Below, in pieces: positions 1-64,000 of a DNA stretch of 64,000 nucleotides (positions within the stretch are counted from its first letter, which is position 1; each line of letters opens with the position of its first letter). The notes beneath the pieces were generated by a model that searched no databases, was not told the origin of the DNA, and saw only the letters and a list, made by a program, of their open reading frames with translations. The DNA is from Liolophura sinensis. Taxonomy: Eukaryota; Mollusca; Polyplacophora; Chitonida; Chitonidae. The DNA lies in contig NC_088295.1 in NCBI RefSeq assembly GCF_032854445.1, positions 91,631,805 through 91,695,804 on the forward strand, read 5' to 3'. The position numbers and the translations under genes were made by a program.

Positions 1-336
1 TAATTTATTCGAAAATCTAATGTCTGAAACTGGTATTGAAGTAAGTAACATATGTACACGGATAGTGAGATTGTCCTGTAGGGAGTTGTTGATGAGGTCG
101 TCCACATAATTAGTCTCAATGTTCGGGCAATGCCAGAAAATGTAAAAAAAATTATGCATTTTTGAAAATAAATCATCTTTTAAGTCACTGTACTCATTGT
201 CTCTAAATGAATAGGACACAAAGCACTCCAGCCGATATGATGCTGGGCATACACATGTAAAGTACCATCGAAGTGGACAACACCACAGATATATCTGTGT
301 TAAATAACCATCATACTCCCTTATTTTCACACGCAT
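1..336 (-). CDS. Hypothetical protein, N-terminal part, runs off left edge
   Basis: An open frame starts at ATG 336-334 and stays open for 112 codons to the window edge; an in-frame TGA lies just upstream (342-340). The peptide starts MRVKIREYDGYL and is rich in Cys, Trp and aromatic residues (for example LWCCPLRWYFTCVC, then FVSYSFRDNEYSDLKDDLF). The complementary strand has many stops here and no satellite is involved. I do not recognise the family. It is convergent with nothing visible and lies opposite to gene A. It could be the 5' coding exon of a minus-strand gene, a fragment of a transposon protein, or chance in AT-rich DNA. Sequence to the left of the window would decide. Confidence 0.3.
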   Translation of the reverse strand, partial: MRVKIREYDGYLTQIYLWCCPLRWYFTCVCPASYRLECFVSYSFRDNEYSDLKDDLFSKMHNFFYIFWHCPNIETNYVDDLINNSLQDNLTIRVHMLLTSIPVSDIRFSNKL

Positions 337-460
337 TAATCACACCGTAATTACTCTGTCAGCTATAATGAACTTATTAATCCCACTGGGTGTTTATGAG
401 TCTACGGACATATCTTCACTTTTGGCTTTCTGAGCCCATTTTAACGGTCTACTACATTCA

Positions 461-1292
461 GAATGACATGTATACGTGTATATCATAGCTTCCCATTCAG
501 TGCAACTGGAATGCAGTATACAATAACAATGACATACAATCTATTACAGGCAGAATGACATATATACGTGTATATCATAGCTTCCCATTCAGTGCAACTG
601 GAATGCAGTATACAATAACAATGACATACAATCTATTACAGGCAGAATGACATATATACGTGTATATCATAGCTTCCCATTCAGTGCAGCTGGAATGCAG
701 TATACAATAACAATGACATACAATCTATTACAGGCAGAATGACATATATACGTGTATATCATAGCTTCCCATTCAGTGCAACTGGAATGCAGTATACAAT
801 AACAATGACATACAATCTATTACAGGCAGAATGACATATATACGTGTATATCATAGCTTCCCATTCAGTGCAGCTGGAATGCAGTATACAATAACAATGA
901 CATACAATCTATTACAGGCAGAATGACATATATACGTGTATATCATAGCTTCCCATTCAGTGCAACTGGAATGCAGTATACAATAACAATGACATACAAT
1001 CTATTACAGGCAGAAATATACGTGTATATCATAGCCTCCCATTCAGTGCAACTGGAATGCAGTATACAATAACAATGACATACAATCTATTACAGGCAGA
1101 ATGACATATATACGTGTATATCATAGCCTCCCATTCAGTGCAACTGGAATGCAGTATACAATAACAATGACATACAATCTATTACAGGCAGAATGACATA
1201 TATACGTATATATCATAGCCTCCCATCCAGTGCAACTGGAATGCAGTATACAATAACAATGACATGCAATCTATTACAAGCAGAATGACCTG
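461..1292. repeat. 92-bp minisatellite, about 9 copies
   Basis: The unit begins GAATGACATATATACGTG and recurs at 461, 553, 645, 737 and onward with near identity. One copy (near 1013) has lost about 8 bases. Each unit contains a short palindromic run, TATATACGTGTATATC. It lies directly upstream of the transmembrane exon of gene A, presumably in its intron. Confidence 0.95.
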
Positions 1293-1343
1293 ACGTTTAC
1301 TTCTCTTAAAACTAGGCTTACTTTTTCACGGACATACTTGCAG

Positions 1344-1517
1344 TTGTAAATGGCTGTCCACCTGTCTGCCAGTTATGTGATAACATGGCCGAGGTCAGTA
1401 AGCGGTTTGGAGGAGGAGATATTGCCGGGGCCGTACTGGGAGGAGCGTGCGGAGGAGCTCTGATGGCTCTTCTCTTCACCTTCATCATACTCCACTGTAC
1501 CGGTTACACACTCACAG
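1344..1517 (+). CDS. Gene A exon: Cys-rich juxtamembrane segment and transmembrane helix
   Basis: The acceptor is CTTGCAG ending at 1343; the donor CAG/gtgagt at 1518 is a perfect consensus match. Both ends are phase 1. The exon encodes a C-x3-C-x2-C stretch, a Gly-rich entry (GGGDIAGAVLGGACGG) and a hydrophobic run (ALMALLFTFIILHC) long enough to cross a membrane once. The exon ends in codons for TGYTLT. A downstream 25-bp satellite repeats this exon end together with its donor. An earlier acceptor (GCCAG at 1373) would also keep the frame, so the exact start is less certain than the end. Confidence 0.75.
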
Positions 1518-4500
1518 GTGAGTATTGGCTACACACTCAGTACTGGTTACACACTCACAGATGAGTACTGGTTACACAGTTACAGGCCAGAAGTGGATAC
1601 ACACTTACAGGTCAGCATTGGCTACACACTCACAAAGTAGTACCGGTTACACATTCACAGGTCATCATTGGTTACACATTCACAAAGTAGTTCTGGTTAC
1701 ACATTCACAGGTCAGCATTGGTGACACACTCACAAAGTAGTACTGGTTACACATCCACAGGTCATCATTGGTTACACATTCACAAAGTAGTTCTGGTTAC
1801 ACATTCACAGGTCATCACTGGTGACACACTCACAAAGTAGTACTGGTTACACATTCACAGGTCATCATTGGTTACACATTCACAAAGTAGTTCTGGTTAC
1901 ACATTCACAGGTCATCACTGGTGACACTCACAAAGTAGTACTGGTTACACATTCACAGATCAGCATTGGTTACACACTAATAGATCAGGTTTGCAAATGA
2001 ACATGTCAAGACATTAAGTGTCAACCGCCTGTTATCGTATCTGCATAAGGCGCTTTTTTAATCTGAATTTGTAGGAAAACCTCGTGCAAATTGTTGTCAG
2101 TTCATATTACCTGTAACACTGTTTAAAAGGTTGCGTCTTTTCATTTTATAGGTTCAAAGGAGAACCGTGTGACAGAAGCAAGAAGGTAGGTTTGGACTGA
2201 TTTGCCTAATTCTATGTGGTTATTCCCAGAAGGCAATTTTGATGGTAATAAGAGAAAAGCCCTATCGTCTGCATTAACTTGGCTGTTTCCTTCGCAATAA
2301 ATAAACCATGAATAAGCTTACTGATGTAAAACCGCAGGCGTGATTGCACTGGTTTGTGTTGTTCTATCTCGCTAACATAAAAATACTAATGTAAAAAGAT
2401 ATCGTGGATGGCTTTAAAGTATGGTTTCCTTTCAATAAAAGGTCCACTCTGACTGTAACAGAAACTGTCAATGTTATTTTAAACCTTGGGGGCCTTAATT
2501 CTCGACCAGTGAAGTCTAACATATTTGCAATCCACATCACGGCATATATGTTTCACCTAATTCCGCGCATGTCACAGTGTTAGGTCGGCGTGTAATTTGC
2601 TACTATTTAAACATTTACATGAAAAGTTAGAGTTACCTGAGGTAAATTGGCAACATACCGTATTTAAATGATTACGTTGACCAAATGCGAACTTTTATAC
2701 TGTTGTCGCTGCTCTCGTTTTACTCTCTGACTGTACGTCTATCACACTGTAGTCGCTGCTCTGGTTGTAGTTTCTGTCCTGTACTCTATCACACTGACGC
2801 CGTGGCTCTGGTTTTACTCTCCATGCTGTATGTTTATCACCCTGTCGTCGCTGCTCTGGGTTTACCCTCTGTGCTGTATACATCTACCACACTGTCGTCG
2901 CTGCTTTCGTTTTACTCTCTGTGTTGTACGCCTATCACACTGTCGTTGCTGCTCTGGTTTTACCCTCTGTGCTGTACTCATTCACACTGTCGTGGCCGCT
3001 CTAGCTTTGCTCTCTGTGCTGTACTCTATCACACTGTCGTCGCTGCTCTGATTTTACTCTCTGCGTTGTATATCTATCACACTGTCGACCCTCCTCGTGT
3101 TTTACTCTCTGTGCTGTACCTCCACCACACTATCGTGGCTGCTCTGGTTTTACTCTCTGTACTGTACATTATTACACTATCGTGGTTGCTCTGGTTTTAC
3201 TCTCTGTGCTGTACTCTATCACACCGCCGCTGCTCTGATTTTACTTGCTGTAATCTATGTCTATCACACTGTCCTGGCTGCTCTAGTTTTACTCTCCGTG
3301 CTGTACGTCTACCACACTGTCGTAGCTGCTCCAGTTTTACTCTCTGTGCTGGACTCTACCACACTGTCATGGCTGCTCAGGTTTTACTCTCCGTGCTGTA
3401 CGTCTATCACACCGTTGCTGCTCGTGTTTTACTTGCTGTACTCTATGTCTTTCACACTGTCGTCGCTGCTCAGGGTTTACCCTCTGTGCTGTACGTCTAC
3501 CACAATGTCGTAGCTGCTCTAGTTTTACTCCCTGTGCTGCACTCTACCACACTGTCATGGCTGCTCAGGTTTTACTCTCCTTGCTGTACGTCTATCATAC
3601 TACCATCTCTTCTCCGGTTTTACTCTCTGTGCTGTATGTCTATCACACTGTCGTCCCTGTACTGGTTTTACTCTCTGTGGTGTACGTCTGTCACACTGTA
3701 GTCGCTGCTCTGGGTTTACTCTCTCTGCTGTACTTTACCACACTCTCGTCCCTGCTCTGGTTTTATTCCCTGTGCTGTACATCTATCACAGTCGTCGCTG
3801 CTCTGGGTTTGCTCTTTGTGCTGTACTCTATCACACTGTCGTGGCTGCTCTGGTTTTACTCTCTGTGCTGTACTCTATTACACTGTCGTGGCCGCTCTAA
3901 TTTTACTCTTTGTGCTGCAGTCTACCACACTGTCGTGACTGCTCTGGTTTTACTCTCCGTGCTGGACATCTATCACACTGTCGTCGCTGCTCTGGTTTTA
4001 CGCTCTGTACTATACATCTATCACACTGTCGTCCCTGCTCGTGTTTTACTCTATGTGCTGTACGTCTACCACACTGTCGTCGCTGCTCTGGTTTTACTCT
4101 CTGTGCTGTACGTCTATCACACCATCGCCGCTGCTCTGGTTTTACCCTCCGTGCTGTAGGTCTATCACACCGTCACCGCTGCTCTCGTTTTCTCTCTGTA
4201 GTGCAGTTAATTATATTACATAGGATACTGGATGAATACTAATTCAGTGTGGGCTTAACATTCAGTTGTTGAGGTCAAATGATGTAAAATGTGACAGGAT
4301 GGGGTGTCATGTCTGGTGTCTTCGGCATGATGCTTCAGTTGTTTTTAAACGTTTAAATTCAAAAATCGCCGCACAAGAAAAAAACCAAGCATTTAACGTA
4401 TGTTATCCAGTCACCACCACAGAAAAGTGTAACGTGTTAGTGCGTAATCAATGCTGACTTGTTCTGTACTGGCTTGTTCTGTGCCCACTTGGGGAGTCGG

Positions 4501-7500
4501 TCGGCGTCGAGTGGTTGAGGTGCTGGACTTTCAACCAAGTCGGACCCACAATGTGTGGGTTAAAACACGCGCGTAAACAGGGAATTTACAGTTTCTGAGG
4601 CCATTGTGACAGTAAGAAGTTGACGACGCTCATGTGACCGTTTTCACAGTCTGTCAGTCCATGTTATCTTCCATCGATTTTGGGGCCTTTGTGACAGTAA
4701 GCAGTTGTCGACGATCTTGTGGCCGTTTTCACAGTCTGTCAGTCCATGTTATCTTCCATCGTTTTTCTGGCCATTGTGACAGTAAGCAGTTGACGACGAT
4801 CATGTGGCTGTTTTCACAGTCTGTCAGTCTATGTTATTTTCCATCGTTTCAGAGGCCATTGTGACAGTAAGCAGTTGACGACGATCATGTGGCTGTTTTC
4901 ACAGTCTGTCAGTCTATGTTATTTTCCATCGTTTCAGAGGCCATTGTGACAGTAAGCAGTTGACGACGATCATATGGCCGTTTTCACAGTTTGTCAGTCC
5001 TTGTTATTTTCCATCGTTTCTGAGGCCATTGTGACAGTAAGCAGCTGACGACGTTCATGTGACCGTTTTCACAGTCTGTCAGTCCATGTTATTTTCCACT
5101 GTTTCTGAAGCCATTGTGACAGTAAGCAGTTGACGATGATCATGTGACCGTTTTTACAGTCTGTCAGTCCATGTTACCTTCCATCGTTTCTGAGGTCATT
5201 GTGACAGTAAGCAGTTGACGACGATCATGTGACCGTTTTCACAGTCTGTCAGTCCATGTTATCTTCCATCGTTTCAGAGGCCATTGTGACAGTAAGCAGT
5301 TGACGACGATCATGTGACCGTTTTCACAGTCTGTCAGTCCATGTTATCTTCCATCGTTTCTGAGGCCATTGTGACAGTAAGCAGCTGACGACGTTCATGT
5401 GACCGTTTTCACAGTCTGTCAGTCCATGTTATTTTCCACTGTTTCTGAAGCCATTGTGACAGTAAGCAGTTGACGATGATCATGTGACCGTTTTTACAGT
5501 CTGTCAGTCCATGTTATCTTCCATTGTTTCTGAGGTCATTGTGACAGTAAGCAGTTGACGACGATCATGTGACCGTTTTCACAGTCTGTCAGTCCATGTT
5601 ATCTTCCATCGTTTCTGAGGCCATTGTGACAGTAAGCAGTTGACGATGATCATGTGACCGTTTTCACAGTCTGTCAGTCCATGTTATCTTCCATCGTTTC
5701 TGAGGCCATTGTGACAGTAAGCAGATGACGATGATCATGTGACCGTTTTCACAGTCTGTCAGTCCATGTTATCTTCCACCGTTTCTGAGGCCATTGTGAC
5801 AGTAAGCAGATGACGATGATCATGTGACCGTTTTCACAGTCTGTCAGTCCATGTTATCTTCCACCGTTTCTGAGGCCATTGTGACAGTAAGCAGATGACG
5901 ACGATCATGTGGCCGTTTTCACAGTCTGTCACTCCATGTTATTTTCCATCGTTTCTGAGGCCATTGTGACAGTAAGCAGCTGAGGACGTTCATGTTGCCG
6001 TTTTGACAGTTTGTCAGTCTGTGTTATTTTCCATCGTTTCTGAGGCCATTGTGACAGTAAGCAGCTGACAACGCTCATGTTACCGTTTTGACGGTCTGCC
6101 AGTCCATGTTATCTACCATCGTTTCTGAGGCCATTGTGACAGTAAGCAGTTGACGACGATCATATGGCCGTTTTCACAGTCTGTCAGTCCATGTTATTTT
6201 CCATCGTTTCTGAGGCCATTGTGACAGTAAGCAGTTGACGACTATCATATGGCCGTTTTCACAGTCTGTCAGTCCATGGTATCTTCCACAGACCATGCAT
6301 ACCTGAACGTCGGACGATGGAAAGTCTATCAATAACTTGCCAAAGGTCTGTAATTTACCTCGAGCACTCCGGTTTTCCCAACCCATTATGCTTTAAAATA
6401 TATGTAAAACAATTGAGAATTGCGTTAAACCAAAAAAAATAAATGGATAAATGGACAAAGCTTGACAAAACGCTTTCCTTTTCTAGACACAGGGTAGCTT
6501 GTGAAACAGAAAGGAGTTAAAGTCAAAGTTGAAGAAGTGTTCCCACACTAAGAACTCCGTTGTCATCAAAATATTTTGTCACCATTTCTGAAATTATCTC
6601 AGTGTAGACACATTTTTTTAATACGGACAGCTATTCACTTAAGCCACTGAACCAATGGCATGGGTCACTAGCACAGATAACTGTGTACCACTGCATATGT
6701 ACTGTACACCCTTGGTAGCCTGGAGTGCAGTGACCTTGGCAAGCCGTTTTGGCTTGTTCTTCATGAAAACACAGATGATCTTCTCCATGTCAGTCTCTTC
6801 CACTTTCGCTCCATGACAAATATCAGAAATATAAAACCTTTTTTCATTTTGTTCATACAAGGTGACCACATTACTCATTGTGACTTACTTGATGGAGGTA
6901 TTTATTTATTTATTTAATTGGTGTTTTGCTCCGTTTTCAAGAATATTTTCCATTATGGTAAGTGGAAACCGGGCAGAGCCCGAGGGAAATCTGCGACCGC
7001 ATTGGTGAGAGACTCCTGGGTCATTACGCTACGCTAGCGCGCTAACCAGCTGAGCCACGGAAGCCCCACTTGATGGAGGTAAGAAGTGATGCTGATAATA
7101 ATCATGTTTATGTGATGTTACTCTTCAGGTATGTCCAGCAGAGCCACCCGCCAAGACAACACCACTCAGATCCAACAGGTGAGTTGGAAAACATGTCTAG
7201 AAACTATCGCTTATGGGACCGTCTGCCACTCTGTCTTTATCATCTGATCTTACATAACTAAGGCATGTGATTTCGTCGCCGCTCTGGGTTTCTTCCCGTC
7301 CATATCTTTTATTATATAAATATAATTTATTATCGGCCTATAGGATCATTGAAATTTACATTACACACAAATTTGCAATGTATCACCATTTGATCCAGCG
7401 ACTTTTTCTGACGATTCGGAGCTGACTCTTTTGCAGTGACTCAAGAACCAGAAAGAGACGCAACCATCAATGAAGATCCTAGCTGCGCAATGGCAGAAGG

Positions 7501-10500
7501 TATATTCAGCAAAATCTCACATACTGACAGCAAAAGTAACTCCTGAGGCCCGTTCTACAAGGCGTGGGTTACTGTGCGACAGTCGCAACTGTTATGGCAA
7601 CGTATCACATTAGTATGTGTTACGATGACAATTACGCTTGCGCAAATTGTCGCAGGCTTTGTGGAACAAGCTCCTGATGTTACACGGCGCTATTGTTTTC
7701 GTCCTCCACTAGATACAGATAAAACCTTAAATTGAACAGTGCGAGATCCGTTTAAAATTAATTACACTCCCTCCCCATCTTATTTTGTTTATAAAAAAAA
7801 TGAAGATTGCGCAGTGGACTTATCAGATCAACCCTTTTAAAGTCTGTGAAACGTAAAAGTAGTATTATCCTTATATTGCCTATTGTTTGTCGGTTTCTGT
7901 TTCTTTGTAGTGTCACCAGACTACTATAATGTTCAACAAGATTCCACAGGTAGGTGTTACATGGAGCACACATGTATCGTTCACTTGTTTGAAGTTCCAT
8001 CGGAACAGTAAAACACGATCCATAGAAACATAACTGGTAGGTGATCTCAGGTCAGTTCACTTGTTTGAAGTTTCATCGGAACACTACCACATGATCCATG
8101 GAAACATGGCTGGTATGTGATACCAGGTCAGTTCACTGGTTTGCTGGTTGAGGTTTCATCGGAATAGTACAACACGATCCATAGAAACATAACTGGTAGG
8201 TGATCTCCGGTCAGTTCACTTATTTGAGGTTTCATCGGAGCAGTACCACATGGTAACATGGCTGGTATGTGATACCAGGTCAGTTCACTGGTTTGAGGTT
8301 CCATCGGAATAGTAGAACACGGTCTATAAAACATAACTGGTAGGTGATCTTAGGTCAGTTCACTTGTTTGAAGTTTCATCGGAACACTACCACATGATCC
8401 ATGGAAACATGGCTGGTATGTGATACCAGGTCAGTTCACTGGTTTGTTGGTTGAGGTTTCATCGGAATATTACAACACAATCCATGGAAAGATGGATTTT
8501 AGGTGAACCCAGGTCAGTTCACTGGTTTTTGTACAATAATGAAGTCGACACCAGTCATGTAGATCAATTCTTTGGTTTGCTGTTTCATGGGACTGTAAGT
8601 TCCAGTCTGCCAACTAATCCCGTTTAACTGCAGCTATCACATATTCTCAAGCGATCGGAACACATTTTTCTCTGAGTTCACCGCAGCCGTCCGTCATCAT
8701 AACACGTGAACTTACAGACTTCGCATTGTCAAGACCGCCATCGTATAAGTGAAATATTGTTGAGTACGGCATAAAACACCATTTAAATGAATAAACATTG
8801 TCAAGAGACCTGAACAAATTTGCTCCATACCTTGAAAAGCAGTCTGATCGCATCAGTCTAAAGTCCAACGCTCTGGAGTTCAACTCAGCCGCCAACTATG
8901 CCTAATAATTTTTCTCTAAGATCTACTTCTTCCACTACTTGATATTGCCACACTTGGTGGTTAAAGATTTTGCAGTGATAATGCAGATCTCTGGTATATT
9001 TATCATTCTTTTCATGTTTTCAGTCAATGCCCCATACCAGATGATAGATCATGCAGCTCAGTCCGGTAGGTGATCGTTATTGTCAGTATTGTGTTGTATT
9101 GTATTGTATTGTATTGTCAGTTGTCAGTATGTATAACATCAAGTTATTTTATGATGGATTCATTACACACAGCTTTAAGGATATGTTAAATGTCTGTAGT
9201 GGTAACATGCGATTTAACACGTCACAGTGACACACTTTACATGTAGTGATCAGTATCTGATAAAACACGTCACAATGACACACTGTACAGGTAATGATCA
9301 GTATCTTAAAAAACACGTCACAATGACACACTGTACAGGTAATGACCAGTATCTGATATGACACATCACAATGACACACTGTACAGGTAATGATCAGTAT
9401 CTGATATGACACGTCATCATGAAACACTATACAGGTAGTGATCAGTATCTGATATAACACGTCACAATGACACACTGTACAGGTAATAACCAGTATCTGA
9501 TATAACAGGTCACAGGGACATGCACAGGTAATGAAAAGTATCTGATATAACAAGTCACAGTTACAAGCAGTACAGGTAATGACTAGTATCCAATATAACA
9601 CGTCACAATGATAGACTGTAGAGGTAATAATCAATATCTCATTAACTCGTCACAGTGACTTACTGTACAGCTAATGACCAGTATCTGATATAACACGTCA
9701 CGGTTACATGCAGTACAGGTAATGACTAGCATCCAATATTACACGTCACAATGACACGCTGTACAGATAATGACAGTATCTGATACAACACGTCACAATG
9801 ACACAGTGTACAGGTAATAATCAGTATCTCATATAACACGTCACAATGACTTACTGTACAGCTAATGACCAGTACCTCATATAACTCATCACAGTGACAC
9901 ACTGCACAGGTAATGACCAGTATCTCATATAGTATGCCACAATGACACACTGTACAGGTAATGACCAGTATCTGATATAATACGTCACAGTGACGAACTG
10001 AAAAGGTAATAATGAATATTTGATGACACGTCACAATGACACACTATACAAATAATGATTATTATGTGATGTGACGCGTCACATTGACGCACTGTACAGG
10101 TAATGACTAGTATCTGATATAATAGGTCACACTGACGAACTGAAAAGGTATTGATGAATACCTGATGACGCGTCACATTGACACACTGTACAGGTAATGA
10201 CTAGTATCTGATATACAGCGTCACAGTGACACACTGTACAGGTATTGATCAGTATCTGATATAACACGTCACAATGACGCACTGTACAGGTAATGACTAG
10301 TATCTGATATAATAGGTCACAGTGACGAACTGAAAAGTTATTGATGAATACCTGATATGGCAGGCCACAATGTCACACTGTGCAGGTAATGACCAGTATG
10401 TGATATATACGCCACAGTGACGAACTGAAAAAGGTAATAATGAACATCTGATATGACACATCACAATAACACACTACACAGGTAATGACCAGTATGTGAT

Positions 10501-12169
10501 ATAACACATCACAATGGCACACTGTACAGGTAATGACCAGTACGTGATATAACACATCACAATGACACACTGTACAGGTAATTATCAGTACGTGATATAA
10601 CACTTCACAATGACACACTGTACAGGTAATGACCAGTACGTGATATAACACATCACAATGACACACTGTACAGGTAATGACCAGTACGTGATATAACACT
10701 TCACAATGACACACTGTACAGGTAATGACCAGTACGTGATATAACACTTCACAATGGCACACAGTACAGGTAATAACCAGTACGTGATATAACACTTCAC
10801 AATGACACACTGTACAGGCAATGACCAGTACGTGATATAACACATCACAATGACACACTGTACAGGTAATGACCAGTACGTGATATAACACTTCACAATG
10901 ACACACTGTACAGGTAATGACCAGTACGTGATATAACACTTCACAATGACACACTGTACAGGTAATGACCAGTACGTGATATAACACATCACAATGACAC
11001 ACTGTACAGGTAATGACCAGTAGGCCTACGTGATATAACACATCACAATGACACACTGTACAGGTAATGACCAGTACGTGATATAACACTTCACAATGAC
11101 ACACTGAACAGGTAATGACCAGTACGTGATATAACACATCACAATGACACACTGAACAGGTAATGACCAGTACGTGATATAACACATCACAATGACACAC
11201 TGAACAGGTAATGATTGTTATGTAATATAATACCTCACAGTGACACGATGTACAGGTAATGACCAGTACGTCATATAACACTTCACAATAACACACTGTA
11301 CAGGTAATGACCAGTACGTCATATAACACTTTTCACAATGGCACACTGTACAGGTAATGACCAGTACGTCATATAACACTTCACAATAACACACTGTACA
11401 AGTAATGATTGTTATGTTATATAATACCTCACAGTGACACAATGTACAGGTAATGACCAGTACCTGATATTACACGACACAGTGACATACCATACAGTTA
11501 TTGATTGTCACAATGACACACTGTATTGATAACGTAAAAGGCATTATCAATCGTCCACTAAGTTGACTATCGCTACCATGTCGACACACACCAGAGACTT
11601 TGTTTAAATGCTAGTTACAATCAACTGAGTCTACAATAGCTAAGAAATTCAGTATCTTGTACCGGTTCAACACGTCACTATGACATAATAGGTACTGGAC
11701 TAAAATAGGAACCAATAGGCGTAGAAAGCCTTGTAGTCACGTGACCCTTGGACTATAAAACACTAAACTAAAGCTCGTTATATAGTGTCTACGTTGTTCT
11801 ATGGTCTGTGTACAGACAGTTGTTTGCTGTGTATTGTGTATTGCATTGTCTTTCTGTGTCTTTGCAGCGCCAGCGCTGTATGAAAGGATGAACCCCACAA
11901 ATAACAATGGTAAAACTAACACTTATTCTTAAAGTACAGTTTGCAGAAGTGAGAAGTATAAAACAAAAAACTCTACTTTTTCCAGTAACCTAAATGCGCG
12001 ATAAAAATTAATCCGGTGGCCCGTATAGCATGTAAATAGATTAACAGCCAATACTGTATGTAGAAGATTTTTTTCTTCAGCGGATCATGGAGATTTAGAA
12101 AAATAAGTTTCACTCCTGAGTTGTTCTTGTCTATCTGCAGATGGTGCCTATGTTCAGCCTCGGATGTGA
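1344..12169 (+). CDS. Gene A: receptor-like single-pass membrane protein, 3' part (8 exons)
   Basis: Exons are 1344-1517, 2152-2185, 7129-7178, 7437-7499, 7911-7949, 9024-9065, 11868-11909 and 12141-12169. All junctions are AG/GT, and the 473 coding bases join in one frame to TGA at 12167-12169 (156 residues in the window; the 5' part lies outside). Numbering from the first full codon: Cys 4, 8 and 11 precede a hydrophobic helix at about 26-51; then comes a polar tail with Tyr at 54, 70, 111, 112, 124, 138 and 151. Tail motifs visible are YVQQ, DYYNV, YQMI, YERM and YVQP, which fit general SH2-docking or endocytic patterns (YxN, YxxQ, YxxM, YxxI). Six of the seven introns are phase 1; only that between exons 2 and 3 is phase 2. 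The inferred role is a signalling or adhesion receptor at the plasma membrane; ligand and ectodomain are unknown. The frame agreement makes a real gene very likely; the family is not identified. Confidence 0.8.
1518..1985 (+). repeat. 25-bp satellite derived from the exon end and splice donor
   Basis: Units such as CTGGTTACACATTCACAG followed by GTCATC or AAAGTAG repeat about 18 times. The first unit is the actual coding end of the transmembrane exon plus its donor. The array therefore seems to have grown out of the exon/intron boundary, leaving many donor-like CACAG/gtca sites. Confidence 0.85.
2152..2185 (+). CDS. Gene A mini-exon, tail start (34 nt)
   Basis: Acceptor TTTTATAG, donor AAG/gtaggt. 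It encodes GSKENRVTEAR using the split codon from the transmembrane exon. Its basic and charged content right after the helix fits the cytoplasmic face (positive-inside rule). It ends in phase 2, the only non-phase-1 junction in the gene. Confidence 0.65.
2186..2689 (+). other. Intron sequence, nothing recognised
   Basis: Unique AT-rich intron between gene A exons 2 and 3. No repeat, ORF or conserved element is visible. Confidence 0.6.
2690..4205. repeat. 48-bp minisatellite, about 31 copies
   Basis: The unit is close to CTGCTCTGGTTTTACTCTCT followed by GTGCTGTACGTCTATCACAC and TGTCGTCG. Because 48 is divisible by 3, stop-free frames of up to 338 codons arise on the + strand; these are artefacts of the period. 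Pyrimidine-rich on the + strand within an intron of gene A. Confidence 0.95.
4488..4580 (+). mobile_element. tRNA-like SINE head fragment
   Basis: GTCGAGTGGTTGAGGTGCTG resembles the A box and D arm of a Leu/Ser-type tRNA. It is followed by an anticodon-arm-like segment (CTTTCAACCAAG) and GTGGGTTAAAACACGC in the place of a B box. It is too degraded to be a functional tRNA gene, so a decayed tRNA-derived SINE is the better reading. Confidence 0.35.
4590..6295. repeat. 85-bp minisatellite, about 20 copies
   Basis: The unit begins GAGGCCATTGTGACAGTAAG and continues with a CAGTTGACGACGATCATGTG segment; starts at 4597 and 4682 give the 85-bp period. Variants GATGAT/GACGAT and GACC/GGCC define subfamilies, and neighbouring pairs are shared, suggesting spread by unequal exchange. 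It lies in the long intron between gene A exons 2 and 3. Confidence 0.95.
6639..6878 (-). CDS. Small hypothetical ORF inside gene A intron
   Basis: Encodes 79 residues starting MSNVVTLYEQNEKRFYISD, with a mixed, protein-like composition (KVEETDMEKIICVFMKNKPK in the middle). It is in non-repetitive DNA, antisense to gene A and next to a SINE. No family is recognised and no promoter or splice context supports it. It may be a fragment of an old insertion or chance. Confidence 0.15.
   Translation of the reverse strand: MSNVVTLYEQNEKRFYISDICHGAKVEETDMEKIICVFMKNKPKRLAKVTALQATKGVQYICSGTQLSVLVTHAIGSVA
6897..7066 (-). mobile_element. SINE family 1, internally deleted copy
   Basis: On the minus strand the copy starts with a tRNA-like head (GGCTTCCGTGGCTCAGCTGG, then TTAGCGCGCTAGCGTAGCGT) and ends in the family tail with GAGCAAAACACCAATTAAAT and an ATAAATA run. 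The central domain is shortened to about 40 bases around the GGGCTCTGCCCGGTTTCC block. Homologous to the full copy at 46749-47029. Confidence 0.85.
7129..7178 (+). CDS. Gene A mini-exon with YVQQ motif (50 nt)
   Basis: Acceptor CTCTTCAG, donor CAACAG/gtgagt. It encodes R (split codon) then YVQQSHPPRQHHSDPT. The Tyr lies at residue 70 of the visible part. YxxQ matches the pattern bound by some STAT SH2 domains; that is a pattern match only. Confidence 0.7.
7437..7499 (+). CDS. Gene A exon, acidic linker (63 nt)
   Basis: Acceptor CTTTTGCAG, donor GAAG/gtatat. Phase 1 at both ends; encodes V then TQEPERDATINEDPSCAMAE. Acidic and without Tyr, so it acts as a spacer between the first and the later tyrosine motifs. 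Confidence 0.7.
7541..7680. mobile_element. Fold-back MITE-like element
   Basis: The two halves are imperfect inverted copies: CCCGTTCTACAAGGC on the left pairs with GCTTTGTGGAACAAG on the right, and inner GCGACAGTCGCAAC pairs with the region around GCGCAAATTGTCGC. CTCCTGA stands at both ends. No coding capacity. It lies in the intron between gene A exons 4 and 5. Confidence 0.6.
7911..7949 (+). CDS. Gene A mini-exon with DYYNV motif (39 nt)
   Basis: Acceptor TTTCTTTGTAG, donor CACAG/gtaggt. Phase 1 at both ends; encodes V then SPDYYNVQQDST. The first Tyr gives YxN (a Grb2-type SH2 pattern) and the second gives YxxQ. Similar in length and layout to the next two exons, which suggests tandem exon duplication. 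Confidence 0.75.
8000..8530. repeat. About 75-bp repeat in a roughly 150-bp higher-order array
   Basis: GGTCAGTTCACTTGTTTGAA alternates with GGTCAGTTCACTGGTTTG, and ACATAACTGGTAGGTGATCT recurs near 8030, 8189 and 8330. It lies in the intron just after the DYYNV exon. Confidence 0.8.
8740..8797 (+). mobile_element. SINE family 1, 3' end fragment
   Basis: CCGCCATCGTATAAGTGAAA followed by TATTGTTGAGTACGGCATAA and AACACC matches the 3' domain of the family-1 SINEs. The tRNA head and central domain are absent. Confidence 0.75.
9024..9065 (+). CDS. Gene A mini-exon with YQMI motif (42 nt)
   Basis: Acceptor TGTTTTCAG, donor CCG/gtaggt. Phase 1 at both ends; encodes V then NAPYQMIDHAAQS. YQMI fits YxxI and the general YxxPhi endocytic signal; an ITIM would need I/V/L/S two residues before the Tyr, and here it is Ala. 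Confidence 0.75.
9180..11530. repeat. About 48-bp minisatellite, roughly 48 copies
   Basis: The core is CACAATGACACACTGTACAG followed by GTAATGACCAGTACGTGATA and TAACACAT. The left third (9.2-10.4 kb) is diverged, the right part (10.5-11.2 kb) nearly homogeneous. The period gives open frames of up to 318 codons on the minus strand, which are artefacts. Nearly every unit contains TACAG/gtaatg, a good match to a 5' splice site on the sense strand of gene A. Confidence 0.95.
11868..11909 (+). CDS. Gene A mini-exon with YERM motif (42 nt)
   Basis: Acceptor CTTTGCAG, donor AATG/gtaaaa. Phase 1 at both ends; encodes A then PALYERMNPTNNN. YERM matches YxxM, the pattern of PI3-kinase p85 SH2 docking sites. 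Same length and Tyr position as the YQMI exon, so the two look like duplicates. Confidence 0.75.
12141..12169 (+). CDS. Gene A terminal coding exon with YVQP motif
   Basis: Acceptor CTATCTGCAG. Encodes D then GAYVQPRM and stops at TGA 12167-12169. It repeats the alanine-tyrosine layout of the previous exons in a shorter form. The 3' UTR follows directly. Confidence 0.75.
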
Positions 12170-12380
12170 CCAGAGTAGCAACAGACGTCATCTCTATGAC
12201 GTGTCCAGGATCAACGTCACTGTGGACGCTTTATGGGATATTAACAATATATAAATGTAGATGTAAATAAGATGATATATCCTGCAAAATATAGTTGCTA
12301 TATAAAGTGAAGGAATATCTTTTTTGTATTTGCTTTTCCTCTTGTTAATTTTTAATAAATGAGATTAGGTAATAATTTTT
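12170..12380 (+). terminator. Gene A 3' UTR with poly(A) signal
   Basis: AT-rich sequence after the stop with AATAAA at 12354-12359 and a T-rich stretch after it. This places the transcript end at about 12.37-12.39 kb. Confidence 0.5.
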
Positions 12381-12544
12381 CAATCTGTATAACATTTCTT
12401 GAAATCTGTATGAATATTGCTATGTTAATATTGCAGCCGTTAACTTTATTTATCATACTGTAAAACTGTAATTGGCGAACAATAGTGGGATTTTTGTGCC
12501 CGCAAACTCAAGGCTTTTATGTGAGTTGCCTCTGATTCGTGTGA

Positions 12545-12870
12545 GATGCCCCTTTCAATATCCCCACGCGCAGGCCCACCTCTGATCCTTGGTTACGTGT
12601 CCACATAAACACCATCAAGCGCAAAACCACATCTCATCCCTGATTACATGCCCACATGAATATCACCAAGCGCAAATACACCTCTGATCCCTGGCTAGGT
12701 GCCCACATAAACATCATCAAGCGCAAACCCACATCTGATACTTGGTTAGATGCCCTCATGAATATCATCAAGCGCAAACCCACATCTGATCCCCGATTAG
12801 GTGCCTACATAAACATCATCAAGCGCAAAACCACCTCTGATACCTGGTTAGGTGATCACATAAATATAAC
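12545..12870. repeat. 51-bp minisatellite, about 6 copies
   Basis: Unit CACATCTGATCCCTGGTTAG followed by GTGCCCACATAAACATCATC and AAGCGCAAAAC. It sits just downstream of gene A. The 77-codon open frame at 12656 is a product of the 51-bp period. Confidence 0.9.
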
Positions 12871-13250
12871 CAGAATTTCTCTCTTTTGACAACTTACTGG
12901 AATCCACTTTCCAACTGAAACTTTATTGTGCACCTGTCACAGAATATATGCTTCAGTCTTATGTTTGTTTTCCGCCTGGGATAATTTTAATTCATCTATG
13001 AATGCATATATTTTCTTTTCCGAACACAGTTAAAAATAATTTTAATTCGCCATGGGAACAGCTTCTTCCCGCTTCCCAAACTGATTTCTCATCCTTTTCT
13101 GAAAATAAATTTCTACATGCGCCTTCTAATCAGTTTCGGTCTGAAACGAAGATCTTCTTAACCCATCCTGTTGTTATTTCCGTCTTATCTACAAAAAGAG
13201 GGCAACCTGCATAGAAGAAAACTAAACGTGGAGAAAACGGTGTGATATAT
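12871..13250. other. Unique DNA, nothing recognised
   Basis: AT-rich sequence with one short open frame (13002-13214) of no recognisable family. Confidence 0.5.
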
Positions 13251-13255
13251 TCGCT

Positions 13256-14010
13256 TTTACGACCCAAACTGTCTGTATTATAAAGAGATGGCTTGTTCGA
13301 AATACACGGCAGCTTAGCCGCACAAAAAAGTAACCAAAACCAGCAGATTTTATTTTACAACAATTTATTAGGTTTAACAAGAACAGATCACAAGACTTTT
13401 ACAAATACTAAAGTACTTAAGTTTAACAAGAAAGGATAGCAGTATCTGTACAAATACTAAAGTACTTACATGTACAACAGTGTCAAGTCCAAACGGACGC
13501 ATATATTCCACAATGCATCAATATACACAGAGGCAATATTCAAAACAGGAAAAATCCACAGTATAACCTAGTGTATGACGAAATATACACAAAATTCCAC
13601 ACACAGGGTCCGTGTACTAATAAGCACTGTGTACACAAGAGCACAAATTAAATATACAAGTTCAGACTGGACAAGTGCTCGGTGGAGATAGGATATAACA
13701 AAGCCAGAGGCTATAAGAGACACCAAAATTCAACACAAAATGCCTACTAAGGTAACACACAGTGAAAGCATCCAAAACTCTCAATAATTCTCCTTTCTCC
13801 CCTCTTTGACCTGCTTTCATAGGTCTTATATAGACTGGTGGAATTTTCTAGAATAAGAAAATTCCTGAACACTTGTTGTAAACAAACAGGCCCCGAACTG
13901 AGCGTATTCTGGAACATTCTAAGGTAGAGGCAGACAGCAGGCCCTGAACTCAGCATATGTAAACAGTGGCAAGCTAAATTTAGAAGCTGACGGCAGTTGT
14001 TCACATAACA
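13256..14010 (-). mobile_element. Probable solo LTR with heat-shock-type promoter
   Basis: TCGCT flanks the segment on both sides (13251-13255 and 14011-14015), as a 5-bp target duplication would. On the minus strand it begins TGTTATGTGAACAACTG, has a promoter block (three heat-shock elements, then TATA at 13832-13825), and later two AATAAA signals (13369-13364 and 13354-13349) before the end. This U3-R-U5 order is that of an LTR. No internal coding region is attached. The 3' end reads GTCGTAAA instead of the usual CA, which is the weak point. An internal pair of 60-bp repeats (13372-13470) and a GAACTGAGCGTAT/GAACTCAGCATAT pair are also present. Confidence 0.6.
13825..13919 (-). promoter_or_regulatory. 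Three perfect heat-shock elements next to a TATA box
   Basis: GAATTTTCTAGAA (13841-13853), GAAAATTCCTGAA (13857-13869) and TTCTGGAACATTC (13907-13919) each match the three-unit nGAAnnTTCnnGAA rule or its inverse with no mismatch. On the minus strand TATATAAG (13832-13825) lies 8 bases downstream of the nearest element. The layout is that of an hsp-type promoter firing toward lower coordinates. Confidence 0.7.
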
Positions 14011-14025
14011 TCGCTTACACGAAGG

Positions 14026-14041
14026 GGGGGGGGGGGGGGGC
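14026..14041. repeat. Poly-G run
   Basis: About 15 consecutive G bases beside the LTR edge; length uncertain because such runs are prone to sequencing error. Confidence 0.9.
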
Positions 14042-16235
14042 TGTATTCAGTGAGAGGGTGAAGCTGTATTCAATGAGATTAAAATCGATTGGTTTACTGA
14101 TTGTGATTGCTGAGGAAATTGCCATGCTGGAAAATGGGCGCTCCATGTCGTACAGGTTTATGTAAGCTTACTTTGAAATGTTCTTTTTTAACATAATATG
14201 GTAACGTAATTTCTGTGCGGAAGAAATAGATTTTATTCGCGGGATAAAGTGATTTTCTGTTAAGGATTTTTTGTAATTTTTAATTAAATCTGGTACAACG
14301 AAGAACCTTGAAAAATACCAAAGAACAATGGAAGTGTATTGAATTCAATGCCATTTAGAACATGGTAATAATTTTCTCCTGTTGTATTCGCTATACAATG
14401 GATCAAAACGAATGGTAAATATACTTTGCCATCCGTTCAAACAAAAGAAAAGTGGTGGAATTGTCAGCTTTGTTTGTTATAAAACTTTTTTATTTTGAAC
14501 GACAACCTAACTTTCGTAACTTATTACATGTTTATACAACGGTTTGTACGTGTTAACAAGGTCTTCATCTACTGCGAAAAACATCACACGAGAAATGTCG
14601 ACGCCTTGTTGCCACTCAGACCCCACCAACATGCAGTGAGAACGGCGAAATCTACAATTTCCCTGCCCAAGGTGTTTGCCCTGTGGCCATTCTTTCTAAA
14701 TCTGGAGTGGTTTTAGTTGAATTGTAGCTCCAAGTTTTCGAAAGGTGAACTCCCTGTTAGGATAAAACTGTTTCTGGGCATTACATGTGTTAATACTGTA
14801 CTAGTGGCTACTGCAGTAAGACTGTCGTCAGGTTTTCATGGAAATCACTAGCGTGTTTCAGACATCTTAGCGGTATCAATAGAGACGGCCAATCTCTGTA
14901 AATATTACTGAAACTCCACTGTCAGTGTCCTGACGCTTACGATTCTGTTCTCAATAAAATGGTCTCACGTACATTGTCTTGATATGTGTAAGTACGTGGA
15001 TTTGTGTGTCATCCACTGAAGAGTTTATAGTGAAATGCGAGAAGCCTCTATTACACAATTTAGCACGTGTTTTGACCTACTTCATATTCAAGAGGGTCTG
15101 GAGACCCATAGCCTGCCACTGGGACGACGCCATCTTGTAACGGTACCTACAGAAGGTCTACGGACAGGATAATAAGATGGAACTGACACTATGTATCGTA
15201 AGAGAATCGGGAAGATGTCGACCTTGTATCAATCTGTAGCTTATTTCAAATTTAACTGGTTTAATTTAGGTGAAGACATACTTGTTCATTTCCTGACATA
15301 TATATACACGCATGAGGATAATGGCTGCGTATGTCCTCAGACATGAAATCGAGGTTTGTCTGTTGGTCAGTCCGGTGCTTCACTACATGACATGTCAGAT
15401 ATAAGCTATAATCCAGGCCACTCGGACGGTAATACAAGGAAACGCGCATGTTTGTCTACTGAAATGCTAGAAGGGGTATTAGAACGCAGGTTTACTATTA
15501 CATGTTGGGGTAATCAAGTGACAAAACCACGATGAATGCGCTGGAGATCACTAACAGACGTTCTGGAGTAACATGGCGAAAATAGGGCTGATGTTGAATT
15601 AAAGAAATGTTAGACGTGAAAACAGGGGAACCTAGTGATCTAAAGCTGGTGCTCTCTTACAATAGATGTCAGAAGTAAACTCTGTGCAACCACGTAGGCA
15701 AAACGTCATTAGCGGAACGAGGGTAGCTCTTGCTTTAGAACAGGAAATGTGACATGTAATCTCAGAGTGACCACGCTGCATATCTGTTACAGACAAAATG
15801 ACAAATGTTTAACCAAGGTAACCAGGGCTTGTGTTCTGTTACAGGAAATATTAAATGTGAACAACAACTAGAGAAGAACAAAGCTACTGCTCTGTTGTAG
15901 GAGATATTGAAAGGCTTGTATACACCGCTTACTCTATTTTGCAGAATACCATGTTTGTTTAACATATTTAAATGAACATTATTGTCGAATAGAGATTTTG
16001 TCGAAATAGCCTAAAACCCGTAACCATAATGTATGCAGTCATCAAGAATTAAAACTGTTCATGTAAAACAATTGAAGTTATCGCACCGACACGAAGATTA
16101 TTCTTATCTACTAGATATCAGGTAAGGGCATTTGGGTTCCCATGACATCTGCAGAAATGAGCAAAAAAAATCCATTAAAAAAATGCAAACTGCACATAGA
16201 AACAATTTGAAATATAGCCCGGACAAGGATACGAA
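14042..16235. other. Unique intergenic DNA, nothing recognised
   Basis: Only short open frames (up to 73 codons) with no recognisable motif and no repeats of note. Confidence 0.5.
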
Positions 16236-16306
16236 CGAACGGACACAGACCGACGGCCACAGACAGGCGGACACAGATAGACCGACATAGGCAGACGGAC
16301 ACAGAC
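16236..16306. repeat. GACA-rich imperfect microsatellite
   Basis: Runs of CGGACACAGACCGACGG-like text; it creates Cys/Val/Ser-rich artefact frames on the minus strand. Confidence 0.7.
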
Positions 16307-16908
16307 ACACAAATCTTTCAAAGTTCTGTAAAAGCGTTCGGTTTTCCCGTTAGCCTGATGCTGGTAAGGAGTTGTCCTTCTATGATCAATACCTACTGAT
16401 ATCAGTCTGGTTTTAAATTCATATGCATTGAATTCCCTATCTAAATCAGTTATTACAAGTTATTACACTCATTACAAGCTGTTTTCGCTCTTATAGGGAA
16501 AGCCTCAGCCCAAACCGAACGATGATTAATTATAGTTATTATGTATACGTTCTCTTTGGGTGAACATGGAAGGGGTCCAATTAAGCCCATGATTATAAGT
16601 TATCCTGGGTAGTCTGGTACAGGCATTTCATTGTACCTTGATCTCACTTTCACCCTTATGTTAATTTAGGTTGTTGGGCAGTTGTCAGTTATAGACATCG
16701 CAGCCTTTCGCATTCCCTTCCAAACAAATGAGTCCCTAACTAAACCTAGCGTCTTGTGTAAACGACGATGACCCGCACATTCGAGTGCTTGCTGTACTAC
16801 CCGTTGCCTGCAGTACTTAGGTAAAAGCACTATCGAGTGTTCTGTCCCTAAACCGAATCTGGCTGTGTAAAAACAAAAGCACCTCCTAAAGAATCAAAAT
16901 ATCATTAA

Positions 16909-17220
16909 TTAATGCCAATGGGTAACTGTCTTTTCTAGTGAGTTCAATTTTCTATAGTCAATAAAGAAACGCGTTGAACCATCCTTCTTAGGAACCCAGG
17001 TGACGGGGGACGCCCATGGTGATGTCCATGGTCTAATTACTCCAGCCTCTAAAATCTCTCGGACCTGTTTTTTGACCACATGTTTCGTTAGGGACAGCCG
17101 GTACGCACGTAGTCTGATGGGCGGGTGATCACCGGTTGGAATGGTGCATATGACGTTAGGATGTTTTCCTCCATTTCGACGTTTGCTGCTGTCGAAAACG
17201 TTCTGGTGCAGGTCCAACAC
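16909..17220 (-). pseudogene. Gypsy-type reverse transcriptase fragment
   Basis: About 100 residues. Conserved pieces are RLRAYRLSLTKHVVKKQVRE, EAGVIRPWTSPWASPVTWVP and FFIDYRKLN. The frame ends with KTVTHWH and a stop where the domain should continue, so the palm with the catalytic aspartates is lost. Confidence 0.8.
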
Positions 17221-17362
17221 CCTATCAATGCACGGGTAGCCAGTGGTTTCCTTTACTGTTGATACCGGTCACGTGATGAGGGGGTTACAAGCTGGTACGT
17301 TCGGTTTAGGCCACATTATTTTCCCATGAGGGTAGTCAAGTTTTAGTCTACCAAAGTGTAGA

Positions 17363-17575
17363 TCATTTCAACCTCTCGTCCTCATTTGCCCACAGGCAGG
17401 CTGTTATCACATACTGCCGTAGGTCCGACCAGGTCAAGGCTCGCCGGTGTTGTGTGGCAAGAAACTGCTCGATTGCCCTGTGCAGACTACCTACAGGCGT
17501 GCCTGATACAATGTAGGCGGCATACCCTGGGGAGTCTGGTAGTGATTGTACCGTCTGTTGACACTCGTCTATCAC
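17363..17575 (-). pseudogene. Gypsy-type gag/capsid fragment
   Basis: About 70 residues (SLPDSPGYAAYIVSGTPVGS, then LHRAIEQFLATQHRRALTW). It resembles the C-terminal capsid region that precedes pol in gypsy elements, and its place upstream of the RT piece fits. The minus strand near 18300-18150 holds a further gag-like piece (REDLRDCVTSIQLCDGLIP). Confidence 0.45.
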
Positions 17576-18649
17576 CCCGGACTATCTGGCCTCAGGCCCC
17601 CATTAATTTTCTATGAGCAAAATGTTAACGTCTAGCGCTGTAGTTCAGTCTCAAACATTCCGTGGCCAATAAGCTTTGGTGCATACCTGGCCCAGCATGT
17701 GAGAAACAAGGCATAAAAATCTTGACACAGTTTGACCGTCAAAATCTGGACCTTTCCATGCCGGCAGCTGGGAGGCGTGCCTAGCAACGCCAAGGGGACG
17801 TCACATGCAACATCATCACTACCTCACGCCTGGTGTCCTCTCGCCCAGAATTTCAAACTTTCATCAATAAAGCTCACACCTCCTCAAAGTTTAGACAGTT
17901 TCCAGCATTTTAATACCAAGCATGCGCCTGTAGGCCTACACCAAACATGGCCGCCTGGGAGCAAAAAAAGACTTTATACCCTAAAATACACAGCACTACA
18001 AACCCTACCGAAAAACGAAAGTTGTAATAGGGGTCTGTGTCCATCTACAGACGTGCCTGATAAATAAAGGCTGCATATCCTTGGGTGTCTGGTAGTGATT
18101 GTACCGCCATGACACTCGTCTATCCACTCTCTCATTTCAGCTAGACTCACTACATCTTGGGGCGTCTGGTAGTGATTGTACCGCCATTTGACACTCTCAT
18201 CTGAGCTGGAATCAGCCCATCACACAGTTGAATACTCGTCACGCAGTCTCGCAGGTCCTCTCTTTTTAACTTTTGCCTCTCGCTCTTAGCGTGGTCCTCG
18301 GAGGGAGTCCACTAGCCCAGTCACCCCATCCGCGATGGCTTGCAGTTCGTTTACCCTCACTGATGATTCTGCCGGCTTCTTTGTTACGGCTGATGATCTA
18401 CTCTTGTTCTTTTCTGTCTATTCTGGGTCAAGCTCTCAAGTGAAAACTTTGACAGCCGTTTTTTGTAATTTCTGACTTCGAGGCCTCGCGCTTGAGAAAG
18501 CTGAGGGCGTTCTTTGCATATACCTGTTAAAAACGCCAAGCTCGTCCCAGCGTTGACCTGGGTATTAACTGGATTTCAGAAAAGACACAGTGAAGATCGT
18601 CCAGTCGAAATAAGTTACCACTTTCAGCATCCTTGAATATGGTACCGTT

Positions 18650-18770
18650 TCAGAACTTTCATGATCTGTTTGGGCCTCAACCAGGGTGGAAGAACCGTTA
18701 GTTCTGACCTGTGCTGGACAGCTGGCCATCCGGGGTCTCAGAACGGAGTTACCTGGTACACGTGTGAGGC
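18650..18770 (+). pseudogene. Gene B Ig-like exon, copy 1, 5' half
   Basis: Homologous to 21712-21810: TTTGGGCCTCAACC, then a 10-base deletion relative to copy 2, then a stretch coding VEEPLVLTCAGQLA. LTCAG is the B-strand Cys region of an Ig fold. Homology is lost after GGGGTCTCAGAAC. The deletion breaks the frame, and the matching 3' half lies 1.1 kb away at 19864. Either an insertion split the exon or two partial copies stand side by side. Confidence 0.6.
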
Positions 18771-18956
18771 CTCATATACCGGTACATGTTCAATCTCACC
18801 ACAGTGAAGTAACCATCTTTTTGTAACATTTTTTTTGTTAACTATCATTGTGGCACAATTTTCTGTTAGTATTTTTCATAACCTGTAATGAATAACATAA
18901 GGAATGAGTATACGTGTGTTTGGGACAGCGTGACTTCAGACGCAAAGGATTGTGGG

Positions 18957-19039
18957 ATCGCGCACTCATTTACCATCCTTGAGACGATCGCCACGTTTTG
19001 ATAATGTCCTAACGAAATTCCCTTTTTATTCTTCTTCAG
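18957..19039 (+). repeat. 83-bp direct repeat ending in a splice acceptor (copy 1)
   Basis: ATCGCGCACTCATTTACCAT through CTTTTTATTCTTCTTCAG is repeated at 19742-19823 with a few changes. Both copies end at the AG of a strong polypyrimidine acceptor. In copy 1 the next bases are gtatgt, a donor, so AG/GT abut with no exon between. Confidence 0.85.
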
Positions 19040-19741
19040 GTATGTAATCATTCAGATTCCTTTGGCCATATGATAGTTGTTGAAAGCATAGTTACTTGTA
19101 TAGTTATGCCGAATGAGCACATCGTTGTACTAATTAGTAGATTAGCTTGGAAAGTAGTTGTCTATCGGTCACCTTCAGACGTCGTTGTTGTTTCCATTTA
19201 ATTAACATTACGTAATATTACGCTTCGTATTCGCTAGATTTCTGATTGAAATAACAGTAGTTTCAGTTCAGTATATTTGACGATAGTTGTGTCTTTTAAT
19301 AGTTTGTAACTTCAGTAAAGCTAGATAGAAAGCGTGCGTGGCTTAGAGGAATATTTCCTTTCGTATTTGGTAGTAGAAATCCACGAATGTGTGTGATGTC
19401 AAAAGTATGTAAACAAGGGGGATAACTCCTGATGGAATACGCTCAGCAGGGGCGACTACTTTTTGTTGGAATAATGGAAATTAGGGGCTTAACCCTAAAT
19501 GTCAAAAGACAATATGTGTCTGGAAAGTGTAATATATTGTAACTTTCTTTATTTTTGTTCCAAAACTGTATAGGGGTTTTGGAGAGTTATCAATTGTATA
19601 AGTATATATAGATTTTTTTCATTTAGTTCATATTTGTGTAAAGCAAACTCATGTCACAATTCATTTAAACACATTGTATAACTTTATTTCATTTAATCTA
19701 CAGTATCCCATGAAAATTAATTACGATTTTTTGTTATTTAA
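19040..19741 (+). other. AT-rich spacer between the two 83-bp repeats
   Basis: About 700 bases without a recognisable gene or transposon end. Confidence 0.4.
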
Positions 19742-19823
19742 ATCGTGCACTCATTTACCATCCTTGAGACGATCGCCACGTTTTGATTATGTCCTAACGA
19801 AATTCCTTTTTATTCTTCTTCAG
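19742..19823 (+). repeat. 83-bp direct repeat ending in a splice acceptor (copy 2)
   Basis: Second copy of the 18957-19039 segment. It ends in TTTTTATTCTTCTTCAG, directly upstream of the 3' half of Ig-like exon copy 1. Confidence 0.85.
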
Positions 19824-19863
19824 AATAAAGCCATGTGAAGGTTATACAGTGTGTCATCTGGGT

Positions 19864-20085
19864 CTTTTACACACGTAGAGCCTAAAGGACCCAGACATGT
19901 AACGTATGATCCTCCGGACACGAGGGCCTGCGCGGTTTACGGACGCTTCACTCTGACATATTATCCTCAGAACACGGAGAGTCAGCTGAGAATCACCTGT
20001 GAGGTCAGCTACCAGGGCTCATACGATATGGTCATTGAAGAAATCTCCATCTGTGTTGAACTTTCTGTTGCTTTTGTGTCTGTTG
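19864..20085 (+). pseudogene. Gene B Ig-like exon, copy 1, 3' half
   Basis: The open frame codes VEPKGPRHVTYDPPDTRACA, then VYGRFTLTYYPQNTESQLR and ITCEVSYQGSYDMVIEEISI. ITCEV carries the F-strand Cys of an Ig-like domain. It aligns to the 3' part of copy 2 with a 22-base internal deletion. The donor expected after GTTGAA is lost, but GTTG/gtaaga at 20086 would give the same phase 1. An in-frame TGA at 19836 separates it from the acceptor at 19823, so an intact exon is unlikely. Confidence 0.55.
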
Positions 20086-20244
20086 GTAAGACTCACAAGA
20101 GGGCCAGTATTAAGAGAAGTGAATATGTGGTGAAATTTTTGAAAGTAGTGCACAAAAGTACGAATTGTCAGTATCCGTAAAAAAATAAACCTTCCGCGTG
20201 AAAAGCCAAATTTTATTTCATTTTAGCGTTTTATTGTGAGCAGG

Positions 20245-20440
20245 GGTCGATTCCAAAAAGTCATTTCTGACTTAAGTCAAAATTTGGAATGCGAACTTAA
20301 AGTGTATTTTGAGTTTTAAGAAATTAAAACTTTGCCCACCTTATCAACGTTATCCTAAGACAAACGTTTCTTCTGGTACCAAACACTGAGCATTGTAAAG
20401 AGGCTTTAAATTTTCACAACCAGCTTTGTGGAATTGACCT
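20245..20440. mobile_element. MITE-like element with inverted ends
   Basis: The left end GGTCGATTCCAAAAAG pairs with the right end CTTTGTGGAATTGACC (14 of 16). Non-coding. A related left end (CGATTCCGCAAATCG) occurs near 53250 without a visible partner. Confidence 0.5.
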
Positions 20441-20529
20441 CTTGTCTTCTCTTTCCATTCATCGTTGTTCACAGTTAGTGAACATAATTAAAATATAAAC
20501 AAGACGTGCAGCATATAGAGTAAAAAAAA

Positions 20530-20660
20530 AGAGCAACGACGACAGTGTAATAGCTGCCAAATGGTCACACGTAACAACAACGACAGTGTGATAGCTGCCA
20601 AATGGTCACACGTAACAACGACGACAGTGTGATAGCTGCCAAATGATCACACGTAACTGT
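20530..20660. repeat. About 41-bp tandem repeat, 3 copies
   Basis: ACAGTGTGATAGCTGCCAAA followed by TGGTCACACGTAACAAC, three near-identical copies. Confidence 0.9.
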
Positions 20661-21588
20661 AACCGGCAAAAATCTTATGCTGCTTTTACATTACCCCTTT
20701 ATTGCTTTACAACACTTTGTCCCAGATCTTAGGAGTTCAACTAAAGGCTTGGCAAATCAGCTTTGAGTAATTCATAGGACATGTATTTTTCACACACTAC
20801 CTGTTCATCACATGATACTAATTTAGAGAAAGTGTCAAATTATCTGTTCCCTGGCTACCTCCCTTCTTGCAAGAGAGCTTTCGCTAGATTCCGTACATGT
20901 CTCTCTATCTTTAACATTTATCAGGAAAACAAATCCAACCACGGAGGTACAACTCACGGAGGATCTCAGAACAGACGTGTAAAACAAACGGATGTTCCCG
21001 GTCAACACTCGCAAGGCCGTGCAGTCCTCAAAAGGATGTTCAACACAAAGCACTAATGAACTAACAAAGTATATAAAGTATGAAAGACGGATTCATGCAA
21101 AGAGAAACAGTTACTAGAGATGTATATAGGTCGCCAGGAATGTTATAGCAGTTTCATGTATAACTTTTTCCGTCTTAGCACTGAGTTGTGGGGCATCCAT
21201 ACATGTATATATTTCGTTATTAACATGTTCCTGTGGTCCATATAAAACCGTTTCTGTCTTAGTACTGGGTTTTGGGGCATCCATATTTATTTCATATTTA
21301 ACGTATTCCTGTGTAGCGAGTGGTACCAGGGGAAGCAGACCTGTATCGCTGTTTTATGTAAATGGGGTCTAGATACGGTGTGTATACAAGTGATGGAAAT
21401 TTCATTTGTACAGGACCCTGTGGGGCATTGAAATCAGTTTACACGTAATTACACGGATGTCCAGTACTTTATACTTCATAACTTCTTGTGGTTTATATAT
21501 GTATATAGGCATATATCCCTCAGAAGTCACGTCTAGTTTTGTTGCCAGTCAAGAAGGTTTCAAGTCAAAACCCCATAAAACGGGCATG

Positions 21589-21590
<2 letters not shown>
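20661..21590. other. Intronic or intergenic DNA, no clear gene
   Basis: A 91-codon frame at 20781-21056 is unsupported. CCGTCTTAGCACTGAGTTGT and CTGTCTTAGTACTGGGTTTT (21171, 21257) mark a short diverged duplication of about 80 bases. Confidence 0.4.

Positions 21591-21642
<52 letters not shown>
21591..21642. repeat. TA microsatellite
   Basis: About 25 TA units just upstream of Ig-like exon copy 2. Confidence 0.98.
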
Positions 21643-21643
<1 letters not shown>

Positions 21644-21711
21644 TTCAGAGGGTCATCGATAATTAGTATATATGACTGTACTACATTCGCCAATCCCGTG
21701 TCATGACTCAG

Positions 21712-22023
21712 TTTGGGCCTCAACCATACTCCAGCAAGACAGGAGAACCTTTAGTGCTGACCTGTGCTGGACAGCTGGCTGCTGGCCACCTTGGGGTCTC
21801 AGAACACAAGCAGAGCCTGAACGACCCAGACAGGTCGATCGTCACCGTGAACACCATGAACATGGAGTACGATCCTCCGTGTGCAAATGTCTGCACGGTT
21901 TACGGAATCTCGACTCGGACACATTACCCTCAGAACATGGACCGTGGGCTGAGAATCACCTGTGAGGTTAATATCAGGGCTCAGACGATATGGTCACTAA
22001 GGACATCTCCATCTGTATTGAAG
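21712..22023 (+). pseudogene. Gene B Ig-like exon, copy 2, with a one-base frameshift
   Basis: The acceptor is probably ATGACTCAG (21711) and the donor GAAG/gtaaaa (22024). The frame reads GEPLVLTCAGQLAAGHLG (B strand with Cys), a middle part with SIVTVNTMNMEYDPPCANVC, and GLRITCEV (F strand with Cys). The Cys spacing fits an Ig-like fold, with an extra Cys pair in PCANVC. After CEV copy 1 has GTCAGCTACCAGGGC whereas this copy has GTTAATATCAGGGC; the missing base shifts the frame away from the expected YQGSDDMVTKDISICIE. The shifted frame would restore the same exon end as copy 1. It is a pseudogene, or a sequencing/assembly error in a live exon. Confidence 0.6.
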
Positions 22024-22907
22024 GTAAAACCTACATATATGCTCGGAATAAAATGAGTTGACATTTGGCCGAGGTTGTTCTGGAGTTTTACAGGTCTGAA
22101 AAAAATAAGACATGTAATAATGGACACCCAAGCTGAGGTAAATGCTGCTTCGTCTTAATGATCTGTAAAACTTTTTATTTCACATCAGACCAAATACTCC
22201 TGTTTCACGTGAAGAACGCGCCGACATTGACGTTGTTTGGCTAGGTTATCTCCCTTGTTCGGCAGTGAAAGCCCTCCCCTGTCGCTTCAGCCGGTGGGCT
22301 GAAGTGTCTTTTGCAAAATAAATTCGTTACAATGTTGCTCAGTGACACGATACGGAAATATATTTTGTCAGTAAAAAGCTCTGGCGACTGTGTCACAAAG
22401 TCATTTCGGGCTTAAGTCCAAAATTGCAGCCCAAATTAAACTCCTAAATATGAGCATCAAATCAATGAAAGTATGGCCGATAGTTCTACATTTCTACCAA
22501 GTTTGCAGCAAGATGAAACAAAATTTCAACTGGCTTAGACTCGCTGGATTTGTGATACACAGATTGTTGTACATGGGATTGTCGATGGGTTCTTCAGAAA
22601 TGCCCGGAAGAACAATGCACTATGTAATTAAAATCACTCGTCGGCCAGAACCGAGTGGGCCCTAAATGATAACTTGCCGGTAATTTTGTCTATACACGAA
22701 TACTGCCATGTTAAAACATAGACAAGTAGCCTTGCTATAATGTACATCGGCGACGTCATATTGCGCGGCTGGTACGTCAGTTTGTTCACGTAATCACGCA
22801 ACCCGAAGACAGCGTATTGCAATGCCTTCTAGATGTTTGTCACATAACAGGTGTGTCCTGAAAAATATAATCCATGGAAGAATTCTTGTCTCTTTTCTTA
22901 TGTCAGC

Positions 22908-23059
22908 GAAGACAGTTAACTGTTCGTAGTTAACAGTTAGCTATTTGCTGGGGAACAGGGCTTATTTTTTCCTTATGTAGAATTGCTTTATTACCAGTAT
23001 TCTAAAAATATTTGAGGACTGTTCCCCGAACGAATAGCAAACTGCGAACTGTTGTCTTC
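22908..23059. mobile_element. Fold-back (MITE-like) element
   Basis: GAAGACAGTTAACTGTTCG on the left and CGAACTGTTGTCTTC on the right are inverted copies, as are GCTATTTGCTGGGGAACAG and CTGTTCCCCGAACGAATAGC. The arms total about 45 bases with an AT-rich loop. No target duplication is evident. Confidence 0.7.
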
Positions 23060-23130
23060 ACACATTTCCTTTTTGAGTACGATGAAAAACCTTAATCAAA
23101 CAAATAAATGAATCATTGTTTTTCTTCAAG

Positions 23131-23163
23131 ATGTGCCCGACAAACAAAGTACTCCTGAACCAG
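23131..23163 (+). CDS. Gene B stalk mini-exon 1 (33 nt)
   Basis: Acceptor TTTTTCTTCAAG, donor CCAG/gtgaac. In phase 1 it encodes DVPDKQSTPEP. It is one of four 33-nt exons with the same flanks; phase 1 is the only frame open in all four. Pro/Thr/Ser-rich short units such as this are typical of extracellular stalks; that function is inferred. Confidence 0.55.
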
Positions 23164-23823
23164 GTGAACATTACAGTACATGTGTACTTGTGAATAGATT
23201 CCTTTCTCATCATTGTCTCTTCAATTGCTAATTTACCCCAGATAGACATGAACAGTAGAAAAGAAATCGTCCACGCTTCCTTTTATTTTTGTAAACATAC
23301 CGTACGGGGGAAATAATCATGTTCACGTGACCACGACATCCTGAGACAGTAAATAGTGGCCAACCGAAGCAGTAGCAAAACCTCAAATATAATCGTTTTA
23401 TGTAAAATCAGCGAAATAAAATTAGATAATGCCGTTTACTTCCTTAATACGTCTGGCAAACTTCTTTTCCTGCCACTGTATTACTCTTGGACGTGTGATA
23501 TGTATGCATGTATCGTGTCACTACACATTTTGACTTGGCGCTTCTTTAGTTGTGTTGGGGATTCGGTTATCAAGATAGATTAAATGTGATTTCGCGCCTT
23601 GTTTGATTCAGGAGATATACACATTTTGTACAGCAAACAATAGGTCAACTGATAAATGAACACTGGCTTTATTGTTGAAGTTAAACGTAAATAGCTTCAA
23701 AGAAACAGTTTTTGGTCAGTAGCACATGGACACATGGTTTTTGGTCAATACCACAAAATATTTCTTCGGTGTAGTGTAAGTACAAGAAAAGACACAAATT
23801 TTGTCTGTTTTGTTTCCTTCAAG
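23164..23823 (+). other. Intron between stalk exons 1 and 2
   Basis: AT-rich and homologous in part to the introns after stalk exons 2-4 (shared GTGGATTCCTTTC-like block just after each donor, conserved TTTGTTTCCTTCAAG at the end). No other feature. Confidence 0.5.
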
Positions 23824-23856
23824 ATCTGACAAGTGGACAAATCACTCGTGGATCAG
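23824..23856 (+). CDS. Gene B stalk mini-exon 2 (33 nt)
   Basis: Acceptor TTTGTTTCCTTCAAG, donor TCAG/gtgact. Encodes DLTSGQITRGS in phase 1. This is the most diverged of the four copies, but exon length and splice sites are kept. Confidence 0.5.
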
Positions 23857-24411
23857 GTGACTACAGGCATGTCTGTAATGGTGGGCGGATTTCTTTCGTT
23901 TTGGCTGTTGCCCTCAAAGTAGTTAGTTCATCTGCACCAATGTTTCAATGCACACTTTAGACACAATCCTTCATTAATGTTTCTCTAAGTTTTCTCGTTC
24001 TTTTATGGATATACGTTACACACCATTCCCAAACAGTTTGATTCTACAAGAAATCTTTACTTCGCTCACATCACATTAATTAAAAATGAATACATCATTA
24101 TATTTCCTCTTCTCGGAAATACGACATTAAACCGAAAGTAGAAATGCAGGAACTGATATTGTTGTTTTGGGCAATTTGCTTCTTTGAAGGTGTACAAATT
24201 CCTAAACTTATTCATGAATTGAAAGAAAGATAACCGTCAACATGAGAGAATAAATACATGGGTTTTTGTGAGTAGATTATTTCATTCGTCCATTTTGCTG
24301 CACTCCGATTGTAAGTGTCGATATATAAGCTTACAACACATCAGAAGTCTTTATGGTAATCCATAGTAGTTCAAAAAAGACCTAATTTTTGACCTTTTTG
24401 TTTCCTTCAAG
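23857..24411 (+). other. Intron between stalk exons 2 and 3
   Basis: AT-rich. Its part at 24130-24340 is homologous to 27440-27650, marking a further decayed copy of the duplicated unit there. Confidence 0.5.
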
Positions 24412-24444
24412 ATGTGACCGACAGACAAACCACTCCTGGGCCTA
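24412..24444 (+). CDS. Gene B stalk mini-exon 3 (33 nt)
   Basis: Acceptor TTTGTTTCCTTCAAG, donor CCTA/gtgagt. Encodes DVTDRQTTPGP in phase 1. The last exon base is A instead of G, which weakens the donor slightly, but gtgagt is intact. Confidence 0.55.
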
Positions 24445-24939
24445 GTGAGTATAATTGAATGTGTAGTTCTGAGTGGATTGTCTCCCCAATAGTTAGTTTA
24501 CCTACAGTTCAGGTAAAATAAAAAAAGTCTCTTCATTGTGAAGGTGAAAATACCTTCAATGGGTGACACAACAAATAATGCCCAGACGAAGGTCTAGCAA
24601 AACCTGGGATATTGTATCTTGGAAACGCTTTATAGAAAGTCACTGTGAAAACTTACCGATGTCATTAGACTTCGTCGGCCAGATGCGTTTTATTTCATCA
24701 TACGTGATGTAGTCTTCCTGAGGATAATCTGATATAACTTTATCCTTTCATTGCATATTTTTAACTGCATTACCTGAAAGAAGATCCTCCAGTCTTAACA
24801 CCGATTCAATTATAAATGCACAAGCAGTAAATAATGTCAGGAATAACAACATACCAGAAAACCAAATGTGTCCAAGTTGATAAACAGAATTAAAAGCTGA
24901 AGTCTTCAAAGAAACAAAAGAATGTGGTCAGTTTCGCCT

Positions 24940-25525
24940 ATAGCGAAGTGCAGCTCACTACAGATACACGTCTGAGGTGCGCGAAGTGCAGCTCACTACA
25001 GATACACGTCTGAGGTGCGCAAAGTGCACAGATACACGTCTGAGGTGCGCGAAGTGCAGCTCACTACAGATACACGTCTGAGGTGCGCAAAGTGCACAGA
25101 TACACGTCTGAGGTGCGCGAAGTGCAGCTCACTACAGATACACGTCTGAGGTGCGCGAAGTGCAGCTCACTACAGATACACGTCTGAGGTGCGCGAAGTG
25201 CAGCTCACTACAGATACACGTCTGAGGTGCGCGAAGTGCAGCTCACTACAGATACACGTCTGAGGTGCGCGAAGTGCAGCTCACTACAGATACACGTCTG
25301 AGGTGCGCGAAGTGCAGCTCACTACAGATACACGTCTGAGGTGCGCAAAGTGCACAGATACACGTCTGAGGTGCGCGAAGTGCAGCTCACTAGAGATACA
25401 CGTCTGAGGTGCGCGAAGTGCAGCTCACTACAGATACACGTCTGAGGTGCGCGAAGTGCAGCTCACTACAGATACACGTCTGAGGTGCGCAGAGTGCACA
25501 GATACACGTCTGAGGTGTACTAGAA
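24940..25525. repeat. 38-bp minisatellite with a shorter 30-bp variant
   Basis: Unit GCGAAGTGCAGCTCACTACA followed by GATACACGTCTGAGGTGC, about 15 copies. Some units lack 8 bases of the CAGCTCACTA part. Individual copies are almost identical, so the array is young or homogenised. It lies in the intron before stalk exon 4. Confidence 0.95.
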
Positions 25526-25557
25526 ACACATTATTTTGTCTGTTTTGTACCTTCAAG

Positions 25558-25590
25558 GTGTGTCCGACAGACAACCAACTCCGGAACCAG
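25558..25590 (+). CDS. Gene B stalk mini-exon 4 (33 nt)
   Basis: Acceptor TTTGTACCTTCAAG, donor CCAG/gtgagt (perfect consensus). Encodes GVSDRQPTPEP in phase 1. It is the last intact copy; a retrotransposon fragment begins within about 60-100 bases of its donor. Confidence 0.55.
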
Positions 25591-25649
25591 GTGAGTATAA
25601 ATACATCTGTGGTTGGGTAGATACCTTTCTTAAACCCTCATATTATGAT

Positions 25650-26752
25650 CAGTTATATAGTAAAGACAGCAAGAAAGCCTTGCCATTTAATTTACGGTCG
25701 AACGAAATTTCTGACTTCTTTCAGGCCAGGGATATTTCTATTCAGCCTGGTTGTGTTCCACATTTTCCTCCCTGGAAGTTATCGAACCCATTTGTCTCTG
25801 TGGAACTACATTCTAAAGTCAAAAAGACGGATAACGGTAATGTATCGTTGTTATGTGTCAAGGACCATATTAAATCAAACTGGAACTTGTACTTACAAGT
25901 ATTTACCGACGCTTCCAAATGCCCCGACACTAAAAAAGTGGGCGCATCAGTGTGTATTCCAGAAATGAGGTATGAAAAATTTTCCGCTTGTCAGGTTATG
26001 TTTCCGTGTTCACGGCAGAGCTTACCGCAATCTTGAGTGCTCTTAACTATCTACTCGAGTTAAGACCGATTAGGGCTGTTATTTTCACAGACTCCTTAAG
26101 TTCTTTACAGGCACTTGGTAACTTTATTTGGAATAAGTCGGCAGTGCTTGTGTATGAAATACTGTATATCTGTATTATATTGGGCTATCAAGGTGTATCT
26201 GTGGCGTTTGAATGGGTGCCGGTCCACATTGGTGTTGACGGAAATGAGTTGGCCGACAAACTGGCCAAAAAGGCCCTTGATCTACCCAATATATCCCACA
26301 CCATCCCGTTGTCTGTACAAGAAGCTATTAGTTATGTCAAACCGAAATTTATACCAGTATGACAAAATGAATGGGATAACTCTGTTACAGGAAGATTCTT
26401 TTACTCTCACAACCCTCAAATCTCTGTAAGCTACAATCTCTCTCTCAACTGTCACTGTGACGAAATACTCGTATTTGGACTCTTGTCTGGTCACATTAAA
26501 ACAAACAGCTATTTACATAAAATCAATCTCCATGACACGGGTCATTGTGAGGAATGCTTTGTAGAAGATACTGTTGCGCATGTTCTTTTTCGTTGTAGAC
26601 GTCATATTGACGCCAGGCGCGTATTTTACGCAGAATTAACTCGTGTGGGTGTTAGGAACCCGTCAGAAGACACGGTTTTAAAACCGGTGAGAAATCACAA
26701 CAAAGTTTTTCAGGCTGTTGCCATTTTTCTCACTCGCTGCTACAGATTCTAA
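25650..26752 (+). mobile_element. Non-LTR retrotransposon 3' fragment with RNase H domain
   Basis: Two frames cover the C-terminal part of an ORF2. The first has FPPWKLSNPFVSVELHSKVK and the RNase H start VFTDASKCPDTKKVGAS. After a frameshift near 25975-25995 the second gives SVFTAELTAILSALNYLLE, FTDSLSSLQAL and VDGNELADKLAKKA. The four acidic RNase H positions (D, E, D, D) are all present. A third segment to the TAA at 26750-26752 has GHCEECFVEDTVAHVLFRC, the Cys/His cluster usual at the end of such proteins. Endonuclease and RT are absent. The frameshift and a stop near 26360 make it inactive. RNase H points to an I, R1 or related clade. Confidence 0.8.
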
Positions 26753-27063
26753 CACCTAAAATGTGTACTTAACCGTGTACCCAAGCATGTCTTGAAATGT
26801 TATCTATCGTTGTTTGAACATGCGTAATTTGTCAAGGGTCAAAGCCTAGCATTTTCTGTGTACTCAATGTGTTAACATTCCCCCTCTTTACTGTCCACGC
26901 ATGTATCCTTATACCATCGGTGTTCTTTACGACAGCTGTGTAAAGGCTTAGTTCTCTTGGGAAAATATTGGCGTTATTGGCGTGCATCATTCAACTTGAA
27001 TGGGGAAACCCTATTACAAATTAATCTTCCCCCCCACCCTTCCCAGATACCTTTCTTTTTCGA
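26753..27063 (+). other. Likely 3' UTR of the retrotransposon and flank
   Basis: Unique sequence after the ORF stop; no poly(A) tail or target duplication is recognised. Confidence 0.35.
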
Positions 27064-27172
27064 CTGACCGCGATAGCACAGTTGGTAGCGCGTCCGCTTT
27101 GGGAGCGATAGATCTAGGATCAAACCTAGTTCGAGTCATACCTAAGACTTTAAAAGAGGAAGTTGCACCAGT
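27064..27172 (+). mobile_element. SINE family 2, 5' head only
   Basis: GCGATAGCACAGTTGGTAGC followed by GCGTCCGCTTTGGGAGCG and AGTTCGAGTCATACCTAAGA matches the tRNA-like head of the complete copy at 56584-56947. The A box TAGCACAGTTGG and B-box-like GTTCGAGTC are visible. The body is missing. Confidence 0.8.
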
Positions 27173-27246
27173 ATTTCATTGCGCGTTCATTGTTTGGATT
27201 GCACTACTTCACTAAACGTTTCTCCAGCTGCCCTAATGATTTATTT

Positions 27247-27295
27247 TTTCATATATTTATTTAGCTATTTGATTGGTGTTTTACTAGCACGCTGA
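27247..27295 (-). mobile_element. SINE family 1, 3' tail fragment
   Basis: ATTTATTTAGCTATTTGATT followed by GGTGTTTTAC is the reverse of the family-1 tail. Nothing else of the element remains. Confidence 0.5.
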
Positions 27296-27439
27296 CCGCT
27301 CTTACCTAGTGATTCACGGATATATACCTTATCCTCTATTCCCAAACACATCCTAGGAACAGATCTGTTAACTTAGCGAGAACCATGGTCTAAATAGATA
27401 CAAAAATGATCATATCAGAAAACGGCTCCAATTAGAGAG

Positions 27440-27700
27440 CAGAAATGTAGAAAGTTGTGGAATTATGGAAGTCTAAAAGTAGCGTCAGTCGTCTAGAAAC
27501 ATCTGTGCAACTTAATAAACTTATTCACGAATTATAAGAAAGACATCATTCACCACGTCAGCAAAAACAAGAGTGTGTTTGTGAGTAAATTATTTCCTTT
27601 CTCGCCGTTGTCTCATGCCAAAAGTAAGTATGTATATATTAACTAAGAACACAACTGATATGTCAACATAGTTACAGATAAAGGAAGAATCTTCTACTTC
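27440..27700 (+). other. Decayed copy of the stalk-exon intron unit
   Basis: Aligns with 24130-24410: AAACTTATTCACGAATTA, TGTTTGTGAGTAAATTATTT and the final ACTTCCTTCAAAATAG correspond to the segment before stalk exon 3. The acceptor AG has decayed and the 33-nt exon is replaced by the 25-bp satellite. Confidence 0.5.
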
Positions 27701-28270
27701 CTTCAAAATAGTTACACACTCACAGATCTGTACCGGTTATAAGGAGAGTACCGGTTACACACTCATAATTGGGAACTCTTTATACACGCACAAGTCAGCA
27801 CTTGTTTCACTATCACAATTCAGTAGTTGTTACATAGTCACAGGTCAGTACTTATTACACAGGCACAGGTCAGTACTCGTTATACACTTACAGGTCTGTA
27901 CTTCCTACACAGTCTCAGGTACTTGTTACACTATCACAGCTCAGTACTGGTTACACAGTCACAGGTTAGCACTCGTTACACAGTAACAGGTCAGTACTTG
28001 TTACACAGTCATAGGTCAGTACTGGTTACACAGTCACAGGCCCGTACTGGTTACATAGTCAGAGGTCCGTACTGGTTACACAGTCACAGGTCAGTACTGG
28101 TTACACAGCCACAGTCTAGTGCGTGTTACACAGTCACAGGTCAGCACTTGTTACACGGTCACATGTCACTCCTCGTTACACAGTCACAGGTCAGTATCTG
28201 TTACACAGTCACAGGTCAGCACTCGTTACACGGTCACAGGTCAGTGCTGGTTATCACAGGATCCACACAG
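27700..28270 (+). repeat. 25-bp satellite related to gene A's transmembrane exon end
   Basis: Unit GTACTGGTTACACAGTCACA followed by GGTCA, about 20 copies. The motif ACCGGTTACACACTCA (27736-27760) is the same as the coding end of the gene A transmembrane exon. No hydrophobic exon precedes it. Probably the remains of a paralogous exon boundary. Confidence 0.85.
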
Positions 28271-29018
28271 TTACACTTTTTCCAAGAACTTGTGAGCTGA
28301 TGGTGACCGAGTTGTATTCAAAGCTTCGCAGAAGGCCACTATCTGTTTCTCAAGACTTCGAACGGTATTCCCTCCGCCGATGGCGTGGTGGATTGAGACT
28401 ACATGTACATCGACATTTTATGAAAGTGACCAGTGAGTCACACATATACACAAGATGAAACAGTACAGGCGTTTTCATATCCGATAATGCCGATAATCTA
28501 CCCCTTTGTGTGGTCGGTTCCGCTGTACATTGTGTTCTGTACATGTACTGTCTTTATGTGTATTTATGGCAATCTCGATCTGTGAAATGACGAATACTTC
28601 AAATCGAAAAGGTAAAGTTAACAGTTATTATTAGAGCACACGACATGCACTGAAAAAACAGAAGCATAAAGTAAAACAGGCTTGGTCGACACCAACTGGC
28701 GGATGGTCATGGATTTCCCAAGGTCTCAGTCCGGTTGCCTCCCATCACAATGCCTTCTTATAAATGAAATAGACCTATTCTTGAGTACTGCGTAAAACTC
28801 ATTCAAATAAATATAAGGTAAAACAAAATGTACTTTTTGAATAGAGTCGATGATCTCTGAGCAGAAGTAAGAGTAAACACTGTCGGCGAATCCCTGGATG
28901 AGTATGAGCCTAGCAAATTGGTCGCTTTTTGTGCCAGAGTATCAGTTAATACTGTCGGTGTATCCGTGGATGAGTACATTGTTTCACTTATCAGTTAGTC
29001 CACCAATCCACCAAGAAC
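28271..29018. other. Unique DNA, nothing recognised
   Basis: Only short frames. GTATCAGTTAATACTGTCGG and GAGTAAACACTGTCGGCGAA mark a small diverged duplication near 28870-28980. Confidence 0.45.
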
Positions 29019-29021
<3 letters not shown>

Positions 29022-29091
<70 letters not shown>

Positions 29092-29098
29092 TATATAC
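29022..29098. repeat. TA microsatellite
   Basis: About 35 TA units. Confidence 0.98.
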
Positions 29099-29826
29099 AG
29101 AAGTATTTGCCCTATTTTCTTTGCATATTTGTACATAACATATAAGAGAGTTCATGAGTAACTTGCCAAAGATTGGTGGTTTACCCCAAGAACTGTGCTG
29201 TTCAAGCTCTCACAAAATTGACCGCCACTGTGTAAGTGAAGCATTCTCTAGTATGGAGTGAAGAATAATCAAATGAATTCATAAACTCTATCTTTATACT
29301 GAATATGAATTAGCTTTCGTGATCTTTTTTATCTGTTTACTATATTAGGACATTAAGACGGTGATAGGACTGCACGAAAGGCAGTCAGTAACACCCCTTT
29401 CTGATGGCGTTTTTTTTCACCGAAGTGCCGGGCATAATGTCTATAGTGCGGTACAATTAAACCCTAGAAGTTAAGGTAACCTTTGATAACATCCCTCCCT
29501 CCCCCCCCCCCCTCGTTTTTATAACATGCAGCTTACTAAAGAGGTTACTTTGCATTCAGTCCACATGCTTTAGGTTTTACTGTAACATCAATCATAAGTG
29601 AATATTCTGTTTCAATAATTAAGCATGAAAAAGAATGGCCAATTTGTAACAACAACACCAGTCTGAAAACAACGGGTATGACTTTGCCTCGTGCAAGATT
29701 TGCGTAAGTCTATATAACAGTACTTCAAACTTATCGAACATCAATCCTTGTGAACCGGTGTCAGTACTTCAAAAGTCTACAACTTGAAGAGTTGTCTACC
29801 GGTATCGGTATCCGCATGATACCTAC
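29099..29826. other. Unique DNA with a poly-C run
   Basis: A C-rich stretch at about 29490-29513. Nothing else recognised. Confidence 0.45.
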
Positions 29827-30000
29827 ATTTATTTATTTATTTGATTGGAGTTCTACGCCGTACTCAGGAATATCTCAATTATACGACGGCGGCCAGAATT
29901 ATGGTGAGAGGAAACCGGGCAGACCCCGGGGAAAACCCACGATCATACGCAGGTAGGTGACAGACCTTCTCACGTACGGCAGGAGAGGAAGCCAGCAAGA
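29827..30000 (-). mobile_element. SINE family 1, 3' two thirds
   Basis: TTTATTTATTTGATTGGAGT, CCGTACTCAGGAATATCTCA, GACGGCGGCCAGAATTATGG and GGAAACCGGGCAGACCCCGG correspond, in reverse, to the 3' and central domains of the full copy. The tRNA-like head is lost. Confidence 0.8.
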
Positions 30001-30047
30001 GCGACCGTAACAACATTTAACCCACAAAGAATTAGGCTATTTTCACC

Positions 30048-30260
30048 AACAACTTCACGTTAAACCCCAAGCACTCACTCACTCACCAACAACTTCACGT
30101 TAAACCCCAAGCACTCACTCACTCACCAACAACTTCACGTTAATCCCCAAGCACTCACTCACTCACCAACAACTTCACGTTAAACCCCAAGCACTCACTC
30201 ACTCACCAACAACTTCACGTTAAACCCCAAGCACTCACTCACTCACCAACAACTTCACGA
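30048..30260 (-). repeat. 40-bp satellite made of a SINE family 2 tail
   Basis: ACCAACAACTTCACGTTAAA followed by CCCCAAGCACTCACTCACTC, about 5.5 near-perfect copies. GTTAAACCCCAAGCACTCAC is the 3' terminus of SINE family 2 (compare 56584-56640 reversed). The array therefore grew from a SINE end. Confidence 0.9.
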
Positions 30261-30573
30261 CCTCTCGATAAAGATGCATCCTTCGTTGGTGGGTGTGTGG
30301 CCGTTGTGATTAAGGACTATGGTATATAGATAAAATACCTTTGTGATCTTCATGTGCATATATTCATATGTGGAAAAAAGAGAAGACAAAGAGGAGAAAA
30401 TTATCGAAGATACACGTGCTGCACACAGATTCACAATAAACACGTGTTTGTTTTAATAAGAAATCCTCTGGACAGAAAGGGTCAAGATTTAACAAAATGG
30501 ACATTGTCATTTCATACAGTGTAAACTTCATCACATACTCTTTTTATCTCTCTACATATAAAAAAAAACTTAC

Positions 30574-30845
30574 AGTTGAGCTATAACAGTGGACTCAAGC
30601 CGATCCATCATAGCTGACCAGTAATCTGAACACTCTATTGGGGCCGTGAAGTGTCTGTGTGGAAACTGATAGACAACTGTGCCTTGCAGAGTTATTCCTC
30701 TTGGTATTAGATACTTCCTTCCCTTCAATTCGCAGTGAATATCCGCATCAAACGGAAGATAGTGCCATGGACTCTCTGCTTTCACGAGCACGTTACCAGG
30801 TTCTCTACGAGTGCTCTTCCAGGGAACAGACTTCCGTATATTCAT
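30574..30845 (-). CDS. Possible coding exon of an unrecognised gene
   Basis: The minus strand is open for 91 codons from ATG 30845, with protein-like composition: MNIRKSVPWKSTRREPGN, then SPWHYLPFDADIHCELKGRK and YQFPHRHFTAPIECSDYW. A donor CAACT/gtaagt occurs exactly where the frame would otherwise stop (TAA 30572-30570), so it may be an internal or first coding exon. An acceptor-like ACTCTAG lies 5 bases upstream of the ATG, with TAA in frame between them. The + strand is also partly open. No family is recognised. Confidence 0.3.
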
Positions 30846-30879
30846 TTACTCTAGAGTCATTGAAACAGGTAATCAAAAG

Positions 30880-31120
30880 TATGTAGAAAAACTGTCTTCT
30901 GAAAAACAATGCCTCGTAAACAGTGACACCTTGAGAATTTTTTCAAATATACAAAATATTCTTTTGTAACTTGAAAGACGTCTTATAAACGACACCAAAG
31001 GAGGAGTAACACAAAACAAAGCACGTGAGGTATTTCAGTTGTTCTCTCTAACCCAAGCAAGAGAAGGAAAATATGCTCAGGTCTGTAGCGCCCTTTGTCC
31101 GAGTGCCTAGCACCGTTGCA
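30880..31120. other. Unique DNA, nothing recognised
   Basis: AT-rich segment between the candidate exon and the 33-bp satellite. Confidence 0.4.
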
Positions 31121-31640
31121 GTAAATTGTCTGTTCACAGTTGGAGCTGCATCAGACAACTGCTCACAGTTGGGGGTGTATCAGACGACTGTCTGCTCACA
31201 GTTGGAGCTGCATCAGACGACTGTCTGCTCACAGTGGGAGCTGCATCAGACGACTGTCTGTTCACAGTTGGAGCTGCATCAGACGACCGTGTGCTCACAG
31301 CTGGAGCTGCATCAGACGACCGTCTGCTCACAGTAGGGCTGCATCAGACGACCGTCTGTTCACAGTTGTGGCTGCATCAGACGACTGTCTCCTCATAGTT
31401 GGAGCTGCATCACACGACTGCCTCCTCATAGTTGGAGCTGTATCAGACGACTGTCTCCTCATAGTTGGAGCTGCATCAGACGACTGTCTCCTCATAGTTG
31501 GAGCTGCATCAGACGACTGCCTCCTCATAGTTGGAGCTGCATCAGACGACTGTCTCCTCATAGTTGGAGCTGCATCAGACGACTGTCTGTTCACAGTTGG
31601 AGCTGCATCAAATGCCTGTCTGCTAACCAATGACAATATC
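31120..31640. repeat. 33-bp minisatellite, about 15 copies
   Basis: Unit GCTGCATCAGACGACTGTCT followed by CCTCATAGTTGGA. The 33-base period gives frames of up to 187 codons on both strands; these are artefacts. It lies downstream of the MCT stop codon. Diverged relatives (AGAAGACTGTCTTTTC.CCAAT) continue to about 31995. Confidence 0.95.
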
Positions 31641-32010
31641 AGACGACATCTGCTCACCGAATGTTTATCATACAACTGTCTGCTCACCAGTAGCTATATC
31701 TGAAGACTGCCTTTTCAATAATAGCTATATCAGATGACTGTCTTTTCGCCAATGTCTACATAGAGTGATAACTGTCTTTTCACCAATAGTTATATGAGAA
31801 AGCTGTCTGCTCACAAATATATTGAAATACCGGTGTTAGAAGACTGTTCGCCAATAGCTATATCAGAAGACTGTCTTTTCGCCAATGTCTACGTAGAATG
31901 ATAACTGTCTTTTCACCAATAATTATATAAGAAAGCTGTCTGCTCACCAATACATTGATATACCGGTGTTAGAAGACTGTTCACAAACGGATATATCAGA
32001 AGACTGTCTG
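31641..32010. repeat. Diverged repeats in the presumed MCT 3' flank
   Basis: Two copies of a block of about 140 bases (31720-31850 and 31861-31980) share ATATCAGA.GACTGTCTTTTC and GAAATACCGGTGTTAGAAGA. No AATAAA for the MCT gene is seen here. Confidence 0.7.
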
Positions 32011-32015
32011 CCACA

Positions 32016-35000
32016 TCAGACAGAAGTGACAGTATCATCGACTCGCGTGGCTGGAGCTACCTCTATGGTATCAGCGTCAGTAAACACGTCATTATCACGG
32101 TCAGGTCTGCTTTGGTTTCTCTTAATGCAGGGTAGGTGAAGGAAACAGTGCAGCAAGGCTCCTATCAGAATGATGCCTCCGCCCACGTAGAACGCGCCGT
32201 CGTAGCTTCCCGTCATGTCATATATAGCTCCTGTCAACAAAGTCACAGAAGTTTGTTAGAACAAACATTCAGAAACCTCATTACATGTACATAACAATGA
32301 CAAAAACGAAGTGAGTATCTTGACACAATCCAATCCGGTTTAACAGCTTATTGTGTACGAAACTTTAGAATACATAGCGTCCAACACAACCAGGGGATAA
32401 AGTAGAGGAACATTCCTTAGTTTTAATCAGTCGATAGAGAAAACAGCAATCTCATGGAATCAGTTCCAGCTTAAAATGCAAAATGCTTCATCCCAATATG
32501 AAACCGTGGAATTTGAAAATCATATGTGAAACTTGTCATTTCCAGTAAGTTGACCTAGAAACCTTTCTAGTCATTTGTCATGAAGATCATTGTTTCATCG
32601 TAAGTGCCTCAGTTTTTAGACAACTACCTCACCCAAATAGGAACCCGCGTACAAAGCATGAAATCTTAGTCTCAAGCGGTTTGATATCTATTGTCATCAC
32701 GTGGAATATAGGGACAGGTGAACAAACGGACACACCGGTGGACAAACGTCGCAAGATCCCTTCGGTACAATATGCTCATGAATGAGAACCTAAGAAAGCC
32801 CTTTAACTGATATCTTGTGACAAATAACCTATAGCGTACGATCACTTGACATCTGTTATGAATCAGCCAAGATTCCATGTCACATTCTCGTGTCAATGTG
32901 AAAATGGTTCGAACATCACCTTACATAAATAAATGACGTATCTGTGAAAGGTGACCCCGCCCTCATCTAACGCTCCATTCCCACGCTCTCACCTAAGGCC
33001 CCATTCCCATGCCCTCACCTAGGGCCCCATTCCCACGCCTTAACCTAGGGCTCCATTCTCACGCCCTCACCATTTCCATGCCCTCACCTAAGGCCTCATT
33101 CCCATGGCCTCACCTAGGGCCTCATTCCCACGCCTTAACCTAGGGCTCCATTCTCACGCCCCCGCCTAAGGCCCCAATCCCACTTAGAAGAATTTTTTGC
33201 CGAACCGTTACGAATTGACGTTGTAACATAACGCATTGCATTCGTAGTCTTTGGTACTGATTCTTGAGCGTTCGTAATGTATTCGTCGGGAGCATTTCAA
33301 AAAGTTTAATAACTTTGCGACTTTACATCAGTTCATAATGATTCGTAAGTATTCGCAAAAGCTTCGTAAATATTCGCCAAGCTTTTGATTGCAATGGTAA
33401 ATGTAAAGTAATCATTCCAGAACTATCATTATGTCGTAGCATTTCTCAAAATCAGCCGATTAATGCGGATTAGATACAAAATACTTATGAATGAACACGA
33501 ATTTATGACAGATAGTGTCGTAAGGCATTCTTAATTATTCGTAAGCTTGTCACAAAGGGAGTGGGCAGATCGTTGTCATTCTTTTGAAGTTCTTAAAAAA
33601 TTCGAAGACCTCATCGATCGTCACAGTTTCGCACCTTGTGCGAGACTGCCGTCAACCTGTCGTGATATTCACGCCAATTAACCTCTTGCTACGAAATGCA
33701 ATACGAATCTTATGTCGCAACGGTTCGGCACAACATTGGGCTAGGTGGGCACATACATGAGACGTACCTGTAAGAGGTGGGCCCGCTATGGCAGATACTC
33801 CTCGAGCTAACGTCAGTAAACCAAACGCATTTGTTAATTTCTCCAAACCAAGTAAATCACACAAGATGATAGATGTAAGTGAGATGAAAGCCGCTGAAAA
33901 AATAGACGAGTGAAAAAGTAGGCATCGTTATAAGTTTCAACTCATAGCCATTAGGGCTGTCTTTCTTCGCACACTTCCTTCACAAAAGGCCTCGCCTGTA
34001 GGAGACACATAAATGCAAAATTTCAACTCAATGCATAAAATCCTGAAGTTGTAAATTTTGTAATTTACATTAAGTATTGATATACACACAGTGCGTCAAC
34101 CATGAAACATTCCCCTTGTGTAATTGTGTTGTACATGTACGTGTATGTAAAACCTCAGCTCAATACACGTAGTACTATTTTAGATACCACCCCTATCATT
34201 TACTTTCACATTGACTCTAATACACAATTCACTATGTCACAAATTTTGAAATCTAGGGGTAATAAAAATGCACACAGCGCATTGTGCTATACGTGTGTGC
34301 AGAAATCTGACCCCAATGCATATCGTACTATTTAAAATTCGACCCCTAACAGTTGCATAATGTACTTTATCATTGCTTTCCCTGTTAATGGCCGTTCTAA
34401 GAACATTTTTTTCTTAAAAGAAAAAACCTCTAAAAACCCAAGCAGTCATCACCAAATAGACCACTTAAAACTATGCATAAATGTACCTTAATTTATTTTT
34501 ATGTGATTTGTATCAAAAGGGTTAAAGACCCTCAAACATCTGAATTCTAGGGTGGGCTTTATGGACCATGCTATTCGAGGATAGGAATTCTGACGTCAAA
34601 GGAAGTTTATCCAACTCTAATCACGACACAGAATGTTGGAATAACTCATTTACCCATGAGTGAAAGATTACTGAAAGAATGTTCTCAAAAATTCCTTCCT
34701 GTCAGAGTTCCTAGATACTGTCAGCACGGCTCTTTAAACCCACCATAGTTTTCAAATACTTAAATGCTTCCTAACACTCTTTGAAAACTCAGAACAAAAA
34801 TCAACGGAAGTATTTTTACACCTAGTTCTTTCTACAAACATAACCATGACAATCTGTAACGTTAAGCCTGTGGCAGAAATCGTATTAATTAGCGTTTGGA
34901 ATGAATCCTGCAGGCTTTGATTGTTTTTCCCAAGTGACACGGTTTGCTCGCGTAAAACTTACCCATACAGAGACCAAATACAGATGAAAAAACGACCAAG

Positions 35001-38000
35001 AGTGGATAGGAGACACAGAACGGTGCCAGTGCCGAGGCTATCCCAGCCAGGATGAGGGCGACATTGTTAATAACCAGGCTGTCCACACGAGGTAGGTCAG
35101 CGAGGAACCCAACCAACAGCCGGCCAACCGTGTTTGTTATGCCTGAAAACATAGTCCAACGTGTGAGAAATGTGTAAAAGACATGGAGAAACCTAGTAAC
35201 AGATGGAAACTCATTAAACAAGGGTTCAACAGGTGGGAAACGAGTAAAGAACATGGAGAAACCCAGTAACAGACGGAAACTCATTAAACAAGCGTTCAAC
35301 AGATAGGAAACAAGTAAAGAACATGGAGAAACCCAGTAACAGATGGAAACTCATTAAACAAGGGTTTATCAGATGGGAAACGAGTAAAGAACATGGAGAA
35401 ACCCAGTAACAGATGGAAACTCATGAATGAATATTACCATTTATTTAGGAATAATGATACCAGATGACCTATAAAGATGTTTCTATCTACATATCTACAT
35501 AGATAAATATTACAGCAATAGGATAAAAAAAAACGTATTTTTTTCCCATGACAGAGGCTTTCCGTTCCCACGACATCTAGATCTTTGGCTTATGGAACAG
35601 GGTGCTGACGTGCCAGTAACAGTCCTTTCCGCATGTTCACATGGTCAAGTTTTCAGCATATTTTAAGGGTTTTCTCTGCCCAGTCGGAAAAAAACTATAC
35701 CCCTAATGTTGGCCAATTCCCATGAGATGCTACAAGGCTAGGGTTAAACATGCGGAAATGGTAAAGAAGTAGGGTAAACACAAAGTGAGAAAATGGCGTG
35801 GAAAACAGGAACCTTGGCCGAAGAAACAAGCCGACAATAGTTACGAGCTAAAATTGAGAAGCAAACAAACTAAAGGTGGGTAGACAAATAAAAAGTGCTA
35901 AACAAATAGGCCTATTCTCATACATACAGCGGTATACCCTTACCTATGACAGAGATAAGAAAGGCGGAGTTGTTTTCGTCTATCTTCAAAAGCTGTGCCC
36001 TGTCCACGAGGTACACGAAGGGAACCAGGAAACCGGCCATGGCAAACACATTGCCTAAACAGATCAACATGAAGGCCACATTGGAGAGTAGAGACACATC
36101 CAACATCTCTCCCAAGGTGTCCCGGGCTGACTTTGGCAGACATGTACACCTGTCCCACACCGTAGTACTCGCCTTCTCGTGGGCCAGGGTGCCCGGTATG
36201 GTTGTTATGCTAGTTATGTAACTGCGCATATCTGGTTGAGATTGAAACTGTGGAATGTTTAAAATACTCCCACTGTAAAATATATCTTTTCTGTACAATG
36301 GCCTAGCATAGTCTTCTTTATGGAATGAAGGAACTTTTTCCTCCACCCGCAGATGGCTGCCTGGCCTCCAAACAGCACTTCTGACGTGACTCTTTTTACT
36401 GCCTGTCGTATCTCTGATTCTGTCGATACCAGCCTCACTCCGCGCTAGGAGTGGCGCCACCTCGTGATGAGGCGAGCGACCATTTACCGCGTACTTATTA
36501 TCGTTCTTGACGGACTGGGAGCGGGTATGGAAGCCGTCCGTCATGCTGCGATCACGACTGGCAGGTACCACGGGACCATTCGCCACATGGTCAGACATCA
36601 CAGTGGACCGACTTCCCGATTGGTTCGTAGAGTTTGATTTCTCCGAGCCCCGCTTTGTAGCTGCGCCATCGGTGTCATCATTGTCATCCACACTGTTGTT
36701 TTCAGCTTTCCCATTGTCTGCAGCTTCCTCGTATATAGGTGACACATCCGCAGCGACCTCCGACGACAAAGGTCTCTCCCTTGTAGGGGAGGAATTCGTG
36801 TCTTCTGAATCCGCTATAACTATCTTTGGCGCCATATCAGGACTTGTCGGAGAGCTTTGCTGTTCTCCCTTTTCGGATATAGAAAGTTTTTGAGAGCGAC
36901 CATCGCCACTAAGACCTTTTAGAAAATATGTACTAGGGATAGAGCCAACTTCGGAATCATCTTCTTGAAGTTGTTTCTCTCGAAGCATTTTGGCTTCCAT
37001 AACACCTTCTAGAACACGGTTAGTGTCCTTTACTCCAAAAGTCAGCATGTTGGATTCCGACTCGCTTCGATGGTGGCCGTTCTTGGCGTTTTGCTTTTCC
37101 TTCAGCCTATCCAGCATATTCTTGGTCCTAGGCCGGCGCTTTCTCTTCTTTGGCGGCTCCAGTGGTCTCATCAACATCCCACATACAGTTCCATGAAGGA
37201 CAATTCCAGCCAGGATGAACATGGCGTTCTTCCAGTCAAACTCTTTGAGCAGGTACTGGGACAGTGGAGCAAATATAAAGGTACCTATTCCAGAACCACA
37301 GACTGCTATGCCAGTTGCCAAGGCGCGCCTTTTTTCAAAGTAGTATCCAACACTGACGATAGACGGCAAGTAGATCAACCCAAAACCCATCCCTGAAATG
37401 ACATGTCAAGTTGAGTTTTTCTTCAGTTAAGTAGATACTCCCTCCTGCTATGCATTGTTGAACATTCCACATTTTCATTTGATATACAACTATCTGTAGA
37501 CATCTTGCACCGAGATCACCAAGCGATCTTAGACAGTCAAAATTTCAAATCGCTTTAAAATTGTTATTTCTTATGCAACAAGGTCAAAATATAGCTTAAC
37601 AACGTAAATTCTGAGTAAGTTATTTTATAACAAATTACGGTAAAATAGTAGAAAGATCTATACCAAATTTGAAATTTTGACTTTAGTCCAAGATCGCTTA
37701 GTGATCCCGGGGCATGACGTACAAATATCTGTAGACATCTGATATGGAAATATTTGTAGGCACCTGACATGAATATCTGTAGATGTTTGATATAGAAATA
37801 TCTGCAGACTTCCGATATAGAAATATCTGTAGACTTCCGATATAGAAATACATGTATCTGTAGAAACCTGACATAAATATCTGTATATATTTGATATATA
37901 AATATCTGTAGACTTCCGATATAGAAATATCTGTAGACATACGATATAGAAATATCTGTAGACATCTGGCAGAAGTATCTGCGGACACCTGTTATAGAAA

Positions 38001-40355
38001 TATCTGCAGCCATTCAATATGAATAAGGGGCCTCCGTGGCTCAGCTGGTTAGCCCGCAAGCGCAGCGTAATGACTCAGTAGCCTCTCACCAATGCGGTCC
38101 CTGTGAGTTCAAGTCCAGTTCATGCTGGCTTCCTCTCCGGCCGTATGTGGGAAGGCCTGCCAGCAACCTGCGGATGGTCGTGGGTTTCCACCGGGCTCTA
38201 CCCGGTTTCCTCCCACCATAATGCTGGCCGCCGTCGTATAAGTGGAATATTCTTGAGCACGGCGTAAAACACCAATCAAATAAATGCATAAATCAATATG
38301 TATATACCAAGGAGAGCCTGACTTTGAACGCTTTCAGTGTTTCAAATATGTGTGAATGGAAATAAGATTTATAAAGTAACTGCTGAGTATAAAATCCAAA
38401 TGAAATGAATGACATAACCTCATTGTTGTTGTAGATCTGAAGTAGCCGCTTACCTCCCATGACGCCGTATGTGAGAATGAGAACCTCCACGGAGCTAGAT
38501 TGTGTGCTCAAAAGGAAGGCGAAGGTGGCCACGATGCTACCGGCCATTGTCACCGGGCGGCACCCAAACTTGTTGACCAGAGCACTTACTATGGGACCTG
38601 CGAAGGAAATAAACTCAAGATTAACATTCTCTACTCATAGCTTTATGAGGTTTGATTATTATTATTATGCTATTGTGGTTGTGTATAAAGCCTTCCAGAT
38701 TCGGGTTTATGTATGAAGACCCCTTGCTGTTGTCGGAACACGTCATTTTACTAAACTGTGTGATTTTTCATTGGCCTAACAAACCCATTATAATGGTAGA
38801 AGTTGAAGCTCTCTACCGTGAGGTCAGTATATATAGCCGTCCGAAGTTCTCTCTGCGTGAAGCCATATTGTTTAATAATGACACCATTTTTCGATTGCCC
38901 TGTCTGATGGTACAAACATTGATAAATCAAATTTCACGCTAGCTCTCAGTTTTCCCTTGTTTCTACTATACTGCCATCATAGCGGCTATGTTCAGGCATG
39001 CATTTTTTATATTACCATTCTTTTTGCATCTGGTATTGGGTCTAATTTATTTCAAATATTTAAAAATTACCCCCATGGAAAACTGACACTAGCAGACAAA
39101 ATGAATGGACAGATCGTATTTAACAGTAGCCCTGAAGTCCAAAGTAGCAGATGAAGGCATACATATGGAACAGTGGCGTTATGATAGCCCTAAAGTCCAC
39201 AGTCGCAGATGAAGGCATACATATGGAGCCGTGGCGTTATGGTAACCCTAAAGTCCACGGTAACAGATGAAGCCATACATATGGAGCCGTGGCGTTATGA
39301 TAGCCCTAAAGTCCACAGTCGCAGATGAAGCCATACATATGGAACAGTGGCGTTATGGTAGCCCTAAAGTCCAAAGTAACAGATGAAGGCATACATATGG
39401 AGCCGTGGCGTTATGGTAACCCTAAAGTCCAAAGTAACAGATGAAGGCATACATATGGAGCCGTGGCGTTATGATAGCCCTGAAGTCCACAGTCGCAGAT
39501 GAAGCCATACATATGGAACAGTGGCGTTATGGTAGCCCTAAAGTCCAAAGTAACAGATGAAGGCATACATATGGAGCCGTGGCGTTATGGTAACCCTAAA
39601 GTCCACGGTAACAGATGAAGCCATACATATGGAGCCGTGGCGTTATGGTAACCCTAAAGTCCAAAGTAACAGATGAAGGCATACATATGGAGCCGTGGCG
39701 TTATGGTAACCCTAAAGTCCACGGTAACAGATGAAGCCATACATATGGAGCCGTGGCGTTATGGTAACCCTAAAGTCCACAGTAACGGGTGACGGCATAC
39801 ATATGGAACCGTGGCCATATTATTTCATCCACGTTTTTCTACTTCTTACTCAATATTTGAATCTGAATCCATTCGTATGTTTTTGCTCGGTTCCTTTTTT
39901 CTAGTACAGCTGATATATTATTACAGTGGATCAAAGTGAGAACTCTGAGAAACAACACATAGAGCATAATTCACGAATCTTAAAAAAAAACGGAATACAA
40001 ACGCAACATGCAATGTCTGGAGTTGTGACTTGGTCATATTATGTTAAACTGTTAGTGCGAATCTTTGTACATTACCAGTCATAAGGTACATCCCGCATAA
40101 AAGAGATCCAACCAGTGACGTCTTGCTCTTGGTCTCTCCAAAGTAGTTTGCGAATTCCAACATGAAGACACCGAAGGAGTAGTTGATACCGTCAACGATG
40201 ATGTTACAGATCAGTGAGGCGAAGACGATGACCCATCCCCACCCACCGTCTGGAGGAGTCGGGATGTACTGACCCACGCTATCCGTCGAAACGCCAGACT
40301 TGTTGGATTCCGACGACGTGTGTCGTTGTCGCTTTGGAGGCGTGGATTCTCCCAT
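32016..40355 (-). CDS. Monocarboxylate transporter (SLC16/MCT family), complete, 6 coding exons
   Basis: Exons in transcript order: 40355-40076, 38597-38454, 37392-35944, 35142-34963, 33893-33768, 32230-32016. All introns are GT-AG and phase 1, and the 2394 bases give 797 residues plus TGA. This is a plasma-membrane carrier of the major facilitator superfamily; known MCT1-4 carry lactate or pyruvate with a proton, while many others have different or unknown substrates, so the substrate is open. The first family signature PDGGWGW is at residues 35-41 and the second, [19 protein letters not shown], at about 158-176. Twelve hydrophobic helices fit: six before about residue 215 and six after about 560. 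The loop between them is about 340 residues, charged and Ser-rich, against about 30-100 in most vertebrate MCTs. It begins with a basic PPKKRKRRP. The start ATG has G at -3 and G at +4; CTATCAG just before it may be the acceptor of a 5' UTR intron. The short tail ends DDTVTSV. Confidence 0.92.
32955..33185. repeat. About 27-bp repeat in MCT intron 5
   Basis: CCCATTCCCACGCCCTCACC followed by TAGGGCC in about 8 variant copies. Confidence 0.85.
33186..33767 (-). other. MCT intron 5 remainder
   Basis: AT-rich with repeated ATTCGTAA/TTCGTAAG words (33240-33550) that suggest an old, scrambled short repeat. No coding signal. Confidence 0.5.
33894..34962 (-). other. MCT intron 4, the only MCT intron without a minisatellite
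   Basis: Unique DNA. Two related blocks (34060-34180 and 34250-34340, sharing GTACTATTTTAGATACCACC / GTACTATTTAAAATTCGACC) show an old duplication. No ORF of note. Confidence 0.5.
34963..35142 (-). CDS. MCT exon 4 (helices about 8-9)
   Basis: Acceptor TGTTTTCAG, donor ATGG/gtaag. Encodes [20 protein letters not shown], then the helix [19 protein letters not shown] and [26 protein letters not shown] is the conserved segment that in MCT1 contains the functional Arg of helix 8. Confidence 0.9.
35160..35432. repeat. 70-bp tandem repeat, 4 copies, in MCT intron 3
   Basis: ACATGGAGAAACCCAGTAAC recurs at 35181, 35251, 35321 and 35391. The first copy begins right beside the exon 4 acceptor and makes a spurious upstream extension of that reading frame. 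Confidence 0.95.
35433..35943 (-). other. MCT intron 3 remainder
   Basis: Unique DNA, no feature recognised. Confidence 0.5.
35944..37392 (-). CDS. MCT exon 3, giant central exon with the long cytoplasmic loop
   Basis: Acceptor CATTTCAG, donor ATAG/gtaag; 1449 bases (residues 142-624). It encodes helices 4-6, the whole central loop and helix 7. The loop is rich in Ser, Asp and basic clusters ([34 protein letters not shown]) and looks disordered, with many possible phosphorylation sites. No frameshift is seen. Confidence 0.92.
37720..38015. repeat. About 25-bp repeat in MCT intron 2
   Basis: ATATAGAAATATCTGTAGACTTCCG-type units, about 12 copies with ACATCTG/ACTTCCG variants. Open frames of Tyr/Ile-rich peptide here are artefacts. 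Confidence 0.9.
38028..38292 (+). mobile_element. SINE family 1, near full-length, in MCT intron 2
   Basis: tRNA-like head GGGCCTCCGTGGCTCAGCTG with A box, B box GTGAGTTCAAGTCC, central block GCAACCTGCGGATGGTCGTG, and tail GTATAAGTGGAATATTCTTG to AATCAAATAAATGCATAAA. TCAATATG occurs on both sides (38014-38021 and 38293-38300) as a likely target duplication. It is antisense to the MCT gene. Confidence 0.9.
38598..39124 (-). other. MCT intron 1, unique part
   Basis: AT-rich, with an ATTATTATTATT run near 38655. No gene signal. Confidence 0.5.
39125..39815. repeat. 58-bp minisatellite, about 11 copies, in MCT intron 1
   Basis: CCCTAAAGTCCACAGTCGCA followed by GATGAAGGCATACATATGGA and GCCGTGGCGTTATGGTAA; starts at 39188 and 39246 give the period. 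Variants (CAGTCGC, CGGTAAC, AAGTAAC) alternate in blocks. Confidence 0.95.
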
Positions 40356-41105
40356 TTCTGATAGGTTAGACAGGTCAGCTTGAGGAAATGTATTACACGC
40401 CTAGTTAGCCAATGTTTATCCAAACTTCATAGACGTTTGGAAATAGAAGACAACAGTGAATCCAACGTCATGCTAACTGTCCACCTGAAATCCAGCAGGT
40501 GGTTCTGGATCTGAAAACATAGATTAGACACCTTTGGTGATTAACACTACATGAGTAGGTTAATATCAAAAGTTAACTGCATGCTGTTACATTTTCAATG
40601 TTATTTCGTAAATCCTATGCTACAAGGCTGTGTTCATTACGATGTCCTGAAATCAGCATGCTCTGAGCAGCCAATAGTCTCAGGTTTACGGGCTACTTTC
40701 CTATCCCTAAGAGTGTTCCCTGTGCATTTTTCATATGATTTCTCGAAAATATAATCACTATCATTGCAATAAAAAGACTGCTGTGAGGGAAAGTGGGTCC
40801 TCCACAGATTATCAGTGAAGGCCACTCAAGCCTGCTCTATATCTGCAGACGAGATTACCACCTGTCCGCACCAGATAAAATCCAGGTCATTTTCACCTGA
40901 GTACACAATCAGGTATCCGATGTCTCCTGTCTCCTATATATGCATGGTCACCATTTTGCCTACGATAACTGGACCAAATTCTGCCCCATCCTACTCTTGC
41001 CATATATGAACTTGAAACGTTTGAAAGGTTTATTTTGTAGGTCATACTTTGCAGGTCACACTGATAATTCTCCAAAGCCGAAAGCAACGTTGTACCAACT
41101 GAGCT
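40356..41105. other. MCT upstream region
   Basis: A 5' UTR exon and promoter are expected in this direction but no TATA box or clear donor is identified. GGAACTTTCCTTTAGCTCAG followed by TTGGTACAACGTTG on the minus strand (41111-41075) is a tRNA-like SINE head fragment. Confidence 0.4.
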
Positions 41106-41109
41106 AAAG

Positions 41110-41600
41110 GAAAGTTCCCACTCGCTACTGCTACTGACAGCACGGGAATGCTGCTCCTGCTAATACAAGCACGGGAAATCTGCTCCAGCTAATACGAGCA
41201 AGAAATGCTGACCCTGTTAATGCAAGCACGGGAGTGCTGCTTCTGCTAATACAAGCACGGGAATGCTGCTTCTGCTAATACAAGCACGGGGAATCTGCTC
41301 CAGCTAATACGAGCAAGGAAATGCTGACCCTGTTAATGCAAGCATGGGAATGCTGCTTCTGCTGATACAAGCACGGGAATGCTGCTCGTGCTAATACAAG
41401 CACGGGAAATCTGCTCCAGCTAATACGAGCAAGGAAATGCTGACCCTGTTAATGCAAGCACGGGAATGCTGCTTCTGCTGATACAAGCGCGGAAATGTTG
41501 TTCGTGCATGGGAAGGCTGCTCCTGCTAATACAAGCACGGGGATGCTGCTCCTGTCAATACAAGCACGGGAATGCCGCTCTTGCTGATACTGGTACGCGA
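41110..41600. repeat. About 28-bp repeat array
   Basis: GCTAATACAAGCACGGGAAT followed by GCTGCTCCT units, about 17 copies with AGCTAATACGAGCAAGGAAA variants in a higher-order order. Confidence 0.9.
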
Positions 41601-41734
41601 ATGGCGCTTCTGTTACACTTCTTTTCGCCTAAATCATTTCCTTATCCCAAGACACACCCACGTTCACAGGCCCAACGCTTCTTGTAACCTCTTTGGTTAC
41701 GGTACCAGTGTAATGGTTAAACGGTCTACCCTTT

Positions 41735-41815
41735 GGGTCTCACAAGGATTTGGACTTGGATCTCCACAGCCGAAGACCAACACTCTACCAACTAAGCTAA
41801 ATATGTTAAAGGGAA
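41735..41815 (-). mobile_element. tRNA-like SINE head, third family
   Basis: On the minus strand TTTAGCTTAGTTGGTAGAGT, then GTTGGTCTTCGGCTGTGGAG and ATCCAAGTCCAAATCC give an A box, anticodon-like arm and B box. The head at 41111-41075 is a relative. It lacks a clean acceptor stem, so a working tRNA gene is unlikely. Confidence 0.45.
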
Positions 41816-41929
41816 AATCCTTTATGCTATGCTTATGCTAGTTCAAGCACTGTAATGCTGTTCCTATTACATGTGTAGCGGGTATATTATTGAGTAAGCC
41901 CAAACTCGGGCCCACCTAAACCTGACCTC

Positions 41930-43010
41930 TTCTAAACTGCAGGTGTATTACTGAGTACGGCCTACACTTACTCCAACCTTAACTTCGCGTCTGGCCTCAG
42001 AGCGGGTGTATTACCCAGTACGGCCTACACTTACTCAGCCTCAACCTTGCGTTTGGCCCCAGAATGGGTGTATTAATGGGTACGATCCACAGTTACTTCA
42101 ACCTTAACCTCGCGTTTGGCATCAGAGCGCTCGTATTGCTGAGTACGGCCTAAACTTAGACCAGCCTTAGCTTCGCATCTGACCTCAGAATCTCAGGTGT
42201 GTAGCTGAGTACTGCCTTTACCTACCTCAGATTAAACTTCGCGTCTGGCCTCAGAGCGGACGTATTACTGAGTGCGGCCTACACTTAGCCCAGCCTTAGC
42301 TTCGCGTGTGGCCTCAGAGCGGATGTGTTACTGAGTTCGGTCCGTACTTATCTCAACCTTAACCTGGCGTCTGGCCTCAGAGCGCGCATATGGCTGAGTA
42401 CGGCCTACACTAGGCCCAGCCTTAGTTTCACGCCTCAGAGCGCGCGTATGTCTGAGTATGGCCTACACTTACCTCAGCCTTAAACCCGCGTTTGGCCTCA
42501 GAGCGGGTGTATTACTGAGTACGTCTTCCATTTACCCTAGCTTTAACTTCGTGTCTGGCTTGAGAGTAGACGTATTACTGAGTACGGCCTACACTTACCC
42601 CAGCCTTAACTTCCCGTCTGACCTCAAAGTGGGTGTATTCATGAGTACGACTTACACTTACCCCAGCCTTAACCTCGCGTCTGGCCTCAGAGTGGGTGTA
42701 TTAATGAGTAAGACTTACACTTACCCCATCCTTAACTTCCCGTCTGACCTCAAAGTGGGTGTATTAATGAGTACGACTTACACTTACCCCAGCCTTAACC
42801 TCGCGTCTGGCCTTAGAGCGGATGTAATGCTGATTACGGCCTACTCTTACCCCAACCTTAACTTCGCGTCTGGCCTCAGAGCAGGTGTGTCGCTGAGTGC
42901 GAGCTACACTTAGCCCAGCCCTAACTTCACCTCTGGCCTGACAGTGGGTGTATTACTGAGTATTGCCCACAACTACCCCTGCCTTAACCTAAAATCTGAT
43001 CTCAGAGCTT
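41930..43010. repeat. 63-bp minisatellite, about 17 copies
   Basis: ACTGAGTACGGCCTACACTT followed by ACCCCAGCCTTAACTTCGCG and TCTGGCCTCAGAGCGGGTGT. The period of 21 codons opens a 151-codon frame (42458-42913), which I take as an artefact. Confidence 0.95.
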
Positions 43011-44455
43011 ACATTACACTGAAACATTAGCGACTTGAAAACAGTCACAGCTACTAAAGTTAAATATGCCAAATAAATAGTGTACATGCACATAGCAAAT
43101 ACTCGGACAGCATACCTCAGGAGTCGCTACAAACACACACTACATAGTTCCAGTTCATGCTTGAGTGGACATTTTGGTGCGATTCTTGAGATTATTGTCA
43201 CCAGAATGGGGGATGAGATCATCGCTGTCTTTGTACAGATGCACCCATTTATTGATAGGTTATGTATATGCTTGTACCGAAAAGAATTATATAGCTATTC
43301 GAGCACTGGGCCTAGCTTACACAATACGATTGTCAATAGATTTCCACTCGTGACTCTGAGTATAGAGGGTCAAATCTTGCATTCCAGCTGATACATGTTC
43401 ATCGGACAGTTTGCCATTGTCATATGGAGTGCCCTTGCAGTTTCGCAGCGCGTTTATGAAATGTACACAGGCCTATTGCAGCTCGGTTCACTGTCCCCTG
43501 GGTTGACGGATTGTCATGTTTATATCCAGCAAGGTTACACAAGGAAGTAGTGACTTCGTATTGGAACGCAGGGGACGAGACAGAGACCCGGTGATAGAAT
43601 GTTTGCACTCAGTCGCCTTGTGAACATCGTTGCGGTGAAATAATTTTGAGTACACTTCGATAAAATAAAGAATGAAGGAAATTATCTTCTAAGCCAGTGT
43701 TCAAGGTCCTGCGTTCAGTAAACAGGTTATACATACTGGGCATTACATGCCACATCATTCACTTAAAGCAAAATACGGTCATATAGAGCTGAATAATATA
43801 ATATCTATCTGTGTGGTTATCTGATATTTTCACAAAGACAGGATCACTTACCACCCACATGACTATTATCAGAAAACCTAACAATAACATAAATTGCCAA
43901 ATTCAGTACAGCAGATATAAAATAACTTTCTGCATATCCAGCATTCGCAGTGTATGCTACAAACAAATTGGCACACATCCTCTGAATACTTAAAGCCTAA
44001 AGTTCGAACAAGGCACGCCGAGTGCAAACTTATAGACGTTCGAGAGATTTCTGCATAAAAACTACAGCAGTAGGTTAGTCAAATAAGCCAATGTCCAGGG
44101 TACTGTTCTTTGTACGCTTCACACCTATGCAAGGTACGAGAGCTTTGCCTCGTACGTGTAATCAGACACCTGCAGTAGCTCCCCAAACAGTTGACAAACT
44201 CTCAAGATACGCGTAACTACATGTTTAAGATATATTCGTTTACATTAAGTACCAAGTCGCTCACTAAGTCCCTGTACTGATACATATGTCAAGCATGATG
44301 TTAAGATTAAAATTCCAATTCGTATATGTCCAGATAGTTTTCTGTACGACCAGTAATCCACTCTGATAGCTGATACATCGGTTCAGACCACAAAGATTAA
44401 ACATAAAACCCGATGATATTAAAGACCCACAACTCTCGAATCAAACAGGGACCAA
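43011..44455. other. Unique intergenic DNA, nothing recognised
   Basis: Frames up to 103 codons (43080-43391) without motifs. Confidence 0.45.
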
Positions 44456-45645
44456 AATCTCTGCCTCGATACCCAGGGATTCAAATCTCCATCCAAACAA
44501 TCAAGGACTCGAATCTCCACCTGGACAATCGAAGATTCAAATTTCCACCAAGCAGTCAAGGGCTCGAATCTCTACCCAGACAATAGAGGATTCAAATCTC
44601 TACCCAAACAATCAAGGACTCAAATCTCCACCTAGACAATCGAGGATTCAAATTTCTACCAAGCAGTCAAGGACTCGAATCTCTACCCAGACAATCGAGG
44701 ATTCAAATCTCTACCCAAACAATCAAGGACTCGAATCTCCACCTAGACAATCGAGGATTCAAATTTCTACCAAGCAGTCAAGGGCTCGAATCTCTACCCA
44801 GACAATCGAGGATTCAAATCTCTACCCAAACAATCAAGGACTCAAATCTCCACCTAGACAATCGAGGATTCAAATTTCTACCAAGCAGTCAAGGACTCGA
44901 ATCTCTACCCAGACAATCAAGGATTCAACTCTCTACCCAAACAATCAAGGATTCGAATCTCCACCTAGACAATCGAGGATTCAAATTTCTCCCAAACAGT
45001 CAAGGACTCGAATCTCTACCCAGACAATCGAGGATTCAAATCTCCACCCAAACAATCAAGGACTCAAATCTCCACCTAGACAATCGAGGATTCAAATTTC
45101 TACCAAGCAGTCAAGGGCTCGAATCTCTACCCAGACAATCAAGGATTCAATTCTCTACCCAAACAATCATGTCTCCACCCAGACAACTGGAGACTCAAAT
45201 ACACACCCAGACAATCAGAGACACAAATCTCCACCTAGATTATCAGAGAATAAAACCTCCACCCAATCCGGGAATCAGAGAATAAAACCTCTATACAAAG
45301 ACAATAAGGGATTCAAATATCCACAAAAACAACGCGGGACACAAATCTTCACCCAGGTTACATGGAAATTTCTACTAAGACAATCAGGGACTAAAATCTC
45401 CACCCAGACAACCCGGGACACAAATCTCCACCCAGGTTACACAGAAATTTCTACACAGATAATCAGGCACTCGAATCTCTATCCAGACAATCAGGGGCTC
45501 AGATTAGCATCTAATCAATCGAGGACTCAAATGTCCACCCAGATAATTGGGGACTCAAGCCTCCACCCAGGCAATCGAGGGTTCAAATCACCACCCAGAC
45601 AATCAGGAACTGAAACCTCTACCCGGACAATCAGAGGGTCTTTCT
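44456..45645. repeat. 27-28-bp repeat with a 111-bp higher-order unit
   Basis: CAATCGAGGATTCAAATCTC followed by TACCCA. Within it CCTAGACAATCGAGG recurs at 44631, 44742, 44853, 44964 and 45075, exactly 111 bases apart, so four-unit blocks have been multiplied. The edges decay to about 45640. Confidence 0.95.
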
Positions 45646-46748
45646 ACAAAAAGTAGAGGGATCTAACCAGAAAAATGAGCTTTTATCGGGGGCTTGAGAT
45701 TACACATTCGCAATTCAGGCAATTGTGTCCAAGATTTGCCTCCGAAATGAAGAGTGAAGGAGCACTGACTGGTTAATACTGCCACCCAGACATTTTAGGT
45801 TGTAGATACACTGTAAATTTCTGCACTGTTAATTTGCACCTAGTTAAAATATATCAGAATATTTTATGTCGTCGATAGAGCTGAAAACTCAATCCATACA
45901 ATGCCATACCCAGTGGTATTTTTGCCAGTGTTATTTCCTTCCCTTCTGGAGGTTACCAGGGTAACAAAAGACTATGACTTCACATCCAGCAACCACAGTT
46001 AAACAACATGGTGGTCATGCTAGCTTGATTTTTTGGATAAATTGTAGAGAAAAATGCAAGCTGCATGTGGTGGTATGGCATACCACGCGAAGTTAGGGCA
46101 TATATATTTTAAAGGTTGGAATTGATAAATTTACTACATGAATTGTAAGGAAAATCAATGCGCTCGTGTAAACTTAAGGCCGGTCTGCTTAAATTACCTT
46201 CTACAAAACCAGAGACTGAAACCTCTGTTTAGACCTGCTGAAGGACAGCATTAGACCTATATAGATTTACTCTGCGCAGAGTTCCTTGACCACTCAGAGT
46301 CACATAAGCCGTTTGTCAGGATACGTTGACCGGTCATTCATCGGTACTAAATGACCCTGTCAATCGCCACCAGGACATGGGTCTGCATCTATGCGATCTA
46401 TGCTCACTGTGACGTGTTTAAACATGGAGTTATATATATCTCCATGGTTTAAATAAGCCAAACACGTACAAGACAATATTTACCACCGCTACACGCTAGA
46501 TTTGCTACATGTAGTTTTGGGTTGAACCTTTTGCTTTTAATACTGATTTCGCCCTTCCCTTGGTCATACTGCATGACGTTAATAAACTTTATCTTAACAC
46601 TTTACGATGCAGTGGCTAGGCCTGTTCATCCAGCCTGTAAATGCTCATTGTTTACGTGCAACGAATTATGTGTCAAAGAACGATCGAGCTATTACAAAGA
46701 TCGCCTCAAAACGTGGTCAGCTTGAGTGACATGCTCAAATACAGTTGG
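45646..46748. other. Unique DNA with a short hairpin
   Basis: GTTTAAACATGGAG and CTCCATGGTTTAAA flank TTATATATAT at about 46418-46454, an imperfect palindrome. No gene recognised. Confidence 0.45.
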
Positions 46749-47029
46749 GGCCTCCGTGGCTCAGTCGGTTAGCGCGCTAGCGCAGCGTAATGACCCAGGA
46801 GCCTCTCACCAATGCGGTCGCTGTGAGTTCAAATCCAGCTCATGCTGGCTTCCTCTCCGGCCGTAAGTGGGAAGGTCTGTCAGCAACCTGCGGATGGTCG
46901 TGGGTTTCCCCCGGGCTGGGCCCGGTTTCCACCCACCATAATGCTGGCCGCCGTCGTATAAGTGAAATATTCTTGAGTACGGCGTAAAACACCAATCAAA
47001 AAAAAAAAAAAAACAAAACAAAAAAAAAA
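46749..47029 (+). mobile_element. SINE family 1, full-length with perfect target duplication
   Basis: tRNA-like head GGCCTCCGTGGCTCAGTCGG (A box TGGCTCAGTCGG), B box GTGAGTTCAAATCC, central GCAACCTGCGGATGGTCGTG, pyrimidine-rich CCCGGTTTCCACCCACCATA, 3' domain GTATAAGTGAAATATTCTTG and an A-rich tail. TCAAATACAGTTGG is present on both sides (46735-46748 and 47030-47043). The central/3' domain resembles the conserved domains shared by invertebrate SINEs (perhaps the Nin-DC type, from memory). Confidence 0.95.
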
Positions 47030-47254
47030 TCAAATACAGTTGGATAAATCATGATGGAGACTTTCGGTCTACACCTGAAACGTCGATGTCCACAATATGT
47101 CTAAGTTCCCTGAATCAGAAAGGCTTCAATCGTGCAAAAGAGACGAGTAGCTTGCCACTGTAGATTGTTGTGATGTCGGACATACATTTTTTTTTTTTTT
47201 GCCAGTTTTGTTTTGCCAGTTTTTAGTCGTAATAGTGAGCTTTAGTTACCTATG

Positions 47255-47455
47255 TGTTGTACCCCGGTCTCACAAAGATGCAGGTTTTAAGCAAGAAGTG
47301 TTGCAATATACCCCAGTCTCCCCAAAACGCATGTTTGAGCGATCGAGAAGTGTCACAATGTACCCCGGTCTCCCCAAAACGCATGTTTGAGCGATCGAGA
47401 AGTGTCACAATGTACCCCCGTCTCCCCAGTACGCCGGTCTCTCCGCAATACGCAT
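47255..47455. repeat. 52-bp repeat, about 3.5 copies
   Basis: ACCCCGGTCTCCCCAAAACG followed by CATGTTTGAGCGATCGAGAA and GTGTCACAATGT; GATCGAGA at 47341 and 47393. Confidence 0.9.
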
Positions 47456-47552
47456 TCTGATTCTGGCACTTAGGTAAACGGGAATAATTTCTATAGAAAG
47501 ACCACATACATGTGTAGACCTGGAACATGAGCAGAAAACAGGTCACACCTCG

Positions 47553-48020
47553 TTAACCTGGAATGTTCACGCTGACGTTTGAAGCAGATGGAGCAGTTTT
47601 GAGGGAGGAGGAATGCGTCCATTCACTGCTTAAAATTCGGCCACTGCTCTCAACTTGCAGGTACCTCCTCAGCCTGAGAAAGTAAGTCAGCGTATTACAG
47701 AACTGGTCGTCAAGCCTACGCTGCCCACAGCTGCTTTTAGAACAGTTTGATGGCAGACATGGGATGATCACTACTGTTTGCGGCATTATAGCTTGTAAGC
47801 CCTGTTTTATAACCCTGCGCTGAATCGCGTTAAATGTTTGCCAGACAGAGCGCCAGCTGAGCAGTGTGTCGTCTTCGGTCATGTGATCATGGCTTTTTAC
47901 ATATATTAAACGCTGCTTCATAAGCAGGGTAAACTTTGCCTGGAGACTTGGCTGAGCAGGATTGGCAGAGGTTGGATAAGCAGGGCAAAGGTTCGGCCTA
48001 CGCTGTCCGCCCTGAGCCAT
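47553..48020 (-). CDS. Hypothetical ORF, 155 codons, unsupported
   Basis: Starts MAQGGQRRPNLCPAYPTSAN and has a varied composition (WRSVWQTFNAIQRRVIKQGL, then CLPSNCSKSSCGQRRLDDQF). It is the longest frame in the window outside satellites and known genes. No family, promoter or poly(A) signal is recognised. It may be a real single-exon or first-exon frame; chance is also possible. Confidence 0.2.
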   Translation of the reverse strand: MAQGGQRRPNLCPAYPTSANPAQPSLQAKFTLLMKQRLIYVKSHDHMTEDDTLLSWRSVWQTFNAIQRRVIKQGLQAIMPQTVVIIPCLPSNCSKSSCGQRRLDDQFCNTLTYFLRLRRYLQVESSGRILSSEWTHSSSLKTAPSASNVSVNIPG

Positions 48021-49900
48021 GCACCAAGTTGTTTACTACGACTGCTATAATAACGTAGCCAGCCTTCTGAAACTAGGGCGGGAAATGAGGTCACATGACC
48101 GGTCGAATTCACGTGGTTCCTAATCAGCTGGTCGGGATGAGAGCCGGGCATTTAGCGGTATAGTAGTATGGTGCAGAGCACAGATAGCAGGCACCGATGA
48201 CAAAGTGTGCTAACCTGTGGACAGAGACAAGACTGCTCTGGGCTGTCAGTCAGGGTTTAGGACGTTTAGATCTTCACGGGGATATACATGTATTCTCATC
48301 TTATAGGCCAAAACGTCCCAAAGGATGAGCAACGGAGGATGGGTCCGAAGATCCGGTACCCACCTTTGTCTGAGGAATAACGTATCTCGATACTGCAACT
48401 TCTTACTGAACTGCAGGTTTACTCCTCACTAAACACACAATTTTTTTCTTCACTTCTTTCTTCACCTAAAACCCGCATTTAACACAAAATGTGCGGGTAA
48501 TCTTCTCTTAGCATCAAATTTTACTTAAATGAGCTAAATGTTTACTTAACATGGCATTTTTTAGTATGAACTCGAATCGTCACCTAACACAGCAATGATT
48601 ATATCGGATCAGGCAGAACTAATACTTAACCCATGGGATTATGACGTCCAGCCTTCAGAATGACCATACAGCTGGCCAGTGAAAATGTGGTGGCAGGATT
48701 CAGTCCGCTTAACACCAGACAATACAACATGCAAACCGTGATTTCTACACATTTTATATTTCTGAAATTACATTCTCATTTAACCAGTGCTTGCTCCTTA
48801 AGAATCGCTCGAGATCGACTTAACCGAATCAACAAAACAGACTGCGCCTATGAGATCAAATCCGGACTAATGCTGTACACCGTTATTCCATCGGCTAAAT
48901 CGCAGTTAGCGTGTCGTCTTGTGCCGAGTATATCTAGTGTTAGGGCTCAGCACTACATCCGATTTCCCTAATTTATTGAGTAATTCTGAGGGCATTTGTT
49001 AAGCGCTCAGCTGCCAGTTTTTCGGTGTTAAATGAGCACCGCAGGGGAGGTCAGCTGTTGTAATACATGTTAATCCAACCTCTACTGAATGGATTAAAGT
49101 CGTGAGAGGACGTGATCTTACGACCAGAGGGCGGACATGTAAGTGTCCTTGGTCAAACTGACATCTTCCGCATATGACGTATAGCAAACTGCAATGTATA
49201 ATTAATGTAGATGTAAGGAATCGATAGCTGCATGGCATTACGGCGGGATGGAGCCAGGCCGATAGACCTGGGCTGCGCGTAGCAGCGGCCAGCTCTACCT
49301 TTGTTCTCCGCGGTCGGTATCCCCGGCAAATCTTACCATTAAACTGATATTGCCACAAATTAGTACATCCAGTCGCTGTAAGAAGGCGTTTTATCGGTTC
49401 ATCACGGAAGTAGATCAATTAAGTAATGCAATGTCCCTGTCTATGGAGCTTAGCACCAGTAATGTTTAAGCAGTGGCCAACATTGGTGGTTAGTACCTGT
49501 GCGGCGAGAGCTGACCAGCTGGCTTTGTTGTGCCCATGCCTTAGCAGCCCAACCATAACCAGCAGATCGGTGTGTTTGTGTGAATACACCCGGTCGTGGT
49601 CGGGTCTACCATTTTCGGCTTCACAAAGCCTATCACACATCAACAATTTCCACTATATAGGCAATAGATGTACCGTAGCATAAAATAACATACCTTGGTT
49701 ACCACAACTGTCGCAGTGCCTTGACTTTGCGTATCGTCTACCGCGGGTATCAGCGCAACGGTTAACCACAGATTTCTATTCATGAAAAGTTATACAGCAT
49801 AATTCGTCGTGGAAAGCCGATATTTTTTCCTGTTTGCTGTATTAGCGTCCATTTGCCCAGCCACTCGCTCCGTGTAGTTCCCGTGGCTGTCAAACGCTGC
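48021..49900. other. Unique intergenic DNA
   Basis: Frames of 103-139 codons (48660-48971 +, 48999-49418 -) show no motif and overlap frames on the other strand. Nothing else recognised. Confidence 0.4.
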
Positions 49901-49925
49901 TCGCTGCCGATCAGCTGTTCGCTGC

Positions 49926-49933
49926 TATAAATA
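49926..49933 (+). promoter_or_regulatory. Possible TATA box
   Basis: TATAAATA stands alone in a locally GC-richer stretch (CGCTGCTCGCTGCCGATCAG upstream). A start near 49960 would follow, but no coding exon is identified downstream. Confidence 0.2.
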
Positions 49934-50587
49934 GGTTACTCTCCAAGTGTGACCTAAACATCTGAGCACCGTGAGGCCATCGCCGTATTCGTGAGATTTT
50001 ATATGACCACATTCATCTTGAAATAGTGTTTCCTGATCGTTTATAATTTTCGTCCATAACCATTCATATTATGTACTTAATTCATGAAACGGTGTTATCA
50101 AGACGGATGCACTTAGCGTGAATTTTGTTTTCGGAAATGGGAACACGAAACCTGGAGCGTGACAGTTGTAAATATTCATGATACGCATAATCTCGGTTTT
50201 GTTAAGTGAGTGCTAATGGTAGTTTTGTCCAGTTGATAGAAATGGAGCGGTGCGGTACAAAGTGTAATAGATATACATAGATGCTTTTGCACAATTCTAA
50301 CAAACAACGTTACTTTCGACCAGCCGAGTTCTAGTGGCCGTGTGTATGGTGCACGTCATTGGTACATAGGCCTACACAGCTAGGTGGGTGCCTTGATAGA
50401 GCCCATAACCACATGGTTGGAGGCGGACCGTTGCTCTCACAGAATAAAATAAATCATTGTTTCCATTAAAACTGTTGATATCGAGCAGACGGTGCTCGAT
50501 GTGTTTAACCCTTGTACCCTAAACTTTTAGCCAAGGTCTGTCTCATCCTCCCATCATAGTATGTAAGTGTTATACACAATTTGCACG

Positions 50588-50642
50588 TGAGTGCTTGGGG
50601 TTTAACGTCGCGCTTAACAATTTTTCAGTCACATGGCGACTA
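50588..50642 (-). mobile_element. SINE family 2, 3' tail fragment
   Basis: GTGAGTGCTTGGGGTTTAAC followed by GTCGCGCTTAACAATTTTTC and AGTCACATGGCGAC is the reverse of the family-2 3' end. Confidence 0.8.
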
Positions 50643-50784
50643 TATTCCGCGAAGAAATATTCATCCTTGTTCCCCCTAAATCACGCCTCTTTCGTTTTCA
50701 CCTGTGTGCAATCCCATGTTAATGATATATCTAGGTAAACTCTACAATACCTGCCTATTTACACCTCTCCCAAGAACCGCTCTT

Positions 50785-51035
50785 CTGCTGGATTGTGCAA
50801 TTCATTCACCTGTCCGTGTACGTCAGTCAGGATGAAGTCGTGATTTGTATGATTGTGCAATTCATTCACCTGTCCGTGTACGTCAGTCAGGATGAAGTCG
50901 TGATTTGTATGATTGTGCAATTCATTCACCTGTCCGTGTACGTCAGTCAGGATGAAGTCGTGATTTGTATGATTGTGCAATTCATTCACCTGTCCGTGTA
51001 CGTCAGTCAGGATAAAGTCGTGATTTGTAGGGATA
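50785..51035. repeat. 60-bp repeat, 4 almost identical copies
   Basis: ATTGTGCAATTCATTCACCT followed by GTCCGTGTACGTCAGTCAGG and ATGAAGTCGTGATTTGTATG. Only one or two changes separate the copies. Open on both strands because the period is 20 codons. Confidence 0.98.
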
Positions 51036-51184
51036 TTCTTTTCTCAAATCAATGATCAATGATCAATAATCTCAAGATCGATTATCTTTCAACGCCTTTT
51101 AACGAAACCATCCTCGTTTTTGGTAAGCTTTTACTGCAACTGTCAGCAAGTAATCATTATCACATAGTTTATCTCTGGTTAACG

Positions 51185-52215
51185 ACCAGGACTGTCCCCT
51201 GCTCAGTGCATAGTTTAGCTCAAATCCCCGTGTATCTTCAACTGTGGCCAGAATTATCCCATGCTCAGTGCATAGTTTAACTCACATCCCCGTGTATCTT
51301 CAACTGTGGCCAGAATTATCCCATGCTCAGTGCATAGTTTAGCTCAAATTCCCGTGTATCTTCAACTGTGGCCAGAATTATCCCATGCTCAGTGCATAGT
51401 TTAACTCACATCCCCGTGTATTTTCAACTGTGGCCAGAATTATCCCATGCTCAGTGCATAGTTTAACTCACATCCCCGTGTATCTTCAACTGTGGCCAGA
51501 ATTATCCCCTGCTCAGTGCATAGTTTAACTCAAATCCCCGTGTATCTTCAACTGTGGCCCAGAATTATCCCCTGCTCACTGTATTGTTTAACTCAAATCC
51601 CCGTGTATCTTCAACTGTGGCCCAGAATTATCCCATGCTCACTGTGTTGTTTAACTCAAATCCCCGTGTATCTTCAACTGTGGCCAGAATTATCCCATGC
51701 TCAGTGCACAGTTTAACTCACATCCCCGTGTATCTTCAACTGTGGCCAGAATTATCCCCTGCTCACTGTATTATTTAACTCAAATCCCCGTGTATCTTCA
51801 ACTGTGGCCAGAATTATCCCATGCTCACTGTATTGTTTAACTCACATCCCCGTGTATCTTCAACTGTGGCCAGAATTATCCCATGCTCACTGTATTGTTT
51901 AACTCACATCCCCGTGTATCCTCAACTGTGGCCAGAATTATCCCCTGCTCACTGTATTATTTAACTCAAATCCCCGTGTGTCTTCAACTGTGGCCAGAAT
52001 TATCCCATGCTCAGTGCACAGTTTAACTCACATCCCCGTGTATCTTCACCTGTGGCCAGAATTTTCACCTACTCGCTGTATAGTGTAATCCAGATCCCCG
52101 TGTATCTTCACCTGTGACCAGAATTTTCACCTACTCGCTGTATAGTGTAATCCAGATCCCCGTGTATCTTCACCTGTGACCAGAATTTTCACCTACTCGC
52201 TGTATAGTGTAACTC
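51185..52215. repeat. 62-bp minisatellite, about 16 copies
   Basis: TGTATCTTCAACTGTGGCCA followed by GAATTATCCCATGCTCAGTG and CATAGTTTAACTCACATCCC. The right end carries a subfamily with CACCTGTGACCAGAATTTTC. Confidence 0.95.
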
Positions 52216-52454
52216 AAATCACCTGTCTGTATTCTCATGTGACCAGATTTATCCCCTGCATGTTCACTGTCCAGTGTAACTCAAATTGCTCGTCTATGTT
52301 CACCTGTGACCCTAAATGTCACCTTCATGCTCACTGTGTAGTTAGTTCAAATCACCCGTTTGTCTCCACCTCTTACCATCTGTGTGTATGTTATAACTCA
52401 GATAGGCTTTCTGTATTCACCTGTGACAACCTGAAACAACCTATGCCTATGTGT

Positions 52455-52619
<165 letters not shown>

Positions 52620-52689
52620 TGTCTGTTCACTGCATGGCATACCAGCTGCACTATGCCCACCTGTGACCAAAAAACACATATCTTTATGG

Positions 52690-53110
52690 GTGTTCAGCGC
52701 GTTGATCAGTAAGGTCACTTACATGTAGGTAATATGTTTATGCGTGTTGAGCACATTGACGAGTAAGGTCACCTACACGTACGTATATCTTTATGCGTGT
52801 TCAATACCTTGACCAGTAATGTTGCGTACACGTGCTTATATCTCTATGCGTGTTCAGCGCCTTGACCAGTAAGGTCGCGTACCCGTATGTATATCTTCAT
52901 GCGTGTTCAGTGCCTTAACCAGTAAGGTGGCCTACACGTGCTTTTATCTCTATGCGTGTTCAGCACCTTGACCAGTAAGGTCGCGTACCCGTATGTATAT
53001 TTTCATGCGTGTTGAGCACCTTGACCAGTTAGGTGGCCTACACGTGCGTATATCTCCATGCGTGTTCAGCACCTTGACCAGTAAGGTCTCGTATATGTAC
53101 ATCGTATCCA
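52690..53110. repeat. 53-bp minisatellite, about 7 copies
   Basis: TGCGTGTTCAGCACCTTGAC followed by CAGTAAGGTCGCGTACCCGT and ATGTATATCTTCA; starts at 52741, 52794 and 52847. Confidence 0.92.
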
Positions 53111-54030
53111 GATTTCCCTGTTTCAGCTATGACTTTAAGTCATCCCGGTTTTCCCTATTTGGCCATGAACACCAATCAGATAAATAAATACATATTTGTT
53201 TAGTGATATTGATGAATGTTCGTCTTCAACTATGAAGGCTACCATGGGCCCGATTCCGCAAATCGAGATTCGACTTAGTTAAAATTGGGAATTCCTAATC
53301 ACCAATGGAAAAAATACTACAATTCAAAGTCATAAACATGATTAAAAGTTTTAAATTGACTGAAAAGAACACACTTATCTTCTAAATAAGTAGGCCTATG
53401 CATAATTTAAAAGAGCTTTTCTTTTTTGATTGGAAATATGGTCTCGTAATGTGTTTTTGATTGAAAAAAGCTGATTTAAAAAGCAGCTGTTTCCCCATAT
53501 CCCTAATTTTCCTGATTTTGGATGTTGTCATGTGGTATGACAACTGTTTCCTGGAATATTTTGGATCTAGAAACCGCTTCCACCTCTGACTTGTCACAAA
53601 CCAGACCTGAAGAAATGCCTAATCCTAGCCTGCGCACAGAAGTCCCAGTAGAATTTTCCATATCGTGAGGAGTAAATTCGATTGTTTGACTCCTGTGTGT
53701 TTTGTAACGGTGTTTTGGCTTGGTAAGTTTGACCTTTCCTACCAAGAATGGTCATCGGACTAGTTAGCAGCAGATGTTACATGTAGCCTACGTCATCAGA
53801 TCTGGGTGTCGACAAGTCAGTGCACGAAGCTGCTACTACTGGGTATGTCTGACACACTTGTGAATACAGATTGTGACATACACTGTTGTTGTTTATTGTG
53901 CTGAATATTCAGTGGATGGGAGCGCATCGTGGTCTTGTTCAAGGATACACCAGTTGTGCTCGTTACAGTACATCTCTGTGTAAGCCTGTTTTGTGTTTGT
54001 GAGTGTGTGTGTAGGGAGGGAGGGGCATCT
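53111..54030. other. Unique DNA, nothing recognised
   Basis: Includes a MITE-like left end near 53248 (see 20245-20440). No coding signal. Confidence 0.4.
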
Positions 54031-54032
54031 TT

Positions 54033-54356
54033 GTGGCCGAGGTGAATAGCGTTCAAGCGCGAGAAAATGAACCAGGAGCCTCTCAGCAACGCAGTTGCCG
54101 TGGGAGGTGGTGGGTTCGATTTCGGGAGGATGACCTCCAGTTTCGCTGATTCCGATTAATCGCTTCACGTCCTCTGCATATTCCTGTTCGAGGGAGTTTG
54201 GTGACATGAAGCGGTCGACGACACAAGGGTGGACGACACCAGGGCCATTAGCGCACAGTAACGTCCCTTGAAGTTCACTTCACCCATAAAACTCACCGCC
54301 TTCGTATAAGAGAAACTTTCTTGAATACCATGTAGTAACAGCAATCAAATAAATAA
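54033..54356 (+). mobile_element. Degenerate SINE with a Leu-type tRNA head and family-1-like tail
   Basis: GTGGCCGAGGTGAATAGCGT at the start and GTGGGTTCGATTTCGG at B-box distance resemble a tRNA-Leu; the 3' end (CGTATAAGAGAAACTTTCTT, then GCAATCAAATAAATAAATAA) is a worn family-1 tail. A reversed scrap of the same tail follows at 54358-54400. Confidence 0.55.
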
Positions 54357-54684
54357 ATAAAGTACTCCGGAGTATTTCACTTATACGGCGGCGGGCAAGT
54401 TTTGGGGTGTAGGAAAATGAGCATATCACTATTACCTTACAAGCCTAGAAAGCCACAAATGACGAGCCGAAGCTGGCCTCTCATTTGTACACACCATCTC
54501 ATTTGTTAAAGTGCATTTCACTTCAATGGTTAAGGTTCTATCATGTGGACACTCCATCTTAGTGGTTAAGACTATGCCATGTGGACACACCTCCTCATGG
54601 GTTATGGCCCTGTCATTTGGACACGCAGTCCCATTGGTTAACGGGAGCTGGATGTGAATATGAAAGGTCTTTGGTTCACGCAAG

Positions 54685-56100
54685 ATGGGCGTGGACAAGC
54701 CGCCTCATTGGTTAGCGGGAGCTGGATGTGGACAGGCCACCTCATTGGTTAACGGGAGCTGGATGTGGACATGCCACCTCATTGGTTAGCGGGAGCTGGA
54801 TGTAGATATGTCACTTCATTGGTTAACGGGAGCTGGATGTGGACATGCCACCTCATTGGTTAACGGGAGCTGGATGTGGACATGCCACCTCATTGGTTAG
54901 CGGGAGCTGTATGTTGACATGTCGCCTCATAGGTTAGCGGGAGCCTGATGTGGACTTGCCACCTCATTGGTTAACGGGAGCTGGATGTGGACATGTAACC
55001 TCACTGGTTAACGGGACATGCCACCTCATAGGTTAACGCGAGCTGGATGTGGACGTGCCGTCTCATTGGTTAGCGGGAGGTGAATGTGGACATGCCACGC
55101 CATTGGTTAAAGGGAGCTGGATGTGGACATGCCACCTCATTGGTTAGCGGGAGCTGGATGTAGACATGTCACTTCATTGGTTAGCGGGAGCTGGATGTGG
55201 ACATGCCACCTCATTGATTAGCGGGAGCTGGATGTGGACATGCCACCTCATTGGTTAGTGGGAGCTGGATGTTGACATGCCGCCTCATTGGTTAACGCGA
55301 GCTTGATGTGGACATGCCACCCCATTGGTTAACGGGAGCTGGATGTGGACATGTAACCTCACTGGTTAACGGGACATGCCACCTCATAGGTTAACGCGAG
55401 CTGGATGTGGACGTGCCGTCTCATTGGTTAGCGAGAGGTGAATGTGGACATGCCACCCCATTGGTTAACAGGAACTGGATGTGGACATGCCACCTCATAG
55501 GTTAACGGGAGCTGGATGTGGACATGCAACCTGACACCTCAATGGTTAACGTGAGCTGGATGTGGACATGCCACCTCATATATTAACGGGAGCTGGATGT
55601 GGATATGCCACGTACGTCATTAGTTGAGGGGAACTGGCTTTAGACATGTCACTTCATTAGTCTGTAATTACGTTACGCAAATGACATGACGGGAGCTGGA
55701 TGTGGACATGCCGCCTCATTGGTTAACGGGAGCTGGATGTGGACATGCCACCTCATCGGTTAACGTGAGCTGGATGTGGACATGTCACTTCATTGGTTAA
55801 TGGGAGCTGGATGTAAACATGCCACCTCATTGGTTTGGGTGAGCTGGATGTGGCCATGACGCCTCATTGGTTCACGGGAGCTGGATGTAGACATGCCGCC
55901 TCATTGGTTAACGCGAGCTGGATGTGGACATGCCGCCTCATTGGTTAACGCGAGCTGGATGTGGACATGCTGCCTCTTTAGTTAACGGGAGCTGGGTGTA
56001 GACATGCCGCCTCATTGGTTAGCGGGAGCTGGATGTGGATATGCCACGTACCTCATTAGTTAACGGGAACTGGTTTTAGACATGTCACATCATTAGTCTG
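54685..56100. repeat. 37-bp minisatellite, about 37 copies
   Basis: CACCTCATTGGTTAACGGGA followed by GCTGGATGTGGACATGC. Nearly every unit keeps ATTGGTTA, the reverse of a CCAAT box. Two longer blocks (with ACCTCACTGGTTAACGGGACA, 54995 and 55360; and with ACGTACCTCATTAGTTAACG, 55610 and 56045) are shared, showing segmental duplication inside the array. Confidence 0.95.
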
Positions 56101-56569
56101 CTGTTACGTTACGCAATTTGACGTGAACAGACAGTATACACACCTTGATTAAGGTGCATTTCTGCCATGACCACGGAGGAAAACAAAGTGGAAAAGTCAG
56201 ATTTGTTCGTTTATAAAACATGACCTAATTTAAGCTGTTTTAGTTTCAGACTCGAAAGCAACTGATGTTCACTCTTTCTCCAGATGGGTCCGGGTGACGT
56301 ATCATTGACTACTAGATGTAAGTAAGCTGTCATTGCAAATAGCTTGTAGTTAACCATCATAGTAGAAAGTGTTATCTGTCGTCAGCATAACAGTCGACTT
56401 CAACATAACACGTTATACAACATCTGGCATATAAGTGATGAACAGTATGACAAATACCGATTGACCCCTGTAAGTGATGAACAGTATGAAAATACCGATT
56501 GACCCCTGTTTGACACCAGACAAGTGTCCGTTTCGTTGCCCGAAATATAGTTATTAATACTAGTTGATT
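56101..56569. other. Unique DNA with a small duplication
   Basis: GTGATGAACAGTATGA plus AATACCGATTGACCCCTG occurs twice (56432 and 56474). Nothing else. Confidence 0.5.
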
Positions 56570-56583
56570 TCTATACGACAGGA

Positions 56584-56947
56584 GTGAGTGAGTGAGTGCT
56601 TGGGGTTTAACGTCGTACTCAACAATTTTTCAGTCATATGACGACGAAGGAATCATTAGGGTGCATGCACGTGTAATGTGCCTCCTTGTTGCAGGACGGA
56701 TTTCCACCGCTCTTTTATTTAGTGCTGCATCACTGAGACAACTTACCGAAGGCAAGTAAGCCTCCCCGCCCGAGCCATTATACTGATACGGGTCAACCAG
56801 TCGTTGCACTATCCCCTTCATGCTGAACGCCAAGCGAGGAAGTTACAACTTCCTCTTTTAAAGTCTTAGGTGTGACTCGACCAAGGATTGATCCTGGATC
56901 TACCGGTCCCGAAGCGGACGCTCTACCAACTGTGCTATCCGGGCCGG
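56584..56947 (-). mobile_element. SINE family 2, full-length with perfect target duplication
   Basis: On the minus strand: head CCGGCCCGGATAGCACAGTT (A box TAGCACAGTTGG) and B-box-like GGTCGAGTCACACC, then ACTTTAAAAGAGGAAGTTGT, a body of about 200 bases, and 3' end GAAAAATTGTTGAGTACGAC to GTTAAACCCCAAGCACTCAC. TCTATACGACAGGA is repeated on both sides (56570-56583 and 56948-56961). A 67-codon frame inside is an artefact. Confidence 0.95.
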
Positions 56948-56961
56948 TCTATACGACAGGA

Positions 56962-57488
56962 AGGCCCATTCAATAAACCAATGTAGAACTAGGCCCAGGA
57001 CACCGTGAAACTTTTACCAACAACATGCGATGGTCTACTGAATCGAATACTTTGTTAAGATAAAGGAATACAGCTCCACTTAGCAGGCCGACATTCCCAT
57101 TTCTTGAATCAGGTGTAGAGGAAGCCGTGGTCGTTTGTCAGTGCGAACTTCCTAACGAACTTCCTGACGGAGATTTCATCAAACCAGCGGTTGTTGGATT
57201 CGAGGTCGCCAGCTCATTGTTCAAGGGTACAACGACCATGACGAAATCGGAGCATTATAGACTTTTTATGCTGTATCACAACAAACCACAGCTATTCGCC
57301 TGGTACTTAACGCCGCTGTACAACCAGTGCGCACTGGATTTAAGTCTGTGACATCATTTTTGAGACGAATTCGGCCATAACAATAGTTACGTCGGCTAAT
57401 GCACATTCTCAGGTAATAGTTTTACTTTTGCTTTCGATTTCGCCGAATTGTGTCAGAAAAGTAAAACTAAGTTAGCCCTTTACAGGTT
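56962..57488. other. Unique DNA, nothing recognised
   Basis: A 74-codon frame at 57127-57351 has no recognisable motif. Confidence 0.4.
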
Positions 57489-58912
57489 ATGATACACGTG
57501 CGTGTGAGTGTATGGAGTACGAGTGTATGGAGTTTGAGTGTATGGAGTACGAGTGTATGGAGTATGAGTGTATGGAGTATGTGTGCATGGAGTACGAGTG
57601 TATGGAGTACGAGTGTATGGAGTATGAGTGTTTGGAGTACGAGTGTATGGAGTATGAGTGTTTGGAGTACGATTGTATGGAGTACGAGTGTATGGAGTAC
57701 GAGTGTATGGAGTATGAGTGTTTGGAGTACGAGTGTATGGAGTACGAGTGTATGGAGTATGAGTGTATGAAATATGGGTGCATGGAGTACGAGTGTATGG
57801 AATACCAGTCTATGGAGTACGGGTGTATGGAGTATGGGTGTATGGAGTATGAGTGTTTGGAGTACGAGTTATTGAGTATGAGTGTTTGGAGTACGAGTGT
57901 ATGGAGTACGAGTGTATGGAGTATGAGTGTTTGGAATACGAGTGTGTGGAGTACGAGTATATGGAGTATGAGTGCTTGAAGTACGAGTGCATGGAGTACG
58001 AGTGTATGGAGTATGGGTGCATGGAGTACGAGTGTATGGAGTATGGGTGTATGGAATACGGGTGTATGGAGTATGAGTGTATGGAGTATGGGTGAATGGA
58101 GTATGGGTGCACGGAGTATGAGTGTATTGAGTATGAGTGTTTGGAGTACGAATGTATGGAGTATAAGTGTTTGTAGTACGAGCGTATGGAGTATGGATGC
58201 ATGGAGTACGAGTGTATGGAGTATGGGTGTATGGAGTATGAGTGTATGGAGTATGAGTGTTTGGAGTACGAGTGTATGGAGTACGAGTGTATGGAGTATG
58301 AGTGTATGGAGTATGAGTGTTTGGAGTACGAGTGTATGGAGTACGAGTGCATGGAGTACGAGTGCATGGAGCACGAGTGTATGGAGTATGAGTGTATGGA
58401 GTATGAGTGTTTGGAGTACGAGTGTATGGAGTACGAGTGTATGGAATATGAGTGTTTGAAGTATGAGTGTTTGGAGTATGAGTGTTTGAAGTATGAGTGT
58501 TTGGAGTACGAGTGTATGGAGTACGAGTGTATGGAGTATGAGTGGAGTACGAGTGTATGGAGCATGAGTGTTTGGAGTACGAGTGTATGGAGTACGAGTG
58601 TATGGAGTACGCGTGTATGGAGTATGAGTGTATGAAGTATGAGTGCATGGAGTATGAGTGTATGGAGTATGAGTGTTTGGAGTACGAGTTATTGTGTATG
58701 AGTGTTTGAAGTATGAGTGTATGGAGTACGAGTGCCTGGAGTACGAGTGTACGGTGTACGAGTGTATGGAGTATGAGTGTATGGAGTTCGAGTGTATGGA
58801 GTACGAGTGTATGGAGGATGAGTGTTTGGAGTACGAGTGTATGGAGTATGGGTGCATGGAGTATGGGTGAATGGAGTATGAGTGTATCAAGTGTGAGTGT
58901 ATCAGGTATATG
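57489..58912. repeat. 15-bp minisatellite, about 95 copies
   Basis: Unit GAGTGTATGGAGTAC with TAT/TAC, TTTGG/TATGG and GGGTG/GAGTG variants. As the period is five codons and the unit lacks stops, long frames exist on both strands (up to 480 codons, Tyr-Ser-Ile-His-Ser type). Real coding use is unsupported: no splice, start or poly(A) context. Confidence 0.97.
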
Positions 58913-60600
58913 TGTATTGACAACCACATGGCCCAGAGCTTTGATTTCTGTCAGTTTGGATGAGTCACACCAACTCTCTAGCTGTACTTTGTCACATGAC
59001 GAGGCGGATTGTTACAATCCAGGTTACAAACTACGCGTAAAACACCGATGACAAAGCGACCAAAAGTTCATTATCCCATTTTAATCCAACGTTTTCCGAA
59101 GTTAGAAAAACAACTGACGTTTGGACTATATGGATGCTTTATTGCATGAGGAAAGCTGGAGACGGTAATCCCCGAATCTCTCATGCACCATATACAAGTA
59201 GGCCTAACCTCCGGCGGAGAAAACTGAAGTGATATGAATCACATTCGTACTGAGGAGCACCTGATATACCCACGGATACTATTCCGTGAGGGGCGTTCTG
59301 GCAACACAAGATTACTACGTGTAATATATAGCTAACAGGAAACTTGACACACCACCACCTTGTACACGTTGTTAGGCACCTTACACGAGAGCCAGAACAA
59401 GCCGGAGTGGACTGGCTACAAGCAGACGAGAGAACGGTTCGCATGAGCATGCCTTCTGCCGTCAGCGTGCGGGACATTACACGACAATACGAATATTAAG
59501 TTACTTTGTATAATAGACAATTTGAAGCTTACAACGTGACTCCGCACTGATGAAACTCATTCACACTAGCTGATCCACCACCCCTGTACATGTATATAGC
59601 TCAGAAAACAACCTGCAATCATTGTCAACTAGTGAAGACGGGACTCCTCAGGCATACACTAGAATCCTATAATGCGGTAACGCTGTACTTTCAAAGGTGT
59701 AATATATTATCATTCTTGACACTAAAACAACTGTCCCTAGTCAGACTTGAACTCGCGATGGTGACAGTTGTTTGAGTGTTTCAAAAACAATCTACGTCAA
59801 TGCATTCCCTGACGAAGATCCCAGTAATACGTGCCTGAAGATCTATCTGACAGTACTTAAGTGATTCGTGATATATATAGGCCCTATATAGTCCCTGGGG
59901 AGATGGACAGACTTGCTACTAATGTCCACACTCCTACTCGTCATATTGTAAAGCTGTCAGGTTGGCCTTTTATTGCAAGGTGCCAAATCATTTACGAGTA
60001 CTATTTGTCAAACCTTTTGTACAAAGTACAGCGAATAGCCATGGCGTAAGTGATGACAGATCCTCGTTCAAACACTTGTACAGACAGTAATACCTATGCA
60101 AGCATACGATTTATCAACATACACCAAGTCAAACAGAAGGTCTGTGCTATTGTCAACAGTGTACCAGTCCGTATATGTAGACCTATGTATAAGCACACCG
60201 TGAACTCAAAGTCAACACAAAGCCCGTGTGTACCAGAGGCCTCACGTTCAGCCATGGGGGTAGCCTCTCCAGGTCTCCCATACCACCGTCAAACCAAATG
60301 GAATAAACAAGGTTTGGTTTCTCCCGAACTGATGTCATGCCTCCCTGTAGACACGTCAGACTTATATCACATTATATTAACGACTTACGCGGTTCGCTAA
60401 TTCCTTTACATCCATATCGCATTAACCTATTGATTTTCATATAACTTCCCTGTAATACATTTTAAGTAGCTCGGCGCCTTTCTGTATGTGAATGCACACA
60501 CATCGTGTGGAACCCATGTTTAGGACATGTGCAGACCATGATCTCCTATTCACCACAACTCTCGTAACTATCATACATTCCTATATCCCCTATCCGTATA
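58913..60600. other. Unique intergenic DNA, nothing recognised
   Basis: Frames up to 116 codons (60050-60400 +) without motif. Confidence 0.4.
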
Positions 60601-60604
60601 CAAA

Positions 60605-61895
60605 TAACTATCTTCCACGTACACTCCCAACTATATGTACACCTGCAATGTACACTCCAAACTGAAACTACACCTGTCATGTACACTCCAAACTATATGT
60701 ACATCTGTCATGTACACTTCAAACTATATCCACTCCTGTCATGTACACTCTAAACTGTATGTACACCTGTCATATCCACTCCAAACTATATCCACACCTG
60801 TCATGTACACCCCAAACTATATCCACACCTGTACTCCATTACACTGTCATGTGCACTTCAAACTATATTCACACCTGTCACGTACACTGCAAACTATATC
60901 CACACCTGTCAAGTACACTCCAAACTATATCCACATCTGCCATGTACACTCCAACGTTTATGTACACCTGTCATATACACTCCAAATTATATTTACAAAT
61001 GTTACAAACTCAAAACTATAAGTGCACCTATCATGTGCACTCTAAACTAAATGTACATTGGTCACGGACATCAAATGCACATTATGTATACTTCCAACAA
61101 TGTTTTGTACTTTGTTATACCGGTCATGTACACGCCATTATGTACACTCCCAACTATATTCTGTACTCCAATATACCTGTCATGTACACTCCATCATATA
61201 CACTCCCAACGATGTTATGTACTCCATTATACCTGTCAAGTTCACCCCATCATGTACACTCCCAACTATATTCTGTACTCCATTATACCTGTCATGTACA
61301 CTCCCAACGATGTTATGTACTCCATTATACCTGTCAAGTACACCCCATCTTGTACACTCAACTATGTATACTCCAAACTATGTTATGTATTCCATCATCC
61401 ATCTCTCCCAGCTATATCGCCTTGTACACTTCCAACCACCATCCACAATGTAATCTTCCCGCTATATCAGCCATGTACACTCCTGACTATATCAGCCATG
61501 TACACTCCTGACTATATCAGCCATGTACACTCCTGGCTATATCAGCCATGTACACTCCTGGCTATATCAGCCATGTACACTCCTGACTATATCAGCCATG
61601 TACACTCCTGACTGTATCAGCCATGTACACTCCTGGCTATATCAGCCATGTACACTCCTGACTGTATCAGCCATGTACACTCCTGACTGTATCAGCCATG
61701 TACACTCCTGGCTATATCAGCCATGTACACTCCTGACTATATCAGCCATGTACACTCCTGACTGTATCAGCCATGTACACTACTGACTGTATCAGCCATG
61801 TACACTCCTGGCTATATCAGCCATGTACACTCCTGACTGTATCAGCCATGTACACTCCTGACTGTATCAGCCATGTACACTCCCAGCTGTGCCAA
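60605..61895. repeat. 31-bp array passing into a 25-bp array
   Basis: Left part: CCAAACTATATCCACACCTG followed by TCATGTACACT. Middle: a longer form with GTTATGTACTCCATTATACC. Right (61460-61890): CTATATCAGCCATGTACACT followed by CCTGA, almost uniform, about 17 copies. The common core is ATGTACACTCC, so one array evolved through three unit lengths. Confidence 0.95.
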
Positions 61896-62290
61896 TATGA
61901 TTATGCTCACCAAGACTGGGTGAGTATTAAGTGTACCTTACATTATAACCACAATAAATACACAACCAGGTATTGTGAGTTTCCATAAACTTGTATTGCA
62001 TAATGTTGTTTTCAACAATGAACATTTTTTTAAGAGTATAAAATTTGATACAACTTATAACTCTCATAACTGTACACAGAGGGTGAGACCACATGGTCAC
62101 TGTGATAAATCTTACATGTAGAAGGTACTTCAGCACATGAGCACAATAACAGTAGCGTGGTTATGACAGGCAACCCCACACAGGTCTACAGGTGTACACA
62201 AAGGTGTACACATCTCAATTGGTGGATCTCCATTGGTGTGCCAATGTAGTTTTAATATCCAGTGCACTGGGGTTACTGAACCGTAGTGTG
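61896..62290. other. Unique DNA, nothing recognised
   Basis: No ORF or repeat of note. Confidence 0.4.
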
Positions 62291-62299
62291 ATGAAGTAT

Positions 62300-62530
62300 A
62301 TGAAGTGTCAGCCTGCGTGCTGATGTATGTCGGTCTGCGTGCTGGTGTAGGTCTTTCTGCGTGCGGGTGTACATCGATCTGCGTGCTGGTGTATGCGTGA
62401 AGGTGTATGTCGGCCTGTGTGCCGATGTATGTCAGCCTGCGTGCGGGTGCATCATGGCTGCAAGCTGGTGTATCACACAGTTGTGTGCTAGAGTATGGGA
62501 GTCTGTGTGTTAGTGTTTCACAGATGTGTT
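62300..62530. repeat. About 23-bp imperfect repeat
   Basis: GTCGGTCTGCGTGCTGGTGTA-type units, about 9 worn copies. Confidence 0.75.
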
Positions 62531-63915
62531 CTGAGGAGTACCCGCCCTTGTGTAATGAAATCTCTCACTCTCCCCCCACCCACCCACCCCCAACACTGCC
62601 ACTCCCTTCGGAGAATCACCAAGTCAATTTTGAAACTGGAGTTGCCGACTATTAAGTCATTCACATGGTTGTGAATGAGGTGCCTTACATGATTTGTTCA
62701 TAAATATATGTGCATGTATAAAAGGATGACAATGATGATGATGGCTATGATTACGATACATATGTATATTAAACAGTGATAAGATATGGAGTCTTCTTAG
62801 AGAACATGAGACACCCTTTCACATCACTAATGCCTCACTCTTACTTAATGGATGGAAGTTAACCCTTACTTGCTCAGACTTGGTCAGATTAACTCTAGCG
62901 CCAATCTGTCAAAATGCATTTGCATAAATGTATATGTGGATAAATGCAATATGGTTTGTTTATGACTTAACTTGTCAACATAAAGGTGAAAACATACTAC
63001 ATAACTTACTAACATTAGCCTTTTTTTTTAATAAAAAGCATGCCAAACAAGTTAAATACTATTACATATTTACAAACTGAACATATAACAAATGACCAAA
63101 ATAAGTCTAAAAATCTGGTTTAGGTTCACATTTTTGTTTTCAAAGCGAATTTACACAACATGAATTAATTGAATTAGAGTTGAGTTGGTGGGGGGACATG
63201 GGAATGGTGGGGTTGGGGAGGGGGGATTGGTGTGGGGGAGAGGGGTGGTAAGGTCAGCAGAAGATACCTTAGTACAGTGACGACAATCATAAATAAAGCA
63301 GAAATCCCCAAAGTTCCCTGTAATGAGCACAAGGCACATGTGAAGCACTAAGAGTATAAATGAACAAAATTATCTGACATTATGCATACAGATTCTCTTA
63401 TGTGCAGAGGTGTTATGGTTATAAACAGGTCTGTAATTACAGGCAAATGTGCAAAATCAAATCAAGCAATAAAAACTAAAATAACACACCTGTCTGGAAA
63501 TGGGCTATACACTTAATTGTTATTTCTGACTTTTTATAGGTATCACACAATCGTATCAAAATAAAACAGTTGTACTTCACACTGGTTCTAAAAAGAGCCC
63601 CACAAATAGCCTTAAAAATTGTTGTCCAAGAACATTTTTGATTCTAATAAACCTTTTCATACACAGAAAAAAAAAACCGTTCAAGTAACGACTGCAATAC
63701 ATGAACATGCAGCAACGTTTTGTGATGCTAGTGCTGATGAAATTAAAAAAAAAAATCACACTGTGGTAAAACTTATAAAGTGCATGCTGCAGATCTGACA
63801 AAACACAGGCTGCTTCAATGATTTACATGTTGACTACATTTCCGCCAAATTCAAAGCGTTGGCTGAACACTAAAATGCCACTTTTTGGTCACTGGACATC
63901 AGGTTCCTGAACGTT
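62531..63915. other. Unique AT-rich DNA with one G-rich block
   Basis: 63188-63249 on the + strand is very G-rich (GGTGGGGGGACATGGGAATG and onward), long enough to fold as G-quadruplex. No gene recognised. Confidence 0.45.
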
Positions 63916-63916
63916 T

Positions 63917-64000
63917 TCCCATCATTCTGTCCCTAAAATTTTCCCCATTGTTCTATCCCTAAAATTTTCCCCATTGTTCTGTCCATGAACACTTCTTCAT
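63917..64000. repeat. About 26-bp repeat cut by the right edge
   Basis: CCCTAAAATTTTCCCCATTG followed by TTCTGT, about 3 copies, continuing out of the window. Confidence 0.85.

Follow-up and report, generated by a model that had tools for sequence, protein, structure and literature searches.

Judging from its sequence, the window analysed here (a 64,000-nucleotide stretch of the genome of the chiton Liolophura sinensis) probably contains the 3' half of a gene for a single-pass cell-surface receptor of the Ig superfamily, a member of a small tandem array whose cytoplasmic docking tail would be encoded by mini-exons. Eight exons on the + strand (1344-12169), each preceded by AG and all but the last followed by GT, are joined into a single open frame of 156 codons (one frame of three), with border phases of 1-1, 1-2, 2-1, 1-1, 1-1, 1-1, 1-1, and 1-stop for exons 1 to 8. 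The features of the window gene are as follows:

1344-1517, + strand: membrane-proximal extracellular part and transmembrane (TM) helix exon, VNGCPPVCQLCDN...ALMALLFTFIILHCTGYTLTG, 174 nt, phase 1-1
2152-2185, + strand: basic juxtamembrane exon GSKENRVTEARR, 34 nt, phase 1-2; same sequence in the twin gene
7129-7178, + strand: RYVQQ-tyrosine exon, 50 nt, phase 2-1; also in the twin
7437-7499, + strand: VTQEPERDATINEDPSCAMAE exon, without tyrosine, 63 nt, phase 1-1; also in the twin
7911-7949, + strand: DYYNV tyrosine mini-exon, 39 nt, phase 1-1
9024-9065, + strand: YQMI tyrosine mini-exon, 42 nt, phase 1-1
11868-11909, + strand: YERM tyrosine mini-exon, 42 nt, phase 1-1; homologous 42-nt exon in the paralogue G3
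12141-12169, + strand: YVQP final coding exon with TGA stop, 29 nt; G3 match by eye and position only
12354-12359, + strand: AATAAA polyadenylation signal

An earlier note on this DNA had described eight exons in one frame, the last four of which carry the Tyr motifs DYYNV, YQMI, YERM, and YVQP with mostly phase-1 borders, and all of these were found with their GT/AG borders. The "156-residue tail" of that note is indeed open over 156 codons, but the extracellular piece and the membrane helix are part of it and the tail itself measures approximately 105 residues. This tail is encoded by seven exons, and the tyrosines of the last four are spaced by 12-14 residues; two further tyrosines are present in RYVQQ (third exon) and in the membrane-adjacent TGYTLTG. 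Within the 156-residue chain, which was the only part scored, the best 23-aa window consists of residues 26-48 (mean hydropathy 2.14), and a single membrane-spanning helix was found, in the TM exon. The alternative splicing suggested in the earlier note would, as skipping among exons 2-7, preserve the frame in 31 of 63 combinations.

The frequency of such mini-exons by chance was estimated in a + strand scan of positions 7000-12200 for phase-1/phase-1 exons of 30-66 nt encoding Y..[VILMP] at set splice scores. Three were detected (DYYNV, YQMI, and YERM) against a mean of 0.08 in dinucleotide shuffles, and none of 200 shuffles reached three. The donor cut-off of 3 had been set in the knowledge that the YERM donor (gtaaaa) scores 3; at a cut-off of 4, two mini-exons were detected (shuffle mean 0.05; 0/200 shuffles). 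A laxer acceptor setting yielded 6 acceptors (shuffle mean 0.37; 0/200 shuffles), namely those of the three mini-exons, two more inside these exons, and a sixth at 9087.

To the left of the window lie two V-set-like Ig exons, at -19398..-19018 and at -16253..-15843, followed by a stalk exon of 33 nt at -7010..-6978; these negative window coordinates are converted to genomic positions on C1 by adding 91631804. The in-frame order is Ig-like exon, Ig-like exon, stalk exon, TM exon, and tail, and the frame and splice sites of the window gene are kept throughout, up to the stop codon, in agreement with the receptor reading of the earlier note. V-set was the best Pfam match of both Ig exons (E values of 7e-4 and 0.014, below Pfam's curated cut-offs), most of their 34 matches among solved structures (E of 1 or below, best 0.069) are to antibody V domains, and their Cys pattern was judged by eye. 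The leftward extension suggested previously thus reached the Ig and stalk exons, but not the first exon: a signal-peptide exon with a start codon was not found in 20.6 kb at a donor score of at least 4 (of 18 candidates, 17 lie in a single satellite), and a search of approximately 8 kb at a donor score of at least 3 gave one weak candidate, shared with the 20.6-kb search.

The window gene is a member of a tandem array. Its twin, located 73 kb upstream, carries the DYYNV and YQMI exons twice with splice sites intact, encodes a chain of 184 residues in frame from TM to stop, and retains both Ig exons and the stalk exon. Genome searches allowing up to 3 mismatches detected three copies of the DYYNV exon and three of the YQMI exon, identical in each case, one in the window gene and two in the twin. 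The TM exon has a protein identity of 98% in the twin and 71% in the paralogue. In the paralogue G3, the TM and YERM exons have homologues with kept borders, the YERM Tyr being replaced by Cys with a Tyr elsewhere (MTYPTN); a similar 31-nt counterpart of the juxtamembrane exon was recognized by eye and missed by blastn, and homology extends into the 3' UTR after the last exon (12179-12296, E 2e-12). No DYYNV or YQMI exon was found in G3. The count of docking-site exons therefore varies between paralogues. A further, decayed array member (G5) lies within the window:

19893-20060 and 21712-21975, + strand: two decayed Ig-like half-exons (genomic 91651697-91651864 and 91653516-91653779), 55% and 50% identity to the second Ig exon; no Pfam match
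from 23131, 23824, 24412, and 25558 (span 23131-25590), + strand: 33-nt stalk mini-exon in four copies (repeat family D2), of which number three was also found by splice scan
28497-28679, + strand: decayed YERM-exon region with the acceptor site lost, 82.5% to G3

Satellites fill the introns, and a further Ig copy was observed at 90.04 Mb.

The earlier note had also proposed that the tail grew by mini-exon duplication, which is borne out for a recent doubling of the DYYNV+YQMI pair, in the twin and not in the window copy; the derivation of the four different Tyr exons from one another is without exon-sequence support. The two pair regions of the twin (G2a and G2b) differ at 7/1065 positions, and from the window gene at 12/1069 and 15/1065. 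Because G2a and G2b are closer to each other than either is to the window copy, the counts point to a doubling after the split of the twin and window genes. The extracellular stalk exon was likewise amplified, to four copies in the decayed gene (23.1-25.6 kb). No alignment among the 10 pairs of exons 4-8 stands out clearly from codon-shuffled controls (lowest value 136/2000 shuffles, for YQMI/YERM ungapped), and sequence comparison thus does not bear out descent of the different Tyr exons from one source. One notable flank match was found: the introns immediately ahead of the DYYNV and YERM exons match over 38 columns (79%, E 0.002); acceptor tracts are alike anyway at this place. Tyr stands at codon 5 in three of the tyrosine exons. 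The idea that an 83-bp satellite after the DYYNV exon consists of decayed copies of this exon was not borne out either: its exon matches lie within the range of the shuffles (112, 168, and 334 of 500), and the same holds with the upstream intron included (126, 90, and 183 of 500). Only one match, of 12 bp on the donor side, is uncommon (12, 12, and 20 of 500 shuffles).

Three other explanations were weighed against a functional receptor gene. It is very improbable that the small open pieces resemble spliced exons by chance within repeat-rich intron DNA, or that they come from different genes: the tiny exons and satellite introns would suit such an origin, but the Tyr mini-exon count was not reached in any shuffle, the eight exons share one frame, and the TM and YERM exons recur, borders kept, in a diverged paralogue. 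We give somewhat more, though still little, credence to the twin, or its doubled pair, being an assembly artefact in which two haplotypes were placed end to end, the window gene still being real. The assembly is described as having a heterozygosity of 1.24%, 14x HiFi reads with a mean of 8.3 kb, and 1,110 gaps (PMC11068029). The tail-region divergence of 34/3974 (0.9%) is close to that heterozygosity, and G2a and G2b differ by the 7 positions given above. However, no N is present in 184 kb, although a gap is normally left where scaffolds are joined. Over several long stretches the 70-kb repeat matches at only 88-93% (gaps counted), and 33 substitutions and two indels separate the first Ig exons of the two genes, both well above heterozygosity in divergence; a third, decayed unit follows in parts.

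The strongest of the three, though unlikely in our judgement, is that the exons are correct and the locus is mostly decaying, with recent copies here, a working gene elsewhere or lost, and the doubled pair as neutral debris. G5 is decayed, the TM exon of G1 does not read through, the Ig copies at 91.49 and 90.18 Mb each contain an in-frame TAG (the latter without a similar TM or tail exon within the 20 kb fetched), the first exon escaped the upstream searches, and the introns are satellite-filled. Between window gene and twin, dN/dS is 0.99 in the first Ig exon (33 changes) and 1.64 in the second (14 changes), values near or above 1 that also fit relaxed constraint. On the side of a receptor whose outer part diverges, the corresponding value for the TM exon and tail together is 0.14 (3 changes), but the difference between ectodomain and tail does not reach significance (p=0.14). 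Nor are the twin exons significantly more conserved than their flanks (3/473 vs 34/3974, p=0.79, the overlapping flanks of exons 3/4, 4/5, and 7/8 being counted twice), and in the comparison with G3 the YERM exon matches less well than the sequence flanking it (24/42 vs 42/50), therefore no purifying selection is shown there. Decay is opposed by the window gene itself, which is intact in frame and at its splice sites all the way between the first Ig exon and the stop, and by the twin, in which both Ig exons and the stalk exon are retained and the frame is open from TM to stop. The TM exon has a dN/dS of 0.38 against the paralogue, with 12.5/38.5 synonymous and 16.5/114.5 nonsynonymous sites changed (Fisher p=0.03 on rounded counts). 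The Ig changes are clustered in columns 30-66, where 18/37 columns are variable vs 13/94 among four copies (boundaries set after the data were seen; L034, matching in two pieces, excluded; the in-frame stop of L035 written as X).

The tandem-array receptor is the preferred reading. Ligand binding would cluster the receptor, a Src- or Syk-type kinase would phosphorylate the tail, and each mini-exon would supply one SH2 docking site. YYNV fits the Grb2 rule (YXN) and YERM the PI3-kinase p85 rule (YXXM) as given in PMC4263166, in which the YXNM described bound Grb2-family proteins only; for YQMI and YVQP, any partner would be a guess. With phase-1 borders, duplication or loss of single exons or of exon pairs would leave the frame intact, so that docking-site number would differ between paralogues while the outer Ig domain diverges. 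More tentatively, the tail may be an expandable cassette array, in which tandem duplication inside satellite-rich introns brings about the gain and loss of phase-1 docking exons (and stalk exons outside) as whole units, and sister receptors, perhaps alleles, would differ in the number and kinds of SH2 docking sites while the binding domain diversifies. If expressed, these genes would form a natural series in which sister receptors carry zero, one, or two copies of one docking-exon pair. Comparing them directly could then address how signalling strength is changed in immune-type receptors, and the pattern of receptor evolution known from mammals (outside diverging, short tail exons exchangeable) would have a parallel in a phylum far removed from them. 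No paper on receptors of such kind in this mollusc class was among the matches listed from the open-licence literature.

The ITAM pattern is YxxL/I-x(6-12)-YxxL/I and the ITIM pattern is [ILVS]xYxx[ILV]. Neither a strict ITAM nor an ITIM was found in the window-gene chain; ITAM-like arrangements appear only with V/M allowed (YYNV-x9-YQMI and YQMI-x10-YERM). The claim that no described gene has this design was too strong: the tails of CEACAM receptors and PECAM-1 consist of short, alternatively spliced exons, and the division of the tail into short exons with tyrosine motifs is shared by the chiton gene, a likeness of design only. In the CEACAM1-related receptors (dog CEACAM23-CEACAM30, human CEACAM3 and CEACAM4) described in PMC2110893, Ig domains and a TM exon are followed by "very short cytoplasmic exons" (Cyt1-Cyt4) with tyrosine motifs, the genes are clustered with species-specific expansion and probable pseudogenes, and splice variants lacking one tail exon occur. 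The CEACAM tail motifs are ITAM/ITIM, with the first YxxL split at phase 0, and skipping of the 53-nt Cyt1 shifts the frame, whereas the chiton borders are mostly phase 1, the chiton tail contains neither strict motif, and Tyr-exon number differs between the chiton twins. PECAM-1 (CD31) is likewise an Ig receptor, with a tail of eight alternatively spliced exons; according to PMC5664058, variants without exon 14 cannot bind SHP-2, docking sites thus being altered one exon at a time, and it differs in its two ITIMs and six Ig domains, with no mention of a doubled exon pair in the passages on it. Among molluscs, the oyster CgIgIT2 as reviewed in PMC11999971 is an Ig receptor with a TM region and a tyrosine-based tail motif, present in haemolymph and tied to ERK signalling; it has five Ig domains, and its motif is called ITAM in that review, although a title cited there says inhibitory receptor. 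By analogy of design, mammals already have receptors of much the same build, and the chiton gene appears as a new and instructive variant of it.

All eight exons that the earlier note had assigned to the window gene (G4, the 3' half of a putative Ig-type receptor, 1344-12169) were found at the claimed positions with AG/GT borders, forming a single frame of 156 codons that ends in TGA; their borders are phase 1 at all junctions but one, that of exon 2 and exon 3. A splice and phase scan of the plus strand from 7000 to 12200 for phase-1 mini-exons of 30-66 nt containing Y..[VILMP] recovered the DYYNV, YQMI, and YERM exons (mean 0.08 per shuffle; 0/200 shuffles reached three), the donor cut-off of 3 having been fixed with prior knowledge of the YERM donor's score. 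A stricter donor gave 2 (0.05 per shuffle, 0/200) and a laxer acceptor 6 (0.37 per shuffle, 0/200). The best 23-residue window places the transmembrane (TM) helix at residues 26-48, and the tail is therefore approximately 105 residues long. The 156-residue chain contains seven tyrosines, i.e., Y54 adjoining the membrane and six beyond it (Y70, Y111, Y112, Y124, Y138, and Y151), and a pattern search detected no strict ITAM or ITIM match in it. At the start of intron 1 (1497-1978) lies a satellite that is rich in donor-like sites, because its units resemble the end of the TM exon and its splice donor (39 bp, 90%, E 1e-9).

The analysis was extended by 120 kb of the first contig (C1) upstream of the window, where three further G4 exons were located (negative coordinates lie upstream of the window start):

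-19398..-19018, 381 nt, Ig-like exon 1, phase 1
-16253..-15843, 411 nt, Ig-like exon 2, phase 1, the 5' border being one option among several
-7010..-6978, 33 nt, stalk exon, phase 1

Both Ig-like exons and the stalk exon run stop-free into the TM exon. V-set was the top Pfam match of both Ig-like exons, under the cut-off (E 7e-4 and 0.014), and most of their solved-structure matches were antibody V domains (best E 0.069). The search for a 5' exon gave no convincing first exon upstream.

The genome searched contained 609,464,459 bases in 632 contigs (C1, 96,433,062 bases); a chiton assembly with a total length of 609,495,693 was published as Liolophura japonica, according to the excerpted text of PMC11068029, and its species name was later corrected to L. 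sinensis (PMC12441733). Genome-wide, the tail search gave 10 matches, every one at C1 91.52-91.64 Mb, and the Ig search gave 14 (at 90.04 Mb, at 90.18 Mb, and within 91.49-91.65 Mb), of which two contain an in-frame TAG. G4 and its twin G2, 73 kb upstream, are borne on a ~70-kb tandem repeat whose long pieces show about 88-99% identity, gaps counted, among the matches listed, with satellites lower; the 184 kb around G4 are free of N. A second Ig exon 1.4 Mb distant (C1:90183504-90183956) has 97% DNA identity to that of G4 over 458 bp, and elsewhere in the 20 kb surrounding it, similarity to the 184-kb G4 region is limited to short stretches of repeat-like character. By eye, open frames in the window at 34889-40400 (minus strand) resemble a monocarboxylate-transporter-type (MFS) gene, and those at 25524-26752 and 16909-17268 (minus strand) retrotransposon remains (RNase H, reverse transcriptase).

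G2 carries two copies each of the DYYNV exon and the YQMI exon, with borders intact in every copy. Its ten exons read through to 183 residues (184 characters with the stop mark), 27 more than G4, which corresponds to one additional 39-nt and one additional 42-nt exon; with up to 3 mismatches, the genome holds three copies of each exon, a single one in G4 and the other two in G2. The two G2 pair copies differ from each other at 7/1065 positions and from G4 at 12/1069 and 15/1065, and because they are closer mutually than to G4, these few sites point to a doubling later than the G2/G4 gene duplication. G2 and G4 exons differ at 3/473 positions and the flanks near the tail exons at 34/3974 (p=0.79, no excess conservation in exons), a comparison that cannot settle constraint in so young a copy. 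The stalk exon has also been multiplied, with four copies in G5, a decayed array member inside the window. In the 83-bp satellites after both DYYNV exons of G2 (-66060..-64950 and -61620..-60730), the splice scan found five units passable as 33-nt phase-1 tyrosine mini-exons, two with YYN; the same scan listed none in the corresponding G4 satellite.

The earlier note had proposed that the tail grew by mini-exon duplication. None of the 10 pairs among exons 4-8 is clearly alike beyond codon shuffles, so a founder-exon origin of the tail is without support; the single intron match (38 columns, 79%, E 0.002) lies directly 5' of the DYYNV and YERM exons. In the diverged paralogue G3, homology to G4 was detected in the TM exon (73% over 275 columns including flanks), the YERM exon (72% over 92 columns including flanks), and the 3' UTR (70% over 118 columns). 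The G3 YERM-type exon, VISACEMTYPTNRN, has Cys at the motif tyrosine and another tyrosine downstream, and by eye G3 also has a piece resembling exon 2, while its last exon lacks tyrosine. No match to exons 3-6 was detected between its TM and YERM exons, which could reflect either loss or original absence. Since the pieces identified so far would not preserve the reading frame between exon 2 and the YERM exon, G3 may not make such a tail. Against G3, the YERM exon is less conserved than its flanks (24/42 vs. 42/50); the TM exon does show constraint, with a dN/dS of 0.38. Between G2 and G4, the 33 changes in Ig-like exon 1 correspond to a dN/dS of 0.99, the 14 in Ig-like exon 2 to 1.64, and the 3 in the TM exon plus tail to 0.14, an ectodomain-tail contrast that is suggestive only (p=0.14). 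In four of the five copies of Ig-like exon 1, the variable alignment columns cluster at 30-66 (18/37 vs. 13/94 elsewhere), boundaries picked after viewing the data.

As expected from the protein class, the Ig domains would bind ligand, after which the receptor would cluster, its tail would be phosphorylated, and SH2 proteins would dock on it. The excerpted text of PMC4263166 gives YXN as the Grb2 rule and YXXM as the PI3-kinase p85 rule, and the YXNM motif studied there was bound by Grb2-family adaptors only. YYNV would fit the former rule and YERM the latter; partners of YQMI, YVQP, and YVQQ are guesses. The doubled pair in G2 would double the corresponding docking sites.

The open-licence literature searched, including that on chitons, yielded no description of a docking-exon-pair copy-number difference between twin receptors. 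The short-exon tyrosine-tail design itself, of which the earlier note knew no described gene, is not new, because it is preceded by CEACAM-type genes and PECAM-1; the part of PMC11999971 consulted also describes an Ig receptor of the oyster whose tail carries a tyrosine motif. As far as the excerpts of PMC2110893 go, dog CEACAM1-related genes, and likewise human CEACAM3 and CEACAM4, carry tyrosine motifs on "very short cytoplasmic exons", and the dog family shows expansion, probable pseudogenes, and tail-exon skipping. The PECAM-1 tail, in the excerpted text of PMC5664058, comprises eight alternatively spliced exons, and variants without exon 14 cannot bind SHP-2. With CEACAM and PECAM-1 genes, G4 thus shares a tail cut into short tyrosine-bearing exons.
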